Source: Deltaproteobacteria bacterium (GTDB taxonomy: Bacteria; Desulfobacterota; DSM-4660; Desulfatiglandales; Desulfatiglandaceae). Taken from it: a stretch of DNA of 57,505 nucleotides. The DNA lies in contig JAFDIS010000013.1 in assembly GCA_019307945.1 (NCBI GenBank), forward strand, positions 1-57,505, written 5' to 3'. Both the position numbers and the translations under genes were made by a program. Shown here piece by piece: positions 1 to 57,505 of this stretch. The notes beneath the pieces were generated by a model that was given only the letters and a program-made list of their open reading frames with translations, did no database searches and was not told the DNA's origin. Positions within the stretch are counted from its first letter, which is position 1, and every line of letters starts with the position of its first letter.

Positions 1-582
1 GCACAAGGGACAATAACGCCCAAATAGCATAAATTTAACAGAATTTTACAGCTTGAAGGCCCTGAACGCTCCGCTTTGGCCGCTGGCGGGCGTCAACGCC
101 TTGGTGCCCCCTCGTCCAGGACGCAAATTTCGCCAATTTATGGATGGGCACCAGATATGAGGCCAAGCTGAGGGAGGCTATGATGAGGTCATACATCGAG
201 GTAATGGGGTTTGAGCCATTGGTGGACAGAGCCTACGAGCCTGTCAACGAGGAGCTAGAATTCTTGAGAAGTTCAGGAATTGGAGTTTGCTAAATTAGTA
301 CTGAACATGAAATACAGGCAACAACTTTACAAAACTGAAATCATATTTTATTATATTAGTAAAGAATGGTTTAGCCAGAATGCTTTTTGAAAATTGAATA
401 CTGATGACGAGTAGGAAGGTGAAAGAATGCTATTGGTGGCGCCCCTGCTAAGGACGTGATTTGTACCAGGCAACAAAAAGGTCCCACGACTTTCCAGGTC
501 TAAGGACCGAACAATAGGGCCGAAAACTCCAGGCCCCTGGGAGGTAGTCTTCCAGAAGGAAAAAGAAAAGGAGCCAACCACT
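1..582. other. Left flank, mobile-element cargo side, no clear gene
   Basis: This stretch is visibly more AT-rich than the rest of the window and carries no ORF I recognise. One short open frame ends at 293 and, from an ATG at 144, would give 49 residues (starting MGTRYEAKLREAMM). The frame is open upstream to a stop at 63-65, so it may be the 3' remnant of a broken gene. Antisense ORFs over 351-891 lie opposite the helix-turn-helix gene and are most likely spurious. No second copy of the tRNA 3' end (the expected other attachment site) occurs here, so the element extends beyond the window. Confidence 0.4.
326..354 (+). promoter_or_regulatory. Possible sigma70 promoter for the HTH-integrase pair
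   Basis: TTTACA (326-331) and TATTAT (349-354) are separated by 17 bases and point toward the gene at 583, leaving a leader of about 220 bases. The region is AT-rich, so chance matches are more likely here than elsewhere in the window. Confidence 0.35.
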
Positions 583-882
583 ATGAATAAGGAGAAATCG
601 TATGATGTAAACAAGAAGTACATGACACAACAGGAGGTCGCAGATCTTTTTCGGGTCAAACCCGCCACCGTCAAGAACTGGCGGGATGCGGGTTTTTTGG
701 AGTACTTCCAGCCTCCCGGATCCACACGGGTCTTGTACCCGCGAAAATCGGTGGAAGCCCTGGAAGAGAGCTGCACGAAGAGAGAAAAGGCAAAAATAAT
801 TCAGTTCAAGAGCACACCTGCTGAAGTCAAAAGGAAAGTGCCTGGGATGTCCTCCAAACAAGAGAAGAAATGGAGGATATAG
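583..882 (+). CDS. Small helix-turn-helix protein, excisionase/MerR-like
   Basis: 99 residues. Residues about 14-50 form a helix-turn-helix of the MerR/excisionase class (YMTQQEVADLFRVKPATVK, then a wing with NW and the PPGSTRVLYPRKSVEAL stretch), the fold used by phage Xis and TorI-like directionality factors. The C-terminal 45 residues are Lys/Arg-rich. A GGAG Shine-Dalgarno sequence lies 9 bases before the ATG. The stop codon is 2 bases before the integrase start, so the two genes are co-transcribed. By position it is probably the recombination directionality factor or a repressor of the integrase; which of the two cannot be decided from sequence. Confidence 0.75.
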   Translation: MNKEKSYDVNKKYMTQQEVADLFRVKPATVKNWRDAGFLEYFQPPGSTRVLYPRKSVEALEESCTKREKAKIIQFKSTPAEVKRKVPGMSSKQEKKWRI

Positions 883-884
883 CC

Positions 885-2048
885 ATGGCAAAAAACAAGA
901 ATCATCATTTAGTTAAACGCGGGGATACATGGTATTTCCGTAAGCGAATTAAAGGGAAATGGATCAAGAAGCGCCTCTCTACTTCTGTGACAGAGGCGAG
1001 GCGCTTGAGGGATGAATGGCTGAAAGAGATCATGCTATTTGGGGAGATTCAGAAGCCCCAGTTAGATGACGGAGGACCGCTCTTTGGTGAAGTTGCAGGG
1101 AAATGGGCGAAGATTAAATCGACTGAAACCAAGGCATCGACCATGAGAGATTATCGAAGTGCAATGAATCTTTATGTCCTTCCCAGATTCGGAAATTATC
1201 CCATTAAGGAAATTTCATACCTGGATGTGGAGGAATTCAAAGCTGATTTGACTTGCTCCGCCAAGAGAATCAACAACATATTGGTTCCGATGAGATCAGT
1301 TTTCGCAATGGCCTTTAAGGAGGGAATCATCAAAGACAACGTCATGTCAAAGGTTGATAATTTGAGGACCGATGATCCATCAATCAATCCGCTTTCACTG
1401 GATGAAGCATTGAAAGTCATTGAAAGTGCCCATCCCCACTACCGAAATAGTCTGACTACGCTGTTATTTACTGGCTTAAGGTTTGGAGAGATGGCGGGAC
1501 TCAAATGGCACAATGTTGATTTGATGAGAAAGACCGCCCGTATCTGTGAAACTCTTGTATATGGCACGGAAGGTAGACCTAAAACCAAGAAATCAAACAG
1601 AGACATTGATCTCTTGCCGCCTGTGATTGAAGCGTTGGAGAATCAAAAAAAGGCAACGTTCGGAAAATCAAAATATGTTTTTCTTGATGTTTCAGGTAAG
1701 CCATTGAATCCTGACCATGTACGAAAGGTCATCTGGAAACCGGCATTGAAAAAAGCCGGCATAAAATATCGTCCTTTGATGCAGACAAGACATAGTTTCG
1801 CAACAATCATGTTGTCAGAGGGGGAAAATATCGGCTGGATACAGAACATGTTGGGGCACAGTTCACTCCAGATGATTTTCACCAAATATTATGCATGGAT
1901 TCCTAGAAAAACTAGGAATGACGGGTCGGCTTTTATGAAAGCTTTTGATTCAGCAAATATGGAATCATCCGGAAAGGAAGCTTCTCTGCAAAAAGTGACC
2001 CAAATGTGCCCCATCCCAAGGAAAAGGGCTTACGCCAAATCAACGTAA
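885..2048 (+). CDS. Site-specific tyrosine recombinase (integrase)
   Basis: 387 residues. The N-terminal 60 residues are basic and resemble an arm-site DNA-binding domain, residues about 65-165 are the SAM-like core-binding domain, and the catalytic domain follows. Visible active-site elements are the box I Arg in TGLRFGEMAGLKW (about residue 199), a Lys in KTKKSNRDI, the box II Arg in QTRHSFATIML, the His in LGHSSLQ and a Tyr in FTKYYAWIP. The start is placed at ATG 885 rather than 870, because GGAGG at 872-876 is 8 bases upstream of 885. Its 3' end lies 14 bases from the CCA end of tRNA-fMet, and it is more AT-rich than its neighbours. Together this fits an integrative element inserted at a tRNA gene. 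Confidence 0.93.
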   Translation: MAKNKNHHLVKRGDTWYFRKRIKGKWIKKRLSTSVTEARRLRDEWLKEIMLFGEIQKPQLDDGGPLFGEVAGKWAKIKSTETKASTMRDYRSAMNLYVLPRFGNYPIKEISYLDVEEFKADLTCSAKRINNILVPMRSVFAMAFKEGIIKDNVMSKVDNLRTDDPSINPLSLDEALKVIESAHPHYRNSLTTLLFTGLRFGEMAGLKWHNVDLMRKTARICETLVYGTEGRPKTKKSNRDIDLLPPVIEALENQKKATFGKSKYVFLDVSGKPLNPDHVRKVIWKPALKKAGIKYRPLMQTRHSFATIMLSEGENIGWIQNMLGHSSLQMIFTKYYAWIPRKTRNDGSAFMKAFDSANMESSGKEASLQKVTQMCPIPRKRAYAKST

Positions 2049-2054
2049 GCCCTT
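2024..2054 (-). terminator. Perfect hairpin between integrase and tRNA-fMet, likely terminator
   Basis: An 11-base perfect inverted repeat, AAGGGCTTACG / CGTAAGCCCTT (2024-2034 and 2044-2054, 9-base loop), overlaps the last codons and the stop of the integrase gene. Read on the minus strand it lies just after the tRNA-fMet gene and is followed by TTTT, as in an intrinsic terminator. On the plus strand no U-tract follows. Confidence 0.6.
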
Positions 2055-2062
2055 GAAATTAC

Positions 2063-2139
<77 letters not shown>

Positions 2140-2149
2140 GCATTCGATT

Positions 2150-2178
2150 AGAATATATAAACTCTCGCTACGTGTCAA
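2150..2178 (-). promoter_or_regulatory. Sigma70 promoter of tRNA-fMet
   Basis: On the minus strand TTGACA (2178-2173), a 17-base spacer and TATTCT (2155-2150) end 10 bases before the first base of the mature tRNA. This is the expected position for a tRNA promoter. Confidence 0.75.
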
Positions 2179-2179
2179 T

Positions 2180-2214
2180 AAAAAAGGCCCAGAGGCGTCC
2201 CCCTCTCCAGGGGA
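2180..2214 (-). terminator. Terminator after the histidine kinase operon
   Basis: Just downstream of the kinase stop, the minus strand forms a GC-rich stem (AGAGG pairing with CCTCT, flanked by CCC/GGG) followed by TTTTTT at 2186-2181. The T-run lies immediately before the tRNA promoter. Confidence 0.6.
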
Positions 2215-2218
2215 TTGT

Positions 2219-3742
2219 TCACCCGGCCGGCAGCCAGACGGTGAAGGTGGTTCCTTTGCCGGGTTTGCTCTCGGCCCGGATTTCTCCCTTGTGGGCCGCC
2301 ACTATCTTGTAGGAAATCGCGAGCCCCAGACCCGAGCCTCGCTCCCTGGTGGTATAGAAGGGCTCGAAGATGTGCATTAGTTCCTCCTCCCTCATCCCGA
2401 CACCCTCATCGTTGATCCGGATCTCGACACCACCCGCCACCGCCTCGGTCTGTACCGTGATGGTACCGCCGTATTGCATGGCCTCCACTCCGTTGGCGAT
2501 GATGTTCATGAATACCTGCTTAAGTTTGTCGGGATCGCATTGAATCTCACCAAGGTCCGGCGAAAACCGTTCACTGAATCGGCATCGGTCCTGCGGGTAC
2601 ACCTCCACCATGACGCGAATCACGTCCCTGACCACAGCGTTGATGTCCGTGGGACGATTGACCAGCCTGTATTCCTTGGTGAAATCGCCTATATTGGCCA
2701 CCAGGTTTTCCAGGCGGCGGACTTCGTCAAAGATCATGTCCAGTTTCTGAATGGACTTTCGGTCCCGGAGGCTTTTTCGGATCTGATGCGAAAATCCGCC
2801 TATGATCATCAAGGGGTTTTTGATCTCGTGGGCCACATGGGCCACGGCCTCGCCCACGGCCGCGAGACGCTCGGATTGAAGCAGTTTCTTCTCAAGTTGC
2901 CGTTGCTCGGATACGTCCCGGATGATGGCCGTAAAGGTCACCCCTTCCTCTATTTCCAGGTACGAGAGTCCCAGCTCGATGGGAAACTCTTCTCCGCTCT
3001 TTCGAAGCGCCGTAAGGGACAGGGTCTTTCCGATGACCGTGGGCACGCGGCGTTCCAGAAAACGTTTCACATACCGCGCATGATCGCCGTAGCGAAGCGG
3101 CACGAGCATACTCAGGTTCCTGCCCAGGACTTCATCTCGGGTATATCCGAAGATCTTCCGGGCCGCATTGTTGTACAGGACGATGCGATGTTCCTTGTCG
3201 ATGCTCAGGATGGCGTCGGTGGCCGTATCCAGGATGGCCCGGAATTTCTTCTCCGAGGCCCGCAGTTTCCGGATCAGACGCCGGTAGTCGGTAATATCCC
3301 GGGCGATCTCGATGAACTGCTCCGGATCTCCCTCCGCATTACAAATGGGATACATGAGACGCACGAACTCACGGGGCTCACTGCCCTCGGCGCGGTGGAC
3401 GTGGGTGACTTCCACCATCCTGCGCGTCTTCTTGGCACGGTTCAGGGGGCAGAGCTTCCGATCCTCCCAGCACGGGGAGGCGGAACCGTACACCACCTCA
3501 AAACATTTCCTGCCCAGGACTTCCTGTCTGGATTTCCGGTAGCGGTCCAGGAATACCTGGTTTACTTCCTGGATGCGGTGCCGGTCGTCGATGACCATTA
3601 TCTCTTCATTGATGCCGTTTATGAGGGCCTCGAGGTATCGGGACTTGGCCTGTAGCTCCTCGAGACGCTGCTCCCTTTCCTGAAGCCGGGCGCGAAGGGC
3701 GGTGAGTTCCGCCTCAAGACGGCGTGTGCGTTCGTCGCTCAT
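2219..3742 (-). CDS. Two-PAS sensor histidine kinase
   Basis: 507 residues, no membrane segment seen, so probably cytoplasmic. Order: coiled coil (about 5-35), PAS1 (about 35-150), PAS2 (about 160-280), HisKA with phospho-acceptor His about 305 in HVAHEIKNPL, and HATPase_c with an N-box (NIIANGVEAM), DEGVGM and GSGLGLAIS. PAS1 carries three Cys (about 80, 91, 98) spaced C-x10-C-x6-C followed by Pro-Leu; the kinase at 40174 has the same pattern. The reading frame stays open upstream to 4249, but that part is the shadow of the preceding gene. ATG 3742 overlaps its stop as ATGA, showing translational coupling. No response regulator lies next to it. Confidence 0.93.
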   Translation of the reverse strand: MSDERTRRLEAELTALRARLQEREQRLEELQAKSRYLEALINGINEEIMVIDDRHRIQEVNQVFLDRYRKSRQEVLGRKCFEVVYGSASPCWEDRKLCPLNRAKKTRRMVEVTHVHRAEGSEPREFVRLMYPICNAEGDPEQFIEIARDITDYRRLIRKLRASEKKFRAILDTATDAILSIDKEHRIVLYNNAARKIFGYTRDEVLGRNLSMLVPLRYGDHARYVKRFLERRVPTVIGKTLSLTALRKSGEEFPIELGLSYLEIEEGVTFTAIIRDVSEQRQLEKKLLQSERLAAVGEAVAHVAHEIKNPLMIIGGFSHQIRKSLRDRKSIQKLDMIFDEVRRLENLVANIGDFTKEYRLVNRPTDINAVVRDVIRVMVEVYPQDRCRFSERFSPDLGEIQCDPDKLKQVFMNIIANGVEAMQYGGTITVQTEAVAGGVEIRINDEGVGMREEELMHIFEPFYTTRERGSGLGLAISYKIVAAHKGEIRAESKPGKGTTFTVWLPAG

Positions 3743-4338
3743 GGCCTTCCTCCCAGGCTCGGGGTATAGAAGGCATATTCCAGGGCCAGGAGATCGAACA
3801 TCTCGTCCGTCCCGGCCCGAATCGCCTGGTAGAGGGTCTTCAGGGTGGCCGCTTCCCCGAGCCGACGTCGGTATTCCGCCTCGGCAAAGAACTCCGGGTC
3901 TATGGGCAGGAGGGGATGATCCAGAGGGCCGTACCAGTTGACGCTCAAACTTTCCTTCAAGGAAAAGACTTTCTTGTAGATGTCGCGCAGCAGGTCCGTC
4001 CGCAGCACCGTGTTGACCTGGTTGATCATACAGTCCATGAGCCCTGCCAGAAAATAGACTTCGCGCATGCGGTGCTCCTGTTCCCGGTACCGGAACATGG
4101 CGCGTACGGTGTAAGCCGCGGCCCCCTTGAGGACAAAATGCGGGGGAGTCCGGGGGCTCAGCGCGGCGGGCTCTCCGCCAGCCGCGATCTCCTTCTCGAA
4201 ACGACCCGCCAGGACCTTTCGCATCTGAACGAAGTGAGACGTCTCCCACAGGGGGCGCCGAAACTCCCAGGGTGCCCTGGTGATCAGGGAGGTTTCCTCT
4301 TCACGGGCTGTGCCCGGCAATTGAATCAGTTCACCCAT
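3739..4338 (-). CDS. Conserved-looking protein of unknown function upstream of the kinase
   Basis: 199 residues from the ATG at 4338, chosen because a purine-rich site (AGGGGA) precedes it and because the longer frame would run into the end of xerD. No signal peptide or membrane span is evident and I recognise no domain. The central part is predicted helical (residues about 90-190), with a YFLAGLMDCMINQVNTVLR stretch and a C-terminal YAFYTP motif. It overlaps the kinase start by ATGA, so the two are made together. The context suggests a partner or input protein of the kinase, but this is inference from position only. Confidence 0.7.
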   Translation of the reverse strand: MGELIQLPGTAREEETSLITRAPWEFRRPLWETSHFVQMRKVLAGRFEKEIAAGGEPAALSPRTPPHFVLKGAAAYTVRAMFRYREQEHRMREVYFLAGLMDCMINQVNTVLRTDLLRDIYKKVFSLKESLSVNWYGPLDHPLLPIDPEFFAEAEYRRRLGEAATLKTLYQAIRAGTDEMFDLLALEYAFYTPSLGGRP

Positions 4339-4402
4339 CTCAGCCGTTCCCCTGTCTCCTCCGTGGATGTTTCCCTGACCGGCGGGCCCATTGAGGACCC
4401 CC

Positions 4403-5323
4403 TCAGGGCCTGGGATGGCAGGATTCATGGATCTTTTTCAGGCGCTCGCGGGTCACGTGGGTGTAGATCTGCGTGGTGGAGATGTCCGCGTGCCCCAGCA
4501 TCACCTGCACCGATCTCAAATCGGCCCCCCGCTCCAGAAGGTGGCTCGCAAAGGAGTGTCTGAGGCCGTGCGGGGTAATGGACTTCCGGATCCCCGCAAG
4601 GGCCCCGTACTTCTTTATGATCTTCCAAAAACCCTGGCGCGTGAGAGGGCCGCCTCGCCGGTTGAGAAAGAGATAACCCGTATTTGAGGTCTTTCGCAGG
4701 GTCTCGCGGCCTTCACGCAGATAGTCCTGAAGCGCTTCGCGGGCCCTGTCGCCCATGGGCACCAGTCGTTCCTTGGCGCCCTTACCGAAGGTGCGGACAA
4801 AACCCACTTCCAGGTTCAAGTTCGAGATCTTCAGGCCCACCAGTTCCGAGACCCGGAGTCCGGTGGCGTAAAGCAGCTCCAGCATGGCCTGGTCCCGCTG
4901 CCCCAGGGGTGTCGAAGGATCGGGCCCGGCCAGGAGACGCTCCACTTCCTCGCGGGTCAGAACAGAGGGAAGGCGCCTCGACTGCCGGGGCGTGGGCAGC
5001 AGCCTCGCGGGATTGTCCTGAAGGATTCCCTCGGCTGTCAAGAATCGAAAAAACATCTTCAGCGCCGAGACGTTCCGGGCCAGGCTGCGCGCCGAAAGCG
5101 CTCCCGAAAGCCTGCCCACATAACGCCCCAGGGTGTCGTATGTCACCCGGTCCGGGGGGAGGCCCTCTTCCACCAGATAAGAGGTAAAGCGTGCGATATC
5201 CCGGGCGTATGCCTCTATGGTGTTTTCCGCAAGGCCGCGCTCGACACGCAGATAATGGAGAAAAGCGTCGGCCAGTCGATCCGTCGCCCCCTCCGCTTGC
5301 TTTGTGTCGCATCCGGTCTTCAA
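4403..5323 (-). CDS. xerD: XerD-type tyrosine recombinase
   Basis: 306 residues, the usual XerC/XerD length. It has an N-terminal core-binding domain (LADAFLHYLRVERGLAENTI) and a catalytic domain with the box I Arg in TGLRVSELVGL, Lys in GKGAKERLVPM, the HGLRHSFASHLLERGADLR box, LGHADISTTQIYTH with the terminal His/Tyr, and a C-terminal tail of the XerD sort. XerD works with XerC at dif sites to resolve chromosome dimers. It sits second in a minus-strand operon, 12 bases after the peptidase. A XerC/XerA role rather than XerD cannot be excluded from sequence alone. Confidence 0.93.
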   Translation of the reverse strand: MKTGCDTKQAEGATDRLADAFLHYLRVERGLAENTIEAYARDIARFTSYLVEEGLPPDRVTYDTLGRYVGRLSGALSARSLARNVSALKMFFRFLTAEGILQDNPARLLPTPRQSRRLPSVLTREEVERLLAGPDPSTPLGQRDQAMLELLYATGLRVSELVGLKISNLNLEVGFVRTFGKGAKERLVPMGDRAREALQDYLREGRETLRKTSNTGYLFLNRRGGPLTRQGFWKIIKKYGALAGIRKSITPHGLRHSFASHLLERGADLRSVQVMLGHADISTTQIYTHVTRERLKKIHESCHPRP

Positions 5324-5335
5324 GGCGCCTTTTCC

Positions 5336-6448
5336 TCAGAAATCGTAGACATGCCCGGCGTGTGTCAGGACCCTGGCCCCGTCCGGCTCCACCACCACCA
5401 TTTCCTCCAGCCTCACACCCCCCTTGCCGGGGATGTAGATCCCGGGCTCCACGGTCACCACCGCACCGGATTTCAGTGTCACCGCGTCCCGCGGGGCCAT
5501 GCGGGGCCGCTCGTGAGCCGCAAGGCCCACCCCGTGGCCCAGGGCGTGCCCGAAATAGGCCCCGAAGCCCGCCTCGCGGATGATATCGCGGGCCACCGCG
5601 TCGGGCAGCGTACTCAAGACACCATCCCGGATCTCGGCCATGGCCGCCAACTGGGCTTCCCTGACCGTCCTGTAGATCTTCCTGAACAACTCATCGGGCC
5701 CGTCAAGGAATACCGTGCGGGTCATGTCGCAGCAATACCCGTGGAGCTTCAAGCCCACGTCCAGGACGATCGCCTCTCCGACCTTCAACGGCCTCTGCGT
5801 GGGTACCGCATGGGGGAGCGCACCATTGGGCCCCGAGGCCACAATGGGCGGGAATGCCAGCCCTTCAGCCCCCGCCTCCCACGCGAGATTCTCGATCCTT
5901 CGTGCCACGGCCCGCTCCGTCATGCCCGGCCGCAGGTCCTCCACGACCTCGTCCAGGACGCGGCCCATGAGACGAGCCGACTCCTCGACGGCCCGAAGTT
6001 CCTGGGCGTCCTTGACCTCCCTCAGTCCCTCTACGATCCCCTCCAGGGGCTCGAGACGCACCGGCGGCGAGAGGCCGTCGATCTTTTCCCGCACCCGCTG
6101 ATACAGGTTCCATGTCACCCAGTCAGGCTCGAAGCCCACGACCCGGCACCCCATTTCCGCAAGGAGTCCCGGCAACCGTCCAAGCAGACCCTCCGCGGGC
6201 ACTTGCACCTCGAAGAGAGGCGCCTCCCGCTTGGCCTCCTCCCCGTAGCGGGAATCGGTCACCAGAACGCGTCGATCCTCTCTGATCAAAAGAGAACCGG
6301 ACGATTCGGTCATCTGCATGTCGGTCGCCCTGAACCCCGATAGGTAGCGCCTGTTTTCGGGCTGAAGAATCCAGACCGTGTCCGCGGGGGATTCCTTCAG
6401 CTTCTCCATGAGTCTGTGCAGGCGTAGCCCGTGGTCGAATTCAAGCAT
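5336..6448 (-). CDS. M24B metallopeptidase (Xaa-Pro aminopeptidase/dipeptidase)
   Basis: 370 residues. The N-terminal creatinase-like domain (1-130) is followed by the pita-bread catalytic domain. Metal ligands are visible in order: Asp in LDVGLKLHGYCCD (first and second Asp), His in GHALGHGVGL, Glu in VEPGIYIPG and Glu in VRLEEMVVVE. The family cleaves X-Pro bonds in cytoplasmic peptides and uses two Mn or Co ions. It is first in the operon pepQ/P-xerD-unknown-kinase, with a promoter about 60 bases upstream. Aminopeptidase (PepP) and dipeptidase (PepQ) cannot be separated by eye. Confidence 0.93.
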   Translation of the reverse strand: MLEFDHGLRLHRLMEKLKESPADTVWILQPENRRYLSGFRATDMQMTESSGSLLIREDRRVLVTDSRYGEEAKREAPLFEVQVPAEGLLGRLPGLLAEMGCRVVGFEPDWVTWNLYQRVREKIDGLSPPVRLEPLEGIVEGLREVKDAQELRAVEESARLMGRVLDEVVEDLRPGMTERAVARRIENLAWEAGAEGLAFPPIVASGPNGALPHAVPTQRPLKVGEAIVLDVGLKLHGYCCDMTRTVFLDGPDELFRKIYRTVREAQLAAMAEIRDGVLSTLPDAVARDIIREAGFGAYFGHALGHGVGLAAHERPRMAPRDAVTLKSGAVVTVEPGIYIPGKGGVRLEEMVVVEPDGARVLTHAGHVYDF

Positions 6449-6506
6449 GGGAAAGCCCTCGTGGTCTCAGGATTGGGTGGATCGGAAGGCGCGGCCCGGG
6501 AGAAAT

Positions 6507-6535
6507 ATTTTATCAAAGCAACGGACCGAATGCAA
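6507..6535 (-). promoter_or_regulatory. Sigma70 promoter of the peptidase-xerD-kinase operon
   Basis: On the minus strand TTGCAT (6535-6530), 17 bases, TAAAAT (6512-6507). It points into the peptidase gene, whose ATG is at 6448. Confidence 0.6.
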
Positions 6536-6583
6536 ACCGCCCGGGGGCAGAAGCGACCCCCCCCTATTTAGGCCGCCTGCCCG

Positions 6584-7522
6584 TTACCGGAATTCATAGG
6601 TGAGGCCCAGTCCGATACTGTCCTTACCCCCGGCCAGCAGGCCCAGATGAAGGCGGTCCCCGAGACCCCGGCGGTAGGCATCGCGCACCCTGCGGTTGTG
6701 CTTGTGGGCGGCCCCCACGGCGCTGTAGATGTTTCCGCTGTACCAGCCTGCTTCGAGGAAGAGCAGCATGCCGCCCAGGACCTCGTGGTCCTGTTCAAAG
6801 GACTCCACGGCGGCCCATATGAAGAGACCGTTCACCAGAAAGGCCACTGCCGCGTCCCGGTACCGTCCGGTATATGCATGTCCCAGGCCCGGCACCACGG
6901 CCGCCAGCCCCCCCGCCAGGGCGGGGCTCTTTTGGGGGAGATTCCGCCCCTGGAGGCTTTTCTCCGCGAGGATTCGGGCGTTGAGAAAATCGCTCCCGCC
7001 GCTGCCCGCCCGGCGGAAGTACTCCGAGGCCTCCTCCCATCGGTCTTGCCTCATGCCGGTCCATCCGAGGCGGTACAGGGCCGCATATCGTAGATCGCTC
7101 CGCGGGTAATCCCGAATAAGCTTGCGGAAGTAGATCTCCGCCTCTTTCGGGACCCCCTGACGGTAGTAGGATTCTCCAATCAGGAAAAGCGCCTTGGCCC
7201 CTGATTCCGATGCCGGATAGGTCTTCAGGATATGACGGAATACCTCCCGGGCCTTTTCGTAGTGCCGGCCCATCAGGAGGCACAACCCCTTGAGCTCCTG
7301 TGCCAAGGGAACCTGGGTATCTTCAGGAAAAAAGTGGATGAAACGCTCGAATTCGGACACGGCGGCGTCGTACTCACCCTTGCTCATGAGATGCCGTGCG
7401 AAACCCAACTGTCCGTCCGCATCCAGTATAATCCTGCCCGCGAAGGCCCCCGGAGAAAAAAAAGCAAAAAGACATGCCAGGAAAAGGCAAACCGCCACGA
7501 TCCGGTGAAATGCCACCCCCAC
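6584..7522 (-). CDS. Exported TPR protein with C-terminal hydrophobic domain
   Basis: 312 residues from a GTG with GGAGG 8 bases upstream. A signal peptide (about 1-28: hydrophobic CLFLACLFAFF ending GAFA) is followed by about four tetratricopeptide-type repeats (residues 38-185). A region after residue 200 has a PGLGHAYTGRYRDA motif and two hydrophobic segments (AVAFLVNGLFIWAAV and GGMLLFLEAGWYS). The TPR half resembles YbgF/BamD-like periplasmic scaffold proteins; the C-terminal motif occurs in membrane proteins of unknown function. It probably acts in or at the envelope. It is transcribed divergently from the RNase gene and appears monocistronic. Confidence 0.8.
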   Translation of the reverse strand: MGVAFHRIVAVCLFLACLFAFFSPGAFAGRIILDADGQLGFARHLMSKGEYDAAVSEFERFIHFFPEDTQVPLAQELKGLCLLMGRHYEKAREVFRHILKTYPASESGAKALFLIGESYYRQGVPKEAEIYFRKLIRDYPRSDLRYAALYRLGWTGMRQDRWEEASEYFRRAGSGGSDFLNARILAEKSLQGRNLPQKSPALAGGLAAVVPGLGHAYTGRYRDAAVAFLVNGLFIWAAVESFEQDHEVLGGMLLFLEAGWYSGNIYSAVGAAHKHNRRVRDAYRRGLGDRLHLGLLAGGKDSIGLGLTYEFR

Positions 7523-7676
7523 TTTTCCATCCTCCCCGCAGGAATCCCCCCCACCCCTGTGCGCCCGGGGGGGGTGGTGCGATACCGAGGCCGTCTTGTG
7601 CCCGTTACGCAGACGCCGGTCAACATCCGGACCCTAACGGAGGCCGGGCGACAAGTCAAGCCGCGCCCGAGGAGTG

Positions 7677-7706
7677 TTGACAGAAGCTGGGAGGGATGTC
7701 TAGTAT
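7677..7706 (+). promoter_or_regulatory. Sigma70 promoter of the RNase II-family gene
   Basis: TTGACA (7677-7682), 18 bases, TAGTAT (7701-7706). It drives rightward transcription with a leader of about 210 bases before ATG 7927. The intergenic region 7523-7676 to the left holds a G-run but no other signal I can name. Confidence 0.6.
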
Positions 7707-7789
7707 GATGAGGTTTTTGGTTTTCATCCGGAAATGGTTTCTTACGTAATGCCGAAGCCCTCTCTTCTCTCAGCGACTTTCTGTTGAGG

Positions 7790-7930
7790 GTGGCCGAATT
7801 GGACTGCTACCGGTCCTTCCCTTCTCTTTCGCGCTTGCGTAAACTCCACCACGGCCGGATCCATTTCCGTCATTGGAGCGGGATTGAATACCAGAGAGTG
7901 GAAAGGACGCCCCGGCTGCATCCGCCATGA
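7790..7930 (+). CDS. Possible small leader ORF coupled to the RNase gene
   Basis: A 46-codon frame from GTG 7790 (or TTG 7784) ends with a TGA that overlaps the RNase ATG as ATGA. The frame is open back to a stop at 7709-7711, so a longer version is possible, but there is no ATG. The product would be basic and rich in Arg and His (SLSRLRKLHHGRIHFRHW). No good Shine-Dalgarno site precedes the RNase ATG itself, which fits coupled translation from this ORF. It resembles no family I know and could be fortuitous. Confidence 0.3.
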   Translation: MAELDCYRSFPSLSRLRKLHHGRIHFRHWSGIEYQRVERTPRLHPP

Positions 7931-9921
7931 CCCAGGGAAGAGTCGTAGAATACATAGACCAGGGCCGCTTCGTGTGCGCCGTCTGCCTTCAGGACAAGGG
8001 CGGCAGGCTTCACCTGCTCACCCTGAATCGCCGGGAGGTAAATATTCCGCCCAAGCGGGCCCTTTCCATCTCCCGGGAGTCCATCCCCGTGGACCGGCCC
8101 CGTGAAGAGATCCTGGACCGGCTCCGGCGCGTCGAAGAGGCGCGCTCCAGCCTCAAGGAACAGGTCAACGTGCAGGAACTCTGGGAACTGATCCACGACG
8201 AGCAGGAGAGCTTCGACCATCGCTACCTGGCCCAGCTCTGTTTCGGTGAGCAAATCACGGACGACCACTGCTCCGCACTGATGAGGGCCCTTTTCGAAGA
8301 CCGCCTCCATTTCAAGTTGAAAGACGGTCGTTTCCTCCCCCACAGCCTGGAAAAGGTGGAGGCGCTGATCAAACAGCGCGAGGAGGAAGCGATCCGCGAA
8401 GAACGCCTGCGGCAGGGAAGCCTCTGGATCAAGGGATTGACGGAAGGCCGCGAAACGGATCCTCCCGCCTGTGCAGAGGAGATCGTGGAGGTCCTGAAGC
8501 AGCTTGCGCTCCACGGCAAGGAGGCGCCTGATTACAAGTTCGGCGCGGAACTCCTCTCGAGGGCCGGCACCCCCGGCGGGCTCAGGGCCGCCAGGCGCCT
8601 CCTCGTGCGGATGGGCGTCTGGGAAGAGGACGAAAATCTCGATCTGATCCGGCTTGAAATCCCTACCGATTTTCCCGAATCCGCGCTCGAAGAATCAGAG
8701 CGCCTGGCCCGGAGGCCGTTCTCCGGGGAGGGCAGGGAGGACCTCAGAGACCTTCCGGTGATCACCATCGACGGTCCTGCCACCCTGGACTTCGACGACG
8801 CCTTGAGTGTGGTGTTCGATGGGGATGACGTAGTCGTGGGGATTCACATCACGGACGTGGCCGCCCTGATCCCGCCCGACTCTCCCGTGGACCGTGAGGC
8901 CCTCCTGCGCGCATCTTCGCTTTACCTCCCCGGGCGCCAGGTCCCTATGATTCCCCCCGATCTGTCCCAGGAGGCCCTGAGCCTCAAAGAGGGGTGTGAC
9001 CGGCCCGCATTGTCGCTTCTTACCAGGTTCGACAGTGAGGGGAACCTGAAAGAACATCGTTTCACCACCAGCCTGATCCGGGTAAAAAAACGCATGACTT
9101 ATGACGAAGTCAACGAGACCCTGTCCTCTGACCCATCCCTTCGGGCGCTCCACCGCCTCAGCGTGCGTCTGCGCAACAGGAGGGAAGAGCAAGGGGCGCT
9201 GCAGCTCTCTGTGCCGGAGCTCATTTTCCTGGTCGAGGAAAACGGTCTGTCCGTGAGACTACTGGAGCAGGAGACGCCTTCGCGCAACATCATCGCCGAG
9301 TTCATGATCCTGTACAACGCGCTTGCCGCCCGACTCTGCAAGGAGGAAGGGATTCCAGTGCTCTATCGCACCCAGGAAGCGCCCTCCGAGAGGCTCGAGG
9401 TGGACGAGTGGGGATATCTGTACTATGTATTTCGTCAACGCAGAAAGCTCTATCCGCTGAAGATGGACACCGAACCCGGCGCCCACGCGGGTCTGGGCCT
9501 CGACGCCTACACCCAGGCCACTTCCCCGATCCGGCGCTACCTCGACCTGGTGGTACAACGCCAGATCCAGGGGTTTCTGACGGGCGCGGGCCCGGTGTAC
9601 ACGGAGGAGACACTGGGGCGGATCCGGCTCTCCGTAGAGCCCGTGCTGCGGAATCTCTTACGCGTGCGGGTCAACCAGATGAGATACTGGACCCTCAAAT
9701 ACCTTCGACAGCAGGGCCGCCGTGCCTACAGGGCCTTCGTGCTGGACGTACTCAAGTCCCGCTACCGGGTGGTGCTCACGGACCTCCTTTTCGTGACGGA
9801 AGTCAAACGAAACGAGGGCCCCACCCTTTCCCCGGGCCGGCCGCTATGGGTGTTGTTGTCCAAGGCGGATCCATGGGAAGACATCGTGGAATTTGAGATC
9901 ACCGATGCGCCCCAATCCTGA
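7927..9921 (+). CDS. RNase II/R-family (RNB domain) exoribonuclease
   Basis: 664 residues. An N-terminal 240-residue region with winged-helix character precedes the RNB catalytic domain (about 270-580). The domain shows the acidic metal-binding motif (ITIDGPATLDFDDALSV with its Asp cluster) and the conserved Arg motif TSPIRRYLDLVVQRQI. Only a short, divergent S1-like tail follows. RNB enzymes degrade RNA 3' to 5' in the cytoplasm. The protein lacks the two cold-shock domains of classical RNase R/II, so it belongs to the divergent RNB group seen in deltaproteobacteria and cyanobacteria. Its ATG overlaps the stop of a small upstream frame. Confidence 0.9.
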   Translation: MTQGRVVEYIDQGRFVCAVCLQDKGGRLHLLTLNRREVNIPPKRALSISRESIPVDRPREEILDRLRRVEEARSSLKEQVNVQELWELIHDEQESFDHRYLAQLCFGEQITDDHCSALMRALFEDRLHFKLKDGRFLPHSLEKVEALIKQREEEAIREERLRQGSLWIKGLTEGRETDPPACAEEIVEVLKQLALHGKEAPDYKFGAELLSRAGTPGGLRAARRLLVRMGVWEEDENLDLIRLEIPTDFPESALEESERLARRPFSGEGREDLRDLPVITIDGPATLDFDDALSVVFDGDDVVVGIHITDVAALIPPDSPVDREALLRASSLYLPGRQVPMIPPDLSQEALSLKEGCDRPALSLLTRFDSEGNLKEHRFTTSLIRVKKRMTYDEVNETLSSDPSLRALHRLSVRLRNRREEQGALQLSVPELIFLVEENGLSVRLLEQETPSRNIIAEFMILYNALAARLCKEEGIPVLYRTQEAPSERLEVDEWGYLYYVFRQRRKLYPLKMDTEPGAHAGLGLDAYTQATSPIRRYLDLVVQRQIQGFLTGAGPVYTEETLGRIRLSVEPVLRNLLRVRVNQMRYWTLKYLRQQGRRAYRAFVLDVLKSRYRVVLTDLLFVTEVKRNEGPTLSPGRPLWVLLSKADPWEDIVEFEITDAPQS

Positions 9922-9957
9922 CACCGGCGAGGGAGCGGGTCCCGCCCGGGCTGCGTT

Positions 9958-11463
9958 TCAATGCCCCGGAACCAGCCTTACCAGGAATCGGGCGATCACC
10001 TCCTCGCCCCGGCTCGCCAAGATCTCCCATACCTCCCCTTTCTTTGCCAGCGAGTAGCGCTTGAGCAGATCCGAACCCGTGTCGATCAAGTACCCGCGGT
10101 CTTCTCCCGTATTGTTCTTCCAGTCTCCCACGAACCCCTTGAAATTGACCGTCACGTCCGCCGTTTGGGGGGAGGGGGGATAGAGATCCAGGATTTTCAT
10201 ACGCTCTCCCCGGACCAATTCCAGTGTCTCGTTCTGCCCCAGGAGGATCCGGTACCCCTTGGCCTCCACCACGAGATAGGTGCCCTGGGGCAGCCGGGAG
10301 GCGGGGGCCCTGACGGGTTGTCCGCGGGAGTGGATGCGCACGGGTATTTCCGCGAACTTTTGGTGGTCCTTGCGGACCACGATCGCCGTGTTTCGCCGGA
10401 TGCAGAAGGACTTTCTGAAATCGTGCAGTTCCCCGTAGCCCAGGATGTCCAGACTCAAGCCCCGCTCGTAATTGGCCTCGATATGGGAGACATAAAGGGA
10501 GTCGCCGCTCCTCAGCATGACACGTTCTCCGGGCCTCACCACGATGGGCGTGTCGTTGTTGATGGAGAGCACCAGGTACTTTAGCGCCGGGGGTTCGGAG
10601 CGAAATCCCGGTGTCTCGGGAATGATCCCGAACATCCTCATGAAGGCGTTGATCACCAGGTTGTGGTATCGGACCTTCAGATCGATGCTCGGGAGAAACT
10701 TGGAGGTCTCCACGCCGAAGGCGGGGATATGGTGGTGGGTCAGGGCATAATAGGTGGCCGACTTTCGCTGCTCCTTGTGGCGACTGTCCGGAGCGCCCGT
10801 GCGCGTGTTGTTGAAATGAAACCGGTAGAGTTCGTTTTCAATATGGGTATTGACCTCTCGAATGACCTCCCGGGCCATTTCCCCCAGCCTGATGGTCCGC
10901 CGGGATCCGGGAATCGTGTATTCTTCGCAGTCGGCGATGATGGACTGCCCGAAGCGCGTGGGCCCCCGCCATTTGCTGATGGGCTTCGGATAATAGTACC
11001 CGGATCCATCGTGGAGATTTAACAGGTAGTCGCTCTCCCCTATCAGTTTCTTGAGGATGGAGACGATCCGGTCTTCCATGCTGGGGACCGGCGGCGCCGG
11101 GGCGAACTTTCGGTTCATGTCACCGTGAGGCCCCCTGTGGTTGAGGAGGATGGAGTAAAAATTGGCCCGTGGAACCACGATGAGGTTTCCCTTTTCCAGG
11201 CTCATGTCCGCATAAAGATCCGCGGACAGGAACCCTCCGGGCTCATTGCCCTGGATGCCGCCGATAAGCATAAGGGTCTTTCCCGGTTTCCGGCCCCGAA
11301 TCTTGTAAACATTCAATTCATAGGCCGTATCGGGAAAATAGGTCAGGTGCTCGCGCCTGGCCGAGGCACGCCCCGGAAACAGCAGGAGCAGGCAAAGCAG
11401 AATCGCCCACCCGAGTGCCCCGTTCGCCCTGTGACGCCGGTCAAGCATCGTTTCCCACTTCAA
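9958..11463 (-). CDS. M99-family D,L-carboxypeptidase, Csd4/Pgp1-like
   Basis: 501 residues with a signal peptide (ILLCLLLLFPGRASA, about residues 20-36). The M14-like catalytic domain shows GGIQGNEPGG, where the first zinc ligand is Gln rather than His, followed by the Glu, and NLHDGSGYYYP with the third ligand His. The Gln-x2-Glu...His set and the NLHDGSG motif are those of Helicobacter Csd4 and Campylobacter Pgp1, which trim peptidoglycan tripeptides to dipeptides in the periplasm. The C-terminal 230 residues are beta-rich, as in Csd4. It overlaps the preceding coiled-coil gene by 23 bases and ends the purB-LDT-coiled coil-M99 run. The class assignment is strong; substrate is by homology. 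Confidence 0.85.
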   Translation of the reverse strand: MKWETMLDRRHRANGALGWAILLCLLLLFPGRASARREHLTYFPDTAYELNVYKIRGRKPGKTLMLIGGIQGNEPGGFLSADLYADMSLEKGNLIVVPRANFYSILLNHRGPHGDMNRKFAPAPPVPSMEDRIVSILKKLIGESDYLLNLHDGSGYYYPKPISKWRGPTRFGQSIIADCEEYTIPGSRRTIRLGEMAREVIREVNTHIENELYRFHFNNTRTGAPDSRHKEQRKSATYYALTHHHIPAFGVETSKFLPSIDLKVRYHNLVINAFMRMFGIIPETPGFRSEPPALKYLVLSINNDTPIVVRPGERVMLRSGDSLYVSHIEANYERGLSLDILGYGELHDFRKSFCIRRNTAIVVRKDHQKFAEIPVRIHSRGQPVRAPASRLPQGTYLVVEAKGYRILLGQNETLELVRGERMKILDLYPPSPQTADVTVNFKGFVGDWKNNTGEDRGYLIDTGSDLLKRYSLAKKGEVWEILASRGEEVIARFLVRLVPGH

Positions 11464-12280
11464 ATTCCTTCTCTAGCAACAAACGCCCATCGTGGTTGTA
11501 GACCAATACGAACAGGCGAGTGGGTCTGTCACCCGGCCCTTCGAGGCGGAATTCTCCACGGACGGTCTTGAATCGCTTGATAAAGAAGATCTGCCCCCGT
11601 TTGAAGTTGACGGGCCTTCCATTGCGCAGGGTCGTTTTCGGATAGGACCTGAACCGGGGGGGATTCGATTTTTCGTCCACTGCAATCATGTGAACGTAAC
11701 CGCGTACGGGGCCCTCTCCTTCCCGGATATTGACTACCTTGAAGGCCACCCCGACCCGCTGGTCTTCGAACCGCGTGGTCAGGTCCCTGACATCCACCAT
11801 GGACTCAACGGATGATTCCGCCTTCCGAAGCTCCCCTGAAGCAACCTCCTTGGGGGGCGGTCCCGCATAGGGTGCCACAGTCCCCTGGGAGGCGGCCTTG
11901 GCCGCAACGACCGGGTTCGCCTTCCCTGTTTCCAACCCTGAGAGATATTCCTCTAAAAGGCCCACCTGTTGCTCAGCGCGGTACAGGTCTCTTTGAACCC
12001 TCTCGGCCTGGTCCCTGGCATCGGTCACCTCTTCCGAAAGCGCCTTGTTCTCCCGCCGGAGATCAAAATACCGGTTGATCACCAGGATGGAGGCCAGGAT
12101 GTAGAGAGCCAAAAAGAGACTCGCCCAGAACAGGATCCGGGGAGAGATCTCAAAGCGAAGCACACGCCCCACGCCCCTGACCACCATGACCGTCAGAGGC
12201 CCGTTGTAAGAAACGCCTACCTTCGGTTTGCGTTCCCGTTTTCGGCGATCTTTTTCCAGGTCTCCCGTCTGATCTTCCAC
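11441..12280 (-). CDS. Single-span inner-membrane coiled-coil protein of the cell-shape operon
   Basis: 279 residues from GTG 12280 (AGGGGG upstream), overlapping the L,D-transpeptidase gene by 64 bases. An ATG at 12187 would avoid the overlap and give 248 residues. It has a basic cytoplasmic N-terminus, one membrane span (ILFWASLFLALYILASILVI, about residues 48-67), a coiled coil (about 70-118), a Pro/Ala linker, and a conserved-looking periplasmic beta domain (about 155-279). I recognise no Pfam-type domain. Lying between an L,D-transpeptidase and an M99 peptidase, it is a good candidate scaffold that localises the two wall enzymes, as Csd5 does in Helicobacter. That role is inference. Confidence 0.75.
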   Translation of the reverse strand: MEDQTGDLEKDRRKRERKPKVGVSYNGPLTVMVVRGVGRVLRFEISPRILFWASLFLALYILASILVINRYFDLRRENKALSEEVTDARDQAERVQRDLYRAEQQVGLLEEYLSGLETGKANPVVAAKAASQGTVAPYAGPPPKEVASGELRKAESSVESMVDVRDLTTRFEDQRVGVAFKVVNIREGEGPVRGYVHMIAVDEKSNPPRFRSYPKTTLRNGRPVNFKRGQIFFIKRFKTVRGEFRLEGPGDRPTRLFVLVYNHDGRLLLEKEFEVGNDA

Positions 12281-13638
12281 CGCTTCCCCCTCTTCACCAG
12301 CAGAAGCACCTTCCTGCCGTAATCCTCGTAGGTGTCCGCCACATATCTCTGACGGAACCTGACCATGGCCTGTCCGGGCCCGGTCAATCGGATTTTCCGG
12401 CCCTCCACCAGGACACGGAGCTTACCGTACTTCCGATTCAGTCCCGCCTTGTACCGCCTCCACGCGGACCGGTTCATGCCCCGGGAACGGAAGGAGGAGT
12501 CGTAACAGGCCATGTAGGCATCAAGATCCTTGTCTTCCCATGCCCGCCGCCAGGTGCGGACGAACCGGGCGATCTCCTCTTTTACTTCCAGGGGTTTGAC
12601 CGGAGAAACGGCCCTCTTTCCTTCCTTGAAGAATTCCCCTACGATTTTCCAGGACGCGCTGTTTTTGGCCAGGTACAGCCGCTTTTCCCCGCTGCTGGTA
12701 AACCCGTTTCCCTGAAAGATCTGGTGAAATTTCGCCAGGACCACGCCGTTGACCTGAAAGAGTTCCAGCCCTTCAATCCGGACCCGGATCTTCTTATAAC
12801 GCATGAAAAGCCCGGCCTTGTATCGCTTCCAGGCGGCGAGATCCATCCCCCGGCCGTTGAAACTTCCGGCGTAGGCGCCGATATAGGCGTCGAGATCTCC
12901 CCGCTCCCACGCCGAGCGCCACCGCTCAAGCGACTCTTCGACACCGGCTGCCTCCCGCCTGCGGACCGCGTCCTCCACCCATTCGATCTTGTCCGTTATT
13001 ATCACGGGAGTCCGCCTGAGACGGATATAGCGCGAAAGTGTTTCGATGCTGTGGTTTTCCAGTACCACACATCCGTTCGTGTCCCGCGGCTTGAGCATCT
13101 TGTTCGTACCGTGGAACCAGATACCGTACCCCCCTCGACCCTCCAGTCGGTCCAGAGGATTGGGATAGTCGATGGGGTAGGCCCGCACACCGTAAGTCGA
13201 GGAAAGATCCTTTTCCGTGTAGGATTGGGTGAAGAAATAAACTCCTTCCGGAGTCTTGCGATCGTTTTTCCGCTGTTTCGGTCCGCCGTTTTCGCCCGTG
13301 GAGCAGGGGAAGACCACGGTGGGTCGGATGGACTCCCCCTTGTGAAACACCCAGACTTCCTGGGCCTCTTTGTCCACGACCACGGCGTGTTCACTTTCGA
13401 GCCCCGACCATTTCAAGAGGGCACGTGGGACCAGAGCGGCGCCAGCCGGGCATGAGGAGACAAAGAAAAACAGAAACAGGAACAGGCCGAAAAGGGGCAC
13501 AGTCCTTACGGCCCGCAACGGGCCGCCCCTTGGATCGCATTCCCCCCTCCCATACCCCGCGGGCTCCAGCAGCTTCTGCGCGGAACCGTTCCCGGTCGAA
13601 TTACCGGCGGCCCCGTTCAGTCCCTTCCCGATCCTCAT
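12217..13638 (-). CDS. YkuD L,D-transpeptidase-fold protein with two NTF2-like repeats, Csd6/Pgp2-like
   Basis: 473 residues from ATG 13638 (GAGGAG just upstream). A hydrophobic export signal ending VSSCPAGA could be a lipobox. The YkuD domain (about 85-230) has GIWFHGTN and DTNGCVVLEN with the catalytic His and Cys. Two tandem SnoaL/NTF2-like repeats follow, each starting with a W(R/x)xAWExxDLDAY pattern and RYKAGL. YkuD plus NTF2 is the architecture of Helicobacter Csd6 and Campylobacter Pgp2, which are L,D-carboxypeptidases acting after Csd4/Pgp1. Here the NTF2 unit is duplicated. It starts 7 bases after purB ends. The long N-terminal stretch before the signal suggests the true start may be further in. 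Confidence 0.82.
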   Translation of the reverse strand: MRIGKGLNGAAGNSTGNGSAQKLLEPAGYGRGECDPRGGPLRAVRTVPLFGLFLFLFFFVSSCPAGAALVPRALLKWSGLESEHAVVVDKEAQEVWVFHKGESIRPTVVFPCSTGENGGPKQRKNDRKTPEGVYFFTQSYTEKDLSSTYGVRAYPIDYPNPLDRLEGRGGYGIWFHGTNKMLKPRDTNGCVVLENHSIETLSRYIRLRRTPVIITDKIEWVEDAVRRREAAGVEESLERWRSAWERGDLDAYIGAYAGSFNGRGMDLAAWKRYKAGLFMRYKKIRVRIEGLELFQVNGVVLAKFHQIFQGNGFTSSGEKRLYLAKNSASWKIVGEFFKEGKRAVSPVKPLEVKEEIARFVRTWRRAWEDKDLDAYMACYDSSFRSRGMNRSAWRRYKAGLNRKYGKLRVLVEGRKIRLTGPGQAMVRFRQRYVADTYEDYGRKVLLLVKRGKRWKIRRETWKKIAENGNANRR

Positions 13639-13645
13639 GCGCTCC

Positions 13646-14935
13646 TCAGAACACCCGGTCGAAGATGTGGTCCACATATTTGAGGTGGTAGCGAAGGTCG
13701 AAGATTTCCTCGATTTCCTTTTCGGTCAAGATCTTCCGAAGATCCTCGTCCGCCAACAGGAGTTCCTTGAAGGGACGGCCGCTTTCCCATACCTTGAGCG
13801 CGTTTCGCTGGACCAGGACATAGGCATCCTGTCTTTCCAGGCCCTTTTCGGCGAGCCTGAGCAGGACCTGCTGGGAGAAGATCAGGCCTTTGGTCAGCTC
13901 CAGGTTTTCTTTCATCCGCTCCGGATGGACCACAAGCCCCTCCAGGATGCCCCGGAGCCTGTGGACCATGAAATCAGCCAGGATCGTGCTGTCCGGACCG
14001 ATGACCCGCTCCACGGAGGAGTGGCTGATATCCCTTTCGTGCCAGAGGGCCATGTTCTCCATGGCCGCCAGTGCATTGGAACGCAGCAGGCGCGCGAGCC
14101 CCGAGATGTTCTCCGAACCGATGGGATTTTTCTTGTGGGGCATGGCGGAGGAGCCCTTTTGCCCCTTGCCGAAGGGTTCCTCGGCCTCGAGGACCTCCGT
14201 TCTCTGCAGGTGCCGTATCTCCACGGCGATCTTCTCCAGACTGCCCCCCAGGACGGCCAGGCTGGTGAAATATTGGGCGTGACGGTCGCGCTGAATGATC
14301 TGGGTGGAGATTTCCGCAGGTCGCAAACCGAGCTTTCCGCAGGCCTTCTCTTCAATCTCGGGGGAAATATTGGCGAAGGTTCCCACGGCCCCGGAAATTT
14401 TTCCGTAGCTGATCACCTCACAGGCCTCTTCGAGCCGCCGCAGGTTCCGCTTCATTTCAGCGTACCACACCGCCAGCTTGAAACCGAAGGTGATGGGCTC
14501 TGCGTGGATGCCGTGGGACCGGCCGATCATTACCGTGGATTTATGCTCCATGGCCCTGGAGCGGATAACGCCCATCAAAGACTTGACCCCCCGGATGACC
14601 ATCTCCATGGCCTCCTTGAGGAGCAGGGCGAAGCTTGTGTCCAGGATATCCGAGGAGGTCAGGCCCATGTGAATGAACCGGGAGTCCGGACCCACGTGTT
14701 CGGCCACGTTGGTCAGAAACGCAATTACATCGTGCTTGGTCTCCTGCTCGATGGCCAGGATCCGATCCACCGAAAACGCCGCCCTTTTTCGTATAACCTC
14801 CGCCGAACTTTTTGGAATCAACCCCTTTTCCGCCATGGCGTCACATACGGCCAGTTCCACCTCGAGCCACTTGGCGTAGCGGTTTTCATCCTCCCAGATG
14901 CGTGCCATCTCGGGCCGCGTGTACCTCGGAATCAC
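13646..14935 (-). CDS. purB: Adenylosuccinate lyase
   Basis: 429 residues, normal length, from a GTG with GAGGAGGG upstream. The fumarase/aspartase-superfamily signature SSAMPHKKNP is present, with the TSSD and GRSHGIHAEPITFG active-site segments. It catalyses two steps of purine synthesis: removal of fumarate from SAICAR and from adenylosuccinate. It is first in a minus-strand run with the cell-wall genes, but this link is probably only positional. Confidence 0.97.
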   Translation of the reverse strand: MIPRYTRPEMARIWEDENRYAKWLEVELAVCDAMAEKGLIPKSSAEVIRKRAAFSVDRILAIEQETKHDVIAFLTNVAEHVGPDSRFIHMGLTSSDILDTSFALLLKEAMEMVIRGVKSLMGVIRSRAMEHKSTVMIGRSHGIHAEPITFGFKLAVWYAEMKRNLRRLEEACEVISYGKISGAVGTFANISPEIEEKACGKLGLRPAEISTQIIQRDRHAQYFTSLAVLGGSLEKIAVEIRHLQRTEVLEAEEPFGKGQKGSSAMPHKKNPIGSENISGLARLLRSNALAAMENMALWHERDISHSSVERVIGPDSTILADFMVHRLRGILEGLVVHPERMKENLELTKGLIFSQQVLLRLAEKGLERQDAYVLVQRNALKVWESGRPFKELLLADEDLRKILTEKEIEEIFDLRYHLKYVDHIFDRVF

Positions 14936-14969
14936 TTTCCGTCCCTCCTCACGTCCGTCCGCGGGGGCC

Positions 14970-15201
14970 TCAGGCCCCCCTGGCCGTGGCGATCACCGCC
15001 CGCATGAAGGCGAGCAGGTCGTCCGGCTTGCGGCTGGTCACCAGCTTGTCGTCCACCACCACCTCCTGTTCCACCCACCGGGCGCCGGCGTTGACCAGGT
15101 CGTCCTTGATTGCGAAGAGGCTCGTCACGGTCCGGTTCTTGAGGATGCCGGCCTCGGCCGGCATCCCCCCGGCTTGGCATATCTGGCGGGCCGTCCTCGG
15201 C
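14970..15201 (-). pseudogene. Truncated DJ-1/PfpI-family gene (C-terminal part only)
   Basis: The minus-strand frame ending at 14970 encodes the last 70-75 residues of a DJ-1/PfpI protein: ARQICQAGG, EAGILKNRTVTS, then AIKDDLVNAGARWVEQEVVVD and TSRKPDDLLAFMRAVI. Intact members are 170-190 residues. The N-terminal half is missing and the homology begins directly after the nfnB stop codon, so this looks like a deletion remnant. The nucleophile Cys is kept but the usual following His is Gln. A 7-bp perfect hairpin (GGGGGCC/GGCCCCC, 14963-14979) overlaps its stop. Confidence 0.75.
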
Positions 15202-16602
15202 CTACCACCCCCAGGTGAGGTACTTGTGGATGGAGTCCGAGGCCTTTCTGCCGGCGCCCATGGCCAGGATCACCGTGGCCTGGCCGGTGACGATGTCGCC
15301 GCCGGCCCACACGCCCTTCTTTGTGGTCTTGCCCGTCTCCGGGTCGGCCACGATGTAGCCCCACTTGTTGAGAGCGAGGCCCTCGGTTGTCTGGGTGAGC
15401 AGGGGGTTGGCCCCCGCGCCCACCGCTATGACCACAAGGTCGCACTCCATGGTAAACTCGGAGCCCTCCACCGGCACCGGCCGGCGCCTGCCGGACTCGT
15501 CCGGCTCTCCCAATTCCATCCGGATGCATTCCATGGCCTTGACCCTGCCCTGGTCGTCCCCGATGAAGCGCTTGGGGTTGGTGAGCAGGAAGAACTCGAT
15601 CCCCTCCTCCTCGGCATGGTGGATCTCCGCGGCCCTGGCGGGCATCTCCTCGCGGGACCTGCGGTAGACGATGCGCACCCGGTCCGCCCCCAGGCGCATG
15701 GCCGTACGGGCCGAGTCCATGGCCACGTTGCCCGCCCCCAGGACCACCACGTCCTTGCCCTTGACAATGGGGGTGTCGTACTCCGGGAACAGGTAGGCCT
15801 TCATGAGGTTGGCCCTGGTGAGGTACTCGTTGGCCGAGTAGATGCCGATGAGGTTTTCCCCGGGCACGTTGAGGAACCGCGGCAGGCCCGCGCCCACGCC
15901 CACGTAGACGGCGTCGTAGCCCTCCTCGAACAGTTCGTCCACGATCACGGTGCGGCCCACCACCACGTTGCACTGCACCTCCACACCCAGCCGTTCGAGA
16001 AAGTTCACCTCCTGGAACACGATCTCCTTGGGCAGCCGGAACTCGGGGATGCCGTAGACCAGCACCCCGCCGGGCTTGTGGAAGGCCTCGAACACGGTGA
16101 CATGGTGGCCCTTCAGCACCAAATCGCCGGCCACGGTGAGGCCGGAGGGCCCGGAGCCCACCACGGCCACGCGCTTGCCCGTGGGCTCGGCTTTGGGGGG
16201 GAGCTCGCCCTTGCCGTGGGCCCGCTCCCAGTCGGCCGCAAAGCGCTCAAGGTTGCCTATGGCTACCGGGTCGCCCTTCTTGGCCAGGATACACCTGCCC
16301 TCGCACTGGATCTCCTGGGGGCAGACCCGGCCGCAGACGGCCGGCAGGCTGTTGCGCTCCCAGATCTTGTGGATGGCCTTGGTGAATTCGCCCTCCCTGA
16401 TAAGCTTGATGAAGGCCGGGATTTCCACCGAGACGGGGCAGCCCTCGATGCAGGAGGGTTTCTTGCACTGCAGGCATCGCTCGGCCTCCTTGACGGCCTG
16501 CTCTTCCGTGTACCCCAGGGGCACCTCGTCGAAGTTGCGTTTCCTTACCTGGGGATCCTGTTCGGGCATGGGTTGCCTTGGGATCTTTTCCGCCTTTGCC
16601 AT
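15202..16602 (-). CDS. nfnB: NfnB/GltD-like FAD-NADP oxidoreductase subunit
   Basis: 466 residues. The N-terminal ferredoxin-like domain II has two Cys clusters (RCLQCKKPSCIEGCP and CGRVCPQEIQCEGRC). It is followed by FAD (VAVVGSGPSGLTVA) and NADP (VVVLGAGNVAMDSARTAMRLG) Rossmann motifs and a C-terminal AGGDIVTGQATVILAMGAG. The architecture is that of the small glutamate synthase subunit, but no gltB is nearby and an NfnA-type gene lies directly upstream. It is therefore called the large subunit of NADH-dependent reduced ferredoxin:NADP oxidoreductase, the flavin-based electron-bifurcating enzyme. The homologous insert inside the HdrA gene of this window is related. Confidence 0.88.
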   Translation of the reverse strand: MAKAEKIPRQPMPEQDPQVRKRNFDEVPLGYTEEQAVKEAERCLQCKKPSCIEGCPVSVEIPAFIKLIREGEFTKAIHKIWERNSLPAVCGRVCPQEIQCEGRCILAKKGDPVAIGNLERFAADWERAHGKGELPPKAEPTGKRVAVVGSGPSGLTVAGDLVLKGHHVTVFEAFHKPGGVLVYGIPEFRLPKEIVFQEVNFLERLGVEVQCNVVVGRTVIVDELFEEGYDAVYVGVGAGLPRFLNVPGENLIGIYSANEYLTRANLMKAYLFPEYDTPIVKGKDVVVLGAGNVAMDSARTAMRLGADRVRIVYRRSREEMPARAAEIHHAEEEGIEFFLLTNPKRFIGDDQGRVKAMECIRMELGEPDESGRRRPVPVEGSEFTMECDLVVIAVGAGANPLLTQTTEGLALNKWGYIVADPETGKTTKKGVWAGGDIVTGQATVILAMGAGRKASDSIHKYLTWGW

Positions 16603-16670
16603 ACTATACTATCCTCCCCTTTATGCTCCTCCCTTGCGGCACGCCGCAGGGGCTGTTGTCCTCAGCCGGT

Positions 16671-17504
16671 TCACGCCTGGCACTGACAGGTGTGCTGCTC
16701 GTAGGCCAGGGCCTCTTCCTCCTTGTAGGAGGACAAGCGCTGCATGAGCTCGTCGAAGTCCACCTGGTGGCCGTCGAACTCCGGGCCGTCCACGCAAGCG
16801 AACTTGGTCTCGCCGCCCACGGTGACACGGCAGCAGCCGCACATGCCCGTGCCGTCCACCATGATGGGGTTGAGGCTCACCATGGTCTTCACCTTGTACT
16901 CGGCGGTGAGCTTGCAGAGGAACTTCATCATGGGCACCGGCCCGATGCCCACCACCAGTTTCACGTCCTTCTCTTCGAGAATCTGCTTGAGCACCTCGGT
17001 GACAAAGCCGTGGTGGCCGTAAGAGCCGTCGTCCGTGCACACGTGAAGCTCGTGGCTGGCCGCCTTCATCTTGTCCTCCAGGATGAGAAGGTCCTTGGTC
17101 CGGGCGCCTATAACGGCTATGACGTGGTTGCCCAGATCCTTGAGGCCCCGGGTGATGGGGTGGAGCACCGCCACGCCCGTGCCGCCGCCCACGCAGACCA
17201 CGGTGCCCAGCTTTTCCAAATGGGTGGGGCTTCCCAGGGGGCCGATGACGTCCTGGAACTGCTCGCCCCTCTGCATGGACTTGAACAGGGCCGTGGATTT
17301 CCCCACCACCTGGTAGATGATGGTGATTGTCCCCTTGGTGGGGTCCGTGTCGGCCATTGTGAGGGGAATGCGCTCCCCTGTTTCGTTGGCCTTCAGGATG
17401 ACAAACTGGCCAGGTTTGGCCTTGCGGGCGATGAGGGGGGCACTGATCTCGTTGAGCACCACCGTGCCTCCGGCCATTTCTTCCCGTCGCAATATCTCGA
17501 ACAT
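16671..17504 (-). CDS. nfnA: NfnA-like ferredoxin-NADP reductase subunit
   Basis: 277 residues. A ferredoxin reductase-type FAD domain (about 1-95, with RIPLTMADTD), an NAD-binding domain (CVGGGTGVAVLHPI) and a C-terminal [2Fe-2S] site (GTGMCGCCRVTVGGETKFACVDGPEFDGH) match the NfnA/dihydroorotate dehydrogenase electron-transfer type. GGAGGT lies 6 bases before the ATG. It is followed by nfnB after 68 bases, the standard nfnAB order. The complex couples NADH and reduced ferredoxin to NADP reduction. Confidence 0.88.
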   Translation of the reverse strand: MFEILRREEMAGGTVVLNEISAPLIARKAKPGQFVILKANETGERIPLTMADTDPTKGTITIIYQVVGKSTALFKSMQRGEQFQDVIGPLGSPTHLEKLGTVVCVGGGTGVAVLHPITRGLKDLGNHVIAVIGARTKDLLILEDKMKAASHELHVCTDDGSYGHHGFVTEVLKQILEEKDVKLVVGIGPVPMMKFLCKLTAEYKVKTMVSLNPIMVDGTGMCGCCRVTVGGETKFACVDGPEFDGHQVDFDELMQRLSSYKEEEALAYEQHTCQCQA

Positions 17505-17560
17505 CTCATGACCTCCGCATAAATTTTTATTCGTGTCTCCTTATCACAGGGCGCGGAAGG

Positions 17561-18075
17561 GTGTCAAAGGAAACCATCACCATCTGGAGCTGCTTGACCT
17601 GCGCCCAGTGCGGTGTCCGTTGCCCCGCGAACATCGATTTTCCTGATTTTGTCCGCCGCATGAGGGACCGGGCCCACGGCCTGGGCTACGACGGTGTCCG
17701 GCGCACAACGCTATGCTGCAGACCGTCACGGCCATTCAGGCCCAGGGCGCCCATCAGAAACGCACCGCCTGGGTGGGGGACGGTAAGATCGCACAAAAAG
17801 GCGACGTGTTTTATTTCGTGGGCTGAAGCCCCTATTTCGACGTGGTCTTTCGGGACATAGGAGCGGGTTCTGTCCGGAACACGCGCAATATCCTGGAAAT
17901 CCTCAACCGCGCGGGTATCGAACCCGTGGTGAGCGACGAGGAGAGTGGGGCCACCAACGTGCCCGGCGTGTTCGCAGGCGGCGACGTGGTCAGCAGGCCC
18001 CATATCGCCATCCGGGCCAAGCTGTCGCGGGAAATTGAGTCTCTCGGCAAGAAACTGGATCGAGAGATTCTCTGA
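17561..18075 (+). pseudogene. Decayed HdrD-like Fe-S oxidoreductase relic with a selenocysteine-type TGA
   Basis: Frame 1 (from GTG 17561 to about 17700) encodes the end of a ferredoxin domain (SCLTCAQCGVRCPANIDF). A one-base frameshift near 17701 then moves to the frame that continues with AHNAMLQTVTAIQAQ and VFYFVG-TGA-SPYFDVVF to SDEE. In HdrB/HdrD CCG-domain proteins this TGA position is the first ligand Cys. At about 17944 the sequence jumps to an unrelated tail with VPGVFAGGDVV, typical of GltD/HdrA flavoproteins, and ends at 18075. Frameshift, missing CCG half and chimeric tail make it a pseudogene. It is transcribed away from nfnA. Confidence 0.72.
17824..17861 (+). other. Selenocysteine TGA with SECIS-like hairpin in the relic
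   Basis: After TGA 17824-17826 there are 17 bases and then GGTC (17844-17847). GGTC lies in the loop of a possible hairpin with the CGA/TCG core (17838-17840 and 17850-17852) extended by G.U pairs; CCTAT/ATAGG (17831-17835 and 17857-17861) can form an alternative outer stem. Bacterial SECIS elements sit directly after UGA with a GU in the apical loop. Folding was done by eye only. Confidence 0.5.
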
Positions 18076-18103
18076 CCCGGCTTCCCACCCGAGCCAAATC
18101 CGG

Positions 18104-18158
18104 AGCCCCCGGAGACGCGACCCTCAGCACTGTCTCGAAATCGCGGGCGCCGGGGGCT
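18104..18158 (+). terminator. Long hairpin terminator after the HdrD-like relic
   Basis: A 9-bp perfect stem AGCCCCCGG/CCGGGGGCT (18104-18112 and 18150-18158) with an inner GCGA/TCGC pairing is followed by TTCGTTT. It survives downstream of the relic and implies the ancestral gene was transcribed rightward. The remaining bases to 18224 show nothing else. Confidence 0.55.
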
Positions 18159-18224
18159 TTCGTTTCATGCATAAACTTTAGGCCGGCCCCACCTTCCCCT
18201 CTTCTCCCCGGCTCGGTTCAACAT

Positions 18225-18569
18225 TCAGGCAAGCACCTCTTCCAGGTCTTCGAAGGCATCCTCGATGAGATAGAGGACCTGGTCCAGTTCGTTCAACCGC
18301 CTGGCCAGGAGGTGCTCCCGGGCCTGGGCCTTCAATGAGACCAGGCGCTCCACATGGACCCCGAGCCTTGACCGGATGTTTTCCACCACGTTCGGATCTT
18401 CGTGAATGTCCGCCACATCATCGATCAGGTCGTAGAGTGAGACGTCGCGCTCGGCAAGTTCCGGACGACCCACCTGGTGGAGCATGCCGGCAGTGCCTGG
18501 AAAGAGTTCGATAAAGGGCTTTTCGTAAAAAGGGATCAGGCGGATGTCAATCTGCATGCACCGGCTCAT
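18225..18569 (-). CDS. Small protein of unknown function downstream of GNAT
   Basis: 114 residues, acidic, largely helical, no signal peptide or membrane span. The C-terminal half (about 65-114) is a coiled-coil-like helix rich in Leu and Glu. GGGGGTGA lies about 8 bases before the ATG, and the start is 6 bases after the GNAT stop, so the two form an operon. No family recognised. Confidence 0.6.
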   Translation of the reverse strand: MSRCMQIDIRLIPFYEKPFIELFPGTAGMLHQVGRPELAERDVSLYDLIDDVADIHEDPNVVENIRSRLGVHVERLVSLKAQAREHLLARRLNELDQVLYLIEDAFEDLEEVLA

Positions 18570-18575
18570 AGAAAA

Positions 18576-19229
18576 TCACCCCCGGGTTCCTTCACGACCG
18601 GGAACCCCGCGCGGCGGGGCCTCCGGATCCACGGACACGAGGCGCTTTCGAAGCTCAAGGGCCTCCTGGCCGTTTGGATAAAAATCCTGCCTCCTGCCCA
18701 CGAGTTCGTAACCCCTCCGGGCGAAGAGTTTTCGGGCACGCAGGTTTCCCGAGGCCGTATGAAGCACCAGGGTCTCCGCCCCGAGACTCAGAGCCGCCTC
18801 CTCGGCTGTCCGAAGCAGAAAAGGCCCCACCCCGCGGCCCTGCTCGGCCGGAGACACGGCGATTGCCAGGAGTTCCGCATCCCGGGGACTGAAGGAAGAA
18901 CCAATGGAAGGCCCCACCATGGCAAAGCCCACCGGCCTTCGTCCTTCCACCGCGATCAGGGTCACGGTAAGCCCCAGATCGAACCACTGCCGCAGGATGC
19001 GATCATAAGGGCCGTACACCCGGAACACGCTACGGCTCACCTTTTTCACAAATGAGAAGTCCTGGGGCCGGGCCATCCGCACGCGAAACAGGCCCGGTCC
19101 GGCCCCACCCCGAACGGTTCTGCCGGGGGCTGAGGGGATCGGCGCATTCCCGCTCCGGCGGGCGCGCCTCAAGCGGTCCATACGTTTGTGCTCTCCGTAT
19201 TTTCCAAACCTTCCACGATTGCCCATCAC
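18576..19229 (-). CDS. GNAT-family acetyltransferase, RimI-like
   Basis: 217 residues as the full frame; internal ATGs (19181 and later) may be the true start because the first 45 residues are basic low-complexity sequence. The acetyl-CoA site is clear: ELLAIAVSPAEQGRGVGPFLL with the Q/R-x-x-G-x-G/A loop, then the C-terminal NLRARKLFARRGYELVGRRQDFYP segment that is typical of RimI N-alpha-acetyltransferases. The substrate could be a protein N-terminus or a small molecule. It is co-transcribed with the small gene at 18225. Confidence 0.85.
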   Translation of the reverse strand: MMGNRGRFGKYGEHKRMDRLRRARRSGNAPIPSAPGRTVRGGAGPGLFRVRMARPQDFSFVKKVSRSVFRVYGPYDRILRQWFDLGLTVTLIAVEGRRPVGFAMVGPSIGSSFSPRDAELLAIAVSPAEQGRGVGPFLLRTAEEAALSLGAETLVLHTASGNLRARKLFARRGYELVGRRQDFYPNGQEALELRKRLVSVDPEAPPRGVPGREGTRG

Positions 19230-19288
19230 CCTAAGGGTCGAAAAGGCCCGAACGTGCCATGCGGCGCATGCCTCTACCTGGACACCAT

Positions 19289-20338
19289 CTATTCCAAAAT
19301 CCGCCAGAACGGGGCCTGGGAGTCCCGGGCTTGCTCCATGACTCTGCCAGTAAGCCCGGGGTCCGCCCCGGAGAGCAGCGCCTGCTTGTCACACTGCGTC
19401 TGATCGCTCAGTTCCCGGAGGACCGCCTTGACCGATTCTCTCAGCCCCGACAGGTGATATCCTCCCTCCAGGGTCACCACCAGCTTCCCGCCGCAGGAGG
19501 CATCCGCCAGGTCCATGACCGATCTGGTAAGACCGGCAAATCCCTCGGGCGTGACACGCATCCCGCCCAGGGGATCGCCTTCATAGATGTCGAATCCCGC
19601 CGAGACCAGGATCAATCCGGGGTCGAAGGACCTTCCGATCGGCGCAAGGACCTGTTCGAAGATGGCCATGTATTCACCGTCGCCATGGCCCACGGAGAGC
19701 GGAATGTTCACCGTGAATCCCAGGCCGTCACCAACGCCTGTCTGGGCCGCGCTGCCCGTACCGGGATAATAGGGAAACTGGTGCGTGGAAAAGTATAGGA
19801 CCGTGGAGTCATCTTCGAAGGCGTGCTGCGTGCCGTTTCCGTGGTGAAGATCCCAGTCGATAATGAGGACCCGCTCGATCCCGTGACTTCGTTGAGCGTA
19901 CCTGGCGGCGATCACCACATTGTTGAAAAGGCAAAAACCCATGGCCCGTTCACGCTCAGCATGGTGACCGGGGGGCCTCACCAGGGCAAAGGCATTGTCC
20001 AGTTCCCCTTCAAGCACCCGGGAGACCGCCTCGCAAAGCCCCCCCGCGGCCAGGAGGGCCGCATCATAAGAGCCGGGTGAGGTGGCCGTGTCCGGATCCA
20101 GGGATACGAAATCCCGCCCCCGGGTAGCCGCCACCCGCTCCAGGTATCGCGGCGTGTGAAACGAGAGGAGTTCTTCCTCCGTGGCCTCCCTCGTGGGAAT
20201 CTCGTGAAAGGCCCCCGCCATGTCGGACCCGTCCAGCATGTCGTAGATGACCCGGAGCCTATCCGGGCTCTCCGGATGCCCGACCCCGGGCAGGTGGTCC
20301 ATGAATCGCACATCTCTTACTATTCCGGTCCTTCTCAT
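19289..20338 (-). CDS. Histone deacetylase-superfamily (AcuC/AphA-like) amidohydrolase
   Basis: 349 residues. Class II HDAC-like motifs are visible: VRPPGHHAERERAMGFCLFNN with the His pair, IIDWDLHHGNGTQHAF with the zinc Asp and His, STHQFPYYPGTG, the zinc Asp in VSAGFDIYEGDPLGG and LEGGYHLSGL. Bacterial members deacetylate acetyl-lysine proteins (AcuC) or acetylpolyamines (AphA) using zinc. Its proximity to a GNAT gene on the same strand is suggestive of an acetylation/deacetylation pair, but the 59-base gap and lack of other evidence leave this as a guess. Confidence 0.92.
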   Translation of the reverse strand: MRRTGIVRDVRFMDHLPGVGHPESPDRLRVIYDMLDGSDMAGAFHEIPTREATEEELLSFHTPRYLERVAATRGRDFVSLDPDTATSPGSYDAALLAAGGLCEAVSRVLEGELDNAFALVRPPGHHAERERAMGFCLFNNVVIAARYAQRSHGIERVLIIDWDLHHGNGTQHAFEDDSTVLYFSTHQFPYYPGTGSAAQTGVGDGLGFTVNIPLSVGHGDGEYMAIFEQVLAPIGRSFDPGLILVSAGFDIYEGDPLGGMRVTPEGFAGLTRSVMDLADASCGGKLVVTLEGGYHLSGLRESVKAVLRELSDQTQCDKQALLSGADPGLTGRVMEQARDSQAPFWRILE

Positions 20339-20491
20339 CTGTCCACTCCGACCTCCTTACCGTTTTCAACTCCCCGCCGGCCCCGGCGGGAATGCCCGCA
20401 ATCCACAGGGCGGGCAACGCGAAAGATCCGCGGCGGCCCTTGATCCCCGGCTGCTTTGTGTATAAATTACGGCATCCGGGGGAGCATTGCC

Positions 20492-20809
20492 ATGTTTTTT
20501 TTCGTTGCGGGAGTCCAGCCCAAGACGGTCAAACTTGAAGATCGACCGAGGCTGTGCCGGACCTGCGGCCTGCATCAGGCCAGACTCGTTCGGATCGATC
20601 ATTATCTTTCTCTTTTTTTTGTGCCCCTCCTGCGCGTGAAAAAGGGCGAAATCGTCCTGCGGTGCGAGCGTTGCGGCGCCATGTCTCGTCCCGGGGAAGC
20701 GACCGCCCGGGAGAGCCCGCACGCAGACCCTCGTGTGTGCAGATCCTGCGGGGCGCCCCTGGAATCTGGTTTCCGCTACTGCCCTCAGTGCGGGAAACCC
20801 GTCCCTTGA
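20492..20809 (+). CDS. Double zinc-ribbon small protein
   Basis: 105 residues from ATG 20492 (GGGGGAG upstream); the frame is open further upstream but without a ribosome site. A zinc ribbon built from CRTCG (about residue 24) and CERCG (about 60), with a hydrophobic FFVPLL stretch between, is followed by a second ribbon (CRSCG...CPQCG) at the C-terminus. Such proteins often sit at membranes or in complexes. The function is unknown. Confidence 0.7.
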   Translation: MFFFVAGVQPKTVKLEDRPRLCRTCGLHQARLVRIDHYLSLFFVPLLRVKKGEIVLRCERCGAMSRPGEATARESPHADPRVCRSCGAPLESGFRYCPQCGKPVP

Positions 20810-20833
20810 AGGTCCAGCGGCCCTGAATTTCCG

Positions 20834-20861
20834 CTTGGTCCAGGCCTTTTCTTGGACCGAG
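20834..20861. repeat. 9-bp inverted repeat between the zinc-ribbon gene and mdh
   Basis: CTTGGTCCA and TGGACCGAG (20834-20842 and 20853-20861, one G.U pair, 10-base loop). It lies immediately before the -35 box of mdh and could be the terminator of the upstream gene (no U-tract follows) or an operator. Confidence 0.5.
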
Positions 20862-20864
20862 GCG

Positions 20865-21921
<1,057 letters not shown>

Positions 21922-22141
21922 GCCCCTTCGGCCTGCCTTTCACCCGCCGCCCGGCGGATGGGAGTCGCTTTCCTCAAGACTTCACCTGCCGGGGGGCACT
22001 CCCGATCGTCCCCTATTCGATCGGCCGCCGGGCTCGATGCGCGTCGGACTCCTGCCCCAGGTCCCCGTTGCCCCTTTGGCTGGGGCGCGGCCTCCTGCGA
22101 TGAAGGCCCCCTGAGATAGAGCCCCCGGGTCCAGGTGTTGC

Positions 22142-23419
22142 CTATCGTGCCCCTCGGCCACCGCCCTGGCTTCCGAACGGCCGGTAGAGGGGATCTCCCA
22201 CCAGAACCATCTGCCAGGACAGAAAAGGTAATGAGAGCATATAGCACTCTGCCAGGGTAGCCCGGCCCTCCACCAGCAAACCGAAAAAGGCCTCGGGCAA
22301 GGGGAATGCCTGCACATAGGGCTCCCCCACCGGGCCCAGCGTGGCAGCCACTCCGTCTTCCAGCATCCGCTTGCACCATACCTGGCTGTTTTTCCCCCGC
22401 ATTGTGGCGCACTCGGAGCTTGCGATGTGAAACCCCACCGCTCCCGGCCTCCAGTCAAACGCATCCACATACCGCGCCAGACTGTACCAGCCGCAATAGA
22501 GGGCCGCGTCCGGGCAGTCGCCCGCCTGGAAGAGTTCGGGCCTGTCGTTCACCACCACCTTCAACCGCCCGGTCTTTCGAACCCTTTCCGCCGCCAGGTG
22601 GATGGAGAGATCATAAAACCCGTACCCCATCCCCGTCTTCTTGGCGTGGGCTTTATCCGGCCTGGGCCAGCGGGCATCGAAGTAAGCCGTCCCCGAAAGG
22701 CCCCTCTTTTCCGCCTCCAGGCCGTCACGGACGATCCGCCGCACCACATCCTCGGAAGGACCATCCAGCCTGCTCACCATCAGGACGCGGTCTCTTGGGA
22801 TGGACAGCTTTCGCTTCCTGAAACCGAGGAACAGGGGATTGGGGATCCAGCCCTTGAGCGGATAGTCTTGCACGCGAATCAGGGTCAGTTCCGAATCAAA
22901 CGAAGAGCGGTAGTCTGTTTTGGTGAGCGTAAGGATCCGGCCTCCCAGTCGAGCGATCTCCTTCTGAAGGCGGGCCTTTTCCTTTTTCTCTTCCGCGGCC
23001 AGGGCCTTGAGGCTTTCCCTCAAGGCCTTTTGCTTTTCCCTGAGCGATTTCACTTCCCGCCTTTCCTCCCGGCTCAGGGAGGGAGGCGCGATCTTGAGCG
23101 GGAGCCCGAAGACGGTCACCAGGCAGCGAATATTCCACAGCGGGTCTTGCTTCTTGAGATATTCCCTGACCCTCGGGACCACCTTGCGCTCATACTCTTC
23201 CCGGGAACAGGTCTCCTTGTCCGTGATCCAGAGTTCCAGCAGGTTTCGGGCAGGGATGCCGCGCAGTCTCATGTATTCCCGCGCAAGGCCCACGCTCGCC
23301 CGCGCATTCTTGTTGGCGAGAACCAGCACCTGCTCGGGACCCAGGGCTGATGCCGACGGTATCCACCCGAGGAGCAGACTCAACACCCCGATCAGACGGC
23401 AAAACCGTTTTTTGGGCAT
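22142..23419 (-). CDS. Exported TIGR03790-like protein
   Basis: 425 residues from ATG 23419 (AGGA upstream), 13 bases after the carboxyltransferase gene. A signal peptide (LIGVLSLLLGWIPSASA) is followed by EQVLVLANKNARASVGLAREYM and RGIPARNLL. This beginning is typical of the TIGR03790 family of exported proteins of unknown function found in deltaproteobacteria and Planctomycetes. A charged coiled-coil insertion lies at about residues 120-170. The ATLGPVGEPYV and GDPLYRPF segments near the C-terminus are also typical of that family. The 220 bases between this gene and mdh (21922-22141) are convergent spacer with no recognised element. Confidence 0.75.
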   Translation of the reverse strand: MPKKRFCRLIGVLSLLLGWIPSASALGPEQVLVLANKNARASVGLAREYMRLRGIPARNLLELWITDKETCSREEYERKVVPRVREYLKKQDPLWNIRCLVTVFGLPLKIAPPSLSREERREVKSLREKQKALRESLKALAAEEKKEKARLQKEIARLGGRILTLTKTDYRSSFDSELTLIRVQDYPLKGWIPNPLFLGFRKRKLSIPRDRVLMVSRLDGPSEDVVRRIVRDGLEAEKRGLSGTAYFDARWPRPDKAHAKKTGMGYGFYDLSIHLAAERVRKTGRLKVVVNDRPELFQAGDCPDAALYCGWYSLARYVDAFDWRPGAVGFHIASSECATMRGKNSQVWCKRMLEDGVAATLGPVGEPYVQAFPLPEAFFGLLVEGRATLAECYMLSLPFLSWQMVLVGDPLYRPFGSQGGGRGAR

Positions 23420-23432
23420 ACCGCGATTCCTT

Positions 23433-25241
23433 TCACCCCCCGTGCCGCTTCCTCCCTCCCCTTTTCCCCGGCGGTCCGGAGATCCGGGAATAAAAGTCCA
23501 GGTACCGGGCCAAGGCATTCTTCATGTCCCTGCGGTGGCGGACCTCCTGGATACCGCGGATGTCCCGGTAGAAATCCAGGCGGTCGTAGATGGCGGGAGA
23601 AAGAGGATGAAGGGTCCGGGCCCGGAGGGCCTCTTCCGGGGCCGTCAACCCATGGGCTTTCATTACCCTTGGGCCCGTAAGTGAAACCAGGGCCCCCGGC
23701 TCCGCAATGGTAATATCTCCCAGGGCCGCGTAGCTGCAAACCACTGCGCCGGTACAGGGATTCGCCAACAAGGAAAAATAGGGCAGACCGCGGCCTTTCA
23801 GGCGAAGGATCGCCTCCACGGTCTTCACTGTCTGCAACAGGGCCGAGGCCCCCTCGTAGAGCCTCGCGCCGGTGGAACAGGACAGGCTCACCAGGGGGAG
23901 GTTTTCCTGGATCGCGTAATCCACCGCCCTTCGCAGTTTTTCTCCGAAGACAACGCCCATGGAGCCTCCGCAGAAATAGAACTCGCCCACGGCCATCACC
24001 ACCGGGTAGTGGTGTATCCCTGCGCTTCCCACCACCAGGGATTCCTTGAACGGTGAGCGTCCTTGCTGTCGGGCCAGGAAGTCGCGGTAGTTGCGGGTGA
24101 TCCATTTTTCCTCCACCAACTGGTCCACGGACAGGTCCCGGTAGAGTTCATGGAACGTCCCACTATCCGCCAGGCAGTCGATCCACCCGGAGGCACCCAT
24201 GACATATGTGTGCCCGCACTCAGGGCAGACGTGAAAATGCTCCACGAAGTCCTGGACCGAAATCCGTTTCCCGCACCCTTGTGCCTCGCATAGGAAGAAT
24301 TCCGACCCCTTTTCCCCTTTCATGACCCCATAGTCGTCCGGGAGCTCCAGGGCGCTGGAAAACCGCTGGATTTCCAGTTGCGGGGGTGACTTTCGGAGCG
24401 CCTTCTTGATGGGCTTTTCCACGTACCGCCTGATGTCGTGTAGCCTTCCGCTGCCGCGGGTGGCGCCGTATTTCTTGGCCCTGGCCCGGCGTTTCCTCAC
24501 CAGTCTCTTGATCCTGGACCGGGAAAGGTCCTTGACGACGCGGGTTAGAAATTCTCTGGTGTTTTCCGCCAAGCGGTCGGCGTCTCCCACCATTTCCGGC
24601 GAAGGGACGATGCGATGGACCGCTCCCAGTTGCTTGAGTTCCCGGGCCGTTGGTTTCAGGATGGTCAGGGCGTCACGGATTCGGGCCGGATCCCCGAGCA
24701 CCACCGAAGCCATGATCTCAGGGGGTGCCGCAGGGAACAGGGCGTCTTCCAACTGCCCGCTCACATCCGCCACCTGGAGCGCCGCCGCGCCCGGGCCGCA
24801 GGCTTCTCCCAGGACCAGGGAGATGGTCCGGACGGGGAGCGTGAGAAATTCCTTTATCAGCCGGGCAATGAAGAACACCTGAAAGCCCTGAGCAGATTCC
24901 ACCGAAGGGTCGGCTCCAGGCGTGTCCACGATGGAAAGGAGGAAGGTCTGCTGAGTATCGGACGCCTTGACCCTGTCCAAGAAATCCAGGATCCTTCCAT
25001 GCTCACCCGCGGTTAGCATGCCCCCCTGCGCCGGGTCTTTTCGTCCCCCACGGTCTCGTTTCTGGGCGATGACATAGAGATCCTTTTCCAGGAACCTGGC
25101 CTTGCCCGCCAAAAGTGATTCCCCCTGGCCCTCGAAAGGCTCGAAGTCCGGAAAAAGCCTTGCCAGGAGGTCCTGGGCCCCGGGCCGCGAAGGATCTCTG
25201 ACGCGATTCTGGAAGAGGTGGACAGGGTCAGGTTTGGCCAT
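23433..25241 (-). CDS. Acetyl-CoA carboxylase carboxyltransferase, fused alpha-beta (AccA-AccD order)
   Basis: 602 residues. Residues about 90-240 match the alpha subunit crotonase fold but are divergent (LLSIVDTPGADPS, GEACGPGAAAL). Residues about 310-590 match the beta subunit, with a zinc site (Cys about 318, 323, 339, 342; the first pair spaced C-x4-C rather than C-x2-C), KESLVVGSAG, the FCGGSMGVVFGEKL segment and GARLYEGASALLQTVKT. The reaction moves carboxyl from biotin to acetyl-CoA to make malonyl-CoA. Fused carboxyltransferases normally run beta then alpha; here the order is reversed. Because of the divergent alpha half, it could serve another acyl-CoA. Confidence 0.85.
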   Translation of the reverse strand: MAKPDPVHLFQNRVRDPSRPGAQDLLARLFPDFEPFEGQGESLLAGKARFLEKDLYVIAQKRDRGGRKDPAQGGMLTAGEHGRILDFLDRVKASDTQQTFLLSIVDTPGADPSVESAQGFQVFFIARLIKEFLTLPVRTISLVLGEACGPGAAALQVADVSGQLEDALFPAAPPEIMASVVLGDPARIRDALTILKPTARELKQLGAVHRIVPSPEMVGDADRLAENTREFLTRVVKDLSRSRIKRLVRKRRARAKKYGATRGSGRLHDIRRYVEKPIKKALRKSPPQLEIQRFSSALELPDDYGVMKGEKGSEFFLCEAQGCGKRISVQDFVEHFHVCPECGHTYVMGASGWIDCLADSGTFHELYRDLSVDQLVEEKWITRNYRDFLARQQGRSPFKESLVVGSAGIHHYPVVMAVGEFYFCGGSMGVVFGEKLRRAVDYAIQENLPLVSLSCSTGARLYEGASALLQTVKTVEAILRLKGRGLPYFSLLANPCTGAVVCSYAALGDITIAEPGALVSLTGPRVMKAHGLTAPEEALRARTLHPLSPAIYDRLDFYRDIRGIQEVRHRRDMKNALARYLDFYSRISGPPGKRGGRKRHGG

Positions 25242-25296
25242 TTGGCGATTTCCGTTTCGCCCGGGAGAGATGAGAGGATCGCTGCCTGGACGGCAG

Positions 25297-28200
25297 CTAT
25301 TCTTCCGGGCTCTTTTCGATCGGGTTTTCCACGTATGGAGAGTTTACCATGTCCGTCAGTTTCCGCAACAGCCGCCGGGGCGTGAAAAAGATGCGTTTAA
25401 AAAAATCAATGATCCCGCTTCCCCAGTTCTTTAGGGGCACATACCGCACGTCGGGATTCCTCAGGGGCCCGTCCACCCTGAAGTAATAGACCAGGAGAGA
25501 TTTTTCCTTGCCCGTGAGGATATACCCCACCACGGGGATCATGCTGAGCAGGGTGTCCATGGTACCAAGGGGTTGGGTCCCGATGTCGAAGCTGAGGTTG
25601 CCCCGGGGAAAGTCAACGTACCCCTTGGCGGCTGCATTGAAGACCGGGCTTTGCATCATAAGATCCGATGTGCGCAGAATTCCCCGGTCCAGGAACATGG
25701 TCCCTGAAATGCTCTCGTAGTAGAGCCCTTCCCCCGAAAGGTCCGGGGGTCTCTCCTTGAAGAGATTTTGCAGGCTCAGGGCGTCGAGGATCTTGATCAT
25801 CACATTGGACTCCCGCAACCGTCCCTCTTCCAAAACGAGCACACCCATTCCTGAAAGGCCGGAGAGGAGCTCCCGCTTCCCCCGCCCCCGGGTGAAGAGC
25901 AGGACTTCGGCCGTGCAACGGCCCTCCACATACGGTTTTTGCACGCCGAGGGCCTTGAGGAGATCTTCCAGGGGCTGCTCTTCCATGCGGACGTGGCAGG
26001 AAATCATTTTCTCCGCGGTAGAATCATTCCCGAGGCGCCCGCTTGCACGCAGTCGCCAGTGCGGTGCCTGAGCCTGAAGACCTTCAATGAACAAGGCCCC
26101 TGCCTGAAATCTCCCGCCGGCCTCCAGGGAATCGAAGGATAGGCCTTTCCAGCGGCCCTTCTTGACCTCGGCCCGTATCCCGACCTGGGACCTTTTCAGA
26201 AATCTAAGTAAGGGGCCGGGCTTTTCCCCCTCCGGTTCTCCACCGGGCGGAGAAAACATGGAAAGATCCAGGCCCTCTCCCTCGATCTTTAGATCCCCCT
26301 GGAAACCGTGCCACCCTTCGAGCGTTCCCCTTATCCGAAGGGGGACATCTCCCAGACGGACCTCCACTACCGGTAGGGAGATCTTGCGGCCGGTCAGTCG
26401 TGCGTCCAGGAGGTCCACCTTCCATGAAACGGGCCACTCACCCTTGACCAGCGAAATTTCTCGAGCGGTGATCCGCCCCGTAACAGAGCGGGGGACGTCT
26501 CCCTGAGGGGCGTCCACGCGCAGTTTTCCGGACACCGTACCCCTGACGTGCCGGAGGTCCTCCCCCCTAATTTTTATCCCGTGATCCAGGATGAAATCCC
26601 GGGCGCGGACCTCGATCCGCCCCACCTGTCTTTGTCTCGTGTCATAGACGCCTTTGGCCTCCGCCCAACTCTCTCCCTGGGACCAACGAAGAGATTGAAA
26701 ATCAACCACGCCCTCCCTGACCGCTACCTTGAAATAAAGGACACGATCCTCGGGAGGCAGGATCACGGAGACGCCTCCCCACCCGAACCGTGAACCCGAA
26801 AGATCCACATGTCCTGCGGCCCTCCAGCAGGCCCCGTTCTTCTTCAGGTCAACCACGAAGGGCCTCGGCCCTTCACCCCGGACGATCCCTGCCTCCTCGC
26901 TGAAAAAACGGGTCCAGAGTTGTGCCAGGTCCGCACTGCCCGAGAGTTTCATGGCGGCCGGAGTGAAAACCGCCCCGGTGCGCCCTGAAAAATGAAACAG
27001 GCTTCCTCCCCAGGATCCCTCCCCCTCGAAATCGCACTCCCCCTTGCCACGCACCCGGACGGTCGCATCGTCCAGGAGCAGGGGATAGGTGAATGCCTCC
27101 TGAAAGAGCCGCGCTCCACGAAAACGGAAGGTGCCTTCCCGCACCCAGGGGAAGCTTTCACCCCGGAAGTCTGCTCTGAAACAGCCCTCAAGGCGCCCCG
27201 TGGCGTAATCGATTTTCGAAACCACATCACGCACGCCCGCCGGCGTGAACTCCAGTTCCGCCTGCCGCGCCAGGTCTTCCAGGTCATAGTCACCTTCCAC
27301 CGCGATGCTGAACCTGGAAGGTTCCCGGAAAAGATCCGGGATTCGGAGTGAGCCTTTTTTGAAAAAAGAGGTGCCGAAATGTCCGGAGACCCCCTCCAGT
27401 GAAAGCCCTCCCCTTTGCATAAGGAGAGACCCGGCCACCTTTTCCACAGGCATGCCTCCCAGCCCCTGGAGGGCAAGGCCTTCCTTCATCCGAAGCTTCA
27501 AAGAAAAGCGCTCGTAATTTGCGGGCCTATCGAGATGTTTGATCTGGGAAAGAGTTCCTTTCAATCGGAGTGACTCGATGCGCACGTCGGCCTTGGAAAA
27601 CAGGGGGACATAGCAATCCTCCACCGCCTCCGGCAAGATAGGGGTCGGCATGAGCGCCTTGAAGGTCTGAAGATCCATGAAAGGGTGACTGATCCGGAGG
27701 GCCAGCCACGGATTGTTTCGTTCCTTCAAATCCAGGACCAAGCCGGCGTTCACGGAAGCCCCTGCCATGCGCAGTTCCAGGCGGGGAAACTGCAACCGCC
27801 ATCCTTTTCGTAAGGCCTCGAAGGCCAGGATGGCCCGGGGGAATCGGTAGTCTTTTCTTCTCTCCCCGCCTGTGATGAAAAATTTGAAATGATTTAAATT
27901 CAAGGACCCCCGGGCCCTCACGGTAGCGCCGAGGCTTCCGGTCAGGTCGAACTCGGCCGAAAGCCGCCCTCCGGTGATGCCGAAAGGCGCGTAGTGGGAG
28001 AGCCAGATTGCAGGCAGGTTACGGATCTCGACGGCCAGGGCCGCACGGGTCTCGAGTGCGGTACCCCCGGCCCGTGGGTGGAGGGTTCCCCGAATGGAAA
28101 AAGGCACTCGATCCTCTCCTGAAACCACTTCTCCGTGGAGGTTGACCACAAAGGCGTTGGTGGCATCACCTCTTTCGGACAGGGAAAATCGGAGAGCCTC

Positions 28201-28686
28201 CAGGTGATACGGTATGGTGCTCAGGCGGACCTCCCCCCCCGACACGGAAACCGATCCCAGGGCTGCCAGCTTTTCCAGAAAGGTTCCTTTGGGGATCCAG
28301 AGGACACTCGGCCCGGGGAGCGCCGGCCCCCCGGGGTTCAAGAGCACCCGCGGACGTTCGAGATGAAAGCGGGTGGGAACAATGCGCCCCCGGATCAATT
28401 CGCGCCCGTTCAGACCTATCTCCAGGGAGGCGGCTTCCACCTCTTCCGTTCCATCTCTTGACCACGCCCTGAACCCGCGCGCTTTCAGCGCCAGCCCGTT
28501 GCCCACGTCCAGCCGGAGGGCCTCGGCGCGGATGTGAAATCCCAGGGCTTCCGAGGCCCTATCAAGGATAAAACCCTGGATCGCCGGTCGCTGAATCAGG
28601 TCATTGAAGAAAAGGAGGATGGAGACGGCCAGGAGAAAGAGGAGGATGAAAGGAAGTCCATAGGCCCTTAGCTTGTTCCTGGGCAT
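25297..28686 (-). CDS. Giant AsmA/YhdP-like envelope protein
   Basis: 1129 residues. An N-terminal membrane anchor ([18 protein letters not shown], about 10-27) is followed by a long beta-rich periplasmic region typical of AsmA/DUF3971 proteins. The C-terminal part (about 950-1090) contains the AsmA-like signature region: [64 protein letters not shown] and [20 protein letters not shown]. Proteins of the YhdP/TamB group bridge the inner and outer membranes and carry phospholipids. It overlaps the Nudix gene by 19 bases in an operon with a phospholipid-synthesis gene, which supports a lipid role. Confidence 0.85.
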
Positions 28687-29120
28687 TTCGCAAAATAATC
28701 CTGAAGGATCTTCTCGTGATCAAAGGCCAGGGGAGAGGGCAGGTCATCGGCCGTAAAGAGGCCTACATCCTTCGCATCATCCCCTGAACAGGGGGTACCT
28801 CGCCCCCTGGCCACGAAGACCACGGAGATGGTATGATGACGTGGATCCCGATCGGGACTGGAATAGGCGCCGAGTTGATAGAGGAGTTCCACATGGAGGC
28901 CCGTCTCTTCCCGGGCCTCCCGGACGGCGGCCTGTTCAAGGCTCTCGCCGTAATCCACGAATCCCCCGGGCAGCGCCCAGCCGTAAGGCGGATTCTTCCT
29001 TTGAATCAGGATAATGCCGCCTCCAGGGGCCATTTCGATGATGATGTCAACCGTGGGCAGGGGGTTTCGGTATCGCGCCACAGCCCGACCGCAGTGCGGG
29101 CACTGGATTTCTTCCTTCAA
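28668..29120 (-). CDS. Nudix hydrolase with N-terminal CxxC knuckle
   Basis: 150 residues from TTG 29120, chosen because GGAGGAG lies 7 bases upstream and the longer frame (to 29198) would overlap pgsA. A CPHCG knuckle at residues about 7-11 precedes the Nudix fold; the Nudix box is [23 protein letters not shown] (positions about 59-81, G-x5-E-x7-REUxEE). These enzymes hydrolyse nucleoside-diphosphate derivatives. It starts 4 bases after the phosphatidyltransferase stop, so it may act on CDP-alcohols or be a housecleaning enzyme. Confidence 0.88.
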
Positions 29121-29124
29121 AGGT

Positions 29125-29799
29125 TCATTCTCCTCCCAAGAGTCGACTGCGTACGTGGACCATTCTCTGAAAGGCCGTGAAATTGGCCAGCAGCGCAATG
29201 AGCAGGAGCGCGACTTTCATGAGGACCGGACCCATGGCGGGGATGGAATAGAGCAGAGACCCGATGATCAGGAGGACGATCCGTTCGGGGCGCTGCATCC
29301 AGCCCACCTTGCAATCGATGCCGAGCCCCTCGGCCCTCGCCCGCGTGTAAGAAACCATGATGGACCCGCCCATGGCCAGAAAGACCAGGATGACGGCCAG
29401 CGGGCTATGATGAGCAGGCTCCATTGTCGTCAGGTCGGTGACAAAAGAGGGGCCGCCGGCAAAATGCCACGCCATCCCCACAAAGATCACGATCTCACCG
29501 AAGCGGTCCAGGGTACTGTCCAGGAATGCTCCGAACGGGGAGTTCTTGCCGGTCTGCCGAGCCAACTGTCCGTCCAGGACGTCGCAGGTGCCTGCCACCA
29601 CCACCACCCAGGCCGCCCAGAAAAAGGACCCCGTGCTGTAGGCCAACCCTGCTCCGAGGCTCAAAAGAAGCCCGAGCACGGACAGGATGTTGGGGTGAAC
29701 ACCCAGCCGGGCAAAGAGGTTTCCCGCGGGGCGGATGATCCGCAGGTATCTTTCTCTCGCCCAATCATTCAGGAACACAAATTCCCCCATGAAATCCAA
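29125..29799 (-). CDS. CDP-alcohol phosphatidyltransferase
   Basis: 224 residues, integral membrane with about five to six hydrophobic helices. The family signature is complete: DVLDGQLAR, then eight residues and GAFLDSTLD, which gives the D-x2-D-G-x2-A-R-x8-G-x3-D-x3-D metal site. The family transfers a phosphatidyl group from CDP-diacylglycerol to glycerol phosphate, inositol phosphate or serine. The N-terminal [18 protein letters not shown] resembles the phosphatidylglycerophosphate/inositol phosphate synthase type. It is first in the operon with Nudix and the AsmA-like protein. Substrate is undecided. Confidence 0.92.
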
Positions 29800-29968
29800 T
29801 CACCCCTTCCGGCGAGCGCACCGGCTGTCTTTCTCCGCACTCCGGCGGAACTCCGTCCCGGCTCGCCCATCACGCCTTTCTGCCCGCAACCTACCAGAGC
29901 CCCCGCGGTTTGTCAAAAGCAATGCCCCGCAGACCCGGCACCCGCGGCCACCGCAAGGATACGCCCTG

Positions 29969-30370
29969 TCAGTCGGGGGCATTCATCACGCGCATTGCAC
30001 GAACCCGCTCCCCCACGGCTCCGGTGATCAATTCCACGAGGGGCACCCGCCAGCAGGGGTTTTCCAGGTCCCGTTCCCCCTTGCGTCGCTGGGCTTCCGC
30101 ACGGGCCAGGACCTTCAGGAGCAGGATCTCTTTAGGACCGTGCCGGGCCTCGGGGATTCGGTGGGTCATCCGGTACGCGAAGGTGATCAGGGCGATGGCG
30201 GTCACCGAGTTGCGGTCTCCGCCGTAGCCCCTACGGGAGATGTCCACGGAGGCGAGCCGATCGAGGATGTCCTGCGGCACATCCATAAGGGTGGTGCTGT
30301 CCGAAAAACGACTGGAGAGCCATTCGAACTCCTCTTGTCCGATGAGATCCACGATCGGGTTGTCAGCCAT
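29969..30370 (-). CDS. Hypothetical protein downstream of the altronate dehydratase remnant
   Basis: 133 residues, mostly alpha-helical, no signal peptide or membrane span, no recognised domain. The short core DISRRGYGGDRNSVTAIALITFAYRM and a C-terminal basic stretch stand out. It lies 72 bases after the remnant gene on the same strand and may once have shared its transcript. The 170 bases to the phosphatidyltransferase gene hold nothing I recognise. Confidence 0.45.
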   Translation of the reverse strand: MADNPIVDLIGQEEFEWLSSRFSDSTTLMDVPQDILDRLASVDISRRGYGGDRNSVTAIALITFAYRMTHRIPEARHGPKEILLLKVLARAEAQRRKGERDLENPCWRVPLVELITGAVGERVRAMRVMNAPD

Positions 30371-30442
30371 GGGTCATCGTCTCCTCGGGCAACCGAAGAT
30401 CACCTGTCCTTTCCGCGGGGGACCCATGGGCGGAGCCGCGTT

Positions 30443-31158
30443 TCAGAGCACGGCCCCCACCTGCCAGGGGATAAAGGCGTCATCGCCTATGCCCTGCACC
30501 TCACTCTTGGTCTTGACTCCGGAGGCGGCCTCCAGGATGAACCGGAAGATCCGCTCGCCCATCTCTTCCACGGTGAGGTCCTCGTCCAGCACCCGCCCGC
30601 AATTGATGTCCATGTCCGCGGAAAGGCGATCGTACATGGCCGTATTGCTTGCCAGCTTGATAACGGGCACGGGCTTGCACCCGTAAATGGTCCCCCGGCC
30701 GGTGGTAAAACAGATCACGTTGGCACCGCCTGCGACCATCCCGGTGATGGAGACCGGGTCGTATCCGGGAGTATCCATGAAGACCAGGCCCCTCGAACGC
30801 ACTTGCTCGGCATAGCGGTAAACAGCGGTCAAATTCGTGGTGCCTCCCTTGGAGGCAGCACCCAGGGATTTTTCCAGGATGGTGGTGAGCCCACCGGCCT
30901 TGTTCCCGGGGGTGGGATTGTTGTCGATGCCCCCGCCATGCCGGGCCGTGTAATCTTCCCACCACCTCACCCTTTCCTTCAGCCGCTCGGCTACTTCCCG
31001 GGAGCACGCCCGCTCCGTGAGAAGGTGCTCGGCCCCGTAGATCTCCGTGGTCTCACTCAAGATCGCGGTGCCGCCGTACCCTTGTCGAGCGCTGTGATCG
31101 CCACCAACACGCTGTCTTGGGGATGAAGACGTACGGCCTTGACTCCCTCTCTGGTCAT
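30443..31158 (-). pseudogene. Altronate/galactarate dehydratase (UxaA family), internally deleted
   Basis: The minus strand first encodes the N-terminal SAF part (from ATG 31158: VKAVRLHPQDSVLVA...ALDKGT). About 31075 it then jumps, in another frame, to YGGTAILSETTEIYGAEHLL and the C-terminal half (DNNPTPGNKAGGLTTILEKS, FMDTPGYDPVSITG, GGANVICFTTGRG, GCKPVPVIKLASNT). Roughly half of the 390-500 residue protein is missing from the middle and the two halves are out of frame. It cannot be a functional dehydratase. Confidence 0.82.
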
Positions 31159-31830
31159 GAATCCATATCCCTCCCTTTCCTCCACAGACCGTTGCATGGC
31201 ACCAGGCTCTTCCCGGACCCTCCTCGCGGCATTACCTGAAGGGACCATGGCCCTGATTTCTGCCGAAAAGCCTTGAGTGAAACGCCTCCCATCCTGCTCG
31301 AAAAAGGTCTCGATCCGGACCGCGCCCTGGTCCGGACAAACCATGCCCTTCGCGTGGAACGAGGAGAGCCGCCCTCCCTGCAGGCCCAAATTCCCCAACA
31401 ACGAATCAGCCTCACCAGGTGCTCTTTGGGTGCCCGGCTGCTGATCCACCTGATCCTGATCGCCGGACCCCGCTCTCAGGCGTGAGGCTTTCAGGGAGGC
31501 CCTCTTGCTTGGCGGTACGATGTCCTCCGATGGGAAGGGACGCCGGCCCGAGGCGTTCCCGGCCCTCGGGGGAACCCTCTTCAACGTCTACAATGAAAGG
31601 GAGTACGTTTTACGGGTGCTTTTCAGACCCACCCAGCGGCAGTGATGCGCGCCGTAAGGCCTGCGCCCCATCACTTCGCCCCATCCGCGACACGTGAATC
31701 CGGACGTAGCGGGTCGCTGTTGACGGGATCCCGCGAATCATTGAGTCAACCCCGGGCCTGCTTCCGGGGGCCCTGGGACCGTTTTTCGGCTCCCCGCAGG
31801 GGTGGGAACCGGGGCGGAAGACGGCCTTTC
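31159..31830. other. Gene-poor stretch between the remnant dehydratase and the flx operon
   Basis: About 670 bases with several weak overlapping ORFs on both strands, none with a recognisable product or ribosome site. Base composition is like the rest of the genome. It probably contains decayed sequence related to the neighbouring pseudogene. No clear terminator for the flx operon could be picked out by eye. Confidence 0.4.
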
Positions 31831-32673
31831 TCAGTATTCCGGCGGAAGGTTTTTCAGCTTCGCCAGGGAAAAGACAGGGCCGTCCTTGCACACGTATTGA
31901 TCTCCGAGGTTGCATCGGCCGCACATGCCGATCCCGCACTTCATCCGGTTTTCCAGGGACAGGATAATCCTCTCAGGCGGAAAACCCAGCTTTTCCAGGA
32001 CCGGCTGCGTGAACCTAATCATGACGGGCGGCCCACACACTATGGCAATGGCGTTTTCGGAGCTTGTGACCTTCTGCTCGGTCACGGCGGGCACGAAGCC
32101 CGTATTGTACTTCCAGTCCGGATCATCCGTGGCATCCACGGTAATATGCATATGAATGTCGTCCCGTTTTTCCCATTCGGCCAGTTCGTCCTTGTAGAGC
32201 AGCATGCCGGGCGAACGCGCGCCATAAACCACTATTATGTCCTTGAACTTGGGACGGTTGTCCGGGTGCAGGGCGTACACGATGCTGGAGCGCAGGGTGG
32301 TGAAGGCAAAACCGCCTCCTACGATGACGATGTTCTTGCCTTCCATCTCCTCCCACGGGTACCAGTTGCCCAGGGGGCCCCGGATACCCATGACATCCCC
32401 TTCCTTCATGTTGTGAAGGTGCGTGGTCACCAGGCCCACCTTGTTCACCGTAAAGGTCACGTGTCCCTTTTCCGTAGGCGAGGAGGCGATCCCTATCGGG
32501 ATTTCTCCCTTACCCGGCACGGACAGTTCGGCGAACTGCCCGGGAGTATAGGCGAATTTCTCCTCATCCTCCGGGTTCAGAAAAACGAACTTGAACGTTT
32601 TCAGATTCTTATCCTCTGTCTCCACGACGATGTCGTCGATGCGAACCGGATAGGGCAGATACGGATTTTCCAA
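31831..32673 (-). CDS. flxA: FlxA-like FAD/NAD(P)-binding oxidoreductase subunit
   Basis: 280 residues from TTG 32673 (AGGGGG 7 bases upstream); a longer frame starts at 32760 but overlaps flxB. It has a ferredoxin-reductase-type FAD domain (about 10-105), an NAD domain (VIVGGGFAFTTLRS) and a C-terminal [2Fe-2S] site (KCGIGMCGRCNLGDQYVCKDGP). It resembles sulfhydrogenase gamma subunits and FlxA of the FlxABCD-HdrABC complex, where it oxidises NADH and feeds HdrA through FlxD. It is the last gene of the hdrA-flxDCBA operon. Confidence 0.85.
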   Translation of the reverse strand: MENPYLPYPVRIDDIVVETEDKNLKTFKFVFLNPEDEEKFAYTPGQFAELSVPGKGEIPIGIASSPTEKGHVTFTVNKVGLVTTHLHNMKEGDVMGIRGPLGNWYPWEEMEGKNIVIVGGGFAFTTLRSSIVYALHPDNRPKFKDIIVVYGARSPGMLLYKDELAEWEKRDDIHMHITVDATDDPDWKYNTGFVPAVTEQKVTSSENAIAIVCGPPVMIRFTQPVLEKLGFPPERIILSLENRMKCGIGMCGRCNLGDQYVCKDGPVFSLAKLKNLPPEY

Positions 32674-32725
32674 TGACGCACCCCCTGTCAATAAATGATC
32701 CTCCCAGTGGAGAGGGACCGGGCCC

Positions 32726-33775
32726 TCAGGCGCCGGGCTCATAGGCGTCCATGAGGCCACAGACCCGCCGGATGTCGATGTTCACCGGACAGAACTGGAC
32801 GCACCGGCCGCACCCGGAACACTGCACCCCGTCCCCGTACTTGTCCACGTAATATTTCAGCTTGTGCATGAAACGCTGGCGCACCCTCTGGAATTTCTGA
32901 TCCCTCGGGTTGTGCCCGGAACCGTGCAGGGTAAAAAGAGGAAACATGCATGAATCCCAGTTGCGCAACCGGATTCCTTCCGTCTTGTAGACCTCGTCCT
33001 GGATGTCGAAACACCAGCAGGTAGGGCAGAGATAGGTACAGGTGCCGCAATTGAGGCATGCGAAGGCCACCTCTTCCCAGAAAGGGGCCTCGAAAAGGGC
33101 CATGACCGGCAGGTCCTTGAGCCGCCCGGTGGGCACCGTGTCGGGCATTTCGTCGGTCACCTTTTGGGCCAACTCCCGTGCCTCTTTCAGGACCTCCTCG
33201 TCGGCGGCCTCGCCCCCCTGGACCCGCGACAGGAATTCCTCCCCCTTTTCCGTCAGGGCCCTGACCAGGAAGCGGTCTCCCAGGTCCACCATCATGGCGT
33301 CGAGGCCTTCCTCATTAAAAGGCCCACCGCCCACCGACTTGCAAAAACACGTGGCGCAAGGCGCATTACATCCGAGCCCCACGTATGTGGCGGCCTCCAC
33401 GTGTTTCACCCACCATGGATCGCGGTATTCCGGGTTGTCGAAATTCCTCCTCACCAGCCCCACGGCATGGGCATCACAGGGTCTCACTCCCACTATGGCT
33501 CGGGGTGAGTCGTCTTTGGGGGCCTCCTTAAGGATATTGGCCTCCGGATCTTGGGTGTCGAGGGAGAACTCGAACATCCTCTCGGACTGTGGAAAGATCA
33601 AGCCCTTGGGCGAGAGGCGGGTGTTGTCGTAGTCGAAATGGATCTTCTTGGCCTCCTCAATGGGCTTGTATGTGAAAAAGTCGCCGTCCTTGAGAGGCAA
33701 GAAGACCCTGTAGTGCTCCTTCAGCCCGCCAAGGGCCTCCAACCATGCATCCTTGGAAAAAACTTTGTTCGCCAT
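32726..33775 (-). CDS. flxB: FlxB-like Fe-S subunit (sulfhydrogenase beta type)
   Basis: 349 residues from ATG 33775 (AAGGA 8-9 bases upstream); ATG 33784 in the same frame lacks spacing. A GVRPCDAHAV motif and a Cys-rich GCNAPCATCFCKSVGGG region precede two C-terminal [4Fe-4S] clusters (CLNCGTCTYLCPTCWC and CSGCGRCVQFCPVNIDIRR). This is the layout of HydB/AsrA-type proteins and FlxB. It passes electrons between the flavin subunit and HdrA. Confidence 0.85.
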   Translation of the reverse strand: MANKVFSKDAWLEALGGLKEHYRVFLPLKDGDFFTYKPIEEAKKIHFDYDNTRLSPKGLIFPQSERMFEFSLDTQDPEANILKEAPKDDSPRAIVGVRPCDAHAVGLVRRNFDNPEYRDPWWVKHVEAATYVGLGCNAPCATCFCKSVGGGPFNEEGLDAMMVDLGDRFLVRALTEKGEEFLSRVQGGEAADEEVLKEARELAQKVTDEMPDTVPTGRLKDLPVMALFEAPFWEEVAFACLNCGTCTYLCPTCWCFDIQDEVYKTEGIRLRNWDSCMFPLFTLHGSGHNPRDQKFQRVRQRFMHKLKYYVDKYGDGVQCSGCGRCVQFCPVNIDIRRVCGLMDAYEPGA

Positions 33776-33832
33776 AGGGGTCATCCTTGGTCCTGGTGAG
33801 TGAATTTTTCAGCGGGGCCTGGGGGCCTCTGC

Positions 33833-34783
33833 CTACTTTATGAAATCGTTGTAATCGTCCGGTCTGTATACATCCAACGGCGGCCGCTGCTCCAGGGTCA
33901 GGCCCGCCTCCCAGGAAAAGAGTTCCTCCGCATCCTTGTTCAGTTTCTTGGTGAACTGGCGCATGGAGATCCCCACGGGGCACACCCGCTCGCATGCACC
34001 GCAGTCCGTGCACCGGCCCGCGCAATGGTAGGCCCTCAGAAAATGAAAGGTCATGGTGTCCGTGGGATCATTGCTCTTGCCCACCCACTGGGGTCGGGAC
34101 TCGTCCACGAAGCAGGTGGGACAATAACACAAGGGGCAAGCATTACGGCAGGCGTAACACCTCAAGCAGCGGCTGATTAGCCGGGTGAAAAATTCCCATT
34201 TCTTCCGGGGTTCCATTCCCTCGACGCTTTCCACGTCCTTGTAAGGCTCCACACCTTCCTGCTCCGGCACCGGATCGGCCACCATCTCGTCCACCTCCAC
34301 CGGGTTTCGGTGCCGGCACACGGCGCAGTTGCTCTGAAGAATCTCCTTGATTTCGAAGGTTTTCTCGAAATCGGCGCCCTTGACGATCAGCTTCTCGCCT
34401 TGCTGCTCCGCCGATAGGATCTCCTTTCCGCCCACGGCGCGCTTCACGGCCCGGTGGTCCACCATGCCTGTACAGGGGATTCCCACGATGTAAAGCTGTT
34501 CCCGCTTGATCTGGTTTTCGATGATATGGGTCACGATATTCCGGGAGTTGCAACCGGTGGCCAGGATCCCGATCTTTTCGGTCCGGCGGGTCAGGTAATT
34601 GCAGAGGTTCAGCCCGCAATTGACGTCCCAGTGGAGAGTGTCCACCTGATCGGGGTCCCTTATCAGGACCGGCTCGTTCATCATGGGAACGGTCCCCTTG
34701 CGGTAGCCTATGAAGACTTCCACGGTGCCGTCTTTCAAGAGCCTCCCGGCGATTTCTCTGATCTTGTCCGTGTACTGAATCAT
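33833..34783 (-). CDS. flxC: FlxC-like Fe-S subunit (FrhB/FdhB-related)
   Basis: 316 residues. The N-terminal half resembles F420-hydrogenase beta/formate dehydrogenase beta domains (GILATGCNSRNIV, VGIPCTGMVDHRAVKR, SNCAVCRHRNPVE). The C-terminal half carries two [4Fe-4S] clusters (CLRCYACRNACPLCYCPTC and CAGRCTDCGACERVCPVG). The ATG overlaps the flxD stop as TAATG, which shows that the flxD frame downstream of its TGA is read. A CPTCF after the cluster is an extra Cys pair. Confidence 0.85.
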   Translation of the reverse strand: MIQYTDKIREIAGRLLKDGTVEVFIGYRKGTVPMMNEPVLIRDPDQVDTLHWDVNCGLNLCNYLTRRTEKIGILATGCNSRNIVTHIIENQIKREQLYIVGIPCTGMVDHRAVKRAVGGKEILSAEQQGEKLIVKGADFEKTFEIKEILQSNCAVCRHRNPVEVDEMVADPVPEQEGVEPYKDVESVEGMEPRKKWEFFTRLISRCLRCYACRNACPLCYCPTCFVDESRPQWVGKSNDPTDTMTFHFLRAYHCAGRCTDCGACERVCPVGISMRQFTKKLNKDAEELFSWEAGLTLEQRPPLDVYRPDDYNDFIK

Positions 34784-35214
34784 TACGCCACCTCGGCCAG
34801 TCGTTTGATGAAGACCTGCGCCGGTCCGACCTCCTTGACCGCCTCGTACACCTGGTTGGCCACGTCCACGAACTTTGTGGCCTCGGCAGAGGAAATCCAA
34901 GAGAAATGGAGTCGTCCCGGCTCGATCCCGATGTGCTCCAGGAGATTCTTCAAGAGGGCGAATTTTCTTCTTGCGTAGTAATTACCTTCCAGGTAATGGC
35001 AGTCACCGGGGTGTCACCCGGAGACCCAGACCCCGTCCGACCCATGGCGCAAGGCGGCCAGGATGAACTTGGGGCTTACCCGCCCCGAACAGGGCACCCG
35101 GATGATCCGGAAGTTGGGCGGATACTGCAGGCGGCTCACACCGGCCAGGTCCGCAGCTCCGTAGCTGCACCAGTGACAGAGAAATGTCGTGATCTTCGGT
35201 TGCCAATCGTTCAT
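34783..35214 (-). CDS. flxD: FlxD/MvhD-type subunit, selenoprotein (in-frame TGA as Sec67)
   Basis: 143 residues when TGA 35016-35014 is read as selenocysteine. Before it: a Cys-rich start ([34 protein letters not shown]). After it: [17 protein letters not shown] and a C-terminal helical part to the TAA at 34785-34783. MvhD/VhuD proteins have G-C-HPGDCHY here, and VhuD of Methanococcus has Sec at this ligand of the [2Fe-2S] cluster. The downstream half keeps full family similarity and overlaps flxC by one base, so TGA is not a real stop. In the Hdr complexes this subunit links the electron donor to HdrA. Confidence 0.9.
34981..35016 (-). other. Sec TGA and SECIS-like hairpin of flxD
   Basis: On the minus strand TGA (35016-35014) is followed after 16 bases by a 6-bp stem ATTACC/GGTAAT (34997-34992 and 34986-34981) with a TGGAA loop. 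Position and size fit a bacterial SECIS element; folding was judged by eye. Confidence 0.5.
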
Positions 35215-35320
35215 ATCGATCTCCTGCTTGTGGGTTCTGCTCTGCCAGCGCCCCGGCTCCGGGACGGTTTCCCATCTTCAGATGGCTTTTTGGGGACACT
35301 CTCGTCCCGGGAGTGGTCTC

Positions 35321-38300
35321 TCAGATCTCCTCGATCATGGACATGATCTGGCCCTCTTCGAAACCCCTCAGATTGATGGCCCCTGAACGGCACGAGGCCA
35401 CGCACAGGCCGCACCCCTTGCAGAGCACCGGGTTGATTTCCGCCTTGCCCGCAAAGGGGCCCTCACTCACGAATGAAGGGGCCCCGTACGGGCAGACGTC
35501 CACACACACACCGCAACTGCTGCACAGCGTAGGGTCGGCATACGCCACGGTGCCGCTGACCTGTATGCTGTCTCGCGCCAGGAGGGTGCAGGCCCTGCCG
35601 GCGGCCGCCTGAGCCTGGGCCACCGATTCGTCCATGGGCTTTGGATAGTGGGCAAGGCCGCAGAGGAAAACGCCGTCCGTGGCGAACTCCGAAGGCCCCA
35701 GTTTTGCGTGCGCCTCCACGTAAAATCCGTCTTCGTTCACAGGCACCTTGAACATCCGGGAGACCGCCGCGGTATCACCGGGCACGATGGCCGAGGCAAG
35801 GGCCAGGAGGTCGGCCCGGATCACCACGGGCCTTTCGAGCACGTGGTCCACCACCTCGATCTCAAGGGCATCTTTGCCTGCGCTCACCCGCGGCTTTTGG
35901 TCCACCCCGTACCGGATGAAGATGACGCCCGCCTCCCGGGCCTTCCGATAGAGCCTTTCCCGCTCACCGTAAGTACGGATGTCCCGGTAGAGGATATAGA
36001 CGTCCATTTCCGGGTTCAGTTCCTTCAGGTGAAGGGCGCTTTCCATGGAGTGAGTGCAGCATACCCTGGAACAGTAAGGCCTCTCCTCTTCCCTGGACCC
36101 CACGCACTGGATGAACACGGCCGAGCGTGCCTTCTTCACGGCCTCGTCCCCCTCCAGGAACTTGCGATCCAGCTCGAGGTGGGTGACGACCCTGGGGTCT
36201 TGCCCGTAAAGGTATTCATCGGGCTTCCACTCCCGGCCCCCGGTGGCGATGACGGCGATGCCGTGCTCCACCTGATCCGTCTTGCCCCCGGAACGGAGAT
36301 CGGTCTTGAAATTGCCCACGAAACCATCAACGGCGACCAGTTCCGTATCCAGACGAACGTCTATCCTTGGATCTTCCTGAACGGACCGAATCAACGTCTC
36401 CAGGCGTTCCTTTACGTCTTCACCCTTCCAGGTCCGAAAGAGGTTTACGGCCTGCCCTCCCAGTTCCCCGTTCTTTTCTACAAGGCAGACTTCGTAGCCC
36501 TGGGTGGAAAGGCTCTTGGCGCTCACCATGCCCGAAACACCGCCCCCCAGGACCAGGGCCCGCTTGTTGATCTTCAGGCGTGTCTCCTGGAGCGGCTCCA
36601 TCAGTGCCACTTTGGCCACGGCCATGCGCACCAGGTCCTTGGCCTTTTCCGTGGCCGACTCCGGATCATCCTTGTGGACCCAGGAATCCTGGTTGCGTAT
36701 GTTGGTCATCTCGAACAGGTACTTGTTCAGGCCCGCATTGACGAGGGTTTCCTGGAACAGGGGCTCATGGGTCTTGGGAGTACAGGCGGCCACCACGATA
36801 CGGTTCAAATCCTTCTCTTTGATGACGGCCGTCATGGCTTCCTGCGTGTCCTGGCTGCAGGAATAAAGGTTGTCCGCCACGTATTCCACATAGGGCAGGG
36901 TGGCCGCGTAATCCCGCACCGCTGGGACGTCCACGACTCCCCCGATATTGATACCGCACTGGCACACGAAAACCCCTACCCGGGGGCGCCGACCGCGGAT
37001 ATCCAACTCCTCGGGCACTTCCTTTTCCCGGGTCAATTCGCCGCGCGCCGGGGCCAGAAGGGCACCTGCTTCAGCGGCGGCCGAACTCGCCTCGATGACC
37101 GATTGAGGAATGTCCTTGGGTCCCTGGAAGGCGCCACAAGCGAATATCCCCTCCCTGGACGTGGCCACAGGACGAAAAGAGTCGGTGAGGCAGAAGGCTC
37201 CTTCGGAGAGCCGGACATCCAGCTTGCGGGCCAGTTCCCGCACGTCTTCGGAGGTCTCGAGCCCTACGGAGAGGACCACCATGTCGAATGTCTCTTCTAC
37301 GAACAGGCCCTGCTCGTCAGAGTACTTCACCACCACCGAATGGCCGTCCTCAGCCGGATCCAGGGTATGCACGCGGGACCGCACGAAACGGACCCCATGC
37401 TTTTCCCTGGCCGCTTCGTAGTACCGCTCGAAATCCTTGCCGTGGGTACGCATATCCATGAAGAACAGGGCGCAGTCAAGGTCCGCTCCCGCATGCTCCT
37501 TGGCGATCACCGCCTCCTTGACCGCGTACATGCAGCAGACCGAGGAGCAATACCCGTGGTCGCACCGGTTGATGTCGCGTGAGCCAACGCACTGAAGCCA
37601 CGCAATCTTCTTGGGCTCGGCATGATCCGACATCCGTACCAGGTGTCCCATGGTGGGGCCGGAGGCGGACAGTATCCTCTCAAACTCCATGGAGGTGATC
37701 ACGTTGGGATGGCTGGTGTAGGCGTATGTCTCAAACCTGGAAGGATCGAAGGGCTGAAAACCGGGAGCAAGGATCACGGCCCCCACTTCCAGTTCAACGC
37801 TTTCCGGCATCCGAGAGTGTGTCTCCACGGAGACCGCATCGGCTCCGCAAGCCTCCACGCATTGAAAGCACTCGCAGCAATACCCGCAATTCAGACAACG
37901 ATCCGCTTCTTCTTTCCCGATTTCCTCCTCATACCCCAGTTCGACCTCACTAAAACCGGTTTTCCTCTCTTGCGCAGGAAGTTCGGGCATCTTCGCCCGT
38001 GGCTTTTTCGGTTCATCGACCGGAATCGGCCGGTACACGGGCGATTCCAGCCTGACGGGCTCCCGGCCTTCGGCCAGATCCCTGCCGTCGAGGTATCGTT
38101 CTATGGACTCGGCCGCTTCCCGACCGGCTGCGACTGCTCCTATGGCCACCCAAGGCCCCGTCTGGAGATCACCTCCCGCGAAAACTCCTTCTCTTGCCGT
38201 AGCATAGGTGGCGGCATCCACTTCGATGGTGCCCCAGCGCGTGAATTCCAGGCCGGCAATATCCTCCAGGGCACTCAGGTCCGGTGTCTGGCCGATGGCC

Positions 38301-39757
38301 GGAATCAACTGATCGATCTCGATGTCATACTCGCTGCCCGGGATGGGGATGGGCCGCCTGCGGCCGGAAGAATCCGGTTCTCCCAGTTCCATGCGAATGC
38401 ACCTGAGTCCCGCCACCACCCCGTCCCGCACAAGGATTTCCTGAGGGGCGGACAGATAGGTGATCTTGACCCCTTCCTCTTCCGCGGCGTGAATCTCCTC
38501 CTCCCAGGCAGGCATTTCCGCCCTCGTACGGCGGTAGATGATGTTCACCTCGGCCGCGCCCAAACGCACGGCGGACCTGGCCACGTCGATCGCCACGTTC
38601 CCCCCGCCTATAACGGCGACCTTGTTGCCGACCTCCACCTTCCCGGTCAGGTTCAATTCTCTCAAAAAATCGACGCCTTGAAGCACTCCCTGGGCCCGCT
38701 CCCCCGGCACGCCCAGTTCTATGCCCCGATGGGCTCCCACGGCAAGGTACACCGCCTTGAAGCCCATGTCGAAAAGATCATCCACACCCAGGTCGGGGCC
38801 CAGGGGTGTATTTGTCCTGATTTCCACTCCCAGGTTCCGAATGAGTTCAATTTCCTGATCAAGGACCTTTCTCGGAAGTCGGTGTTCAGGAATGCCCACC
38901 CGCAGCATGCCGCCCGGCTCGGGAAGGGCTTCGAAAATCACGGACTGAATTCCTCGCCGCGCCAGATGGTAGGCCGCAGAGAGACCCGCAGGACCCGATC
39001 CCACTATGGCAACGCGCTCCTCCCTGCGGGGGGCACAGGGGATTTCTATCTCGCGGGGATCGAATTGATCCGCGGCCAGGCGTTTCAAGTCACGGATGGC
39101 GACAGGGGCGTCCACTTCCACCCGCCGACAGGCGTCTTCGCATCCATGAGGGCAAATTCTTCCAAGGACGCCCGGAAGGGGGAGTTCCTCCATGATGATC
39201 TGAAGGGCCTCCTTGTACTTGCCCTCCTTGACCATCTGAACATAGCCCTGGACGTTGAGTCCCGCAGGGCACGCCAATCGGCAGGGGGCCTTGTCGGCCT
39301 TCTGGATCGCGAAAGCGCCTGGAATGGCCTGGGCATATTTCTTGAAGGTGGCCTTTCGGGTGGTGAGACCCTGGTCGTACTCGCTGGGGAGGAGAACCGG
39401 GCAGACTTCCGCACAGTCCCCGCAACTGGTACACCGCGACTCGTCAATATAGCGCGGGGTCTTGCTGAGCACCACCTTGAAGTTCCCGGCGGTTCCTTCG
39501 ATCCTGTCGATTTCCGCGCACGTAATCAGATTGATATTCAGATGCCGGCCGACCTCGACCAGTTTGGGAGAGATAATTCACATGGCGCAATCGTTTGTGG
39601 GGAAGGTCTTGTCCAACTCACTCATGACACCGCCGATTGCGGAAGACTTTTCAACGAGGTGAACCAGGAACCCTGAATCTGCTAGGTCCAAGGCCGCCTG
39701 CATTCCGGCGATTCCACCCCCAACGACCATGACGGATCCCGTGGGTTGGCCAGCCAT
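35321..39757 (-). CDS. hdrA: HdrA selenoprotein (Sec60) with NfnB-like insert and tandem HdrA module
   Basis: 1478 residues from ATG 39757 (AAGGAG 8 bases upstream), reading TGA 39580-39578 as Sec at residue 60 in [22 protein letters not shown], a Cys in most HdrA proteins. Order: HdrA FAD start ([20 protein letters not shown]); [4Fe-4S] [11 protein letters not shown] at about 109; a GltD/NfnB-like unit at about 156-560 with its own Cys clusters, FAD ([21 protein letters not shown]) and NADP ([17 protein letters not shown]) motifs; Cys cluster 621-637; CVGSRD...CC at 723-742; a second HdrA module from about 926 with FAD motif [13 protein letters not shown] and CVGSREEE...CC at 1218-1234; two C-terminal ferredoxin clusters at 1412-1456. 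HdrA is the flavin bifurcation site. First gene of the operon. Confidence 0.9.
39551..39580 (-). other. Sec TGA of hdrA with downstream GGTC elements
   Basis: On the minus strand TGA (39580-39578), then 17 bases, then GGTC (39560-39557) and a second GGTC (39554-39551). The 17-base distance to GGTC is the same as in the relic at 17824. The stem around it is weak by eye, so the SECIS fold is uncertain even though the coding evidence for Sec is strong. Confidence 0.4.
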
Positions 39758-39823
39758 GCGCGATACTCCTTGTGCGTTTGAGTTGACATTTTGCCCCGAC
39801 GCTTCAGGGAAAAATAAGGCCAT

Positions 39824-39852
39824 TTTTATTTCTTCTTGACCTCAGTTGTCAA
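39824..39852 (-). promoter_or_regulatory. Promoter of the hdrA-flx operon
   Basis: On the minus strand TTGACA (39852-39847), 17 bases, ATAAAA (39829-39824), giving a leader of about 60 bases to ATG 39757. The -35 box lies inside one arm of the GTTGTCAA inverted repeat described separately. Confidence 0.5.
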
Positions 39853-39875
39853 CCCCGAAAGTTTTACTTGACAAC
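39845..39875. repeat. GTTGTCAA...TTGACAAC inverted repeat, possible operator
   Basis: Perfect 8-base arms at 39845-39852 and 39868-39875 with a 15-base spacer lie between the divergent hdrA and kinase genes. A further TTGACA occurs at 39783-39788. The rest of the 39758-40173 intergenic region is AT-rich near hdrA and GC-rich near the kinase and holds no ORF I would support. Confidence 0.5.
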
Positions 39876-40173
39876 CTTTCTGAGCATTTCGCTCGGGAAT
39901 CCGGAAAAGGTTTCTGCCTCCTAAAACACGGCGGGGGAGGATAAAACGGGTAAGCATGCTGTTTGCGCTCCCATCTTTCCTGTGATAGACTTTTTTCATT
40001 CCGATTTTCAAGGCATTTCGGTTTGGGACCTTCCGGATGCGGAGCGGCCCGAATGAATCGCGGGGCGGAAGACGGCATGCCGACAGGCCCGGCGGCCCGC
40101 CCGCAGAAACGCTGACTCGGTTCGCCACTCATCAAGATCCGAGATCGGCGTGGGAGAGAAAAGGGAAGAAGAG

Positions 40174-41730
40174 ATGATCCGTATCGGCGTGGTAGGTGGT
40201 GGTTTTCTTTCCGGGGACGTCTTGGAAAAGACCCATTCGGATGATCACGCGAACGATTTGGGCGCCCGGATCGTGGCCCTCGCAGATCCCGTCCCTTCGA
40301 ATCCCGGCGCGGTCAAGGCCCGGGAAATGGGCCTTCGAGTCACAAGGGATTACAACGATTTTCTTACCCCGGACTCGGATATCGATTTTGTGATTGTCAT
40401 GAGTTCGGACAAAAAAATCTATGAGGAAATATTGAAAAAGAAACCAGGGCATGTCGGTGTGCTTCCCTATCCCGTCTTCGATATGCTCTGGCGGGCCGCC
40501 ACACTGGACGAGGCCCGGGAAAGGGCTCGAAAAGAGGAAATTGAAACCATCTTAAACGCCATTGAAGATTTCATTGTAGTAATCACGCCCGAACGGGAAA
40601 TCGTTGACGTGAACGAAGCCTTCTTGAGAAAGATGGGATACCGCCGGGAGGAGGTCGTAGGCCGCAAGTGCCACGAAATTTTCCAGATTCTTCCTGAACC
40701 TTGTGAGGGAGTGGATTTCGTCTGCCCCCTGGAGCAAGTCATTAGGAACCGACGGGCGGACCAGCAGGTACTCACGCGTGTGGATCACAAGGGGGAACTT
40801 CGGCACGTGGAAGTGAGCATGTTCCCCATCTGGGGGAAAGAAGGCGAATTGTCCAGGTTCATCGAGATCAGTCGAGATGTAACGGATCGATTGCAACAGG
40901 AGGAAAAGGTAAGACTTCGGCTGGAGAAGATGGTGGAGGCACGCACGAGGCAATTAAGGGAAACCCACGAGAAACTTCTCCACCAGGACAAGATGGCCTC
41001 TCTGGGAAAACTCTCGGCTTCAGTGGTCCACGAGCTGAACAATCCCATTGCGGGAATACTCAACTTCATCTTGCTCATGAAACGAATTCTCGACGAAAAC
41101 CACATGGACGCGGACGGCATCGCACGCTTCTTACAGTACCTGGAACTCATGGAAACCGAAACGCGACGTGTCAGCAGGATCGCGTCCAACCTTCTGTCCT
41201 TTTCCAGGCAATCCAAAATCGAGTTGAAACGGATCGATCTGAATCGCCTCCTGGACAAGACGTTGATGATCAACCAGAACCTTCTGAAGATCAATCAAGT
41301 AACCGTAAACAAGTCGCTGTCACCCGACATGCCGATGATCCTGGGATCCGAGGATCAACTTCAACAGGTGTTCATGAATCTGATCTCGAACGCCGTGGAG
41401 GCCATGGAGGGCGGGAAGGGGGGAGTCCTGCAAATAGAGACACGGAGACTGCCGGAGGACGCTCAGGTGATGATCACGTTTGAAGACGCGGGTATCGGGA
41501 TCCCCCCGGAGAATATCCCCAGGCTTTTCGAACCCTTTTTTACTACGAAAAAGAAGGGCAAAGGCGTAGGTCTCGGCCTTTCCGTGGCATACGGAATCAT
41601 ACGAGAGCACGAAGGCGAGATCCACGTGGATTCGGTGCCGGGAAAAGGGACAAAATTTGAGATTGTTCTCCCTGAAAAGCGCAAGAACGGAGGCCGGCAT
41701 GAACACAGCCAAGATTCTCATAGTGGATGA
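40174..41730 (+). CDS. Histidine kinase with N-terminal NAD-binding-like domain and Cys-bearing PAS
   Basis: 518 residues from ATG 40174 (GGGAAGAAGAG upstream). Residues 1-105 begin IRIGVVGGGFLSGDVL and continue as a Rossmann-like domain of the oxidoreductase/dehydrogenase kind (RIVALADPVP, DIDFVIVMSS). A PAS domain (about 120-245) has Cys 166, 177 and 184 in the spacing C-x10-C-x6-C-Pro-Leu. Coiled coil, HisKA with His about 286 in SASVVHELNNPIAGIL, and HATPase (NLISNAVEAM, DAGIGIPP, KGVGLGLSVAYGI) follow. It probably senses redox or pyridine-nucleotide state. It overlaps the response regulator gene by 32 bases and is divergent from hdrA. Confidence 0.9.
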   Translation: MIRIGVVGGGFLSGDVLEKTHSDDHANDLGARIVALADPVPSNPGAVKAREMGLRVTRDYNDFLTPDSDIDFVIVMSSDKKIYEEILKKKPGHVGVLPYPVFDMLWRAATLDEARERARKEEIETILNAIEDFIVVITPEREIVDVNEAFLRKMGYRREEVVGRKCHEIFQILPEPCEGVDFVCPLEQVIRNRRADQQVLTRVDHKGELRHVEVSMFPIWGKEGELSRFIEISRDVTDRLQQEEKVRLRLEKMVEARTRQLRETHEKLLHQDKMASLGKLSASVVHELNNPIAGILNFILLMKRILDENHMDADGIARFLQYLELMETETRRVSRIASNLLSFSRQSKIELKRIDLNRLLDKTLMINQNLLKINQVTVNKSLSPDMPMILGSEDQLQQVFMNLISNAVEAMEGGKGGVLQIETRRLPEDAQVMITFEDAGIGIPPENIPRLFEPFFTTKKKGKGVGLGLSVAYGIIREHEGEIHVDSVPGKGTKFEIVLPEKRKNGGRHEHSQDSHSG

Positions 41731-43042
41731 CGAACTCATCATGAGAGAATCCCTGGCCGGATGGCTGGAGAGGGATGGGCACCGGGTGGACAAGGCCGCC
41801 AGCGGAGAAGAGGGCCTCGATATGCTCGAAAAAACCCGATACGACATCCTCCTGCTGGACATCAAGATGGAAGGCATGAGCGGCCTTGAAGTGTTGAAAC
41901 AGGTCGCTGAAAACGACCCGGACGTGGCCGTGGTGATGATCACGGCTTATGGGTCGGTCTCCACGGCGATCGAGGCCATGAAGAATGGTGCGACCGATTA
42001 TCTCATGAAACCTTTCGACCCCGGGGAATTGGGGGTGTTGATCGAAAAAATACTGGAGCAGCAGGCCCGGGCGAGGGAAACCCTTTTCCTGAAGGAGGAA
42101 TACAAGAAACAGACCCGATTCGAAAATATGATCGGCCAGTCCAGGGCAATGCAAGAGGTATTCAGCCTGATTGAAGACGTGGCGACAACGGACTCCACCG
42201 TACTGATTACAGGCGAAACAGGCACGGGAAAGGGGCTCGCCGCCAAGGCCATTCATACGAAAAGTCCAAGGTCCGGCGGTCCCTTTGTTGCCGTCAATTG
42301 CGGAGCATTCCCGGAAACCCTGCTGGAAACGGAGCTGTTCGGACACCAGAAGGGGGCCTTTACTGATGCCAAAACCACCAAGAAAGGTCGGCTCGAATTG
42401 GCCCAGGGCGGAACCCTGTTCCTGGACGAAATCGGTGAGATCAGCATGAGGATGCAGATCGATCTCCTGCGTGTCCTGGAAGACCGCTTGTTTTACAGGG
42501 TCGGCGGCACGCAGCCCATAGAGGCCGATTTCAGAGTGATCGCAGCGACGAACAAGGACTTGAGCCGAGCCATCCGCGAAAGGACCTTTCGGGAAGACCT
42601 GTTTTACAGGCTCAACGTGATATCCCTGGCCATGCCCCCCTTGCGTGAGAGGAAGGAAGACATCCCGCTTCTCGCAGAGCATTTCCTGAAGCGATTTGCC
42701 ATGGAATCGAACAAGCAGATCGACAAGATCAGCAGAGAGGCGATGGATGAACTGATGCTCTACGAATGGCCCGGCAACGTACGGGAGCTGGAAAATGCGA
42801 TCGAGCGGGCCGTCGTGGTAGGAAAGGGTCGCAAAGTCATGGCCGGGGATCTTCCCATCTTTTCCCCCGAACACCGCACCCTTTCCAAGGATCTATCCCT
42901 CCAGGCGGCCGAAAAGGCGCACATTCTGAAAATCCTTCAGGGAAACGCGTGGAATGTGAAGAAAAGCGCGGAGATTCTCGGTATCGACCGCTCCACCCTC
43001 TACAGCAAGATGAAACGATATCAAATACGCAGGCCGGATTGA
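41699..43042 (+). CDS. NtrC-type sigma54-dependent response regulator
   Basis: 447 residues from ATG 41699 (GGAGG upstream); the longer frame to 41657 lies inside the kinase gene. Receiver domain (phospho-Asp in [14 protein letters not shown]), AAA+ domain ([26 protein letters not shown], sensor and R-finger region) and a Fis-type helix-turn-helix ([24 protein letters not shown]). The sigma54-contact loop reads GAFTDA instead of GAFTGA. It activates sigma54 promoters on phosphorylation by the adjacent kinase. A sigma54 promoter at 45771 is a candidate target. Confidence 0.95.
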
Positions 43043-43599
43043 AGACCCCGTCGACACATAGCATTCTCATTTCGCCCATCAATTTCGCTGACAGGGCGCT
43101 GCTGGACCGAATGATGAAGGAGATGCACAAGGTGTTCGGCTTTTCGGTCCGGGTCGCCTCGGTTCTGGATGACGTGGAATTCGCATATGACCGCCGCCGG
43201 AGGCAATACCATTCAACGCCGATCCTGGAAGCCCTGGACAGGGCGGCCCCGCCCAACTTCGTGAAAGTCCTTGGGATCACCAAGGAGGATCTGTTCATCC
43301 CCATCCTGACCCATGTCTTCGGGGAGGCCCAATTGGGGGGCAGGGCCTCCATCATCTCCACAAACCGCCTTGGAGAGGACTTCCCTTCCGGATTTCATGT
43401 GGAAAAGTTCCGGTGCAGAGTCGTCAAGGAGGCCATCCATGAACTGGGGCATACCTTCAATCTTCGCCATTGTAAAGATCCAACCTGCCTCATGCACTAC
43501 TGCCGCACCGTCCGGGACGTGGACAGGAAATCGGAGCACCTCTGCCGGTATTGTCAGGTCCTGCTCTCCGATGAAATCAGCATTCTCCCGGGGGAGTAG
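43039..43599 (+). CDS. amzA: Archaemetzincin-family metalloprotease
   Basis: 186 residues from TTG 43039, which overlaps the regulator TGA (43040-43042); the frame has no better start, and the upstream part belongs to the regulator. The full archaemetzincin signature is present: HELGHTFNLRHC with three zinc His, CLMHYC with the met-turn, and a CRYC pair that binds a second structural zinc. N-terminal ISPINFADRALLDRM also fits. These are small cytoplasmic proteases of unknown substrate. Translational coupling to a two-component system is unusual and suggests joint function. Confidence 0.88.
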   Translation: MKTPSTHSILISPINFADRALLDRMMKEMHKVFGFSVRVASVLDDVEFAYDRRRRQYHSTPILEALDRAAPPNFVKVLGITKEDLFIPILTHVFGEAQLGGRASIISTNRLGEDFPSGFHVEKFRCRVVKEAIHELGHTFNLRHCKDPTCLMHYCRTVRDVDRKSEHLCRYCQVLLSDEISILPGE

Positions 43600-43702
43600 A
43601 TCTCCCGGACGATCCCCCGGATCCGTGTCAATGAATTCGTTGTACGGCGGGAGGGTAAAAGATTTTGTGGCGCATCCCTGAAAATCGATTCTCAGCCCCC
43701 TC

Positions 43703-44656
43703 CTAGGATTCCGATGGGGAATAGCGAAGAAAAAGGCGCTGCAGATTGTCCCAGCCCAGCTTCGGTATTTTACCCAGGATATCATCGCCAAGAAGACCGC
43801 CGTCGGCACTCAATGGACCCTCGACGGTTTCTATGAGCTCGTACAACCGCGCGACCTCTCCCTCCATGAAGGCCTTTGTCTCCTCGTGAATGAATAAATT
43901 CTTGAGGTCTTCCCTGAGACGATATGCATGGACCAGCATGACCCATCCTTCGGTGTAAGGGCTGCCGGCCGGACCAGGCCCTTCCCACACCGCCGGGTTT
44001 ATGGAAGTGACCACACCCGTTACGGGAGACAGCATCCGGGCCTTGCGGCTTCCTCTGAAAACGGATATGGCGGCAGAGCCCTGTTGCACCTCTTTTCCGG
44101 CGAGCGGGCCCTCTATCCGGTCCAAAGGCCCCAGGAGTCGGAAAACGAAATCGTCTATTCCCACCCGGACGGATGAATCACCCTCCATTCGGACCCACGT
44201 ATGGCCCGGGTGAAAATAGTATCCCTGGGGAAGTTTGATCCCCTTGACTTCAAACGTTTCCACCGGCAAGACCGCCGCGTGAACGGTAAACTGATCCAGG
44301 AAATACTGATTGAAATCACAGGGGCCGCACTGGTATTCATTGGTGCACGAGCGGTACTCGATGTGTCCCTTCATGTGGTGGATGCAGGGTCGTTGCCATT
44401 GGGGGCGCTCCATCAGGCGCTCTTGCCAGGGAATAATACTCCTGCGCCTTCCATGCCCCGGGGTCCGATCCTCCTTCTTTTCCCGGTTTTCGCGTGCCAC
44501 ACGTCTCAACGCCCTGTCAAACACGCATTCCCGACACTGATACCCCCGGGCGCATTCTTTTCTACGGACGACCCCCGCCTGCTTCCAAACGCAGTCGGAA
44601 CGCTCTCCAGCGGGGGGCCCGGCACGACTCTTCGGGAACATCTCCTTGTCCTCCAT
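43703..44656 (-). CDS. GcvH-like protein with two four-Cys motifs (paralog 2)
   Basis: 317 residues from ATG 44656 (GGGAGGGGG 6 bases upstream). Two C-x12-C-x5-C-x2-C motifs, Cys 22-35-41-44 and 91-104-110-113, each followed by x-[FY]-[DN], precede a GcvH-like barrel (YYFHPGHTWVRMEG, VRVGIDDFVFRLLG, LSPVTGVV). The lipoyl Lys expected before the SPV turn is not in register, so the carrier function is probably lost. A C-terminal helical region follows. It is about 65 bases after its paralog and shares its transcript. Such proteins are common in sulfate reducers with no proven function. Confidence 0.85.
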   Translation of the reverse strand: MEDKEMFPKSRAGPPAGERSDCVWKQAGVVRRKECARGYQCRECVFDRALRRVARENREKKEDRTPGHGRRRSIIPWQERLMERPQWQRPCIHHMKGHIEYRSCTNEYQCGPCDFNQYFLDQFTVHAAVLPVETFEVKGIKLPQGYYFHPGHTWVRMEGDSSVRVGIDDFVFRLLGPLDRIEGPLAGKEVQQGSAAISVFRGSRKARMLSPVTGVVTSINPAVWEGPGPAGSPYTEGWVMLVHAYRLREDLKNLFIHEETKAFMEGEVARLYELIETVEGPLSADGGLLGDDILGKIPKLGWDNLQRLFLRYSPSES

Positions 44657-44720
44657 CCAGAACCCCCTCCCTGCGTTCCGCCGGGGTCCGAGGATCGGGA
44701 GCCCCGGGCGCGCACCCATC

Positions 44721-45719
44721 TCAAGTCTTCAGGAAGGTACGGGTCAGGTTTCTCCATCCCAGTTGCGGCAGATTGCCTATGATGTCTTCGGCAAGATAAC
44801 CACCGTCTGCCGCCAGAGGGCCGGCGACCTCGGAAATCATGCCCTCCAGCCTTTCCACTTCGCTCTCCATCCATCCCGGTCCGGAGGTGTCGTCCATCAA
44901 CTGCTTGACGGTCTTTTTCAAGCCGGGGACGCTCATCACGAACAGCCAGCCATCGCCGTAAGGTTCCCGGTTGGCGAGCCCGGCCTCATTCCTCACCCCG
45001 GAATTCACCTCCACGATGACGCCGTCGACCGGAGAGAGGACATGCGCCTCATCGCCGCCCCGTTTGAGCCCCCATCCCACCTCTCCCTGACTCAGTTCCT
45101 TTCCCATCAAGGGAAGTTCCATGGCGTCCGCTTTCCCCAGGAGTTTCAAGGCGAAATCATCCATACCCACACGCACGAAACCGCCGCTCTCGATTCGAGC
45201 CCAGGTGTGGCCGTCATGGAAATAATACCCCTTGGGGACATCAAACCCTTTCACCTTCCGTACCTCCGAGGGAAAAGACCGCGTCTTGGTGGTCCATACG
45301 TCTTCGAAGAATTGATCAAAGTCGCAATGGACGCATTCATAATCATACGCGCATTGCCTTTTCGCAATCCGTCGGGTCAGGCTGTGGCGGCAAATCCGAT
45401 CCAGGCCGGAGCGCCTTCTCATGGCATCTTGCCATGTCGGCTGATTGCCTTCCGAGGCTCTCTTGCGCATGCCCACGTCGTACTTGCACGTTGTACAGTC
45501 ATAAAAATTATTGCAGTTCTTGAACTCCACCACTCCCGCCTGCATCCAGATGCAGGGATTGGCACTCGGTCCCTTCTTGTCCGGTTTGATCAGCCATACC
45601 TGGCCTCCCAGTACCGCGCCTATCTCCTCTCTCCCGGACAAGTCGGCTTCACCCCCCTTTCTGTAGGAAGAACCATAACCGATCCGGCTTCTCCGGCTCC
45701 CATCTATTCCCTTGGACAT
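44721..45719 (-). CDS. GcvH-like protein with two four-Cys motifs (paralog 1)
   Basis: 332 residues from ATG 45719 (GGAAAGGAG upstream). Cys 56-69-75-78 and 110-123-129-132 repeat the C-x12-C-x5-C-x2-C pattern of the neighbour gene. The GcvH-like domain runs from YYFHDGHTWARIESGG (about 165) through VGMDDFALKLLGK and LSPVDGVIVEVN, also without a lipoyl Lys at the expected place. The C-terminal 75 residues end in LGWRNLTRTFL, similar to the paralog. It is expressed from a sigma54 promoter. A metal- or redox-sensing accessory protein is one idea; no proof. Confidence 0.85.
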   Translation of the reverse strand: MSKGIDGSRRSRIGYGSSYRKGGEADLSGREEIGAVLGGQVWLIKPDKKGPSANPCIWMQAGVVEFKNCNNFYDCTTCKYDVGMRKRASEGNQPTWQDAMRRRSGLDRICRHSLTRRIAKRQCAYDYECVHCDFDQFFEDVWTTKTRSFPSEVRKVKGFDVPKGYYFHDGHTWARIESGGFVRVGMDDFALKLLGKADAMELPLMGKELSQGEVGWGLKRGGDEAHVLSPVDGVIVEVNSGVRNEAGLANREPYGDGWLFVMSVPGLKKTVKQLMDDTSGPGWMESEVERLEGMISEVAGPLAADGGYLAEDIIGNLPQLGWRNLTRTFLKT

Positions 45720-45770
45720 CGCCCGGCTCCTTTCCCTTTGATGAACATGGTCGACTTTCTTAATAATTAG

Positions 45771-45787
45771 AGCAAGGAAGATGCCAA
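45771..45787 (-). promoter_or_regulatory. Sigma54 (RpoN) promoter of the GcvH-like pair
   Basis: On the minus strand TTGGCATCTTCCTTGCT reads from 45787 to 45771 and matches TTGGCAC-N5-TTGC with the GG and GC at the -24 and -12 positions. It ends about 50 bases before the ATG at 45719. The NtrC-type regulator gene is 2.7 kb away. Confidence 0.8.
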
Positions 45788-46235
45788 AAGCACTGGAACC
45801 TCCTTAACCTTATGATATTCAATAGAAAAACGGGGCTTTCCCACAGAAGAATTTCACCGGCAAGAAGGTTTCTGTTGATATTCAAGACGGATCGAGCCCA
45901 TATTCATGGCTTCTGCGGCCTCTTTATGGTGAATAATTCCATGATTTCGATCAGATAGTTATTGTGTTGCAAAATCCCACATCAAAGTCTTGTTTTTGGA
46001 CACGGGCGGATGGGGTTGACCTGGACGACCCTCCGCGCACGGGTGGGCGCCCTCTTTGCTCAAAAAAAACCGCCGAGGAGCCCGATCCCGGGAGGTTCGG
46101 AGTAAAGTAAGGTAGGATTCCCGGTCCTTCTCCCGGTCAGGACCCCAACGTGCTTGAATCCCCGAAGCCTCCCATGGTAGGCTTGCTCCGGCACCGGAGG
46201 GCACGTCCTGAACGGGGCGCACGAGGTATGGTGAT
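45788..46235. other. Intergenic region, sigma54 upstream area and Rieske leader
   Basis: AT-rich from 45788 to about 46010, the part most likely to hold activator sites for the sigma54 promoter; no clear repeat of an enhancer type was picked out. From 46010 the composition becomes GC-rich. No ORF here has a credible product. Confidence 0.4.
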
Positions 46236-46640
46236 ATGGATCGTAGAGAGTTTTTCCGGGAGGGTCCTTTTCGCGCGCTGGGGGTCCTGGTGTGCGCCCT
46301 GGCGGCCTACCCGGTCTTCCGGTTCATGACTTTCCGGAAGATCCGAAAGACGACCGTCACATTTCCCCCGGCCCCTGATATTCAATCCCGGGTACTCTAC
46401 CGTAAGGGGGTGTTTCTCACGGCCCGCGGCCCGCATCCCAGGGCCCTTTCGGCCCGGTGCTCCCATCTGGGCTGCACGGTTCGTTTCGATGAAGTCACCC
46501 AAACCTTTCGCTGCCCGTGCCACGGCAGCGTATTCGACGCGGACGGAAAGCGCCTTGAGGGTCCGGCCCGAAAACCGCTCGAGGCCCTTCCCGTTACGGT
46601 CGGCAAGGACAAGGAGATCCTCGTCACGAGGATCCTCTGA
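46236..46640 (+). CDS. Rieske [2Fe-2S] protein
   Basis: 134 residues. A short N-terminus (MDRREFFREGPFRALG) and one membrane anchor (VLVCALAAYPVFRFM) precede the Rieske domain with both cluster boxes, CSHLGC and CPCHGS, and ending near GPARKPLEALPV. It carries electrons from quinol to an acceptor at the periplasmic face. It is followed after 3 bases by a cytochrome b gene, giving a two-gene bc-type module without a cytochrome c1 gene nearby. Confidence 0.93.
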   Translation: MDRREFFREGPFRALGVLVCALAAYPVFRFMTFRKIRKTTVTFPPAPDIQSRVLYRKGVFLTARGPHPRALSARCSHLGCTVRFDEVTQTFRCPCHGSVFDADGKRLEGPARKPLEALPVTVGKDKEILVTRIL

Positions 46641-46643
46641 GCC

Positions 46644-47489
46644 ATGCTGCGCGCCCTGTCCCCAACCCTCCCCCGTCTGGGTCTCGGCTGCCTGGCCTTT
46701 TGCCTCGCCTCCGGAGTCGTACTCGCCTTTTATTATCGCCCCGCAGGGAACGTGTTCCGGAACGTGGAAGAGATCACGACGCTTGTCCCTTACGGAAAAC
46801 TTTTCCGGCAACTCCATTACGGCTCGGGGCAGGCCTTTGTGCTTTTCATGCTCGCCCACACACTGGAGCACTTTTTCAAGAAGCGCTACCGCACCTATTC
46901 CCCTGGGGAATGGTCCCGCCTCGTGACCGCCGTGGGCCTGTGCCTCTTGATCCTCTTTACGGGGTTCGTGCTCAAGGGCGACAAGGAAGGCATTTTCGCG
47001 GGCCGCATCTTCATGAACATGCTCCGGGCAGTCCCGGTAGCCGGTGAACATCTTTCCCGTCTCTTCGTCAGGCCGGGGGATCATTTTTTCTTCTTGCCCT
47101 ACCTCCATCACTGCTTCCTCCTCCCGGGCGTCCTGGTGTATCTGACCCGATCCCATATCCGGCGGTGGGTCCCCGGGGCCCAGACCATCTATCTGACCGG
47201 TGTGGGGCTGGTTCTTTTCGCCTTGCTGGTTCCTCCCCGGCCCGCCCTGCCGCCCGAGGCCCCCGCACCCTTGGTTACAGGGCCCTGGTTTTTCTTGGGA
47301 TTTCAGAGCCTGCTCAAGACCGCCCCCCCTTTCTGGGCAGGGATAATGCCTCCGGTCTTCCTCTTCGCAGGCCTCCTTTCTCTCCCCTTCCTCAAGGACC
47401 CCTGGGGCAGGCGACTGCACGGCCTGCTCATCGGGCTCCTGGCGCTCTATGCACTGCTGTGCCTGCGGGCCTTCCTGGCGGGGCCGTAA
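46644..47489 (+). CDS. Cytochrome b-type membrane subunit of the Rieske complex
   Basis: 281 residues with about seven hydrophobic segments. The N-terminal four-helix part shows His residues LHYGSGQAFVLFMLAHTLEH and FFFLPYLHHCFLLPG, arranged as the paired haem ligands of cytochrome b/b6. The C-terminal part (GPWFFLGFQSLLK onward) resembles subunit IV. The length is between b6 and full cytochrome b. Together with the Rieske protein it forms a quinol-oxidising module of menaquinone-using anaerobes. Confidence 0.88.
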   Translation: MLRALSPTLPRLGLGCLAFCLASGVVLAFYYRPAGNVFRNVEEITTLVPYGKLFRQLHYGSGQAFVLFMLAHTLEHFFKKRYRTYSPGEWSRLVTAVGLCLLILFTGFVLKGDKEGIFAGRIFMNMLRAVPVAGEHLSRLFVRPGDHFFFLPYLHHCFLLPGVLVYLTRSHIRRWVPGAQTIYLTGVGLVLFALLVPPRPALPPEAPAPLVTGPWFFLGFQSLLKTAPPFWAGIMPPVFLFAGLLSLPFLKDPWGRRLHGLLIGLLALYALLCLRAFLAGP

Positions 47490-47503
47490 AGCTCGAGGGG
47501 GTT

Positions 47504-47532
47504 TGACAAAAAATCCCGGATTCGGGTAATCT
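47504..47532 (+). promoter_or_regulatory. Sigma70 promoter of the hydrolase-macro operon
   Basis: TTGACA (47504-47509), 17 bases, TAATCT (47527-47532), about 95 bases before ATG 47627. Confidence 0.55.
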
Positions 47533-47626
47533 TAAACTTTTCGGCAGGGAAACAGACTCGATCACGGCCGAAGGAAGCCCTATGGTTTGAGGAGAGGGAT
47601 GAAAATCCTTTCATCAACATGGTTCC

Positions 47627-48463
47627 ATGCCCACACGCTACCCCATAATTCTGGCCCATGGCATCTGCCCTTTTGACAGGGCTCTCGGACCCTTCTTTTC
47701 ACGCGACAACGCCGATACGGACGGATTTCACTATTTCCGCAAGATACGCAGTACGCTAAGGGCCCAGGGGTTTGAGGTCTTTCACAGCAGGGTGAGCTGG
47801 GCCTCGGCCCTTTCGTTGCGCGCCTTAGGCCTCAAGCGGGAACTCGAACGGATCACCCATGATTTCTCAAGAAGGCCCCGGGTTCACATCATTGCCCACA
47901 GCATGGGCGGCCTCGACGCGCGCTGGATGATCTACACACACCGCATGGAGGACCGGGTGGCGTCCCTTACCACCATCGGGACCCCGCACCGCGGCACGGC
48001 GTTTGCGGACTGGGGTCTTAGGCGTTTCGGATTCTTGATCAAGACGGCACGAACTCTCGGCCTTGACATCCAGGGATTCAGGGATCTTGCCAGGGAAGCC
48101 TGCGAGCGACGAAACCGAATTCTTGAAGGCTTCGAAGCAGCAAACGGTGTCTTTTATCGCACCGTGGCGGGCGCCCAGCCCCTGGAGCGGATCTTCCCTC
48201 CCTTGAGGCCCTCCTACAGAATCATCCTCCGGGAGGAGGGGGAAAACGACGGGCTCGTCTCCGTGCGGTCCGCCATGTGGCGGGAAGATCGGTTCTGGGG
48301 CCTGCTGGACGCTGATCATTTCAACCAACTGGGCTGGTGGGACCCTTCCGAGGCCCGGACCGGTGTGGATCGGAGGAGTTTTGAAAAGGGAATTCGGGAG
48401 GTTTACCTGGAGCTGGCGCGCGGACTCGAGGCATGGGAACAGAGGCGCACCGGCGTTGGATGA
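47627..48463 (+). CDS. Alpha/beta hydrolase, lipase (PGAP1/LipA-like)
   Basis: 278 residues, no signal peptide. YPIILAHGICPFDR is the oxyanion-hole strand, and HIIAHSMGGLDARW gives the nucleophile Ser in G/A-H-S-M-G. An IGTPHRGTAFADW segment and a late Asp/His region (ENDGLVSVRSA, DADHFNQLGWW) complete a lipase-type active site similar to Pseudomonas/Burkholderia triacylglycerol lipases. Cytoplasmic location is likely. It is followed after 12 bases by the macro-domain gene. Confidence 0.88.
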   Translation: MPTRYPIILAHGICPFDRALGPFFSRDNADTDGFHYFRKIRSTLRAQGFEVFHSRVSWASALSLRALGLKRELERITHDFSRRPRVHIIAHSMGGLDARWMIYTHRMEDRVASLTTIGTPHRGTAFADWGLRRFGFLIKTARTLGLDIQGFRDLAREACERRNRILEGFEAANGVFYRTVAGAQPLERIFPPLRPSYRIILREEGENDGLVSVRSAMWREDRFWGLLDADHFNQLGWWDPSEARTGVDRRSFEKGIREVYLELARGLEAWEQRRTGVG

Positions 48464-48475
48464 GGAGGTGAAGAA

Positions 48476-48994
48476 ATGAAAGAGAGAATCGAGATCCTGG
48501 AAGGTGACATCACAAAGCAGGAGGTGGACGCCATCGTCAACGCGGCCAACAATTCGCTCCTGGGCGGCGGGGGTGTGGACGGCGCCATTCACCGGGCCGC
48601 CGGGCCGCAACTCCTTGAGGAAACCCGAAAGATAGGCGGCTGCCCCACAGGGGAGGCCCGGACCAGCAAGGGCTATCGCCTGCCGGCCAAGTGGGTGATC
48701 CACACGGTGGGGCCCATCTGGAGGGGAGGGGGCAAGAACGAAGACGGTCTTTTGGCCTCCTGCTACCGGAGCTGCTTTGAAGAGGCAAAGCGCCTGGGGG
48801 TGCGCACCATCGCCTTTCCCTCCATCAGCACGGGGGCCTACGGGTTCCCCCTGGAGCGTGCCACCCGCATCGCACTGTCCGAGACGCGGGACTTCCTGGC
48901 GGGCGATGCGTCCATCGAGAAGGTGGTCTTTGTCTGCTTCGGCCAAGAGGTGCTTGACACCTACCGGGAGATCTTTGCCCAGGTGTTTCGGTAG
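48476..48994 (+). CDS. Macro-domain protein (O-acetyl-ADP-ribose deacetylase-like)
   Basis: 172 residues, a single macro domain of the YmdB/MacroD type: [28 protein letters not shown] near the N-terminus and [22 protein letters not shown] near the C-terminus, with the catalytic Asp in GGVDGAIH. It binds ADP-ribose and probably removes acetyl or ADP-ribosyl groups. The operon with a lipase-like gene has no obvious rationale. Confidence 0.95.
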
Positions 48995-49331
48995 GTGGAA
49001 CCTCCCCTTGCCGGCCTGGCAAAATCCAGCCGCAGGTTCGAACCTCCTATGGCCATGATCTAACTGCCATCCCCGCGCGGGGGCCTTTTCCTCCGGTGCA
49101 AGTCTCCGGGCCTGGTCCTTTCAACGACTTACCCTCGGGAGATTCCTGCCCCCTCCGCGTTCCCGGCCGATGGCCGGGCCGCGGCCTCCCCCACGGATAA
49201 GTCGTGAAAGAACGGCGGCCCTCCGCCTACGCACCGTCGGAAAATGTCTCCCGCGCTCCGCCGGAATGACCCCAGAGATGCCGACGCAAGAAACGATGCC
49301 CTTTCGGACTAACCCCAGGCAAAAAAGCGCT
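48995..49331. other. Convergent intergenic region with terminator-like palindrome
   Basis: The CCCCGCGCGGGG palindrome (49071-49082), followed by GCCTTTT, looks like an intrinsic terminator of the macro-domain operon. AGGTTCGAACCT (49034-49045) is a 12-base palindrome reminiscent of a tRNA T-arm, but no tRNA folds around it. Nothing else is recognised. Confidence 0.45.
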
Positions 49332-49586
49332 CTACCCCTCCTCGTCTCTCAGGAAATAGCGGTGGTATTCAGCGTCCGAGAGGTACTTCTTCATCAGGCC
49401 CGCCACCGTGTCGAAGAGGTTCGTGAGGTCTTCGTCGGACATGCGGTTCCGGATGAGGGCCATAAGCTCGTCATCCGAGAATTTCTGGAGGTAATAGGTA
49501 AGCGTGAGTTCGTCCACCTCCCGGCTGAACCCGAAACCCACGAACCCTTCGTATTCCTCCACGAACCGGTGGCTGTGACTCGTCAT
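49332..49586 (-). CDS. Small conserved-looking protein at the end of the selB operon
   Basis: 84 residues from ATG 49586; the longer frame to 49634 overlaps xdhC. It is acidic and helical, with HRFVEEYEGFVGFGFSREVDE at the start and DDELMALIRNRMSDEDL in the middle, and no signal peptide. I recognise the shape of short deltaproteobacterial cytosolic proteins but no function. It is 44 bases after xdhC in the same direction, so it may be a small accessory of the molybdenum hydroxylase system. Confidence 0.55.
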   Translation of the reverse strand: MTSHSHRFVEEYEGFVGFGFSREVDELTLTYYLQKFSDDELMALIRNRMSDEDLTNLFDTVAGLMKKYLSDAEYHRYFLRDEEG

Positions 49587-49630
49587 GGCCTTCTCCCCCC
49601 CTCGCCCGCGGGACGGCCGCGGCGCCTGTA

Positions 49631-50695
49631 TCATCCCCTGGCCCGCACATCGATGAGTTCCGCAACGATACTCACGGCGATCTCTTCCGGCGTCTCGGCA
49701 CCGATGTCCAGGCCGATGGGGGAATGGACCCGGGCCAGATCCTCCTCCGTGAATCCTTCTTCCAGGAGACGCTTGTAGATCAGGTCACGTTTTCTGCGGC
49801 TCCCTATCATGCCTATGTAGCGGGCCTCCGTCCTCAGGGCCTGCCCCAGGACCTCCTTGTCGTAAAGATGCCCCCGCGTGACGATCACAACGAAGGCGTG
49901 GACATCCACCGGGAGTCTTGCCATGACCCCTCCGAAAGGCATACAGCGCACCTCTCTGGCCTCCGGAAACTGCCCGGCATCTGCGAACTCCTCCCGGTCG
50001 TCCACCACCACAACCGGAAATCCCACCAGGGCCGCCAGGGGCACCACCTGTCTGGATACGTGTCCGCCACCGAAGACGTAAAGCACCGGTTCGGCCGAGA
50101 CAGGCTCCAGGTAGACCTCCACCGTCCCCGAGTCCTGTTCCAGGGAGAAGATCCCGGGCCGGCGAAGGGTCGAAAGGGGTGAAAAGCGCTCCTGCAATGC
50201 CCTTTCCAGGCCTCCGCTTTGATCCAGGTCTCCCGCGCGCCGGCCGTCGCTTCCCAGGAAGAGGCGCGGTACACGACCCCCCTCCCATTGGTCCGTGTCG
50301 AGCACCGTGCAGAGGAGGCCCATCCCGCCCCGTCTTTCGATCCGTTCCAATTCCCGTGCCAGGGCGCGATGCACGGCGTGGGAGGGAACCACGGGCTCCA
50401 GGAATACTTCCACGTCCCCCCCGCAAAGCATGTCGGTCTCGGCCACGTCGGTGCCCTTCAAAGAGAATCCGAGTCTCCGGGGGCGGCCCGTCTTCATCAC
50501 CTCACGCGCAGCGTCCAGGGTCTTTGCCTCCAGCATACCGCCCCCGACGCTGCCGGCCATGGTCCCGTCGCTCCGCAGCAGGCATTTGGCACCCACGCCA
50601 CGGGGGGCGGGACCTCCCTGTCTCACGACGGTGGCCAGGACAGAGACCCCTTCATCATGGCTCAATTTAATGATTTCTTTATATATTTCCTTCAT
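49631..50695 (-). CDS. xdhC: XdhC/CoxI-family molybdenum hydroxylase maturation protein
   Basis: 354 residues from ATG 50695. N-terminal XdhC/CoxI region (AGSVGGGMLEAKTLDAA; MLCGGDVEVFLEPV) and a C-terminal Rossmann domain (LYVFGGGHVSRQVVPLAALVGF, VVVVDDREEFAD, SPIGLDIGAETPEEIAVSIVAEL). XdhC binds molybdenum cofactor and inserts the sulfurated form into xanthine dehydrogenase-type enzymes. In bacteria with selenium-dependent molybdenum hydroxylases, related YqeB-type proteins serve the selenium version. It overlaps yqeC by 17 bases. No hydroxylase gene is in the window. Confidence 0.9.
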   Translation of the reverse strand: MKEIYKEIIKLSHDEGVSVLATVVRQGGPAPRGVGAKCLLRSDGTMAGSVGGGMLEAKTLDAAREVMKTGRPRRLGFSLKGTDVAETDMLCGGDVEVFLEPVVPSHAVHRALARELERIERRGGMGLLCTVLDTDQWEGGRVPRLFLGSDGRRAGDLDQSGGLERALQERFSPLSTLRRPGIFSLEQDSGTVEVYLEPVSAEPVLYVFGGGHVSRQVVPLAALVGFPVVVVDDREEFADAGQFPEAREVRCMPFGGVMARLPVDVHAFVVIVTRGHLYDKEVLGQALRTEARYIGMIGSRRKRDLIYKRLLEEGFTEEDLARVHSPIGLDIGAETPEEIAVSIVAELIDVRARG

Positions 50696-51476
50696 GATCC
50701 GCCTCGTACAGCACATAGGAGCCCTTGGCCAGGGAAGCGGCCACCACCCGGTCCGGCCGCACATCAGAGGCCAGAAGGCATTGAGCCACCGCCTCGGCAT
50801 GGCGGGGTCCGTTCGGAATATCCAGCTTGTTCATAAAGGCGATCTTCCTGGCGCCGTCGGGGCATCCCTTGAAAAGCCCCGCCGATGACGTGAACAGAGC
50901 TGTCATACCTTCCGCCGTGATCTTTCCACCGGGCGCAATGCCCGTAACCACGGCCACCCGCTCGGGCCTGAAGACCGTGTCCCCGGAAAGCGGTTTTCCC
51001 AGGGCGTCGAGACCCGCCAGGGCCACCACCACGGTGGCCGAGGCGGGAATCACCGGCTCGTGCGGCGCCGGGGCCTTGAGGGGCTTCCGCGCGGCCCCGT
51101 CCGCTTCCACCAATAAGAAATCCACCGCGCGCTCCCGAAAAAGGTCATCCAGGTCCTCCACGGGCATTCCCGACACCTTTTCGGACGCAAGCACACGGAC
51201 CCCCACAAAGACGTGCCCGTATCTTTCCAGGCCGCGGCGGACCTCATCCCGCCAGTCGGGTCCCGCGCCCGCGAACACCCGGCAGGGCGCTGCACGGGAC
51301 TCAGGCTCCCACACCTTCGTGGTGGTGGTCGTCACCACGCGATCGCCCCGGGCCCGAAGGGCGCGGGCCAGGGCGAAGAGGAGGGTGGTCTTGCCGCCTC
51401 CTCCCACGAGGGCCAGGTGTTCCCTCGGGCCCAGCGCGAGGGCCTCGAAAACCTCCTTGATCCCTTTACTGTACAT
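50679..51476 (-). CDS. yqeC: YqeC-like selenium-dependent hydroxylase accessory GTPase/ATPase
   Basis: 265 residues. A P-loop (LALVGGGGKTTLLFALARAL, GGGGKTT), VVTTTTTKVW, the DFLLVEADGAARKPLKAPA segment with the Walker-type Asp, and GPRHAEAV are typical of the YqeC family (TIGR03172), which co-occurs with selenium-dependent molybdenum hydroxylases. It is placed between selB (31 bases upstream) and xdhC (17-base overlap), which is a strong functional context for selenium use. Confidence 0.88.
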   Translation of the reverse strand: MYSKGIKEVFEALALGPREHLALVGGGGKTTLLFALARALRARGDRVVTTTTTKVWEPESRAAPCRVFAGAGPDWRDEVRRGLERYGHVFVGVRVLASEKVSGMPVEDLDDLFRERAVDFLLVEADGAARKPLKAPAPHEPVIPASATVVVALAGLDALGKPLSGDTVFRPERVAVVTGIAPGGKITAEGMTALFTSSAGLFKGCPDGARKIAFMNKLDIPNGPRHAEAVAQCLLASDVRPDRVVAASLAKGSYVLYEADHEGNI

Positions 51477-51507
51477 GCGCCTTTCCGCGCGCCCCCCCCG
51501 GGCCGCG

Positions 51508-53412
51508 TTACTTCCTGCGAAGGACCCGGCTGTCGCCCACGCGGACCGTGACCTGGGCCTTGTCGAAATATTCGATCAGGGGGATGGTGTACTTTCTCGA
51601 CGCACCGGTCATCTCCTTGAACTGCGGAGTGGTGATTTCGCCTTTTTCTTCCAGGAAGCGGGTCAGGCGATCCTTCAACCGGGCGATGGTGTCGCGGTGA
51701 AAGTAGAGATCCTCCTTGATTTTCACGAGCACCCCGTCCTCCAGGAGCACCTGGAGGACCTCGAATGCGGTGTTGCGGCTGAACTTCCCCGTCAATTCCT
51801 TGAAGTACGGGGGCTGAAGGCCGCTTTCGAGGTAAATTTCCTCGATTTCCTCCCTCACCTTTGCCTGGTCCTCGGCCAGGGTCACCCGGTGTTGTTTCAG
51901 CCTCACGCTCTCCTTGTCCTGGACCACCAGATCCTCCCGGGTCAAGCGGCTCAGCAGGGCGTTGAAGAGCTTCGGGTTGCGGGACCCGGTGGTCCGCGAG
52001 CGGAGTTCCTCCTTGAGAAGGCCCGCCTTCAAGGGGTTTTGCTCATGGTATCGCTTCAGTGTTTCGAGGATTTCGTCCCGCGCCTTTTCGAGAAAGTCCG
52101 CATGGATCAGCAGGCCGCGCTCCCGGTCATAGAGGGAGACTCGCTTTCGGCTCATGAGGCCCTGCAGGATCTCGTCCAGTTTCTTCCTTTTTATATTGGC
52201 CAAAAAGGTGAGTTCATCCTGCGCCACACCTTCGAACCGGCCCTGACGGACGAAGCGTTCCACGATGGAGGTGGTATCGCCTTCCCGGAGGATCTTCATC
52301 TCAGAGAGGACCGGTTCGGAAAACCGCTTCTTTTTCCTGGGAAGGGCATTGAGGATCTCCCCTCCGCCGATGGTCCGGATGGGTGAATAGCTCCTGAGCA
52401 CGTAGCGATCTCCCCGCAGGACCGCCGTAGGCTCATCCAGCCGGATCTGGGCGTAGCAGGCCTCTCCGGGCTTTAATTCCTCCCTATCCAGGAGCACCAC
52501 CGTGCAGATGATCTCCGCCGTACCTGTGTGAAACCTGGCCTTGGCACGGTTCTTCAATTTCCGGGGGGAGCTGGGAAGCAGGGCCAGGTTTACGTCCACC
52601 ATAAAAGTGGATCGCAGCGAGTCTTTTTGGGCCACCACGTTGCCCCGGTGGATAGAGGCCTTTTCCACCCCCTGGAGGTTGATGGCGGTCCTGGAACCGG
52701 ACAGGACTTCGGTCACTTCCTTTCCGTGTACCTGGATGCCCCGCACCTTGGACTGAAGGCCCTGCGGGTAGATGGTCACCTCCTGTCCCGTTCCGATTCG
52801 CCCCGAGATGGTGGTTCCCGTGATCACCGTTCCGAAGCCCCGCATGGTGAAAACCCGGTCCACGGGAAGCCGAAAGATGTGTCCCGCTTCACGGGGCGGA
52901 ATCTCCCGTGCCAATCGGGCCAGGGCATCCTTGAGCTCGTCCAGGCCCTCACCGGTCACGGACGAGACCTCCACCATGGGCGCCTCCGCCAGAAAGGTCC
53001 CGGCGAGGTATTCTCGGACGTCTTCCCGCACCAGTTCGAGCCAGTCCTGTTCCACCATGTCGATCTTGGTGAGGACCACGAGCCCGTGGCGCACCTTCAA
53101 CAACCCGCAGATCTCCAGGTGCTCGCGGGTCTGGGGCATGACGCCCTCGTCGGCCGCCACCACGAGTGCCACGATGTCGATCCCCGTGGCGCCGGCCACC
53201 ATGTTCTTGACGAATTTTTCATGACCGGGCACATCCACGATGCCCAACAGGCTCCCGTCCGGAAGCTCCAGGTGGGCGAAGCCCAGCTCGATGGTAATGC
53301 CCCGCTCCTTTTCCTCCTTGAGCCGATCCGTGTCGATCCCGGTGAGCGCCTTGATCAGGGAGGTCTTGCCGTGGTCGATGTGTCCTGCCGTGCCGAGAAT
53401 GATCTGTTTCAT
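51508..53412 (-). CDS. selB: Selenocysteine-specific elongation factor SelB
   Basis: 634 residues, normal length. GTPase motifs: [13 protein letters not shown], the switch I region [22 protein letters not shown] and TKID. Domains II-III follow (about 180-370), then the C-terminal winged-helix repeats that bind the SECIS hairpin ([19 protein letters not shown] at the end). It delivers selenocysteyl-tRNA to the ribosome at UGA codons. Its presence, with two in-frame TGA genes in the window, shows this organism decodes UGA as Sec. selA, selC and selD are not in the window. Confidence 0.96.
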
Positions 53413-53481
53413 GAAATGAATCCCGTCCCCGCCCCCCGGGCCCCGGGCCGCTGGGCGTGGAAGTGCATTGCCTTCCCCCGG

Positions 53482-53510
53482 GGTATAGAGAAATGAGATC
53501 AGAGTGTCAA
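53482..53510 (-). promoter_or_regulatory. Sigma70 promoter of the selB operon
   Basis: On the minus strand TTGACA (53510-53505), 17 bases, TATACC (53487-53482), about 70 bases before the selB ATG at 53412. Confidence 0.65.
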
Positions 53511-53580
53511 GAGGAGGTGGCCCCCCCCGGACCGCCGTTCCCTCCGCCCGCTACGGAGCGGATCCCGGGGCGGGGAAGGC

Positions 53581-55119
53581 CTACCGCCCTCCTACGCGCC
53601 CGGCTTTTCGAGCCCGAAGGTCCTCGAGAAGGGCCTGCATCTCACGGATGTTCCTGGAAAGGTACCATCGACCGTTGGCGAAGACGCCGTAATCGGCCCC
53701 TCCCATGGCAGTAGCCAGTCTCACGGAGTTGGCGTAGAAGAGCCATTGCTCCACCCATTTCTTTTCGAGGGGCTCGTTGAAAGGGCTGTCGCCTGCGTCC
53801 GGGCCCTTGGCGAGCCCTTCCCGCCAGGCGGTGCGCATGATCCCGGTGGCGGCCAAGGTGGCCCTGTTCGTGGTCTTCACCGTATGCTCCAGCCGCCTGA
53901 AATGGCCGTCCGAAAGGCTCCGTGCATGACAGGCGCCGCAAATGGCCATCATGCGGCGGCGTCTGTCGGCCATCTCCCGGGGGCTGATGAGAAAGGAGCG
54001 ACTTTCCTTCCCCTCCAGGTCGGTGGGCAGGCTGAGGCCCCCTGGGGTCTTGATCCTCGATGTATCCGGCGATGCCGGGTGGGGGTGGGCGTATACCAGG
54101 CCCAGGAGCCTCCAGGGAAGCCGATCGCTCATCGTATGGGTCCGCTCCGCCAGGACCTGGCCCTCTGCGCCCGTGAGCAGGCTCACGTGGCAGGCCGCGC
54201 ACGTTGGGGCGCTGAAATCCCGTCCCACCTTCCATGGCACCGCATTGAAATCCCAGGACGCCCCTTGAGCCGCGTAGACATTGCCCATCTTGCTCACCCG
54301 GTATACGGCGTAGGCCGGGACATCCGGCCCCTTGTGACACTCGGAACAGGTGTGGGGCTTTCGCGCCATGGCAATGGAAAACCGGTGCCGGGTGTGACAG
54401 GCCGCACACGTTCCTTTGGTCCCGTCCGGATTAAACCGTCCCACGCCGTGGTTGGGCCAGCCCGACAGCACGGGAAAAGACATCTCGCCCATGTCCGTCT
54501 CCCGTGTCTCGAGACCTTTCATTTCCACGAGGGTGCCGTAGCAGAAAGAACAGGAGTCCCTATTCGTTTCCCGTTCGGGCCGGGAGATGGAAATCCTGGT
54601 CCCGTTCCAGGTAGGCGACCCGTTGATCTGCCGCACAAGATCCATGTAGAGGGGGTTTTCAAGCAAATTGATCCGGGCGTAGGCCATGAGGTTCCGGCCG
54701 TACTGGGCATGCTCTTGCACGTGGCAGACGGCGCAATCCGCAGGCGTTACCACAGGGTGTACCCGGAAATCGTTGTGCTCGAAAGAATCGCCGTGGGAGG
54801 CGGCCCTCATGGTGTGGCATTCCGCGCACCCCACGGCGTTTTCCTTGTACCGTTGGGGCACCTGTGTACTGGATACCTTGCGCCTCAAGCCTTCCTTTCG
54901 AAGGGCGTCTCCGGGGGTGGTCAGGGCATGCCTGCTCTTGCGCCAGTCCCGCACGATCCCCGGGTGAAGCGTTTCATGGCATTCGAGGCAAACGGCCGTC
55001 TCCACGCTCACCGGTGCGGCCGTTTCGGCTGGCACGGCCGAGACCAAACAAAGCATGGACAGGGCCTGGAGCAGGGCCATGATCCCGGCACGGATCTTCC
55101 CCTTGCTGTTCCCGGCCAT
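53581..55119 (-). CDS. HAO-like octaheme-type cytochrome c with one CxxCY site
   Basis: 512 residues with a signal peptide (MALLQALSMLCLVSAVPAETA). Eight haem-binding sites follow in order: CLECH 44, CAECH 98, CAVCH 129, CSFCY 190, CAACH 238, CSECH 258, CAACH 307, CGACH 394. The spacing and the C-terminal helical region (WLFYANSVRLATAMGGADYG) match the hydroxylamine oxidoreductase/HAO-like family. The fourth motif, the catalytic haem in HAO, is CxxCY instead of CxxCH. The protein is periplasmic. It begins one base after the pgk stop, so it is co-transcribed with pgk. Confidence 0.88.
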   Translation of the reverse strand: MAGNSKGKIRAGIMALLQALSMLCLVSAVPAETAAPVSVETAVCLECHETLHPGIVRDWRKSRHALTTPGDALRKEGLRRKVSSTQVPQRYKENAVGCAECHTMRAASHGDSFEHNDFRVHPVVTPADCAVCHVQEHAQYGRNLMAYARINLLENPLYMDLVRQINGSPTWNGTRISISRPERETNRDSCSFCYGTLVEMKGLETRETDMGEMSFPVLSGWPNHGVGRFNPDGTKGTCAACHTRHRFSIAMARKPHTCSECHKGPDVPAYAVYRVSKMGNVYAAQGASWDFNAVPWKVGRDFSAPTCAACHVSLLTGAEGQVLAERTHTMSDRLPWRLLGLVYAHPHPASPDTSRIKTPGGLSLPTDLEGKESRSFLISPREMADRRRRMMAICGACHARSLSDGHFRRLEHTVKTTNRATLAATGIMRTAWREGLAKGPDAGDSPFNEPLEKKWVEQWLFYANSVRLATAMGGADYGVFANGRWYLSRNIREMQALLEDLRARKAGRVGGR

Positions 55120-55120
55120 A

Positions 55121-56419
55121 CTACGCCGCTTCCATCAGTACACGGACCGGTTCCAGTCCGTACGGCGTTCCCTGTTCGATGGCCGCCAGAACGCTGCCCC
55201 CACCCGTAAAGTAGTAGGTCCCTTCAGCGTCCAGACCCCTGAGATAGTCCCCGGGGCACAGGGCCTTGAACTCCTGGAGCGTGTCCCCCCCGCCGTAGAG
55301 TTTGGCAGCCTGTTCGTTGGAGGCCGCCATGCGATAGAGGGCCCTGCTGCCCTCGAAAAAGTGGGGCATATACCCCATGACGGCGTTGATGAAAAAGGTC
55401 CCTGCAGACCCCACCACCTCCCTGACTCGCTGATCGTCGAAGGATGCGGGGTCCACGTCCACGATGAAATCTGCGCGGCCCCTGCGCCTGAGTTCCTCCA
55501 GGCTCACGGTCCGGTACCGGCCGTCCACCCGGCCCTCCATGGTCTCCGATTCCACCACCCGGGGCAACTCCAGGATCTTGTCTTTTCCCTGATCAAGCGC
55601 CACAAGTTCCCGGGCCAGATCCCGGTCCTCCGGGGTCACGCCCCCGATTTTGAGATTGTACTTGGCCGCCAGGTAGGTGTTGTACATGAGGCCGCCCAGG
55701 ATCAGCGCATCCGCCCTCTCGTGAAGGGCCCGCAGGGGCCCGATCTTGGTGTCGTACTTGGCGCCCGCGATGACCCCCACGAAGGGCTTTTCAGGCCGCA
55801 GGACCCGCTCCAGGTTGGCCAGTTCCTTCTGCATCAGGGCCCCCGCGTAGGCGGGCAGTCGGCGAGCCACGTCGAACGTGGACACATGGGCCTGCCACGA
55901 GCCGAAAGCGTCGTTCACAAATAGGTCTGCCAGGTCCGCAAGGTCCTCCGCCAGAGCCTCCCGTTCCGGGCCTTTGGCCTGTTCTCCCTGAAACCAACGC
56001 GTGTTGGGCAGGTATACCATGTCCACCTTGTCCGCCCTCAGCGCTTCCACCGCATTTCTCGTCGCCTCTCCCGGCTCCAGGATGCCCCGTTCAGGGTCCA
56101 CGGCACAGTCGGGGACCAGGATCCTGGCGGAGAGTTTTCCTTCCAGGTAACGCACGATGGGCAGCACGGATTCCCTGTCGCGGCATTGAATCTTTCCTGT
56201 TTTCTTGTCCCGCGGCCTTCCCACGTGCGTCATGAGGATGGGCTTTCCCCCCCGCCGCGCCACGCCGAAAAGGGTGCCCAGGGTAGCATCGATGCGGTAG
56301 GGATCCTTGATGCGCCCCCCCTTGACCACGTTGTGGTCCACGCGGATCAGCACCACCTTGCCCTTCATGTCCGCCTGCTCGAACCGCCTGAGCCTGGGAT
56401 CCAATACGTTCGTGCCCAT
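55121..56419 (-). CDS. pgk: Phosphoglycerate kinase, divergent
   Basis: 432 residues from ATG 56419, because GGAGG lies 8 bases upstream of it and inside the short extension that starts at 56434. Recognisable regions: VVLIRVDHNVVKGGRIKD (usually VDFNVP), THVGRP, LPNTRWFQGE, FVNDAFGSWQAH, the PFVGVIAGAKYDTK segment, NAVMGYMPHF and FTGGGSVLAAIEQG. It is longer and more divergent than classical PGK. It transfers phosphate from 1,3-bisphosphoglycerate to ADP. Its direct linkage to a multihaem cytochrome gene is unexpected. Confidence 0.88.
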   Translation of the reverse strand: MGTNVLDPRLRRFEQADMKGKVVLIRVDHNVVKGGRIKDPYRIDATLGTLFGVARRGGKPILMTHVGRPRDKKTGKIQCRDRESVLPIVRYLEGKLSARILVPDCAVDPERGILEPGEATRNAVEALRADKVDMVYLPNTRWFQGEQAKGPEREALAEDLADLADLFVNDAFGSWQAHVSTFDVARRLPAYAGALMQKELANLERVLRPEKPFVGVIAGAKYDTKIGPLRALHERADALILGGLMYNTYLAAKYNLKIGGVTPEDRDLARELVALDQGKDKILELPRVVESETMEGRVDGRYRTVSLEELRRRGRADFIVDVDPASFDDQRVREVVGSAGTFFINAVMGYMPHFFEGSRALYRMAASNEQAAKLYGGGDTLQEFKALCPGDYLRGLDAEGTYYFTGGGSVLAAIEQGTPYGLEPVRVLMEAA

Positions 56420-56475
56420 ACCTTCCACCTCCATCGTGGCCGCCGGCCGACCCCCCTGTGGGGGGTGTGTGGCGG

Positions 56476-56505
56476 TTGCAACATCGCATCCGGCTGCAGT
56501 ATATT
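56476..56505 (+). promoter_or_regulatory. Possible sigma70 promoter for the GT9 gene
   Basis: TTGCAA (56476-56481), 18 bases, TATATT (56500-56505), about 90 bases before ATG 56598. Confidence 0.35.
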
Positions 56506-56597
56506 CGTGGGGCCGTTTAAGAACCTCCTCCGTGCCCTGATTTCATTTGTTGATGTGCACCAGTTAATCCTATTTCCGGGTCCGAATCAAGTTGATT

Positions 56598-57505
56598 ATG
56601 TCCGCTGCAAAACCACTCGCCCACGTGCTCATCATCCGTCCCGGCGCCCTCGGGGACACGCTCATGATGTTGCCCGCCCTGGCCGACCTTGCCCCCGCCA
56701 CCCTGGTCACTTTTTTGGGTCGCAGACCAGGGATCGACTTTCTGTCGGGCCACGTGGACCGGGTCATGGACATGGAGGGCGGAGGGTGGCACCGCCTCTT
56801 CCTGGAAGAGCCTGGACCCGGGCCCCTGCCCGCCTCCCGAGCCGATGCAGTGGTGGCGTTCCTCGTGGATGATACGGTCCGCAAGAACCTCGAACATCAT
56901 TTCCCGCAAAAGCCTGTTCACCTTTTCGAGGCACTTCCCGAACCCGGCGAACCCATCCACGTGGCCCTGCACGTGGCCAGGAAGCTGGCCGAGGCCGGCC
57001 TGCCCCTGGATCCCGACCGGGCCTTTCGCCGACCCGCAGAAAAGGGGCTCCTGGCCCCTCGTGGTGCGGGCAGCGCCACGCGAGGCGGCCCCCTGGTGCT
57101 GCACCCTGGTTCCGGGTCCCGGCAAAAGAACTTCCCGTGGTCCTTCTGGCGCAGTCTCCTTTCAGGAATCCTTGGGTGTCCTGAAACCCGGAACCGCCCC
57201 GTGGCCCTGGTGCTGGGCCCCGCAGAGGAAGAGCTCCTGGGCCCCGTGCAGGAAACGTCCCCGGGTGATTCCATCCGTGTCCTCCTGCGCCCGGGACCGG
57301 AGGATCTCTCCAGGGTCCTCCAGGACGCATCCCTGTTCGTGGGCCATGACAGCGGAGTCACCCATTTGGCCGCCCTTCACGGCACGCCGACGCTCGCCCT
57401 GTTTCGTGCCTCGGACCCCGTCCAGTGGCGTCCCCTGGGCCCGCGGGTGCGGGTCCTTCAGAAAGCCGGGCCCTCGGCCGATTTCGTGGCGCAGGCCGTG
57501 GACGC
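56598..57505 (+). CDS. GT9-family (heptosyltransferase-like) glycosyltransferase, 3' end cut by window
   Basis: 302 codons visible and open to the end of the window. The GT9 signature LIIRPGALGDTLMMLPAL is at the N-terminus. A second-domain LVLHPGSGSRQKNFPWSFW and the sugar-nucleotide end FVGHDSGVTHLAALHGTPTLALF follow. These are the marks of ADP-heptose:LPS heptosyltransferases and relatives, which build the lipopolysaccharide core at the inner membrane. No strong ribosome site precedes ATG 56598. It is divergent from pgk. Confidence 0.9.
   Translation, partial: MSAAKPLAHVLIIRPGALGDTLMMLPALADLAPATLVTFLGRRPGIDFLSGHVDRVMDMEGGGWHRLFLEEPGPGPLPASRADAVVAFLVDDTVRKNLEHHFPQKPVHLFEALPEPGEPIHVALHVARKLAEAGLPLDPDRAFRRPAEKGLLAPRGAGSATRGGPLVLHPGSGSRQKNFPWSFWRSLLSGILGCPETRNRPVALVLGPAEEELLGPVQETSPGDSIRVLLRPGPEDLSRVLQDASLFVGHDSGVTHLAALHGTPTLALFRASDPVQWRPLGPRVRVLQKAGPSADFVAQAVD

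Follow-up and report, generated by a model that had tools for sequence, protein, structure and literature searches.

A remnant beside nfnAB, very probably the scar of a deleted hdr-type operon, with a TGA at a conserved cysteine position

Genes and fragments at the nfnAB locus

The window (the whole stretch of DNA that was analysed, 57,505 nucleotides) is the entire contig C118 of a 4.16-Mb draft genome, which is 98.5% complete. The region next to its nfnAB genes was translated in three frames, then compared by tblastn with a 375-aa HdrD-like protein encoded at locus L051 of a relative. Two collinear matches revealed that positions 17579-17943 code for residues 55 to ~176 of this protein. The locus comprises the following features:

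13646-14935, minus strand: adenylosuccinate lyase-like flank, 73-76% identical to its counterpart beside the intact operon in L049, L051, and L078
15202-16602, minus strand: nfnB-type gene (GltA/NfnB large subunit; TIGR01316, 629 bits)
16671-17504, minus strand: nfnA-type gene (FAD/NAD-binding subunit; NF004862, 413.6 bits)
17505-17578, minus strand: nfnA upstream region with a TGTCAAA-GAAA element (TTGACA on the minus strand), the source of a false GTG start at 17561
17579-17698, plus strand: hdrD-like fragment 1, residues 55-94, TIWSCLTCAQCGVRCP...GYDGV (frame 2; tblastn, 70% identity to the L051 protein)
17697-17699, plus strand: frameshift with one base missing, placed by alignment; one base, 17698, is common to both frames
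17698-17943, plus strand: hdrD-like fragment 2, residues 95-176, first CCG domain (frame 1; tblastn, 60% identity)
17824-17826, plus strand: TGA where the first CCG domain has its first Cys, interpreted as a nonsense mutation (all 80 relatives examined carry Cys; no SECIS)
17935-18021, plus strand: C-terminal fragment of a GltD-like, NAD(P)-binding protein (op_GltD2 residues 518-545, 82% identity)
18022-18075, plus strand: final 18 codons plus stop codon of the last gene in the operon (ungapped comparison with 18 relatives scored 38-57 for 13 of them; 2000 shuffles reached 34 at most)
18576-19229, minus strand: GNAT acetyltransferase (PF00583), with the same gene order downstream of the intact operon in L049, L051, L078, and L080
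19289-20338, minus strand: HDAC-like gene, likewise in the same order in these four loci

The preliminary description of this DNA had proposed a dead HdrD-like gene next to nfnAB, with a frameshift near 17701 and a chimeric jump at about 17944, and these proposals were borne out. Homology to HdrD runs through two frames and ends at a chimeric join, the nfnA-type gene adjoins the remnant, and frame alignment refined the shift to the single base missing at 17697-17699, where relatives encode Val-Pro and the two codons share one base in the remnant. At the second site, the sequence is common to both sides over 17935-17943, so that the final three codons of fragment 2 are equally assignable to the GltD-like fragment. 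The proposed GltD/HdrA-type tail is GltD-type after the join, as claimed, but consists of fragments of two different genes rather than one. A gene beginning at 17561 (apparent GTG start, VSKETI) was not upheld: this is nfnA upstream sequence, whose TGTCAAA-GAAA element also precedes nfnA in six relatives (G028, G032, G015, G021, G065, and G008), and hdrD homology begins only at 17579.

The intact L051 protein is HdrD/GlpC-like, combining two ferredoxin clusters with CCG domains; it shows a Fer4_8 domain (PF13183) and two PF02754 (CCG) stretches. The remnant shares 60-70% identity with it, and is devoid of the first ferredoxin motif, the CC motif, and the second CCG domain. Downstream, the GltD-like piece matches several relatives at 74-81% in blastn, and the last piece represents a gene of 272 aa in L051 (C-terminus in the window, KLSREIESLGKKLDREIL; in L096, RVSPEIQALSKKLDQEIL). 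The reading frame is preserved across both internal joins, for which the chance is 1 in 9, and this could point to a fusion that was once translated.

The intact operon in relatives and the history of the locus

In the relatives, those with names being metagenome genomes of Desulfobacterales or Deltaproteobacteria, the operon reads hdrA (Sec), hdrD (Cys), hdrA (Sec), hdrA, flpD, a gltD-like gene, and a small last gene. The source genes of all three remnant pieces lie there in the same order on one strand, and the order hdrD-flpD-gltD-like-last was found in 18 of 22 named loci. Of the first 37 family genomes, 20 had an intact hdrD ortholog with Cys at the codon in question, as did three of nine further ones. 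The L051 operon (1256-12500) was seen to contain two Sec-HdrA genes, a third HdrA, an FlpD with a C-terminal TrmB-like match, the GltD-like gene, and the small last gene, for which no Pfam match was found. As in the window, adenylosuccinate lyase and GNAT/HDAC-like flanks bracket the operon in L051 and L049 (L078 and L080 designate these same two contigs). Measured against the L078 coordinates, ~6.2 kb is absent between pieces 1 and 2, and ~0.8 kb between pieces 2 and 3, amounting to ~7 kb.

The arrangement of the window recurs in genome G028 (L163, 5045-11102), where lyase, nfnB, nfnA, GNAT, and HDAC follow one another, the nfnA ortholog is 88% identical, and no hdr remnant was detected at the locus; the window therefore represents the same replacement with the scar left. 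G007, of the same genus as G028, has kept an intact hdrD. Nfn genes and hdr operon have been swapped at this locus within the family, possibly within one genus (G028 and G007). It was also observed that G018 and G033 carry an hdr operon at the locus where G028 and the window (13646-20338) carry nfnAB. Among 46 family genomes, hdrD was found in 23, this nfnA type in 14, and both in G008 and G061; mutual exclusion of the two across the family is only a tendency.

The fragments also differ from the orthologs in constraint. Nine of 55 residues that are invariant in 20 orthologs are changed in the remnant, compared with 0-3 per ortholog when each was left out in turn; with 36 orthologs, the figures are six of 46 and at most two. 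One of the nine, N to D at 17935, is more readily attributed to the junction than to drift. The remnant is the sequence most distant from the outgroups, and has undergone more amino-acid change than any ortholog. Judged by leave-one-out invariant columns and codon-position ratios, a comparison of present-day sequences only, the remnant is under relaxed constraint.

The stretch of ~500 bases is thus very probably a decayed residue of an electron-transfer operon lost by deletion, and one that encodes no functional protein. This is the best explanation of what is observed: three homologous pieces in collinear order, the synteny of the flanks, the lesions, and the absent SECIS. Disabling lesions, lost constraint, and collinear remnants at an orthologous locus are what is expected of a pseudogene or deletion scar. 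Under the proposed history, an hdr-type operon at the locus would have been deleted, leaving a 497-base scar. The part upstream of hdrD codon 55 would have been lost in this lineage, with nfnAB now in its place. An internal deletion of ~6.2 kb would have fused mid-hdrD with the terminal part of the gltD-like gene, and another of ~0.8 kb would have fused this part with the end of the last gene. The remnant would then have drifted: one base would have been lost, a Cys codon would have become TGA by nonsense mutation, and several invariant residues would have been replaced. We infer this order of events, and likewise a link between the arrival of nfnAB and the loss of the operon.

Since the draft genome is in 185 contigs, the joins or the frameshift might be artefacts of a chimeric assembly, and the operon might be intact in the organism. 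This is very improbable. The three fragments keep the order and strand of the intact operon between the flanks of the same locus, the nfnAB arrangement was found independently in G028, and several invariant-site substitutions are not assembly effects. Moreover, the 98.5% complete genome yielded no second hdrD ortholog (best match, 38%) and no second copy of the gltD-like gene.

The TGA at 17824

The preliminary description correctly placed the TGA at the first ligand Cys of the CCG domain, and took it for a former Sec codon. Most likely, however, it is an ordinary nonsense mutation at a position that is cysteine in all known relatives. Cys was found in 80 of 80 relatives examined, from Desulfobacterota to Chloroflexota, Zixibacteria, and an archaeon (78 scored by script, two by eye from the printed sequence). 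The case that would have refuted the preliminary reading, a lack of relatives with Cys here, did not arise, but Cys in all of them accords no less well with an ordinary Cys-to-stop mutation. An intact Sec version of HdrD, which the preliminary description had suggested seeking, was not found: across the 46 family genomes, FVG-U-x-PY(F/Y)D matches the remnant only, the remaining 45 genomes being free of it, and it has no match among 84,980 species genomes, a collection in which the Cys version does occur. A Sec/Cys pair of homologs is accordingly lacking in these sets. The frame is not open on both sides of the UGA, being broken at 17697-17699, and the only start in register with hdrD fragment 1 lies within the nfnA upstream region. 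A pattern for CUGH-type Sec, TGYTGAGGNCAY, was dropped as too short for specificity. Separately, another HdrD-like gene (L185, G065:C156, ~1146) has a TGA in frame at a site not occupied by Cys (GEYGA-TGA-RRV), which likely reflects a nonsense mutation or an error in the sequence.

The host does decode Sec. Its genome contains a tRNA-Sec (G000:C24, 73 bits), eight HdrA genes with one TGA (Sec-HdrA; an NDC-x-U motif was seen in seven), and four FlpD genes with one TGA; HdrA and FlpD are known Sec families (PMC1794560, PMC13188914). Two live Sec codons were observed within the window. One (39580-39578, minus strand) lies in an HdrA-GltD fusion of 1506 codons (FPTNDCAMU) and is followed at 22 nt by a 7-bp hairpin; this fusion is paralogous to parts of the deleted operon; the other (35016-35014, minus strand) lies in an FlpD/MvhD-type gene (VSGUHPGDCHY) with a hairpin 23 nt downstream and a GGA loop. 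The proposal that Sec served in at least three Hdr-type proteins is true genome-wide, but gains no support from this locus: the genome uses Sec, but at 17824 not demonstrably.

A bacterial SECIS has been modeled with an apical loop of 3-9 nt bearing G in its first two positions, 16-37 nt after the UGA, and an upper stem of 4-16 bp with an energy of at most -7.5 kcal/mol (PMC13188914). A scan by these published rules found no such element downstream of the remnant TGA; the best hairpin has -2.2 kcal/mol, a value also reached by 40% of the TGA triplets across the window. The hairpin with GGTC named in the preliminary description is no better than chance (z = 0.4), and its apical loop begins 12 nt past the TGA, outside the range of the model (PMC13188914). 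Its GGTC stems from the codons of a conserved Val-Val (GTG GTC) in DVVFR, and is likewise present in the Cys ortholog L020. In the same scan, Cys orthologs gave +4 to -1.3 kcal/mol or no hairpin, to which the remnant is close, Sec-HdrA controls gave hairpins of 6 to 8 bp, located at 22 or 27 nt, with energies of -6.5 to -12.5 kcal/mol, and the Sec-FlpD of the window gave a 7-bp hairpin at 23 nt with -4.5 kcal/mol. The true Sec genes of this genome have 6- to 7-bp hairpins at 22-23 nt.

The gene might nonetheless have been a true selenoprotein before its death, with Sec in place of the first CCG-domain Cys existing only in this lineage shortly before the loss, and with a SECIS that has since decayed. 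In favour of this, the TGA coincides precisely with a ligand Cys, Sec is decoded in this genome (with a tRNA-Sec, eight Sec-HdrA, and Sec-FlpD), and the relatives' operon includes two Sec-HdrA genes. Thirty one-step stop gains are possible in the fragment, and five of them turn Cys into TGA; the position therefore favours Sec about sixfold before priors, and a chance stop on a Cys is, by the same count, unremarkable. Against this, Sec occurs in none of the 80 relatives, no Sec version exists in the 45 other family genomes or the 84,980 species genomes, no SECIS was found, and the neighbouring Arg, invariant in 20 orthologs, was lost too. The Sec motif of the GlpC selenoprotein, UGH, occupies a different position (PMC13188914). 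With other invariant residues also broken, a former Sec codon is unsupported, and there is only a slight chance that it existed. The lost operon had two Sec-HdrA genes, and its HdrD was a Cys protein.

Slimmer still is the chance that readthrough of the TGA yields a small chimeric protein from the fused frame 17713-18075. Frame 1 is open over both joins save for this codon, but it lacks a SECIS, its cluster ligands are lost, its 77-aa tail has no family match, and its amino-acid change exceeds that of every ortholog.

Comparison with known systems

Reading the TGA as a nonsense mutation removes a false selenoprotein claim and exposes a trap, in that a Cys-to-TGA mutation in a decaying gene mimics a Sec codon when the genome decodes Sec. 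The locus appears to represent an intermediate stage, with an intact hdr operon that contains Sec on one side and, on the other, the compact nfnAB that replaces it. As regards how electron bifurcation evolved in sulfate reducers, this is of modest interest. A Sec version of HdrD, if true, would represent a Sec position in the Hdr/GlpC family absent from those found in the publications examined.

The Sec-HdrA proteins (CxxU) of this genome and of the relatives' operon belong to the same operon in the relatives, and the same organism decodes Sec; in their genes, a hairpin with a GG loop is conserved at 22 or 27 nt past the TGA, whereas the remnant has none. The Sec-containing Fe-S oxidoreductase (GlpC) of Deltaproteobacteria is of the same broad kind, and also occurs in hdrA operons (PMC1794560, PMC13188914). 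The listed Sec motif of this GlpC-like selenoprotein is UGH (PMC13188914), whereas the remnant has its TGA at the first CCG Cys (FVG-TGA-SPYFD) without a SECIS. The Cys-containing HdrD/GlpC-like protein of the Desulfobacterota hdrA-hdrD-hdrA-hdrA-flpD-gltD operon (L051, L078, and others) is homologous over residues 55-176. In contrast to this protein, the remnant is truncated at both ends, frameshifted, and stopped at the first CCG Cys, yet it occupies the same locus, between the same flanks, as its intact counterpart in L051 and L049.
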